From Amoebophrya sp. AT5.2 (Eukaryota; Sar; Dinophyceae; Syndiniales; Amoebophryaceae), in contig RXOD01004024.1 in NCBI GenBank assembly GCA_005223375.1, forward strand, positions 1 through 31,359: a stretch of DNA of 31,359 nt, read 5' to 3'. Below are positions 1 through 31,359 of the stretch, piece by piece; the stretch's first letter is position 1; every line of letters starts with the position of its first letter. The notes under the pieces are model-generated. The model made no database searches. It had not been told where the DNA came from and was given only the letters and a program-made list of their open reading frames with translations. A program made the translations under genes and the position numbers.

Positions 1-17
1 GCTAGGGAGGGAGCTAG

Positions 18-1553
18 CACCGCAAAGCGACGGGCAGGAGGTGCAAGATTGATTCGGCTCATTTTTCTGCGTTGTCTTGTATTTCGTCTGGTATTTTGTC
101 TCGCAATCGGTCTCGGCAAGAGGCGCACCACCTACCTGGCAGAAATGCCGCCGAAAATGAATTTTTCACCCCTCTAACCACGGGTCCCAGCTCTCCAGCC
201 ATGAGCGCGTCCAGTAGCGGCACGCCGACGCCGGGGCCGGCCACGAGCAGCTATCAGCAGCTGTCGTCGCCGCTAATGCGAGCTCGAGGGATGCTTCCTC
301 CTGCGGCAAGCAGCAAAATGAAGCACGTCGGGAGCCACAATAGCATTTACAGTTCGTGGAGCATGCCTACAACGGCCGGAGGAAGTCAGTCCCAGTACAA
401 CGAGGGATTGTCCTCTCGCCTCGGCTCGGCCCAGTCGCTGCTGGAGCTGGGGGGAAGGTTCTCGGACAATTTCTCAGAGGACAACGCTGAGCGCGAGGTC
501 GGTTTCGAAATGGACGGACTCCCGCCCTCCATGGAAAGGCCGGAGTCGACCGCCTTGGATGAACAACCATTTCACGACCGTACTGACAGTAATACAGACC
601 ATGTCGGAGGATCATGTTTCGTTTGAAGCTAAAAAAAGAAATCAATGAATAGAATCAATAGATACAAGATAAGTAGGCAATGCGAGGAGTTCTTCAAATT
701 TTAAACTACACCAGACACCAGAAAAAATAAGACAGAGTAGGCTAATCGACAAAAAACAGGTGAGCTTCCTCCCGCCTTTAACGCCAGCGCTGCCTCTGTC
801 AACGCGTCTCCGAGGACGCGGCCGTTCCATCTGCCGCGTCAGCCGAACACGTCCCTCCAGTCGCTGCCATCTTTTCCGCCTGTGCAAGAGCATGATCTGG
901 CCGGCCGCAGTTTCTGTACGTCCGAGGGATCCGCACCGCGGCCCACTGCCGGTCGCAGCTTCGGCGAGGAGTCTGTGTACAGTGCGCCCGATTCCCTCGC
1001 GTCCTCCGACTCGAACCGGTCCGACTGGCGCCGCCAGGCGACTCCGGACGACTGCTTTGTGGCAGCACCAGGGAGATACCAGGCACCGCATCAGGCCACG
1101 GCCTTTGCTGGAGGACAGCAACAAGGACAGTCTCCTGCGCACCAGCTGGTGCACCAACTACATCAGGTGCCCGTTCTGCCCTTGCAGCCGACTGGCTGCG
1201 TGGTCTACGCTCCCGTCGGGATGCTCATGGCCCCGGCGAGCCCCTGCTACGGTGTGATGACCCCGGTATTGACCCCCGCAATGAATCCAACCCCCGCCCC
1301 AGCAAGCCCAAGCCACCGCGTCCTCGACAGCGACAGCGCACCAGCGCGCTCGGAACAGCATGAAAATATCGAGCCGGCGTTCGGGTTAGGGTTTGCACTG
1401 CCGCCATCAGCTGCACCAAATCATCAGGTACTGTTGCCGGACGCGGTGCGGATGGACGGAGCAAACCAGGACGGACGCGCTGCGGATGGAGGCGGGCCCC
1501 TGACCCGCTCGGTGCAACCTGTTGCCACTCGTTGGCACCTTTCCTGGTACTAA
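18..1553 (+). CDS. Unrecognised low-complexity protein, tandem copy 1 (two exons, 5' incomplete)
   Basis: I do not recognise the family. The frame is open from 18, has no in-frame ATG before 201, and is probably cut at the window start or spliced from an upstream exon. The first exon runs to about 588. The second starts at 760 after an acaAAACAG-type acceptor and ends at the TAA at 1551-1553. Exon 1 is Ser/Pro-rich with a piece reading KHVGSHNSIYSS and then SDNFSEDNAE. Exon 2 has two AGRSF motifs about 15 residues apart (LAGRSFCTSEG, TAGRSFGEES), then a Pro/Val-rich stretch with PCYGVMTPVLTP. The same order of motifs recurs in the gene at 4064-6770, so this is a real coding unit and a tandem paralogue. 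No signal peptide, membrane segment or catalytic motif is visible, and most of the protein is probably disordered. The donor is not certain: GT at 580, 589 or 616 all give phase 1. Confidence 0.55.
589..759 (+). other. Predicted GT-AG intron, copy 1 (phase 1)
   Basis: The reading frame of exon 1 meets a TGA at 624-626, and the copy-2-like frame resumes just downstream, after the acceptor CAG ending at 759. The second exon enters at codon position 2 (phase 1), the same phase as the matching intron of copy 2. The donor at 589 (ACA|GTAATA) gives 171 nt. GT at 580 or 616 would also keep phase, so the 5' edge is provisional. Confidence 0.5.
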
Positions 1554-4063
1554 GAAAGTACATAAGTAAGTTAAAGTTTTAGTATATGTGATTTGACATT
1601 GACATCATGCTCTGGCCATATCTGCTCTCGATCGTCGCCACGCGTTTTGCTTTTGTCTTCGTCTCCCTAACTATGCCTCTACCGAGTGCCGTCCAACTAT
1701 TTCTTTCGCAACGTGTTTGCGGTCGTAGTTCTGTTTCTGTAGACTGCAGCAGGTTCATTTCCACACGACCTTCAACTTCATCTTAATGTTTAAGTATGCA
1801 TTTTTCTTCAGGTTGTGGACCCGCCCAAACGCGCCGGGGCAACTGTCCGAGTAGTTCTTGGAGAAGAGTGCCGCGGTGAAGCTCCCCAGCCAGAGAGATG
1901 TTGTTTCGGACTCGCGGAGGAATCCTTAACGACAACGAATTACAATTATTCGTTTCTTTTAATTTTCATCTTTTTTCGGGCCCTGCAGCAGTTGTTGCGC
2001 ATCCACCGACGTCATGAAAAACGAATCATCTGCGCTGAGTTCTATAGGAGTCTGTCAAGAATCGTATAAATAACAATGATTATCTAGTATGGTGTCGGTG
2101 TTAGTGACCGACGGGACGTCCAAAATGAACCTCGATGAATTTCTCCCCCTAAAATAAACCAAACACGATCAAGTCCCGAAAAGCATTCGTGCCGAGCAGG
2201 AGAAAACGCACCATGATCACCGATGATTTCTTTGTGCGTAGCACTACGAACATAAATAAAATAAACGATAAAGAAGGCTTCGGGTTCTTGCTGGCCGAGG
2301 AGGACCGTGACTAAGCACCTGGACGAAGTGGAAGAGCACGACGTACTATGTATACCTTCCGCCCTTGCTCCTGCTTCTGGTCCCGGTCCGAAGAGTAGCA
2401 GGAGTACTAGAATCGAGGACTGCAGGAGCAGGTGCAGCACTTGCTTTATATGTTGCCACTCCATTTCATCGGCCACTGCAAGAGAAACCTGTTGAAAAAC
2501 CAAGAACGACGGTCGTTAAGCCCTGCTACAACTGCAACTCAATCTCAAACTTCTGTTTCAAGGAAGTCCATATACGTGAGCCGAAACAAATTATCATAAT
2601 TATGATCATATTTATATGCGTCGAGGTCGTAGACCGCAACATATAAAGCTCAGCTGCAAAACAAAAACTTCGAGAGACGACGAGATGGTTGCATTTATGT
2701 TTCGGCAATATCTTCATCTTCTTCGCCGCCCCCCGAAGTAGGCTCCGAGCACGATAGCTAGGTGGACTCAAGGTCAAGCGCTTGCTTCAGATAGTTGGTT
2801 CAATTTGCGGATTCGGTTCTCGCGGCCGATAAGTAGAGCCCAAGTAACAGCAGGAACACCCACAGCACCAGACACTGACACACGAAGTACTTCTACTAGT
2901 AACTCACCGAGGTGACTCCTTTCATCACCTTCACGCACAGCAAAGCCAAAGCCTCGTCACCCTCAGAGTCAGATTTGCCGCAGCGTTCGCGTGACCGATC
3001 TGATATTGATGATTCCAAGACCTTCGCCATTGATTTGGCTGCCGTGTCAAGAGACGTATGCTAGGGTATAGAAACAGTTTTCTTTGAACCTTTTCATCAG
3101 AATTGACCGATCAGCAGTGCAACTATGAATGTAGTTTTGCTATTGCAGACATCAAGATCAAGAAGAACGGATTAGCTCGCTACGTTGACGTTCGCTGAGC
3201 CTGAGCCTGAGAAGGAGGACGAAGTTGAATAAAGAAGCGATGTGGATGAGCACCGGTGAAAAAGCAAGCTCGGCGCCGTACCAGATCTGGAAGTAGATGA
3301 ACTACATGCAGCCACAAGGGCGTTTGATTTTTTGGAAAAAACAAACCATGGAAATAAAGAGTCATGTCAATCGGCATCAGCCCGACACCGCCTAACTGTA
3401 ACTGGCTTGGTGCTGGTGGACTTCCTCGTCTTGAAGGCACGAACGATACCACGCAATGAAACGAAAATGTGCAGCACGGTCCTTCTTTTATTCCAGCAGC
3501 GTGCCTGATCTTTGTGAAACTGAAAACGTGAACGTCGTCGAGTACGTCTAAACCTCGTCCACCTGTGTAAAATCAGGCTTAGCGCAGGATCATAATAAAT
3601 TAATTGATTCATTGATTGCCACCTTCACGCTCAGATCAGATCAAAGAAACGAAGACAAATCCAATACGATGTCGTCTGGAAATAGAAATTTCAAACAAGT
3701 GCAAGTGGAAGTGTTGCAGCTTATTCGTCTAAGTTTCACGCGCCGTGTGTAACGAAGTTAAAACACGCAGTGGCCACCACAGCTGTGTAGTCGGAAGGCA
3801 TTGGTCTCCGTACTCGCCTCCTAGTTCGCATCGCTCCACCAAGAAAAGCCGTTTTTCACTACCTTTAGCGACCGTGAGGAAGCAGCTTTTGACCAACTTG
3901 TCTATTGGAGCCATTGAACCCTCGTCCTCGTGCTAGTTTTTGCTTAAAGCCACTTGATATTCCTATTCGACTTCGGTTGTAGTGCACCAGATAGTCCCGC
4001 AAAAGCTAAACTAAATATTTGGCAGCCGCCAACACAATCACGGTGGCCTGGCGAAAATAACGA
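1554..4063. other. 2.5 kb between the tandem copies, no gene called
   Basis: This stretch is more AT-rich than the flanking exons and has frequent stops in all frames. Two open stretches have a protein-like look. One is 2903-3064 (about 53 codons, followed by a GTATGC that could be a donor); the other is 3260-3508 (83 codons, containing LGAVPDLEVDELHAATRAFD). They could be 5' exons of the downstream paralogue, but I cannot link them by phase or similarity. A 139-codon frame on the minus strand (2084-2503) has poor coding character. I see no tRNA, terminal repeats or other named element. Confidence 0.35.
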
Positions 4064-6770
4064 ATGAGGATGTCGATGTCAACAACGGTAAGTCTGTGCT
4101 TCTCAGTGCTGTTGCGGGCGCTTTTCTTGCAAGGACCGGGCGCAGTGTTTCTAGTGCACGGGACCCGCGGCCGTGGGCCGGAGCCGGTCCCCAGGGACGA
4201 TAAAGAACGCTTCCGCGTGCCAGAATCTCATGATGCTCCTGCACGACATACATCAAGCACTACAAGTACAACCTCTTCAAGTTCAAGTACTCGTCCGTCG
4301 AGGGCGGCTGGTGAGTCTGAGTTTAACGTGTCGCGAAGAACATCAAGAGCTGCCCCGCCAGGTGGTCGCCGCGCACATATGCGTTCCGGGCTGTTACTTG
4401 ATGAACCTCCACCCCCGTCACCAGGCCAATGTCGACCTTTCGCTGCAGTTCTTGCTCAATGCGGCCCACCAGGTCAACAGGATGCTTATGATCATGATCA
4501 ACAAATGGCATTTGCAGCAGCAGCGGACGAATCTGCGCGAAAATTCGTAGACACGAAACAAGATCAAGAAACAGCACAGGAAGCAGCAGCCGTTTCCTGT
4601 GCGGAGTTGACCGAACTCAACCAGATGTTGCATCAAGCAATCTGCGCTGGAGGTGGTGTCGCACGAGGACGAGAAACTATTTCAGGCGTTTCGGATTCAT
4701 CCCCAGGAACTGGACCACGCGGAACGGACGCAGTCGCGGCACCAGCGCAAGAACAAGCTTTGTCGCCGGTGACGAGCGCGGGTGAAAAAGCAGGAGGGGA
4801 ACAAGAACCGGAAGGAGGGATCGCCAGCCCCAGTCCGGCGTTCTTGTCAAGGTCACTACACAAGTTCCTAGCTGTCGGCTACTGCGACGATCACGATGAT
4901 CATCTTCATCAACAAAGGTATCATGGAAAAAATGGCGATGAGGAATTGTATGCACGCGGGCGTCGCTGGCTAGTTTGCAGGCGCGTGCAGATGCTGCACG
5001 AGAAGATGAATAGGATTGCGTCGGGCGGCTGTGCGGCTGCGGAGGATCATTGCGCGGACGAGGCAAAAAGTGCGGTCCAGGTCGAAGAATTGCATCGGCT
5101 GCGCGGGGAGCTGGCCTCAGCACTTCGCATCGACGCGACGAACGACCCGACTTGGATAGCGGCCAGAAGAATACATGCAGCGCTCACAGAAGCCGAGGAA
5201 GCACATCTTTCGCCGACCACGGGTCCCGATCCTCCTCGTTCGTCTTCTGCGCGGCTGTTCAGAACTTCTAGCACCCCTCCAGCAGCACCGCGCCTGTCAG
5301 TCTCATCGTCATCGACTTCCTCGCGGGACCACTCCGAGTTGAAGCGCGTCGGTTCTCGTCACAGTCTCTGCTCCAGCGCACCCACCACTGCGGGAAGCGG
5401 TGGAAGCGGAAGTTGCACTAGACGTAACACGGAAACGGAAACGCTGAACGCGGAATCGGTTCTACTGCTGCAAGGTCATCTGGCGGACATGCAGGATAAT
5501 TTCTCAACACCGTCGTCGGGATCGGCGGCCTCGCCCGAAATGCATTCCATGATCTCAGGGGAGGCGTTGGACCAGCTGGACGCAGACGCAGATGAACTCG
5601 AACTCACGCCCGCTGCTGGAACTGCTCAATGGACTCCTCGTCATCAGACCCCCCGTCGCGGCCAGCACTCAGCAGGTTATAGTCAGATTGGATTGAAGAT
5701 ATAATTTGCTGGATAGCCGTTATTTTACAACACAATCAATAGCTAAAGCTACGCATCGCACATGCACAACGAACAGAAACTATAAGTCCGAAACAAGGTT
5801 GTAATATCGGTATGAGGAAATAAAGTTAAAGATAATCTATGACAGATAGAAGCAAAACGAAGATGTCATGTCGATGTCGATTTATCATGCAGGATTCCTC
5901 CAGCGTGCGGCCGATGCTCCCCCGGCGTCTAGCTCCAGCAGCTTTCTCGGGCTCCCTCCGTGGGGACCGCCCTCCAGTTACGCGCGCCACGACGTGACTT
6001 CTTCTCGTTTGTCGGATGTGCCAGAGAATCCCGCCGGGCGAAGTTTCCTCTCCGACGGTACAACAGCCTCAGACTTAAACCGGTGCGACAAAGCAGGTGG
6101 AGCCCCGCCGGGGACGATGGCTGGGCGCAGTTTTGGAGAGGCTTCGGACAATGTGGAAGAATGGCAGCGCATGCAGACGCCTGAAGATGACCTCAGCACT
6201 GCTGTGCATCCATGGGTCTCGCTGGCACAAGATCAGCATCAGGCACTCCCCATGACGAATGCGAATCCATCTTCTCTAGGCACAGTATTCAACCACACCG
6301 GTCACAGAGAGACTACAGACCAGCGACTGCAGCCAGCAGGAGGTGAAAGCGCTAACGCTTTCTGGTCGTGGACAAACGCTGGACGACATCAAGGAGACTA
6401 CAACCACGAATGTCAGCCGGATATGGACGGTAATATGCAGCCGGTGCACTACGGAAACGCAGCTAACGACCAATATCAATATCCCTGCCCCCCCTGCTAC
6501 ATGCTGACTTCGATTCCAGTTGTCGTTCCGGTCACCGGCGTTGTTGTCGTCTCACCCCAGCAACTACAGTTGGCGGCGCAGCAACCAGAAATCCCCGCCA
6601 TACCGCGCGGCGCCAGAAGGATTGACTCGCTGTCGTTGCCGCCGTCCGCCGTTGGTACTACTGCTGGTGGCACAGCCAGGGAAGACGCACAGATGGCTGG
6701 GGCGCACGATGGGACTGGTACAGACGCACAACTTCAGCGGTCGTGGTGGCAGTGGGGCTGGGGACATTAG
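4064..6770 (+). CDS. Unrecognised low-complexity protein, tandem copy 2 (multi-exon)
   Basis: This is a paralogue of the gene at the window start. The 3' part is firm. A long exon ends at 5675, a phase-1 intron follows (5676-5892), and the last exon runs from 5893 to the TAG at 6768-6770. Shared landmarks with copy 1 are TTGP, then KRVGSRHSLCSS (copy 1 KHVGSHNSIYSS), then ADMQDNFS, then two AGRSF-type motifs (PAGRSFLSDGT, MAGRSFGEAS), then TPEDD and a PCYM...VVVPV stretch. The 5' part is less certain. One frame stays open from ATG 4064 to 5704. However, third-base GC and strong splice signals (GTAAGT at 4088, GTGAGT at 4311) suggest several small introns before 4981. Around residues encoded at 4981-5220 the sequence is helical and charged, a possible coiled coil. 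No known domain is recognised and the function is unknown. Confidence 0.6.
4769..4980 (+). other. Predicted GT-AG intron in copy 2 (phase 2)
   Basis: Upstream, the frame starting near 4625 reads ALEVVSHEDEKLFQAF with GC-rich third positions and stops just after 4768. Downstream, a different frame reads RVQMLHEKMNRI, again with GC-rich third positions. A donor CCG|GTGACG at 4769 and an acceptor TAGTTTGCAG| at 4980 join the two with matching phase 2. The length of 212 nt fits the next intron (217 nt). The alternative is that the frame open through this segment is simply coding. Confidence 0.4.
5676..5892 (+). other. GT-AG intron in copy 2 (phase 1), shared with copy 1
   Basis: The donor is CTCAGCAG|GTTATA and the acceptor TTATCATGCAG|GATTCC, giving 217 nt in phase 1. 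The split codon is G|GA (Gly). It sits at the same place in the protein and in the same phase as the intron of copy 1, between the SDNFS/DNFS block and the AGRSF block. That conservation supports both models. Confidence 0.65.
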
Positions 6771-7836
6771 ATGAAGAAGACTGCGGACGAGGAAACAAAT
6801 TGCAGATTCACTGGAAAGAGAGGCGCTGGACGCGCTCTCGTGACAAGCATTGCAGGAGACTGCTAGTACGTAGCAGATTCTCTTTTCAAGGTCGAGTAAC
6901 TGGAGCTGTGAAGTAACGGCTCCGGCCGGTTTTCTTAGTTGAGATTCGCGCTGCACTTTAGTGGACTCGTTCCTCAGGTACCTATTGGTGTAAGAAATCG
7001 AAACCGTCTCTATGATCTGCGAAAGCGACTGCCCTCCAAGTTAGTACGTTGAAAAGAGTTCCTAGCTGCGTTCAGGCATAGGAGAAAACGATTTTGTGTC
7101 CGACACGGTTTTTACATGCTATCAATCAGTATCAACACGCATTGTTGAGTTGGAACGACAACCAAACCACATTGAAACGAGGCCTTGCTATACATATGTA
7201 GGGTATGAGGGTAGTACTTATACTTTTTTGGAGCCGTTGACTTCAAAACCGAAAAAGACAAAAGAAACATGAGGCGGCAAGAATTGATTTTGCCTCCCGT
7301 CAGAAACAAAGACAAACCATGCAATTTTGTGCCCAGAAGATGAAAAACGAACATCGATGGAAGAAATGGAATCTCCTGTAAAGATTTTTCACATGACTGA
7401 TTACCGGCCTAAAAAATTTGTGCTGGTAGAGCTGGATACTGAAACTGAAGAAACTGAATCAAATGCAAAAGAATTACTGCTCGGACGAAAAAACAGTTTT
7501 TAACTTGACGGACTGACACCGTGTCAGTCCTCCGCGGGGCGCGAACGACCACCGTATTTTTTTTTTTTGGTTCCGCCGCGCGAGCGGTTGTCTTTCTTTG
7601 GTTTCGACTAGGCTGCTCCGAGAGACAGAGAGTAACTCATCGCTCGTTGCGTACATGTTGGCGTTCCCAGCCGGGAACGCACCACTGGCACTCCTGCTCC
7701 TCCTCCTGCAGCTTATCTTTATTACGCACGGCGACACAAACGCAAGCCGATACTTTCGCATCAGTAGCGACATCCTGTTCCCGTATCATCTCAATTTTTT
7801 CTGTAGGCGTAGACGTAAAAAACGAAGACGAACAAG
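6771..7836. other. 1.07 kb upstream of the giant gene, no firm gene
   Basis: Mostly AT-richer non-coding DNA. It holds a 21-bp near-perfect palindrome (7510-7530) and a T-run near 7558-7570. It also holds a short frame from ATG 7655 to 7840 that reads like a signal peptide (leucine run, LALLLLLLQLIFITHGD) before a basic tail. That frame could be a 5' exon or a small upstream ORF; see findings. The rest of the stretch shows nothing I can name. Confidence 0.35.
7510..7530. repeat. 21-bp near-perfect palindrome (10-bp arms)
   Basis: GGACTGACAC, one spacer C, then GTGTCAGTCC: ten bases pair exactly with their inverted copy. It lies 307 bp before the ATG of the giant gene at 7837. It could be a dimeric protein-binding site or a cruciform/hairpin. 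No function can be read from sequence alone. Confidence 0.75.
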
Positions 7837-10800
7837 ATGAGCGCTGCCCCTTCATCTCGTTATGCACCGCGACCGCCCGTCGATGCTTCTGATTCTGCTA
7901 GCGAGACCAGCGACAGCGAATGCCCTCCCCGTGCAGCTCGCGAAGCTGCTCCGCGAGCCGGGCGGCGCGCTATGGCATGCACTCAGCTATCTGTTGTCAG
8001 ATGCAACGATGAATGGTGGGTGGTGGTCACGAATGGGTATCGCGGCACTTCGCTCACTTTGCGAGTTCTCGTGTGTCTCTCAGATGGGGCCTCTTCCTCC
8101 GGGCAGCTGCAACCTCCTCGTCCTCTCGTGCTGGTCGTTCGTGCAACCCATGGCGCCGCACGCCCTGCAGAAAACCAGACACGACTCGAGCACCTCATAG
8201 AGAACGAAGCCGAGCGCAAGGAAATCAGGACGAACATGCGGGCAGACGATCTCGAGAATTTTGTGCGCGCCAGGAAGGAGGTGCTTTGGGCGAGGCTGCA
8301 AAAAGAGGGCAGCGTGGGGGAGGACATGACGATGCTCCCTGTTGAGAAGAACTACAGTGGTGAGCTGCAGCACGAACGCGCGAACCTAGCGCAGATGGAG
8401 ATGATGATGATGAGCATGAAACTAACGAAACAAGAGGAAAACTCTGCGGCTCCCGGCCCTCACAAAAACACTGCTTCTTGTGTGGTTCACTATCACTCGA
8501 CCCATCACCTCCAAAACCAGCACCCCAGCGCACCGGCAGAGAGGAGTCTCGGTCACGCAGTGCCGGGGCAGCAACCCTGCACGACGACAACAGGCGTCTC
8601 TTCTAGCAGGAGCAGGACCTCGACGTCGCTCAACTTGAGTAGAGAGCATCATCCTCAACATCATCTGAAAGAACAACTACAGCCCCTGACCCCGTCCTCT
8701 TCATTCCCAGGCGGCCATTCGAGCGCTGTGTCAGGTGGCGTTGCCGTGTCACTGCAGGGGAACTCATGCAGTCGACATCTTCGAAACGCGGATCCGAGTA
8801 CGAAGACAGGGGAAGCTTTGGCTGCTCTTGGGGCGGAGGTCCGCGCTTTGCGTACAATCAAGTTGGAGGAGGCCGTACCCGCTGCGCATCACTCCGGAAG
8901 CAGTTCCAACTCGGGACGAGGAGTGCACGCTCCAGCGTCCAGTGTCGACATACGACGAGCTGCCCAAAGCTCAAGCCACGACATCGATCACGCAAGCGCG
9001 GTTCCGCTATGCCGTAAGCGGAAGAGCAAGTTCGCAATCCGCACACGACGGAGCCCGCCGCAGTCCTCCCGAAACGACATGATGACAAACCGTGGAGGAC
9101 AGCTCCCGGGACAACAAAAGACGCCGCACGTGTTCGCTCCGCAGCCGCGTACCGCTGCTTCAGTTCCTCGTCGAGAGCATTGTAGCTCTACCTCTGTTGC
9201 TTCTGCCTCAAGCTGCAGTGCGACAGCTATCGCCACAGTGACGCGACCGGGGGACGCGCACGCATATGCGAGCACCACATCCGAAGGTAGAACAAGAACA
9301 GCAGCGCCGCTGAACAACATGAAGCATACATCCGCACCGCGCGGGCCTCCGATGTTGCACAGAGAGCCGCATCATTCCTCGGAGACGCCAAGCCTTGGCG
9401 AGCGAGTTCCATCGAACGGAACAATCGCTGCCGCGGCGGGTCAACTACACCAGTGCAGACCTATTCTGCCACCAGCAGCATCAACGAGCGGGAAGATAGC
9501 GGCGCCCTCTGGCTCAACGACCAACACGACGCAGGACTTGTTTCTCTTAGAGTTGACCGAAGAGGACATGTGTGCGTTTTTTAAGCGTGGCGGCGGGTTG
9601 GGTGGAGTGACCAACGAGAAGGAGAATTCCACCTCTGGGTTAGTTTTAGCGCCTCTTTGTCTTTCCCATAATTCCTACGCACTAACGCCGCCCGGCGAAG
9701 TGACGTCGGATGCGCAACTGCACGACGCGGAGGCCACGACTGGTCGTGCTGGCGGCATGGGGGAGCATGCTAGGACGCGGCCGCTCGCGGTCGCGCTTGC
9801 GGTCGATGAGCACCAGGAAGGGGTGGGCAACCTTCTTCAAGAGCGTACGGCGCCAGTGCCAGTGGCGGCTCCCATTACGGTACGGAAGGAGGTCTTAGAA
9901 TCGTCGTCGTCGACGGCCTCATCTTCTTCGCTCTTCGTCTGCTCCGGGAAGAAATCAGTGCAGCGTGATTGGGCGAGCCAGCAGAGAAAGCAGAGCAAAG
10001 CAAGCAAGCTGCGATCGAAGGTTGCAGATGTTCTTCGGGCGGCCGATACTGAAGAGACACAGGGGCTGGACTTGGCGTACGAGTTTGACCGCGCCGCGGA
10101 CTTCAAGGACGTGAAAGTCGTAAGGGCTATGCTGGAGGCGGGGGGGCAGCAGGAGGGCGACGACCATGCTCTTCTGCAAACCTTGCTGCTGGAGGAGGTC
10201 GAATCGCGTGTGAAGAATTCGGAGGCGCCGGGGGAGAGGGGCGGCCCGTCGGGCGGTTCCGGCTGCGACGAAGTTCACACTCCTTCTAAGAGTGGGACGA
10301 ATATGAGTGAAAATTTCGATAACGGCCGCTGCGACGCTGGCGCGCAAAAAAAGAAGCGCAGACTAGAGCCGCGCGTGGCAGAGGCGACACGGCCCCTTTG
10401 TCCAAAACTCGTGAAAGTTGACGATCCAGAAAAGCCGTGGGACATCGGCAGCGACTGGAGGCCTTCTTTCTGTGGGGTGGTAAGCGTAAGGCCGGGGTTG
10501 CCGCGCGAATTGCGTTCTCGAACCTTGCGCGACATGCAGTTTCAGCAACTCCAGTACGTTGGGAAGCTTTTCGCGCGGCTGGTTTGCGGACTCCAGCTGA
10601 TGCAGCACAAGCGGAGAATCTACAAAGGCGGCACCCGCGCGGGCATTCTGATCGGGACACATTTTTGCTATGGTCGTACCAACGACTCCTGGCGCCCGAA
10701 TCTAGTGCGCTTTGTCACGGGCGTCATCCGATTGTATCTGGATTTCGCGGCGGCATCCGGTGCTATGCGCGCGATCGACTGCAGCGATTTCACATACACG

Positions 10801-13800
10801 CACGTGCAAATCAATGTGAACGCAGACACTCCGCTTCACATTGACAAAGGCAATGTCCCCGGCACGAAGACGCTTATCATCGGCTTCGGTGATTACGAAG
10901 GAGGTGAGTTCTTCGAGGAAACGCCGGGCATTCCGTTGCACCATGCGCGGAAGACCGGGAGAATCGAGACAGCTGGCGAGATGCTCAGGCGGAGCGGTGG
11001 CGAGGTTGCGTACCTCAAGGGGCAGCAAGTTCCTGGGCACACCATGAACGTGAAGCACCGGCCGCACTTTTTTGAAGGCTCCCGCCTGGCTCACAAGAAC
11101 TTGCCGTGGCGAGGAACGAGACTCGCGCTGCTAGCGTACACGCGCCCTCTGGTCGTCGCGGCCCCGCTATACAAGCAGCGAATCGGGGCTGCAGTCGCGG
11201 ACCTGTTGCGACTCGGAATGAACTTGCCGCTAAACATCCGGGAGGAGTACCTGACGGCCGATTGCTGCGACACACTGGAAGAGGTCCAGCAACTGAAGAG
11301 AGTTGGCGGGGGCCTGTGCGGGGGAGCAGCAGCAGGTGGAGGCGGAAGTGGAGCGGACCCGAACAGAGCAGCTAGGGATAACATTTGCAGCGAGACGGAT
11401 CTCGACGACCTAGCGCGTGTCGCGCATAAGCTTCGGCAAGTACCGACGACAGCGAAGATAGCCGATCTCTCCGTCGGTGGAATTCTGGGAATCAAGCTGG
11501 AGGAGCACGAGCACCAGTCGGGACCTGCTGTTACAAGGGCCCGCAGCTCCAGGAGAAGTAGTGACAGCGACAGTGGTAGGGGTAGCGCGTCAGACTCAGA
11601 GTCTGGCACGTCGTCGAGTTCGCCGAACTCGTCCACGTCAGACTCTGACAGGAGCGGCAGTGCGGACATGGACATCAGCGAACAAGGTGAAGATGCGGGT
11701 GGTGCTGGTACCGGGAGTGGGAGTGGCGACCAACAGCAGCACCGCGAACCTGCGCCTCTTACTCGACCGCCGCAGGACCAGGATGTCGACATGCCGTTGC
11801 CGACGCGGACGCCTGCTTCAGCGACCGCGGCGGCGCCCGACGGGGGCGCCGCCTCAGATCACCTGCCGCTACTTGACCCCCCCCACACAAGTCCTTTGCC
11901 TCCTCGACGTCCCGCCGCCAATGCATTGTCAACACCGAAAAGCGCTCTGGTAGAGGTGTACGAAGTTGGTACCGAAGATGAACAAGCGGCGCGTGGACGC
12001 TGCAACGAGCATCCAGGAGCCGAGAGCAGACCAGAACTCCTTTGCCTGCACGGGTCGACGCAAGAATGGCAACATGAAAAGTCCGTCTCTGCTGTTGCCG
12101 CCGGCGCTGCGCCATCGCCGGATCACCTCCAGTCACCGATTGCATGCGAAGGACCGTCCTCAACAGCATGCTTGGCGCGGCGACCACACCACTCTGCCGA
12201 ATCGGACGAAGACTGCGCTTCGGGTGGCTGCACGCCCATCGACATACCAGAGGAGGTGTTGCTGGAATGTCCGATCTTGAAGCCTCCTGCGCTTGCAGCA
12301 CCTGCTGATAACACGCCGCTCCACTGGATGTCGACGGTCGACGTCCAGTTCCACTCCGGTACTCATGATCGTGAAAACGGCTGGAAAAGGGACGCGGAAC
12401 TGATGAGCGACAACATGATGAACCCGTGGCTTCTCGAGCGCAACGATATCGGAGGCGAGATGGACTGGCAGGAACACGAAGACGAAGAACAACCAGCGGA
12501 AAGAGAAGGCACTAGTCTTGTCGTGGCGGAAAAGAGCGCAAAATGTGAAGAGACGTCGTTCGGTAGAGACGACGACCAGCGGCGCGGCGATCGTCAGCTC
12601 TTGAAGTGGATCGAAGCAGCCGTAGACGAACATGAAGGTGTAGGTGAAAAACAGCAACAAGTAGTAGCTGCGGTTTCGCTCCACGATCACGAAAGGAGTA
12701 GCTGCAGCAGTAGTGTTCATTTTCATCATGACGACCAAAACCTGAACAATCTTGGGCTCCCTCGTCGCTCTGCCGAAGATACTAAAACTGACTTTGGCGC
12801 TTCCTGTGTGGGCTTCTCTAAGGCTGGAAATGTGGCGCAGCAGCATGCCCCACGACTTGCGCGGCCGTCGACACGAGCAGCGACAGCTTTTGCGAGGTGG
12901 CAATTCCAGTCTTCGGCCTTTGATCCCAGCGCTGTGGTTACGATTTGCTGCGTCCAGGGACTCTTCGTTGCGCAAATGACATACTGTTCTTCCTCGGGCG
13001 ACGTCGATAGCCACTACAATAAGAACTTCTTGCAGCCAGGTGTGGAAGCGGCCCGGCAACAGCTGCAGAGGATGATCCCCGACAGCAGGTCAGACGTGCG
13101 TCAACTAGCCGCGGCTGGGCACCTGCTGAAAGTGGACACGATGGCCGTTCCCGGAGTCGGAGAGTATCGCCAGCACCCCCTCTGGATCTATATCTTGCCA
13201 ATCTTGCCGAACCGTCGAGACAAGATTCTGCGTCCATTAAGCGACTGGGAGGCAAACACGTGCAGCAGGCGTCTCCAAGGATTCCACTCTCAGCAACAAG
13301 TCAAACAGGACCGACAAAACAGGCAGCAAGAGCAAGTCGCCACTTTCAACAACGACGACAGGAGGCCGTGGATCAGCGGCAAGAACCGAATGGGAATGCC
13401 GCGCAGTTGTCGGATTGAGATTCAAACGGGCAGGAGCTACGTCACCTACTACGGTGGCCACAGGGACAGACATGCACATGAAGAGCGTCCGCTTCCGTGG
13501 ACCGCCACGGCACCTGCAGGCATCGCGGGGGCTCCAGAAAGAGCCTCCGCGCTTGCAGCACCAGCGTCGGATGAAAGAACAGAAGCTGGCCAAGAAAAAA
13601 CCCATCGTACTCGAAGTAGCCGAACCCGTGATCAAAGTAAAAGTCCTCGTGTTGAACTTGAAGGCACGATGAAAAGGAAACAAAGAACAGACGAGGGCGC
13701 TCATGGGGAGCCGGCGACGAACTACGACCGGCGAGAAATAACCAGCACAAATTACACGACGACCAGAGGACAAAGAAGGCCCGCCTCGTCCTCCTCTGAA

Positions 13801-16170
13801 GATGATAAAAAGGGTCTTCAGAACGTATTGCAGAACGAAACCCGCCTCCGCCAACGCGCAAAGTATATAATAGACAACACCGCCGAGGCCGAGACGCGCT
13901 TTCCCTTGCGTCGCTTCTATGTGCGAGGAGGACCGGCCGCTCTGGCCGCTTTTAGTCGCTCTGCGGCACGTTCCTCGAGGGAGAGCGCGGCTCCCTCGTC
14001 AACCCTCGACGTCCGCGTAGATCTAGAGCATATATTGGCCACCAATGCTAACGAATCACCGCATGACAAAGAACGCCCGTTGCGTTACATGAATCCTCAG
14101 CTGAAGAAGCACCAGAAGACGTTGCCAGAGCTTTACTGCGAAGCGCAGAAGCAGGAGCGGGAGCAGGAAACGACATCGCCGCAGTCAAAGCGACAGCGCC
14201 ACCAGCAGCACAACGACCACAACCACAAGGCGTCCTCGCGGCAAAATAGAGCCACTATTTCCACCACTCTCTCCTCGGTGCCTGGAGGCTCATCTCGACT
14301 TGCTGTGGCTGGTGAGGAGCTGCAGATAAGGCCGGTTGTCCTTGTCGACCCCTCGGCGCGCCCCCGAAGACCGAATCCTTTCGCTTTTTCTCCGCCGTCG
14401 GAGTCGGACGAGTCGGAGTCCCGGCCGCAAGCTCCTAGCAACAAGAACCTTCCAGAAGAAACAAAGACAAACCCAAATCCACGCACATTCCGATCCGGCG
14501 CGAGTCATCGATTTCCGCACCAAGAACATGTGGTTCATGAAGTGAGTGAACGTGAAAGTGATGTGCTCGGCATTCTCGGCACATCAAACAGAAGGGAAAC
14601 TCCTAATCCTTTGCCTTTTCTTGTGAAGGAAAGAAATGGACTCGGACCAGAGGAAGCTGAAAATGGTGCTGATGTGAAAGACAACGAGACGGGACAGCGA
14701 CAGCACTTTGCTCCGGCGTCGCAGGAAGTGCGGGGAAGCAGGGGAACTACACCTTCTCCGCTAAAGAAGAAGCAGCAACCTTCGCCGTGCGCTCAGCGCC
14801 AGGTGCTGTGCGCACGGCGGAACTACGACCGGCCTGCACATTCAGAACACGGGGACGCGAGTCAGCTGCAGGCGGAAGCCCCGAGCCCCACTCGAGAAAA
14901 ATGCGACGTAGACAAGCCAAGAACAGTGGAGACGAAAGGGGAGATCGAAATCATTTGCGCGGAGGGGAACAGCGACGGAAGCAAGAAGGACCGCGAGCGG
15001 CTCCAGCGCAACTCCTCGCCAGCGCGCATCAAGAACAAGTCGAGGACGAAGGAAAGGAAAACCAAGACGAAGACTCAACATCCAGAGCGTCGCTGCAGTA
15101 TCGTGAAGTCGAAGCGCGCGAGCGATCGCATTCCTCGACCTGGTACTCGTAGTTGTAGTAATTCTCCACTTGCTGCTGGTCCTGGTGCTGGTGCTCAGCC
15201 TCACAGGCTCACTCGCACTCCGACCTCACCTATAATTGCGCCCGTAGCTACAGCTGCTACTGCCAGCCTACGTTCACGTAGCTCGCCCGGATCCGGGTCT
15301 CGCAGAAGCACGAGTGCCGTCAATGATGCTGAACTTGAGCAAGGCGATCGTAAGAGCGGCCGAAAGAAATCGCACAAGGGCAGGATTAAGTTAAAGGTAG
15401 AGCTGAAAAGAAACGCCGAAAAGTCTGCGTCGCGCGAAATGGAACAGAAGGTGAAGAAAGAGAAACGAGTTCTCCTCCGACGTCGATCGTCGGTGGAAAA
15501 GGAGCGTCGGCGTCGGAGACGGCCAGACAACGGCGACGAGGAAGGGGATCGTGGAAAGCGGGTTGTAGAAGATGATGTCGACAAACCTGACCATGCACGC
15601 CGGGGCTGCAAGATCAAGAAAAAAAGAATCGACGAGGGTAATGCTAAATCGTCTGTCCGACCTGGTGCCGACTGCCGCGAAGCCACATCCAAAGCGACAA
15701 CGAAAAGCATACTCCTGCGTGGCCGAAGTACGGAAAAACGCGAAAAGTCAAAAATGAAAATCGCGGAGCCTCCTGGTGTAGCAGCAGCGGACACGAAAGT
15801 TCGAAAAAAGGACAGGAAGAAGAAGAGGAACAGCAGCGGGAGAGCGAGAAGCACCGGGAGGATGTGGATGGAGAGGGCCGAGGAGCTCGCGCCGGCGTGT
15901 TGTGAAGTTGCGTCCATTAAGAAACGAAGAAGATCCAGATCGCTTCCGGACCTCGACCAGCCTCTGGACGCCTTCATTCCTGATGCCACGAAGGCAAAAC
16001 GACTGAAAGTTGAGACAGCAGCAGCAAAGCCAAAGAGCAGTTCGCGGAGGCTGCACCACGTCAGCGCTCACAGCAGCTCCGAGGACCGAGTGCGCAAGAA
16101 TAAAAAGAAACAGAAAGCAAGTAAAGCGGAAAAGGGCCGCAAACGGAAACGCAGCCACTGTTGGGATTAA
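7837..16170 (+). CDS. Giant basic disordered protein with 2-oxoglutarate/Fe(II) dioxygenase-like domain
   Basis: One uninterrupted frame of 2,777 codons. Residues 1 to about 860 are low-complexity (Ser, Thr, Ala, His, Gln). Residues about 868-1105 form a compact domain with the hallmarks of the double-stranded beta-helix Fe(II)/2-oxoglutarate oxygenases: HID (H1001, D1003) as the first two iron ligands, GDYEGGEFF (from 1019), distal H1086 in SRLAHKNLPW, and R1095 in WRGTRLALLAY to bind 2-oxoglutarate. All four key residues are present, so activity is plausible. The substrate is unknown. A second folded-looking island is at about 1687-1830. The last 700 residues are Lys/Arg/Ser-rich with many nuclear-localisation-like clusters (KKKRKR type), suggesting a nuclear, nucleic-acid-associated protein. 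ATG 7837 is the first in-frame ATG, but the first 120 codons have weaker coding character than an overlapping frame, so the true N-terminus may differ. Confidence 0.75.
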   Translation: MSAAPSSRYAPRPPVDASDSASETSDSECPPRAAREAAPRAGRRAMACTQLSVVRCNDEWWVVVTNGYRGTSLTLRVLVCLSDGASSSGQLQPPRPLVLVVRATHGAARPAENQTRLEHLIENEAERKEIRTNMRADDLENFVRARKEVLWARLQKEGSVGEDMTMLPVEKNYSGELQHERANLAQMEMMMMSMKLTKQEENSAAPGPHKNTASCVVHYHSTHHLQNQHPSAPAERSLGHAVPGQQPCTTTTGVSSSRSRTSTSLNLSREHHPQHHLKEQLQPLTPSSSFPGGHSSAVSGGVAVSLQGNSCSRHLRNADPSTKTGEALAALGAEVRALRTIKLEEAVPAAHHSGSSSNSGRGVHAPASSVDIRRAAQSSSHDIDHASAVPLCRKRKSKFAIRTRRSPPQSSRNDMMTNRGGQLPGQQKTPHVFAPQPRTAASVPRREHCSSTSVASASSCSATAIATVTRPGDAHAYASTTSEGRTRTAAPLNNMKHTSAPRGPPMLHREPHHSSETPSLGERVPSNGTIAAAAGQLHQCRPILPPAASTSGKIAAPSGSTTNTTQDLFLLELTEEDMCAFFKRGGGLGGVTNEKENSTSGLVLAPLCLSHNSYALTPPGEVTSDAQLHDAEATTGRAGGMGEHARTRPLAVALAVDEHQEGVGNLLQERTAPVPVAAPITVRKEVLESSSSTASSSSLFVCSGKKSVQRDWASQQRKQSKASKLRSKVADVLRAADTEETQGLDLAYEFDRAADFKDVKVVRAMLEAGGQQEGDDHALLQTLLLEEVESRVKNSEAPGERGGPSGGSGCDEVHTPSKSGTNMSENFDNGRCDAGAQKKKRRLEPRVAEATRPLCPKLVKVDDPEKPWDIGSDWRPSFCGVVSVRPGLPRELRSRTLRDMQFQQLQYVGKLFARLVCGLQLMQHKRRIYKGGTRAGILIGTHFCYGRTNDSWRPNLVRFVTGVIRLYLDFAAASGAMRAIDCSDFTYTHVQINVNADTPLHIDKGNVPGTKTLIIGFGDYEGGEFFEETPGIPLHHARKTGRIETAGEMLRRSGGEVAYLKGQQVPGHTMNVKHRPHFFEGSRLAHKNLPWRGTRLALLAYTRPLVVAAPLYKQRIGAAVADLLRLGMNLPLNIREEYLTADCCDTLEEVQQLKRVGGGLCGGAAAGGGGSGADPNRAARDNICSETDLDDLARVAHKLRQVPTTAKIADLSVGGILGIKLEEHEHQSGPAVTRARSSRRSSDSDSGRGSASDSESGTSSSSPNSSTSDSDRSGSADMDISEQGEDAGGAGTGSGSGDQQQHREPAPLTRPPQDQDVDMPLPTRTPASATAAAPDGGAASDHLPLLDPPHTSPLPPRRPAANALSTPKSALVEVYEVGTEDEQAARGRCNEHPGAESRPELLCLHGSTQEWQHEKSVSAVAAGAAPSPDHLQSPIACEGPSSTACLARRPHHSAESDEDCASGGCTPIDIPEEVLLECPILKPPALAAPADNTPLHWMSTVDVQFHSGTHDRENGWKRDAELMSDNMMNPWLLERNDIGGEMDWQEHEDEEQPAEREGTSLVVAEKSAKCEETSFGRDDDQRRGDRQLLKWIEAAVDEHEGVGEKQQQVVAAVSLHDHERSSCSSSVHFHHDDQNLNNLGLPRRSAEDTKTDFGASCVGFSKAGNVAQQHAPRLARPSTRAATAFARWQFQSSAFDPSAVVTICCVQGLFVAQMTYCSSSGDVDSHYNKNFLQPGVEAARQQLQRMIPDSRSDVRQLAAAGHLLKVDTMAVPGVGEYRQHPLWIYILPILPNRRDKILRPLSDWEANTCSRRLQGFHSQQQVKQDRQNRQQEQVATFNNDDRRPWISGKNRMGMPRSCRIEIQTGRSYVTYYGGHRDRHAHEERPLPWTATAPAGIAGAPERASALAAPASDERTEAGQEKTHRTRSSRTRDQSKSPRVELEGTMKRKQRTDEGAHGEPATNYDRREITSTNYTTTRGQRRPASSSSEDDKKGLQNVLQNETRLRQRAKYIIDNTAEAETRFPLRRFYVRGGPAALAAFSRSAARSSRESAAPSSTLDVRVDLEHILATNANESPHDKERPLRYMNPQLKKHQKTLPELYCEAQKQEREQETTSPQSKRQRHQQHNDHNHKASSRQNRATISTTLSSVPGGSSRLAVAGEELQIRPVVLVDPSARPRRPNPFAFSPPSESDESESRPQAPSNKNLPEETKTNPNPRTFRSGASHRFPHQEHVVHEVSERESDVLGILGTSNRRETPNPLPFLVKERNGLGPEEAENGADVKDNETGQRQHFAPASQEVRGSRGTTPSPLKKKQQPSPCAQRQVLCARRNYDRPAHSEHGDASQLQAEAPSPTREKCDVDKPRTVETKGEIEIICAEGNSDGSKKDRERLQRNSSPARIKNKSRTKERKTKTKTQHPERRCSIVKSKRASDRIPRPGTRSCSNSPLAAGPGAGAQPHRLTRTPTSPIIAPVATAATASLRSRSSPGSGSRRSTSAVNDAELEQGDRKSGRKKSHKGRIKLKVELKRNAEKSASREMEQKVKKEKRVLLRRRSSVEKERRRRRRPDNGDEEGDRGKRVVEDDVDKPDHARRGCKIKKKRIDEGNAKSSVRPGADCREATSKATTKSILLRGRSTEKREKSKMKIAEPPGVAAADTKVRKKDRKKKRNSSGRARSTGRMWMERAEELAPACCEVASIKKRRRSRSLPDLDQPLDAFIPDATKAKRLKVETAAAKPKSSSRRLHHVSAHSSSEDRVRKNKKKQKASKAEKGRKRKRSHCWD
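10438..11151 (+). other. Fe(II)/2-oxoglutarate dioxygenase-like domain within the giant protein
   Basis: This is the part of the 7837-16170 product that can be assigned. Key residues, numbered from ATG 7837, are H1001-x-D1003, G1022-G1023, H1086 and R1095. The pattern H-x-D, about 18 residues, D-Y-x-G-G-E-F, about 60 residues, H-x3-P-W-x-G-x-R matches the classical order of the superfamily. The closest-looking subfamily by eye has the form HxD..N..G.....GDY.GGE followed by FxG...H..L.F.G.R, found in many algal and fungal proteins. I cannot separate nucleic-acid, histone and prolyl hydroxylase relatives without a search. Confidence 0.75.
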
Positions 16171-16848
16171 CACGAACAGTACGTCTCGGCGCAAGTGGAC
16201 GCTGATGCTGAAGCAGTTGGATAATGATGGCACCTCCACGAAGAAGAGAGTCAGAGTGAAGAGGCGTAGGCGTCGACCCAAGAAAAAAAAAGTTGAATTG
16301 CTAGACGAGTGTAAGAAAGTAGAGTGAGTAGCTAGCTCAAAGTCTCCCCATTTCGAGCGCTCTGGTCGCTAAGTTTGCTTCTAAAAACAAGTGCGTTCTC
16401 TTGAAGAGTTCGCTTCTGTCCCCGCCAAGCTGTCCCTAGAATCTCAGCCGCGGTTTCTTGCTCTAGTACCTACCTACGGCTCCTCCAGCTATTGGCACCG
16501 AGTAGCGCGAGTGGTCGCCATTCCACAAGTTGTGAACTACTTATGGAGCAGGTGGCCATTGCAAAACTGCACGGAACGACAGAGAGCGCCGGCCGCGCGC
16601 ATGAAGAACATGACTTTCATCACGAACTCAGCCTCGGAGCGTCGACAACGTTAGAAAATTAGAAATGAAATCCTGTAGCCGTCATGCGTGGTCGAGTAAT
16701 TGAATTTAGCGCCTCGCTCTATTCTTTCGTGACGCTGACGCTGATCCGGATCTTCTTCCGATAATTCATCGTGAATTTAATGAGCAGAAGATGGAGAAGA
16801 TGGCGATAGAGAATCATTGAGCGCCCCCGCTTGTTGTTACTTCGTCAG
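16171..16848. other. 0.68 kb between two giant genes, no firm gene
   Basis: A frame that overlaps the end of the upstream gene runs to 16327. It encodes a very basic tail (RVKRRRRRPKKKK type), which could be an alternative C-terminus. A second frame, 16391-16654, has no recognisable features. Otherwise the stretch is AT-richer and holds nothing I can identify. Confidence 0.35.
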
Positions 16849-19800
16849 ATGTTGTGGACATCCATGAGACGTAGGCGTCGTTCTTTTCTCGATTCATCGA
16901 TGAGGGAGCATGTCGATGTCCATGCCTTGCTCGGCGTCGTGAGAGGGTGCGTGCGCGTGAGCAACATCAGCACGAAATTCATCACCATGGACCTCGACGA
17001 GTCTTGGTTTTCTGCCCGTGACGTGGGTGGTCGTGCTACTGATCACATCAATGCTTCTGAAAAAGTAGATGTAGAATGTGGCGGTACCAGCACCGACCTT
17101 CTTCTACTTCTCGACGTAACGCCAGATATGAGTATGTATAGTGACATTGATGTCGTCGAGGACGAGCTCGCGACGGCGTTTTGCGAGCTCGAGGCCCGGG
17201 CAGCATCGGCGACAAACGGCGAGTACACATTGGCATTAGCCGCCCGGCGCCAAAATCAGGAGAGTCATGATAAGATTAACGAGAACGCGGAGGACGCCGC
17301 CGCCCCTTCTTCTACAGCCGACGCAGCTAAAACTACCGCTGCAGCGACAGATCTCTCCTGTGGCCCTTGGAGCGAACGAAAAATCTTCAGCCTGCCAGAC
17401 CAACAAGCTGCGGGAAACGACGAAGACCGGCCGTTTCGCATTGGCGGGTACCCGTCTCAGGCCGCTGGGTCGCGCCGCGTCGCATTCTCCCCCGCCATGA
17501 TGCAATTTTTGAACAACCCACACCGACTCGACATTCGACTGGAAACCGAGTATCGGAATCGATGGCGGCACCAGAAGGCGCGGGACATGTTTCACGACAC
17601 TTACGACCTCTGCACTTTCGCCACGCACCGAGAAGACCTCACGAGCATCTACTCATCGACCGCGGGGGCGGCGGGGGCGGTCAGACCCGATGAGATTTTG
17701 CCGTTTCTCGCAGCAGACATCAGATTTCCGACATCGAGCATCGAAGTGCGCTCGCGCGTCGTCACCGCAACGTCGGGGCCGTACGCATTTCCGCATTACC
17801 ACGTCACGGGGAGAATACGAAAACGGGTGAACAACAAGGGCAAGTCTGCGGTTGCGAACGTGACGCGAGGTCCCGGTCCGCCACCAGTTCTAGAGGACAA
17901 AAGATGTGCGAGTGGGAGTGCAACCACGAAAAAGAAGATGATCAGTTACAGTACTGCTAGCGTTGCAGCGGGCAATGCGAATGCCGCAGTCGCAGCGTCG
18001 ACCAGGTCGACAACTTCATCTACTTCTGCAGCAACGCCTGTCTCGTCCAAATCGTCTTCATCTGGTGCACAAGCACTCGGGCAGAGTTCAAGTTCTTTGT
18101 GCTTGGCAGGCGCTGGCACCTCCACCAACAGCACGACGAGTACGAGTAGCAGTTCATTGGCAAACGCAAACGCAAGTAGTAGTGGATCTTGCCCCGCTCC
18201 CGCGGCCGGCCCGCCCAGCACAACGCAATCGGGTGACGCAACTACGCAACAACCCGCGGGACAGGAGACGGAGAAGTTGCCGAATGAAGGAGCAGCACGG
18301 CAACCGGCCGGTGCTGACGTTCCGACGAAAAACGCGTTTCAGTTTTGCTCAAGAAACACACCCAATGAGGCGTTTCAAATTCCGACGAACGAGTGTGATG
18401 TGTGCGCCGACACACCAAGCCAGTGGAACAAGGAATTGCCGCTGCGCGACGACCAAAAGCGCACGCTTGCCTGGATGCAGAGCCGGGAGCGCAGAGCAGG
18501 GACATCAACACCAGCAGCAGTCCTTCCAATGCTGTTTCGACGCTTCGCGCCTTTGGAGCGGCTGGGAGGAGATGCAGATGGCGACGTTGGCAAGAAGGTA
18601 GACGACGACGGAGCAAAGCGGAGGTTCTTGGAGATCGAGGTAACTGCGCACTTCCCAATGCTCGGTGGTATCCTGGCGGACGAGACCGGCTACGGGAAGA
18701 CCGTCACAACTCTGGCGCTCATCGCTTCGGACGCAGATGCTGTTGAGCACGTAAAAGAGCAAGAGCAAGACCTCCACGAGGAGAAACTAAAAACTGGCCT
18801 TTATTCATCTTCTGGGAACCCGTCAGCATTCGGCTCAACGTCGTCAGGCAGCAGTAGCAGCCGCTGCAGGAGCAGTACGTGCCCGGAGATCACGAACTCT
18901 CACTCTCTCGGGCCGGTAGGAGGGGGCGCTACTACCGGGCCAGCACAAGCACCAGAAGTACATGATGGAGGTGACAAGGGCAACGCAGCAGGACGAGAAC
19001 AGGCGACGAAACCGAATGCGGAAGATACCCAACTCGATTGCTCGACGACGACCCTGATAATCACGCCGCCGCACATCTTGCAGCAGTGGGCCGACGAGGC
19101 GGAGCGATTTTGCGCGTCCGCGTGCCCGAAGGTGCTGCGCATCTCAACATTCGCAGACTTCGAGCGTGTGTTTTCTTCCAAAAATACCATCACTCGGCAG
19201 CGACAGGCACAGGAAACCGCCGGAAGAGTGAAAAACGCGAAGCAGGCTCGAAAACGCAAAAAACAAGAAAAAGAAGACGATAACGAACTCGCGTTGGATT
19301 TTGACAGCACGACCGGCAGGATTGAACACATTGACATCGAGATGACCGGAGTAGAACACGATGGAGGAAATCGCTGCGGGGGCTTCGATAGCGTAAAAAA
19401 AGTTGCCGACTCCACCAGTCAGGCATTCGCTTCCACCACGACCAAACAGGATGAAGCTGCTAACGACGCTGAGCTGCACTCCAAGATCACCAGTGAAGAA
19501 ACAGGAATAAACCCGTTCCGGGGGCACAACATCGTGCTGGTGAGCAGTAGTGTACTTCTCAGCGCACGGTATCTGGCGGCGCGGGAGAAATGGGAACCGC
19601 AACCGACTAGAACTAGTTCAGAAGGGGGTGATCGTGATGGGGCGCACAAGGTATCAGGATCGGTTTCCGGTGAGTCCACGACGAACTCTTCTTCCGGTTC
19701 CGCCACGGCAACGAGCTGCCTGCTCCCCGTCACGGTCGTAAAGGACCATCTTCCGGCCGAAATCGACGGCTCCCCAACTGTGCAAAAGATGTTGGCGCAC

Positions 19801-22800
19801 CGGAAGAAGTACGGCAAGAACGTGAAGCTGTCTTCGAAAAACAAGGAGCTGAAGGCGAGAGTTTTTCCGAATTCGCATCATAGTAGAGGACGTGGTGATG
19901 GTGAAGCTGGAGTAGCCAGAGGTGCGCGTCGTGACTCTGCTGGTGCGGAAGAGGAAGCCGACGAGACGGTGTCGGCCGTTGCCGCGCCCGCAAAGAAGCG
20001 GAGGCTCGCAGTAGCATCGGAATTGACAAGTGGAATTGGAAACAGCGGCTCTGTCGTCGCAGCACAACAATTTGTCAAGACCAGTAATTCCGCGTCTGCT
20101 GCGACTTGCTCAAGCCTTAGCTCGTCGAGCAAGCAGCGTTTCGGGCCGTCCGACGCTAACGCTTCCACGTCGATCGAATTCGAATCCACCTTTGCAACGT
20201 CATCAGCTGTCGACGGTGGGCCGCAACTGCTGACTCCTCTCCACGCTTTCCGTTGGCGGCGAATCGTCTTCGACGAGTTTCACGAGGCCCTTGACGAATT
20301 CGAGCGGAAATCAGCGTCGCAGATCGAGAAGAACGGGTTCTTTCTGTGTGACTTCATCAATACTGCGCAAACACCTGTCTGGGCGCTCACGGGCACACCC
20401 GACGTGGACAGTGTTTACGACGTGGAGCTGATGGCGAGCATTTTCGGAGTGGACCTCCTGGGGGTGTCGCGCGCGGGGGCGTCAGCACTGCAGGAACTGC
20501 ACTGCCGACGCCATGAGCTAGGCGCAGTTGAGACTCCGCGTATACCGTATGGCCCATACGCGGAGTACGAGTCGAAGCTTCAGTGGGGAGTGCATGAGAC
20601 CTGGGGAGTCACCGGACCACACGGTCATTTGCCAACCGAGGAACTGATGCCGCGATGTCACGACGTGGAGAACGGAACGGTCGACGGCTGGGAGGAGATA
20701 GTGGCGGAACCTGGAAAGAAGCAAACACGAAATAAAAGCATCCTCCGGAACAAGGACGATCGCTTCGCGGAATACCACTACCGCCCCGCGGGCCAAAACT
20801 ACAAGTACCTGAAGCTTTCCGAGGCGGGTGCGTGGCGCTGTCATTTGTGCGGGGAGAGGCCGACGCGCTTGCGGCAGTGCGAGGTACGTGAAAACCCCGA
20901 GAAGTTTGTGTGCGAAAATTGCGGTCTTGATTCCCACCACTGGACGTGCACGAGCGGCAAACCAAACCATCAGAGCCAGCAGGCGGTGATTACAAGAAAT
21001 GAATATGGCGAGGAAACAAGGAAGAACCTTCGATCCTTACGCTTCGAACTGGTGAAAACAGCCCCGTACTTCGATCAGCTACGCACTATGACCGAAGATA
21101 AATGGGACAAGCGGTCCTGCACTATTTTCACCCGTGTTGCTTCGCTCCCCGTCGACGATCAGCTGGTCTGCGAGGCGAAAAAGGCCACGAAATCAAAACG
21201 TGACGCAGACGTCCCCAATTTCACGACCCCGCTGCTTCGCGGAGGTGGACTCGTCGACAACCAGCTTACGGTCGACGAGCAGAGGTGCTACCTCTACCCG
21301 CAGGATAACGTCGCGCGGAAGCGGGAGTATTTCGTGAAGAACGTTCTGTTCCCCTCTCGCGGCCATGACAGTTTGCACCCATTCGACAGATCGCGGCTGT
21401 GGCGCAGAAACGCCCAGAATTTTCTAGCGAGTTTCGCACGCCGGAATGCCGCTGTCGGCGTGGACCACATCGTTCTGGAGGAGCGCCGGGTGCTAGTGGA
21501 GCTCGAGGCAGCGGAAAAGGCCTTCTACTTGCAGGAGGAGAATCGACTAGGTAGCGAGCAGAAGCGACAAGCCCCATCCCTCGAGGACCGCGAAACGCTG
21601 CTGAAGCTGTGCAGCCATTTCGGAAAAGTACACTCCAGGGGTGCTGGTCGAGCGATAAATGCGCTGCTGAGTCCTGCTGAAGCCTGTGCACGCGAGCTGC
21701 GCTGCCAGCAGAGAACGGTCCAACTTGCCGTCGACGCGGTGTGTGCGATCATTCGCGTTCTCGATTACCTCGCGACGCAAGGCCGGCTGCGACACTTCTT
21801 CCGAGGAGATGAGGACAAAGTCGTCGAAGACATCGCGAAAAATACCGTGCGCGAGCAAGCATTCGGAAGCGGCGACGACAGCGCCCAGCACAAAAACCGT
21901 CAGAGCAAGTGCAAAGGCGCGCTTTTCCTCCCGCCGGACGTTCTTGACATCCTACGTTCATTTTCATTCGCGTCGCAGTCTTTGTCCGCTTCGTCAGATG
22001 AACCTGACAAGGAGCAGGACCCAGTAAGATCTGCTATCACCGATGTGCTTGCCCAGAAATACGCGGACGGTCGTGCTGGCGCTTCTCTACCATTTGACGA
22101 TGACTCCGCAATGCAGGCGTTTCTCGGGAGTACGTTGAAGCGCGTACAGAAGATGACTGACAAGCAGGCAGCGGCGGGTCACCCGACTGTTCTCCCCCAG
22201 AACTCGGTCGTGATTCTCCAACGTTTCGCACGCTTTGCGATCTACGCCGCGGGTAGGAAACGCGCAGACGCTTGGTATTCTTCGCGAGACAATGCGGTGT
22301 CGGGTCAAAGTTACGCACAGCAGTTTGCCCACGACATCCGCACAAACCATCGAGCGATTGTGACGCATTTCTCGAAGTGTCTCGTCGAGCTTCGCAACAC
22401 CGTCGCAAAGCTTCAATTCTTCCAGAAAGTGAGCAAAGACTGTTGCGCGGAAAAAGCGGACGCGGAAGACGACGAACATAGCGACGACCACTGTCCCGTC
22501 TGCCTCTCTGAAGACCTCCCGCCCGACCAGCTTGTCGTGCTCACGTCGTGTGGGCACCGGTTTTGCCACGAGTGCGTGCAGTGCCTCGTGCCCGTCGGCG
22601 AAGCTTCCGCATCCGGCTCGACGGACAAGACGACGTGGTCGTGCAGAAAAAAGTGTCCCACATGCCGAACCGTGTTCAAGGATCCAGACCACGTCGTGCC
22701 GCTGCCCGACGCACAGAAGGTCGCGAAAAGCGCTGAGGCCGGGAAGCTGGCGACGACCAGGTTTGCGAAGAAAACTGATTCTGTACGGAAACTGGGCGAC

Positions 22801-23592
22801 TTCAGCGTGTTCGGCACAAAAATCAAGACCATCGCGGAAACGATTCAGGCGGAAAAGGCGAAGGATGCGGGCGCGAAATTTATCGTTTTCGTGCAGTTCG
22901 ACAGCCTCTTGGAGATTCTACGCAAGTGCTTCGCGGCGTTCGGGTTGAATTTCGTCACGCTGGCCGGCGCGACACCAGAGCAGCAGGCGAAGTTTTTGAC
23001 CAACTTTCAGAAAGAAGCCGCGGCTGTTCGCAATTCTGCAGCGGCACCATCGAGCTCAACCTCATCGGGAACCGTGACATCTTCCTCGCTCGCTGTTCCT
23101 GCTTCCTCCGAGGTCGCCCCCGATCAACATTCCACTGCGGAGCCTCCGGGAGGCAATGCCTCAAGTCTCCTTCTCAGCACGCGCGGGGAAATCGGTGAGA
23201 ACCCAGACATTTTGCTGATGTCGCTGAATAGGAACGCGGCCGGAGCAAATTTGACGCAGGCGAGCCACGTGATTTTCGTACACCCGATGTGCGGGGATCT
23301 GAACACAGCTCGAGCGGCTGAAATGCAGGCTATCGCGCGCGCGCGGCGCTTCGGCCAGAAGCGCAAGAAGGTCGTTGTTTATCGCTTCGTCGCACGCGGA
23401 ACGGTGGAGGAAGAACTGTCCGCGGAGCACGAATCGGCGATCGCGCAACAGCGAGAAGCGGATAGAAAAATGCGGGAAGGTGGCGGGCACCAGGGAAAGG
23501 CGACTGGGGCGGGATCAGGAGGTATTTCTGTAGCGGGGAAACAGCAAAGCGGGTTGGGCACGCTGAAACGCCGGAAGATCGAAGCCTCATAA
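16849..23592 (+). CDS. Rad5/HLTF/SHPRH-like SNF2 ATPase with zinc finger and RING finger
   Basis: A 2,247-residue intronless frame encoding a nuclear DNA-translocating ATPase with a predicted ubiquitin-ligase RING inserted between the two helicase lobes, as in Rad5, HLTF and SHPRH. That family acts in post-replication repair and in chromatin. Numbered from ATG 16849, motif I is DETGYGKT (611-618), the LIITPPHILQQW segment follows near 733, motif II is D1142-E-F-H1145, and motif III is ALTGTPD near 1180. A Cys/His finger lies at 1331-1367 (C1331, C1334, C1344, C1355, C1358, H1363/H1364, C1367). The C3HC4 RING uses C1882, C1885, C1901, H1903, C1906, C1909, C1936 and C1939. Lobe 2 has KFIVFVQFDSLLEIL, LNRNAAGANL (2126 on) and motif VI ARARRFGQKR. 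Long Ser/Ala-rich inserts split lobe 1 and lobe 2. An in-frame ATG at 16987 lies in an ideal caccATGg context and may be the true start. Confidence 0.9.
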   Translation: MLWTSMRRRRRSFLDSSMREHVDVHALLGVVRGCVRVSNISTKFITMDLDESWFSARDVGGRATDHINASEKVDVECGGTSTDLLLLLDVTPDMSMYSDIDVVEDELATAFCELEARAASATNGEYTLALAARRQNQESHDKINENAEDAAAPSSTADAAKTTAAATDLSCGPWSERKIFSLPDQQAAGNDEDRPFRIGGYPSQAAGSRRVAFSPAMMQFLNNPHRLDIRLETEYRNRWRHQKARDMFHDTYDLCTFATHREDLTSIYSSTAGAAGAVRPDEILPFLAADIRFPTSSIEVRSRVVTATSGPYAFPHYHVTGRIRKRVNNKGKSAVANVTRGPGPPPVLEDKRCASGSATTKKKMISYSTASVAAGNANAAVAASTRSTTSSTSAATPVSSKSSSSGAQALGQSSSSLCLAGAGTSTNSTTSTSSSSLANANASSSGSCPAPAAGPPSTTQSGDATTQQPAGQETEKLPNEGAARQPAGADVPTKNAFQFCSRNTPNEAFQIPTNECDVCADTPSQWNKELPLRDDQKRTLAWMQSRERRAGTSTPAAVLPMLFRRFAPLERLGGDADGDVGKKVDDDGAKRRFLEIEVTAHFPMLGGILADETGYGKTVTTLALIASDADAVEHVKEQEQDLHEEKLKTGLYSSSGNPSAFGSTSSGSSSSRCRSSTCPEITNSHSLGPVGGGATTGPAQAPEVHDGGDKGNAAGREQATKPNAEDTQLDCSTTTLIITPPHILQQWADEAERFCASACPKVLRISTFADFERVFSSKNTITRQRQAQETAGRVKNAKQARKRKKQEKEDDNELALDFDSTTGRIEHIDIEMTGVEHDGGNRCGGFDSVKKVADSTSQAFASTTTKQDEAANDAELHSKITSEETGINPFRGHNIVLVSSSVLLSARYLAAREKWEPQPTRTSSEGGDRDGAHKVSGSVSGESTTNSSSGSATATSCLLPVTVVKDHLPAEIDGSPTVQKMLAHRKKYGKNVKLSSKNKELKARVFPNSHHSRGRGDGEAGVARGARRDSAGAEEEADETVSAVAAPAKKRRLAVASELTSGIGNSGSVVAAQQFVKTSNSASAATCSSLSSSSKQRFGPSDANASTSIEFESTFATSSAVDGGPQLLTPLHAFRWRRIVFDEFHEALDEFERKSASQIEKNGFFLCDFINTAQTPVWALTGTPDVDSVYDVELMASIFGVDLLGVSRAGASALQELHCRRHELGAVETPRIPYGPYAEYESKLQWGVHETWGVTGPHGHLPTEELMPRCHDVENGTVDGWEEIVAEPGKKQTRNKSILRNKDDRFAEYHYRPAGQNYKYLKLSEAGAWRCHLCGERPTRLRQCEVRENPEKFVCENCGLDSHHWTCTSGKPNHQSQQAVITRNEYGEETRKNLRSLRFELVKTAPYFDQLRTMTEDKWDKRSCTIFTRVASLPVDDQLVCEAKKATKSKRDADVPNFTTPLLRGGGLVDNQLTVDEQRCYLYPQDNVARKREYFVKNVLFPSRGHDSLHPFDRSRLWRRNAQNFLASFARRNAAVGVDHIVLEERRVLVELEAAEKAFYLQEENRLGSEQKRQAPSLEDRETLLKLCSHFGKVHSRGAGRAINALLSPAEACARELRCQQRTVQLAVDAVCAIIRVLDYLATQGRLRHFFRGDEDKVVEDIAKNTVREQAFGSGDDSAQHKNRQSKCKGALFLPPDVLDILRSFSFASQSLSASSDEPDKEQDPVRSAITDVLAQKYADGRAGASLPFDDDSAMQAFLGSTLKRVQKMTDKQAAAGHPTVLPQNSVVILQRFARFAIYAAGRKRADAWYSSRDNAVSGQSYAQQFAHDIRTNHRAIVTHFSKCLVELRNTVAKLQFFQKVSKDCCAEKADAEDDEHSDDHCPVCLSEDLPPDQLVVLTSCGHRFCHECVQCLVPVGEASASGSTDKTTWSCRKKCPTCRTVFKDPDHVVPLPDAQKVAKSAEAGKLATTRFAKKTDSVRKLGDFSVFGTKIKTIAETIQAEKAKDAGAKFIVFVQFDSLLEILRKCFAAFGLNFVTLAGATPEQQAKFLTNFQKEAAAVRNSAAAPSSSTSSGTVTSSSLAVPASSEVAPDQHSTAEPPGGNASSLLLSTRGEIGENPDILLMSLNRNAAGANLTQASHVIFVHPMCGDLNTARAAEMQAIARARRFGQKRKKVVVYRFVARGTVEEELSAEHESAIAQQREADRKMREGGGHQGKATGAGSGGISVAGKQQSGLGTLKRRKIEAS
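22492..22665 (+). other. C3HC4 RING finger within the SNF2 protein
   Basis: CPVCLSE, then TSCGHRFCHECVQC, then CPTCRTVF give all eight metal ligands in RING order with normal spacing, apart from a longer, Ser/Thr-rich gap of 26 residues between the sixth and seventh ligands. In Rad5-type proteins this RING recruits the Ubc13-Mms2 E2 for PCNA polyubiquitination. Whether that applies here is inference from architecture. Confidence 0.9.
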
Positions 23593-24732
23593 AAAGAAAG
23601 GACAACAACAACATATACCTTAGGCCGGTACAAGAGATCAAGACCTCCACTCTCGAGCAATCAGTTTACAACTTTTACTTTACTTAACGCGAACGAAATG
23701 CAAAAAATAAGTACTTAGAGCCGCGAAATATTGAAATTTCAGCGACCGCCACAGTAAATGACCCATCAAGAATAGGTTTATTCACAGATGAGCTATGTTT
23801 GAGCAAATGCAAAAATCGACACTGTGGAGCCTGGTACTCACATTGAGAAGGTAAATTCTGCAGGATGCGAAATAATCGGCCTACAACGCCAACTGCAACT
23901 ACAGATCCCTGAGCTATATGCTGAGAAAATTTAAACTTTCACTTAGTCAAAGTAGAACCTAGGTAGAGTTAGAGATAACAAGGGAAGGGCGAGCCTTTTA
24001 TTTTTCAAGGCGTGCAGCTATCTTCGGAACTCACTGCACCAAACAAAAAAAAAAATGGCAATGGTCTAGAAATATACGAATTTATTTGCTCAACGAACTA
24101 CGCTTTCTAATTGTTGATTGGGTCGAAACTGAAATGAGTATGCCAGTGGCAGTGGCTGTGGCCTCCTACTCCTTGCCCGAACACAGAATCCTCTTCCTCT
24201 TCAAACTACGAGACTGGTGCTATATTTGTCTTTCATTCTGAGTATGGACCACGACAGTGTTTCGTGAGAAAATCACCAAGGCCAAACAGGAATTGACCAT
24301 ACAACCTTTTCTCGGAAGATACGACCGCAAGAGACTCAGATGATGTTCTGGTGCAGGAGGTGCTGCTCTAGCTCTACTGGCAATAAGTAAATGTTAAACA
24401 TTTAATGTTTCGCGAGAGACAGATAGAGAAATCGACGAGAGACAAGCATCACAATCAGAGATCATATAAGTAACTTGAACGAACCGTATGAAACGACCAC
24501 ACGCCGTGCTAGTACTTTGAGAGAAACTGAAACACTATTGTTGTGTAAATGACACAAGCACTGAGACTGACTGGTGTAGTAGACGAGGTGGCAGTGACAG
24601 TGTACTTTCACTTGTTACAATGTACTTGCTTCTAGAAGTTGAAGTTTTAAACGACGCAAAACTCACAACAGACGTACTGTTGCCTGTGTTTGTATTTGTT
24701 TCCTGGAGGACCGTACTTACACGTACAATAAC
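23593..24732. other. 1.14 kb intergenic region, nothing recognised
   Basis: AT-rich with stops in all frames, including an A-run near 24043-24054. No coding-like frame, tRNA, inverted repeat longer than chance, or tandem repeat was found by eye. It probably holds the 3' untranslated region of the SNF2 gene and the promoter of the TFIIS-like gene. Confidence 0.4.
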
Positions 24733-25902
24733 ATGATCAAACCGCGATGGCAGCGAAGCGGGAAAACGGGCACATCAGCTGGCTCACAAGCGGGGTCGGC
24801 GTCGAAGGCCGTCCTTGCCCCTGTAGTTGCGACAAAAATCTGGACCGTCGCAGAAATCGAGTCTCTCCGCGCCGCCGCAACGAAAAGTCTGAAGACGTCA
24901 CTGTCTTCGGGAGGAGCCGAAGCCACTGGCACAGGATCGACGACCGCTGCGACGTACGAGGACTGGACGGCGCTTATCGAGAATGGTTGTTTCGCGAAGT
25001 TCTACGCATTTGCCGCAGACGCAGTGCCAGCGTCGGGTGATGAAGGTGATGCAATAGCAGTGGCGACTCGACGTTGTACCGTGCGCGCAGCCGCAGCAGC
25101 CTCGTCTTATGTCGCAACTTCTTCGAGCTCCACGGTCGCTGACAGAGCGCTACATGTGGCGCAGGAGGAAGACCGAGATGATTCCGCCGGCAATTATCTG
25201 CCTCCGATCAAAAAACGCAAGACCGATGCAGAGCGCGATGGTGGGACGGAGGAGGCGAAACTTTGCGGCGTTCCATCAAGAAGACCAAAAACAGCTGGCG
25301 ATGCAGATTTAGGTTTTTCATCAGCCTGCTCCCGTGCAGATTATGTGCTCGACGCAATCCGATCGCGCTTTTTGGCTCTTGCGACTCCTGGTTCTGGGCT
25401 GAATTCATCGAATTCCAAGCCGGTTGAAGAGTTCCACGCAGCTCTTAGCGCAGCCGCGAGAGACTACCGCGCCAAAGTTCGATCCCTAGCGACAAATCTG
25501 AAAAATTCAGCATGTCGCGAGCATCTGGCACAGAAATATGCGAGCAGTCGCCCAGGAGAGGATGCTACTCGTGGTGGTCGAGGCACTGAAACAGAAATTT
25601 GGCGGATAGTTGATCTTGCCGCTGCGGATTTGCTGCCGTCGAAAAGCAGCTCTCCGGCGCACCGCCCCGCGAAAGCGAAACAAAAGAGGATCGAGGAGCT
25701 ATTTCCCTTGGTTTCGCACGGAAGCGAATCGCTTGTGTGTCCTCGGTGCGAGTCGTCAGAGATACGATACAGACATGTTGTCAGCGTGAAGGCTACAGAT
25801 TTTGCGAAAGCCGAAATTTGGGGGTCGCGAGGGGAAGATAAACAGGGACTGGACAGAGCATACTGCTGTGACTGCGAAGAAGAGTGGGACGTCGAGGTTT
25901 AG
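24733..25902 (+). CDS. TFIIS-like transcription elongation factor (central domain plus C-terminal zinc ribbon)
   Basis: A 389-residue protein. The N-terminal 200 residues are low-complexity, with a small helical patch and a basic KKRK cluster near 158, and show no clear TFIIS N-terminal (LW) domain. Residues about 202-265 match the TFIIS central domain that binds RNA polymerase II: AIRSRFLAL followed by DYRAKVRSLATNLKNS, the family's most typical segment. The C-terminus is a zinc ribbon: CPRC (C336, C339) and CCDCEEEW (C378 or C379, with C381). Canonical TFIIS carries an Arg-Ser-Ala-Asp-Glu-Pro hairpin whose Asp-Glu reaches the polymerase active site and triggers transcript cleavage. Here that position reads KATDFAKAEIWGS, so the Asp-Glu pair is absent. 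It may therefore be a paralogue without cleavage activity or a lineage-specific form. ATG 24733 is the first in-frame ATG, preceded by acgtacaataac. Confidence 0.8.
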   Translation: MIKPRWQRSGKTGTSAGSQAGSASKAVLAPVVATKIWTVAEIESLRAAATKSLKTSLSSGGAEATGTGSTTAATYEDWTALIENGCFAKFYAFAADAVPASGDEGDAIAVATRRCTVRAAAAASSYVATSSSSTVADRALHVAQEEDRDDSAGNYLPPIKKRKTDAERDGGTEEAKLCGVPSRRPKTAGDADLGFSSACSRADYVLDAIRSRFLALATPGSGLNSSNSKPVEEFHAALSAAARDYRAKVRSLATNLKNSACREHLAQKYASSRPGEDATRGGRGTETEIWRIVDLAAADLLPSKSSSPAHRPAKAKQKRIEELFPLVSHGSESLVCPRCESSEIRYRHVVSVKATDFAKAEIWGSRGEDKQGLDRAYCCDCEEEWDVEV

Positions 25903-26403
25903 GTCGAGGAGGTCTTCTGGCGATGTCGTGTCCTGCCTCAACAGCGAGAATGAATGCGGATGGGCATGGACAATTTCTTTGTGGTACCGCTTTGTTCTTC
26001 ATCTTCTACCGGAACGAATGACATTCATTCCTTCACATAAGGATAAGTAAGTGGCATTCAGAATGTACTTTCTAGCGCCCAGCAGCGCACAGGGAGGACA
26101 GACCGACACACCTCCATGATCAGGCACCTTTACCACACGCACCGCCACAACTACTTCGTGCCGTAGAGTTTCATTTACACCACGAATGATTACTATGTAT
26201 GGATTTTTATCGAGCGAACGAAGTAAAAACTGAAGCTTGAGGGCGTGGTCGTTTCTCAGTATAATTTGTGGCGGGTCGCGTAGATTCTGACTCACCTTTT
26301 TGCGCGACCAGCTCCTTCGAATAGGCTTAGGCATGAAATAAATAGAAGCTTTACAGAGTCGTGTCGAGAAAGCGAAAGATGTGATAACAATCGCCAAAAT
26401 AAA
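25903..26403. other. 0.5 kb intergenic region, nothing recognised
   Basis: Short AT-richer spacer between the TFIIS-like gene and the actin-processing fusion gene. No coding-like frame continues across it, and no repeat or RNA gene was seen. The next gene's ATG follows an A-rich leader (ccaaaataaaATG). Confidence 0.45.
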
Positions 26404-28170
26404 ATGACTCAGCTCCGTGTTTGCGTGCTTTCTGACCGCCCGGAGCTGATTGAGCAGGCCCTGGACCTCGTGGACTCGGAATGGCCCAAGGAAGCCCACC
26501 TCCGCGAAGAGCGGCGGAAGTCCATGAACACTTCCTCCTCTTCCCCGCACCACCTGCTACCGTGCCATCTTGCGGTGTTCGAGACGGCGGCATTCACAAC
26601 GCCGGCTCCGCCAGCAGTGAAAACGCCTGTACCATCTTCGTGGCCGCTACTAGCGACTGAAGACGACGCAGAACCGGTGCTGGTTGTAGCCCCCAGAGAA
26701 GAACAAGCTCTGCGAGGACCTGATGCAGACGTAATCGATGGATTACACAGCGCAAATAAGACTAACGACAAGGTAGTCGCGCACTTGAAGCTGGCGAGCA
26801 CATTCGTGAGTAACGAGGCCGCACCTTGCGCGATGCTCTTCTCGCTTGTCGTCGACCGCGCCAGGCGTGGGTGCGGGATTGGGAAGCGCTTCTTGGAGAA
26901 CGCGATTAGAAGCCGGCTAACTACAACGAGCACTACTTCTATTGGCGTGGTTCCGTACCTCTACCTCGATTGCAAGCCGGAGCTCGGACAGTTTTACGAG
27001 GCATGTGGATTTCGAAGGTGTGCGCAAGCCGGAGCTACGCTGGGGAAGGTCGTGACGAGCTCCAAGATCGAGAATTTCACGGAGAACAGCGTCGCAAAGC
27101 TGGAGAATATGCTGGGGGCACAACTTCTGCGGCAACGAATGCTGAAGGGTGGGGGTGGTGCTGATGCGATCCAGGGCCCTCTGCAGGCAGCCGGCAGGGC
27201 GGATTCTCCGGAAGTTGTTAGCAGGCCGCTTTTGCACTTTCGGCGGCGCTTGCGACATTCTTGGCCGCTGGAGCAAGACGTATTCACACGGAAGTCGGTG
27301 GCCCGCGAGATGACGCTGTCTTCCGACATCATCAAGGCGGACGACTCGCCGATTGAGTTTTGTTATTTCCTCGACAACTTTCCGCACCAACGGCAGATAG
27401 GCCCCAGCTGCGGAATGGTGGCGCTGAATATGGCAGCCGCGTGGCTGCTGAGCTCAGCATCGGCGGGGGGAACAACCAAAACCATCGACGAAAGAAACGA
27501 AAATGTTGCGCAGCGCGTTGCTGAGTCGGACCACGACCTCGACTCTGTCAAAGAGATGTTTGAGTATGCAGCGAACGAAAAGAACCGCTTGTCCGACGAT
27601 GGTGAACTCTTTTCCTGCGAGGCGATGCAGCAGCTGGTTAGCAACTGCGAGTTTGCGAAAGGATTGGAGGCCGAAATTGTTGGCATGAACGAAGACGAGC
27701 TGACAAAGGTGCTAGGAGTATGCGCCTCGTTTGGTACAGGTACGTCTAGCTCCGGGTCCGTCAAGGATGTGGATGAAGAGGAAACTCGACCTGCATCGAC
27801 GACAACAAGTTGCTCCTCTTTGCAGCCACCCGTGGTGTTGCTCGTTCCTTACGACAAATCCGCTGGGGATAGTGCGCCCGTCGCGATTAGATCCGATAAC
27901 GAAGAGGAGCACGCGCACTGGGGTATTTTGATAGGGGTTGCCGTTGCCGTCGCAAAAGTTGAGGCAGAGGCAGAACAAGCAGAAGCACAGACTCAAGGGT
28001 TTTTGTCATGTGAATGCCTACCGCGAAAGCAAATTGTATTTGTGGCACACGGTCTTTCTCGGAAGGTTGTTCATTGCAGCCTGGACGTCTTGATGTTGTC
28101 AAACCAAAAGTTGCGCGCGCAGGGCCTCCGAGGACGGGCGGTCCTAATGAGCAGGAGACGACGCGACTAA
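26404..28170 (+). CDS. Fused NAA80-like N-acetyltransferase and ACTMAP-like actin maturation protease
   Basis: A 588-residue intronless gene with two enzyme halves. Residues 1 to about 225 are a GNAT acetyltransferase closest in pattern to NAA80 (NAT6): it opens with RPELIEQALDLVDSEWP, has the acetyl-CoA loop R154-R155-G-C-G-I-G160, and ends with YLDCKPELGQFYEACGFRR. Residues about 315-588 match the ACTMAP/C19orf54 peptidase family: QIGPSCGMVALNMA with the predicted nucleophile C336, GELFSCEAMQQLV, VVLLVPYD, then EEHAHWGILIG with predicted catalytic H505, and a final KQIVFVAHGLSRK segment. In animals ACTMAP removes the acetylated first residue of immature actin, and NAA80 then acetylates the exposed acidic end. 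Here both steps probably reside in one cytosolic protein. Low-complexity inserts sit inside both halves (about 38-75 and 440-465). The first is proline-containing (TTPAPPAVKTPVPSSWP), reminiscent of the profilin-binding loop of NAA80, but this is speculative. The start at 26404 is firm because the domain begins at once. Confidence 0.85.
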   Translation: MTQLRVCVLSDRPELIEQALDLVDSEWPKEAHLREERRKSMNTSSSSPHHLLPCHLAVFETAAFTTPAPPAVKTPVPSSWPLLATEDDAEPVLVVAPREEQALRGPDADVIDGLHSANKTNDKVVAHLKLASTFVSNEAAPCAMLFSLVVDRARRGCGIGKRFLENAIRSRLTTTSTTSIGVVPYLYLDCKPELGQFYEACGFRRCAQAGATLGKVVTSSKIENFTENSVAKLENMLGAQLLRQRMLKGGGGADAIQGPLQAAGRADSPEVVSRPLLHFRRRLRHSWPLEQDVFTRKSVAREMTLSSDIIKADDSPIEFCYFLDNFPHQRQIGPSCGMVALNMAAAWLLSSASAGGTTKTIDERNENVAQRVAESDHDLDSVKEMFEYAANEKNRLSDDGELFSCEAMQQLVSNCEFAKGLEAEIVGMNEDELTKVLGVCASFGTGTSSSGSVKDVDEEETRPASTTTSCSSLQPPVVLLVPYDKSAGDSAPVAIRSDNEEEHAHWGILIGVAVAVAKVEAEAEQAEAQTQGFLSCECLPRKQIVFVAHGLSRKVVHCSLDVLMLSNQKLRAQGLRGRAVLMSRRRRD

Positions 28171-28531
28171 AAGTGGCTCTGATTATTTCTACGTGGTAAA
28201 AATGGAGTTGATCAAGTTCAAAGTCAAGAACGAAGGATCGCTGCAGTGACTTGTTAACCTGACACCTGAGGCACAGACACACGCAAGTGGTGATAATCAA
28301 AGGCGGAGGGTGGCTTCATTCTGCGAAAGAAAGATCTTTCGCGGCGTGCTTTCTTCGCCGATTTTGACTGTGAGTGAATGTGAGCGAGCAGTGGTCAGTA
28401 TCATCTAACTATGTTTGTATCCGACGAGAACTACCGGAGAGGCCCATTCTGGCTGCGCAGAAACTAACACTGCGACGTAGTGCAGCTGTTGCTGTAGGTG
28501 TAGGAGTATCCCGCTGCTCGGCTACTTTCTT
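28171..28531. other. Short spacer before the Sec14-like gene
   Basis: No coding-like frame. It contains a 12-bp perfect palindrome, GAAAGATCTTTC (28329-28340), of unknown meaning. It probably holds the 3' end of the fusion gene transcript and the promoter of the next gene. Confidence 0.4.
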
Positions 28532-30333
28532 ATGTATCTAAACAACAAGAACAAGGCTCGCCCTAAAAACGGCCAGAAGTTCGAACAAGTAGTACTTTAT
28601 TTAAGAAAGTTTACGTGTCGTGTAAAAAAATGTTGCCGCAAGCGCAAGCCGCGCAAGGCGTCCCGCCAAGAAGCTGCTGATCTCACCATGGCGACGGCCG
28701 TTCCCGCAGGCACCTCCGAAAGCGACCTACTGGTTGCGTCTGCTCCAGCGAGCGGCAATGTTGAGGAGGGAGATGCTATACTGCTGGACACCGAGTTTGA
28801 ATCTGCAGCGTCGTCGGGCAACCGCCTTTCAGCTCCATTAGATGAAACCACACACGTGGCGCCCGAAAACGGGTTTGTCGTCGGCGGAGAGGTTCTCACC
28901 GCGGAGGAGCGCGAGAAGGTTTCCCAACTGCGGTCCCAAATTGCAGACCTGCTCCCGCAGCTGTCGCAGAGTGGCGTCGCCAATTATGTCGTTTCAACTG
29001 CAGCTTCAAGCTCTTCAAGTTCAGCCGGGGCGGATCATCGGTTGTCGGAGGGGGCCGAAGCGGATCGGTTGCGGGAGTGCGACCTGCAGCACACGTTGAT
29101 CCGGTTTCTGCAGGCCCGGAACTTCGATGTCGCCAAGACGAAGAAAATGCTGGAGAGTCACGTGAAATTTACGCAGAAGTACGGCTTGCCGATCCTCCGG
29201 CCTGCACAGATTAAGGAAGTGGCGCTGCGGTCGGGGTGCTGGACTTTCATGGGGAGAAACAGCAACCAATGGAGAGCCGATCATCGTGATCCAGGTCGAG
29301 CGGTGGAATCCGCACGAATTCACGGTAGATGACTACATTCGCTACATCTGCTTCTTCACCCAGCACAGCATCGCCGTCACCCAGCAGTCACTCTTCGGGA
29401 CGCGGGGCCGGGAAGATGAAGACGCTGGAAAACGCTACCCATTCTGCAGGGGGTACAGGAACTTGTTCATCTGCACGCTTTATTCTTACGGTGTGGTTTT
29501 GATACTATAGATACCTCGCTCAGACTTTGACTGCCTCTTGCCTGTGGCAGAGTTCGGATGTCTGTGCCTCTATTACGCTAGAACCGGACGAGGAATCCAA
29601 TTTCAACACAGGCTCGTGGTGATCTTCGACATGCGAGGCTGGTCCCTTTGGATGGCGAAGTACGTGAACTATATTCGCCACCTGATCGCCTGCGTGCAAG
29701 ACCAGTCACCGCAGCTTCTGGCGCGTTGCTACCTCGCAAACACGCCAAGGATCTTCCAAGTTGTGTGGAAGGTATTTTAGGGTTACTTAGTTGTTCTCTT
29801 GTACATATACTTATTTCCATTCTTACAACCATTATAGGCCTCCTCGTTGCCTCTGGTTGTGATTTCTCATTCCCTCCTCGCTCGAGATGGAGCTTGACCT
29901 TGGCTAGCACTCTCGATTTTTTCCAACGCAAAGAAACCCATGCTGGCGACTCACTTCTCCACAGATAATCGCGCCACTATTGGACGCCAGAACTCGGTCG
30001 AAAATAAGCTTCATGAAAGTGGACGCACAAGCCGCCGCCGCAGCCGAAACTGAAACTCGTGCGGATGAGAAGTGCCTCCGCAATGTTAGAACGAAAGAAC
30101 TTGGGACCGCGAACGCCACCCCCTTGTGCGTGTGTGGCGTCGATTGTGGCGACATGCTGGACGCGGAGCGCGTTTTCGAGCAAGCGATGACTCTGCGCAA
30201 AAAGAGCATCACGCATGAACTCATGCTAGACATCGGCCTCCACAACTTGCCGCAGAAACTCGGAGGCAAGAGAACAACACTTCCCATTCCAAACATAGCG
30301 GGCATACCGAGCGAACTCATCATTCCCGGTTAG
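28532..30333 (+). CDS. Sec14/CRAL-TRIO lipid-transfer protein (three exons, one apparent frame break)
   Basis: A Sec14-like phosphatidylinositol/lipid-transfer protein. ATG 28532 opens the frame, but ATG 28688 lies in an ideal caccATGg context and is the better start. After an Ala/Ser/Glu-rich leader, the CRAL-TRIO N-terminal helices appear: LRECDLQHTLIRFLQARNFD and AKTKKMLESHVKF. The lipid-binding domain follows as EPIIVIQVERWNPHEF, VVIFDMRGWSLWMAKYVNYI, RCYLANTPRIFQVVWK, then IIAPLLDARTRSKISFMK, ending with NLPQKLGGK, the family's usual close. Introns are 29453 to 29581 or 29611, and 29772-29964 (GT-AG, phases matching). Near 29262-29271 the frame shifts by one base: upstream reads CWTFMGRNSN, downstream reads GEPIIVIQ, and a normal domain would join them directly. 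No intron of suitable length fits. This could be an assembly error, a mutation making a pseudogene, or a +1 frameshift. An insert (about 23 residues, AQAAAAAETE...) follows SFMKVD. Confidence 0.75.
29453..29611 (+). other. Predicted GT-AG intron in the Sec14-like gene (phase 2)
   Basis: Donor GGG|GTACAG at 29453. Acceptor is either ACGCTAG| at 29581 (129 nt) or CAACACAG| at 29611 (159 nt); both keep phase 2 and lead into LVVIFDMRGW. The frame upstream runs into a stop at 29508-29510 without the second half of the lipid-binding domain, so an intron is needed here. Confidence 0.6.
29772..29964 (+). other. GT-AG intron in the Sec14-like gene (phase 0)
   Basis: Donor GGAAG|GTATTT and acceptor CTTCTCCACAG|ATAATC, 193 nt, phase 0. 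Splicing joins QVVWK to IIAPLLD, the typical CRAL-TRIO order (aromatic-Trp-Lys then Ile-x-Pro-hydrophobic). Without it the frame stops within three codons. This is the best-supported intron in the window. Confidence 0.8.
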
Positions 30334-30641
30334 TTTTTGCTTGCGTCATCATCTAGCTGTCTCTGCAATCAATGGGGAAAATAACATGATCATGCCTCAA
30401 GTTTCTGCCTTGGGCGGATTGTTACTTCTGCCACGCACCAGCGTGGGTTGTGGTGGTTCCTTCGTTCCCTTCCGCCCCCCCGGCGGCGGCCAAAGCGATG
30501 ATCTTCATGGAATAGCATCGCAATACAAAAAAAAAAAAAATAATTTCCATGCGAATTGGCATTGTGATGCAAAAATTTTCCAATGGCAAAAGCAATTCAA
30601 ATCCAATGGCACATCTATGCACATTCTTTCATTATTGAAAT
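30334..30641. other. 3' flank of the Sec14-like gene, no gene
   Basis: Turns from mixed composition to AT-rich. It includes a C-run near 30475-30480 and an A-run of about 14 near 30527-30540. The first degenerate copies of the downstream repeat appear after 30541 (ccatgcgaattggcattg). Confidence 0.4.
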
Positions 30642-31108
30642 CAATTTTTTGATTTCAACATGGACTAGCATTGCGATGGAATCAATTAATTATTTTTTTT
30701 TTCAATGAATTTCTATGATGATGGCATTGAATGCAAAAATTAATTCATTGCACACCATTGAAAATGAAATTCAATTTTTTGATTGCCACATGAATTAGCA
30801 TCATTATGCAATGGCAATGCAAATTGCATATCATTAAAATCAATTTTTTGGTTTCCACATGAATTAGCATTGCGATCTAATGGAAATTCAAATTGCACAC
30901 CATTGCAATCAATTTTTTCATGCCCACATGAATTAGCATCGCGATGTGATGGCAATTAAAATTGCATGTCACTGATATTTTCGGTACATCGCGAATCCAT
31001 TGGCAATTCAATTTCAAATTTAATTATTTTGCAATTCAAAAAGCATGTTCATGCCAACATGCATCGCAATCCAAATTTTTCAATTTCAATTGGAATTAGC
31101 ATCGCGAT
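30642..31108. repeat. Degenerate AT-rich tandem repeat, 69-bp period
   Basis: A unit beginning CAATTTTTT, then CACATGAATTAGCAT and YGCGAT, recurs. CAATTTTTT is at 30642, 30772, 30841 and 30910; TAGCAT is at 30666, 30796, 30865, 30934 and 31097. The spacing is exactly 69 bp for three consecutive units and looser outside them. No coding frame is seen. It is a minisatellite-like array that may continue in other copies elsewhere in the genome. Confidence 0.8.
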
Positions 31109-31121
31109 CTAAATTTTATGG

Positions 31122-31359
31122 CCAGGTCAGGTCAGGTCAGGGTGGGTGAGTACGCGCAAGCAGAGTTGCTTGGCGGCAGACCCGCATGCTCTGTGTGGAT
31201 AAGACCAGTTGCCTGACCAAACCCACGGGCATGCCCGCCCGGTACTCCTCTATTTGAGGAGTCGCACGAACGAAAAGCGACCCGGTGTGGATTTATGGTG
31301 CAAGCACTAGCGGTTTGTGCCTGCTGAAGTATCCAAATATCAAATGTTGTTCTACCCCG
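31122..31359. other. GC-rich, hairpin-dense end of window, unassigned
   Basis: The composition changes abruptly after the AT-rich repeats. It starts with CAGGT pentamers repeated in tandem (31123-31140). It then shows a CAAGCA/TGCTTG stem with a 4-base loop (31157-31172), CCTGACC at 31212-31218 able to pair with the upstream GGTCAGG copies, a CGGGCATGCCCG palindrome (31226-31237), and an ACTCCTC/GAGGAGT stem with a 5-base loop (31244-31262). No tRNA, 5S or known small-RNA motifs were recognised. It could be a structured RNA gene, the start of a mobile element, or a repeat unit cut by the window edge. Confidence 0.4.

Follow-up and report, generated by a model that had tools for sequence, protein, structure and literature searches.

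In animals, the N-terminus of actin is processed through ACTMAP cleavage and NAA80 acetylation, both of which are treated as specific to animal actin by Myklebust et al. (PMC10318143), and the cited passages of PMC10318143 and PMC11465159 describe both post-translational steps as specific to animals. Actin N-terminal processing in the broader sense is presented in a review as widespread, but not universal, among eukaryotes (PMC11853071), and processing in Dictyostelium was reported in 1981, in a work whose title is cited in PMC10318143 and which is also cited in PMC8358657. The nucleophile of human ACTMAP is given as C132 (PMC13367750). Fly NAA80 reads the acidic actin substrate via W36, R38, R43 and S46, and its S124, T125 and I126 contact substrate residue 1, as described in PMC10318143. 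In most animals, a polyproline loop between beta6 and beta7 binds profilin, while insects lack this loop, according to PMC7864067. Among the literature matches listed, neither ACTMAP nor NAA80 was described in alveolates, and no NAA80-ACTMAP fusion appeared; the founding ACTMAP paper (Haahr 2022) might mention protist homologs or fusions.

The window, the whole stretch of 31,359 nucleotides analysed here, comprises positions 1-31359 of contig C228 in a genome of 50.7 Mb and 2759 contigs. An initial annotation had read one gene of this window as a NAA80-like acetyltransferase joined to an ACTMAP-like protease, and all the motifs that it cited occur in the translated open reading frame (ORF) at 26404-28170. 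The gene is divided as follows:

26404..28170, + strand: fusion gene, 588 aa plus stop in a single open frame
26404..27048, + strand: NAA80-like GNAT half, residues 1-215 (Pfam GNAT models near their cut-offs; PDB profile search)
27049..27363, + strand: linker (residues 216-320), conserved in Amoebophrya sp. A25, GC3 0.70
27364..28167, + strand: ACTMAP-like cysteine-protease half, residues 321-588 (PF21646 above cut-off in 3/3 fusion proteins)

The stop-to-stop frame around the gene extends over 26284-28170 (628 aa), with its first ATG at 26404 as read by eye, and the two other forward frames carry 25 and 22 stops across the same interval. In the 588-residue product, P0001, the acetyltransferase is located on the N-terminal side and the protease on the C-terminal side. 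The combination of a GNAT acetyltransferase half and a cysteine-protease half in one protein is confirmed by separate profile searches, which return the families that had been named. The locus in the window is the sole match of P0001 in its own genome.

The fusion gene is flanked by further long + strand ORFs, and the + strand carries all five of the longest ORFs in the window; gene arrays of dinoflagellates run one way, with which this arrangement may be compared. The adjoining downstream ORF (28481-29332, +) contains a CRAL/TRIO N-terminal domain (Sec14-like). An open frame of 2260 codons at 16810-23592 (+) shows SNF2-related, RING and helicase C-terminal matches and presumably resembles a HLTF/RAD5-type protein, and another of 2783 codons at 7819-16170 (+) has zero Pfam matches at E 0.1.

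Residues 283-588, searched alone, match the Pfam family PF21646 (ACTMAP-like_C, actin maturation protease-like) with an E of 3.8e-12 and 47.1 bits, against a curated cut-off of 27 bits and with no second family, which bears out the ACTMAP-like identity proposed for this half. The full-length proteins score 43.7 bits for P0001, 56.4 for P0003 from Amoebophrya sp. A25 and 65.5 for the remote P0004. When the three protease halves are scanned singly, PF21646 is found in 3/3, and the sole other family is one match at E 0.22. Two sites are presumed to be catalytic:

27409..27411, + strand: Cys336, presumed nucleophile, in QIGPSCG, invariant 3/3
27916..27921, + strand: His505-Trp506, presumed catalytic His by analogy with the papain-like family, invariant 3/3

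The Cys and the His-Trp pair are thus common to P0001, P0003 and P0004, and Cys336 is presumably the counterpart of human ACTMAP C132. The likeness to ACTMAP (C19orf54) consists of PF21646 above the cut-off and, presumably, the invariant Cys in QIGPSCG and the invariant His-Trp; the differences are the acetyltransferase on the N-terminal side of P0001, poorly conserved inserts in its protease half and a likely substrate of the type Ac-Ala-Asp, in contrast to Ac-Met or Ac-Cys. Among PDB sequences, the protease half has no meaningful match (13 rows, best E 0.27, 12/13 being proteasome subunits). The PF21646 search of the genome failed to recover even the copy in the window, and extra ACTMAP copies are therefore not judgeable from that search. 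Assignment of the protease half to the ACTMAP family is a strong prediction.

For the acetyltransferase half, the closest described enzyme is NAA80 (NatH) of Drosophila (CG8481) and human, likewise a GNAT with an acetyl-CoA motif. Residues 1-279 reach the cut-off of Pfam Acetyltransf_7 (27.0 vs 27) and slightly exceed that of Acetyltransf_1 (21.5 vs 20.7), full-length P0001 lies slightly under both (25.7 and 20.0), and P0003 and P0004 are above the cut-off in the Pfam GNAT models. GNAT acetyl-CoA motifs follow the rule R/Q-x-x-G-x-G/A, and the corresponding element is:

26866..26883, + strand: acetyl-CoA-binding motif R155-G-C-G-I-G160, with R155, G156, G158, I159 and G160 invariant 3/3

A profile built from the three GNAT halves was compared with 177,635 distinct PDB sequences. 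Among the best 60 of 76 matches, the top two PDB sequences for the profile are the NAA80s of fly (3e-11) and human (2.9e-7), in that order; serotonin acetyltransferase follows narrowly behind the human enzyme (6.1e-7), and NAA50, NAA60 and NAA10 stand well behind. With the full-protein profile of the three sequences, fly NAA80 is again first (6.4e-10), while two serotonin acetyltransferase entries outrank human NAA80, which is fourth (2.6e-5). Searched alone, P0001 finds Drosophila NAA80 (CG8481, 5wjd) first at a modest E of 0.0015 and human NAA80 fourth of six (0.22), and P0004 finds the fly enzyme first (0.001) and the human enzyme second (0.17) of five. For P0003 alone, the leading match of 13 is a plant serotonin acetyltransferase, and fly NAA80 comes in fifth place (E 0.07), which counts against NAA80. 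As controls from the same genome, the NatA-like subunit matches NAA10/ARD1 (8.1e-27 to 2.2e-24) and the NatB-like subunit matches NAA20 (1.6e-46), with no NAA80 among their 37 and 55 PDB rows. The profile therefore favours NAA80 and no unrelated GNAT family, and the NAA80 identity put forward earlier stands on the profile but not on the A25 protein alone, for which single-sequence support is weak and the plant enzyme comes first. A predicted membership of this half in the NAA80 family can be held with good confidence.

Specificity within the GNAT fold was compared at two sites:

26434..26538, + strand: alpha1-alpha2 segment, residues 11-45, in which W27, P28, K29, R37 and S40 match fly NAA80 contacts
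26968..26976, + strand: D189-C190-K191 at the site of fly NAA80 S124-T125-I126 (residue-1 contacts), differing from fly

In the PDB-search alignments, where chain numbers are 9 lower, fly W36, R38, R43 and S46 correspond to W27, K29 (a conservative change), R37 and S40 of P0001; S48, also named in PMC10318143, was omitted as a misfit with the chain numbering. The counterparts are W, R, R and S in P0003, and P0004 retains only W and the second R. W27, P28 and R37 are invariant 3/3 in the half-only alignment, while the full-length alignment shifts P0004 in this region. This Trp-Pro-basic...Arg..Ser segment, which in NAA80 reads the acidic actin N-terminus, gives z values for P0001 of 8.9 against fly and 7.9 against human NAA80, with 0/1000 shuffles reaching the score. 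P0004 gives 4.4 and 3.7 and P0003 a weak 2.2 and 1.3, and z is at most 1.9 for eight other GNATs of the genome, namely those of 13 matches that were given loci. Over the GNAT core, z against fly/human NAA80 is 13.0/7.7 for P0001, 11.3/7.6 for P0003 and 17.5/12.6 for P0004, and the own-genome GNATs L001, L005 and L007 also attain 7.4-7.7 against fly, L001 reaching 9.6 against human. On sequence criteria, the core is nonspecific for NAA80 and the alpha1-alpha2 segment is more specific.

At the residue-1 contact site, P0001 and P0003 have D-C-K, human NAA80 T-T-H and P0004 Y-T-H. The residue-1 pocket is therefore unlike that of the fly enzyme, and the human and P0004 triplets indicate that this position varies within the NAA80 family. 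D189 would place an acidic side chain where the acidic substrate residue should sit, which would count against NAA80-like activity. Further differences from NAA80 are the fusion of the GNAT half to a protease and a loop of about 60 unconserved residues. The P0001 translation has no polyproline at the position of the beta6-beta7 loop; a proline-rich stretch near residues 65-80 occupies another location and is missing from P0003. A search of the genome for profilin gave no match and is uninformative, as its 14 controls were silent too.

The proposal had called for a search of related genomes for the same fusion, and the fusion was found in two further proteins. P0003, a 572-aa unnamed protein of Amoebophrya sp. 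A25, aligns over 99% of P0001 with 32% identity and an E of 1.5e-56 (37% in the MAFFT alignment), retains HAHW and terminates close to the corresponding position. P0004 (source 'lgn'), of 508 aa on a 7.5 kb contig, is remote (22-25% identity) with a matching two-domain order, and its halves relate to those of the window with z 6.9 for the GNAT and z 13.3 for the protease. Neither P0003 nor P0004 is listed under a functional name. The protein searches that found both scored the 7999 candidates sharing most words, and a search with the protease-half region of P0004 returned only itself among 1109 candidates; because the former were word-limited and the latter self-only, the rarity of the fusion is not judgeable. 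P0004 has zero matches in the genome of the window, and pattern-limited scans of IMG/VR and of GTDB species genomes found no relative. AlphaFold models from three-row alignments were unusable (pLDDT 30 for P0001 and 34 for P0004), and a Foldseek comparison of the latter, in which acetyltransferases reached a target-normalised TM of at most 0.40 among the best 50 of 803, was given no weight.

The linker between the halves is also retained in A25. Residues 221-318 of P0001 align with the A25 linker (98 and 85 residues) with a score of 69 and z 10.7, against a shuffle mean of 23.4; since none of 2000 shuffles reaches 69, both linkers are probably translated and constrained. The linker of P0004 shows no detectable conservation with that of the window (z 0.4). 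One region within the GNAT half is less regular:

26584..26754, + strand: loop of the GNAT half lacking conservation, residues 61-117; an intron (26562-26750) in the EukProt model

The interval 26562-26754 is stop-free and poorly conserved, with GT-AG ends at 26562-26750, which could be either an in-frame intron or the coding sequence of a disordered loop. The A25 protein carries a similarly long unconserved loop at the matching place. The lack of conservation would fit an intron, but the modelled excision would also delete LPCHLAVF, which resembles LPCSLVL of fly NAA80. The fusion is unaffected by this question. The EukProt model g991.t1 (P0002) starts from the same ATG at 26404, omits 26562-26750 and 27740-28709 (the latter located by hand) and runs on into the downstream Sec14/CRAL-TRIO frame, dropping the protease end. 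Since the protease end that the model excises is conserved in A25, P0002 was rejected as the real product and is taken to be wrong at its 3' side, where it appears to merge the downstream CRAL/TRIO ORF with the fusion gene.

The likely substrate is encoded elsewhere in the genome. Two tandem actin genes on contig C39 (L011, L012), labelled conventional on their first 138 residues, are identical over that length and begin MADDEVQALVVDNGSG (MADDEV); one actin-related gene starts with MAAVIANQ and another with MVDLEPTM. M24-family (MetAP-type) peptidases (5 matches) and NatA-like and NatB-like catalytic subunits are also present. Since both conventional actins start M-A-D-D-E-V, it is plausible that maturation converts an Ac-Ala terminus into an Ac-Asp one. 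In the proposed route, a MetAP would take Met off Met-Ala-Asp-Asp-Glu-Val, NatA would acetylate the exposed Ala, the ACTMAP-type C-terminal half would cut off Ac-Ala, and the NAA80-type N-terminal half would acetylate the new Asp, yielding Ac-Asp-Asp-Glu-Val. We infer catalytic activity, actin as the substrate, the order of the steps and any hand-over between both sites alike. The route parallels that of class II animal actin, from which Ac-Cys is described as being removed (PMC11465159, PMC8358657).

The described ACTMAP substrates are of the Met-Asp/Glu and Cys-Asp/Glu types, whereas actin here is of the Ala-Asp type, which counts against the route. ACTMAP-type enzymes are not known to accept Ac-Ala. 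A function of the fusion on actin is predicted as likely, and the gene probably encodes a bifunctional actin N-terminus maturase, in which the protease would remove the acetylated first residue and the acetyltransferase would re-acetylate the acidic one. The coupled process that had been suggested is itself a reading drawn from the fusion.

Both halves could also be active in sequence on proteins other than, or in addition to, actin, as a general enzyme that removes and re-acetylates residues at acidic N-termini. The change of the residue-1 contacts from fly S-T-I to D-C-K and an actin Met-Ala-Asp start unlike the described type of ACTMAP substrate are consistent with this reading, but the residues that read positions 2-4 of the substrate are retained, actin is given as the sole known NAA80 substrate in PMC10318143, and loss of Ala exposes Asp-Asp-Glu on the actin of this organism; a main substrate beyond actin is therefore considered unlikely. 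Under another explanation, the protease is a true ACTMAP relative and the other half a generic GNAT with a different role, whose similarity to NAA80 arose by chance or convergence. The Pfam GNAT scores of P0001 that lie near the cut-offs, the closeness of plant serotonin acetyltransferase in the profiles together with its first rank for P0003, and the matches of some own-genome GNATs to NAA80 over the core all fit a generic enzyme. Such an origin is nonetheless improbable, given that the GNAT profile puts the NAA80s in its first two places (best 60 of 76), that P0004 on its own matches fly and then human NAA80 best in the PDB, and that the alpha1-alpha2 segment matches in P0001 and in 0/8 other GNATs.

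The ORF itself might be an artefact, either because two adjoining genes fall into one frame or because the EukProt model (NAA80-like, truncated ACTMAP, Sec14) is real, as g991.t1, by omitting 27740-28709 and entering the downstream CRAL-TRIO frame, would have it. The frame, however, runs for 588 codons without a stop, the linker conserved with A25 (z 10.7, 0/2000 shuffles) argues against two genes, A25 keeps the HAHW part and a similar end, and the domain order of P0004 matches, which makes an artefact very improbable. An animal-derived sequence, acquired through contamination or recent transfer, would agree with the description of the NAA80 and ACTMAP steps as animal-specific in PMC10318143; yet the only relative recovered by name is from Amoebophrya and carries a matching fusion, the divergence from animal NAA80 is large, and the gene is set among long + strand ORFs, so an animal origin is scarcely credible. 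A bifunctional actin N-terminus maturase accordingly remains the preferred reading.

In conclusion, as judged from the translated proteins, the fusion is real and conserved, and it joins an ACTMAP-family protease to a NAA80-like acetyltransferase outside animals. The suggestion that the pathway exists far outside animals holds for both enzymes and not for processing itself, which had been reported in Dictyostelium as early as 1981. If the preferred reading is true, the fusion conserved among Amoebophrya relatives would place both actin-maturation enzymes outside animals and would provide independent gene-fusion support for ACTMAP and NAA80 as one functional unit. The chances are even that the actin maturation enzymes are much older or more widespread than described and that, in Amoebophrya-type dinoflagellate parasites, one polypeptide excises Ac-Ala and passes Asp to its own acetyltransferase; within this same reading, and held with equal reserve, Ac-Ala-Asp would be a third class of actin N-terminus. 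The compact bifunctional enzyme would be an object for structural work on the cutting and replacement of an acetylated residue, and through the fusion the old question of how protist actin N-termini are processed becomes directly testable.
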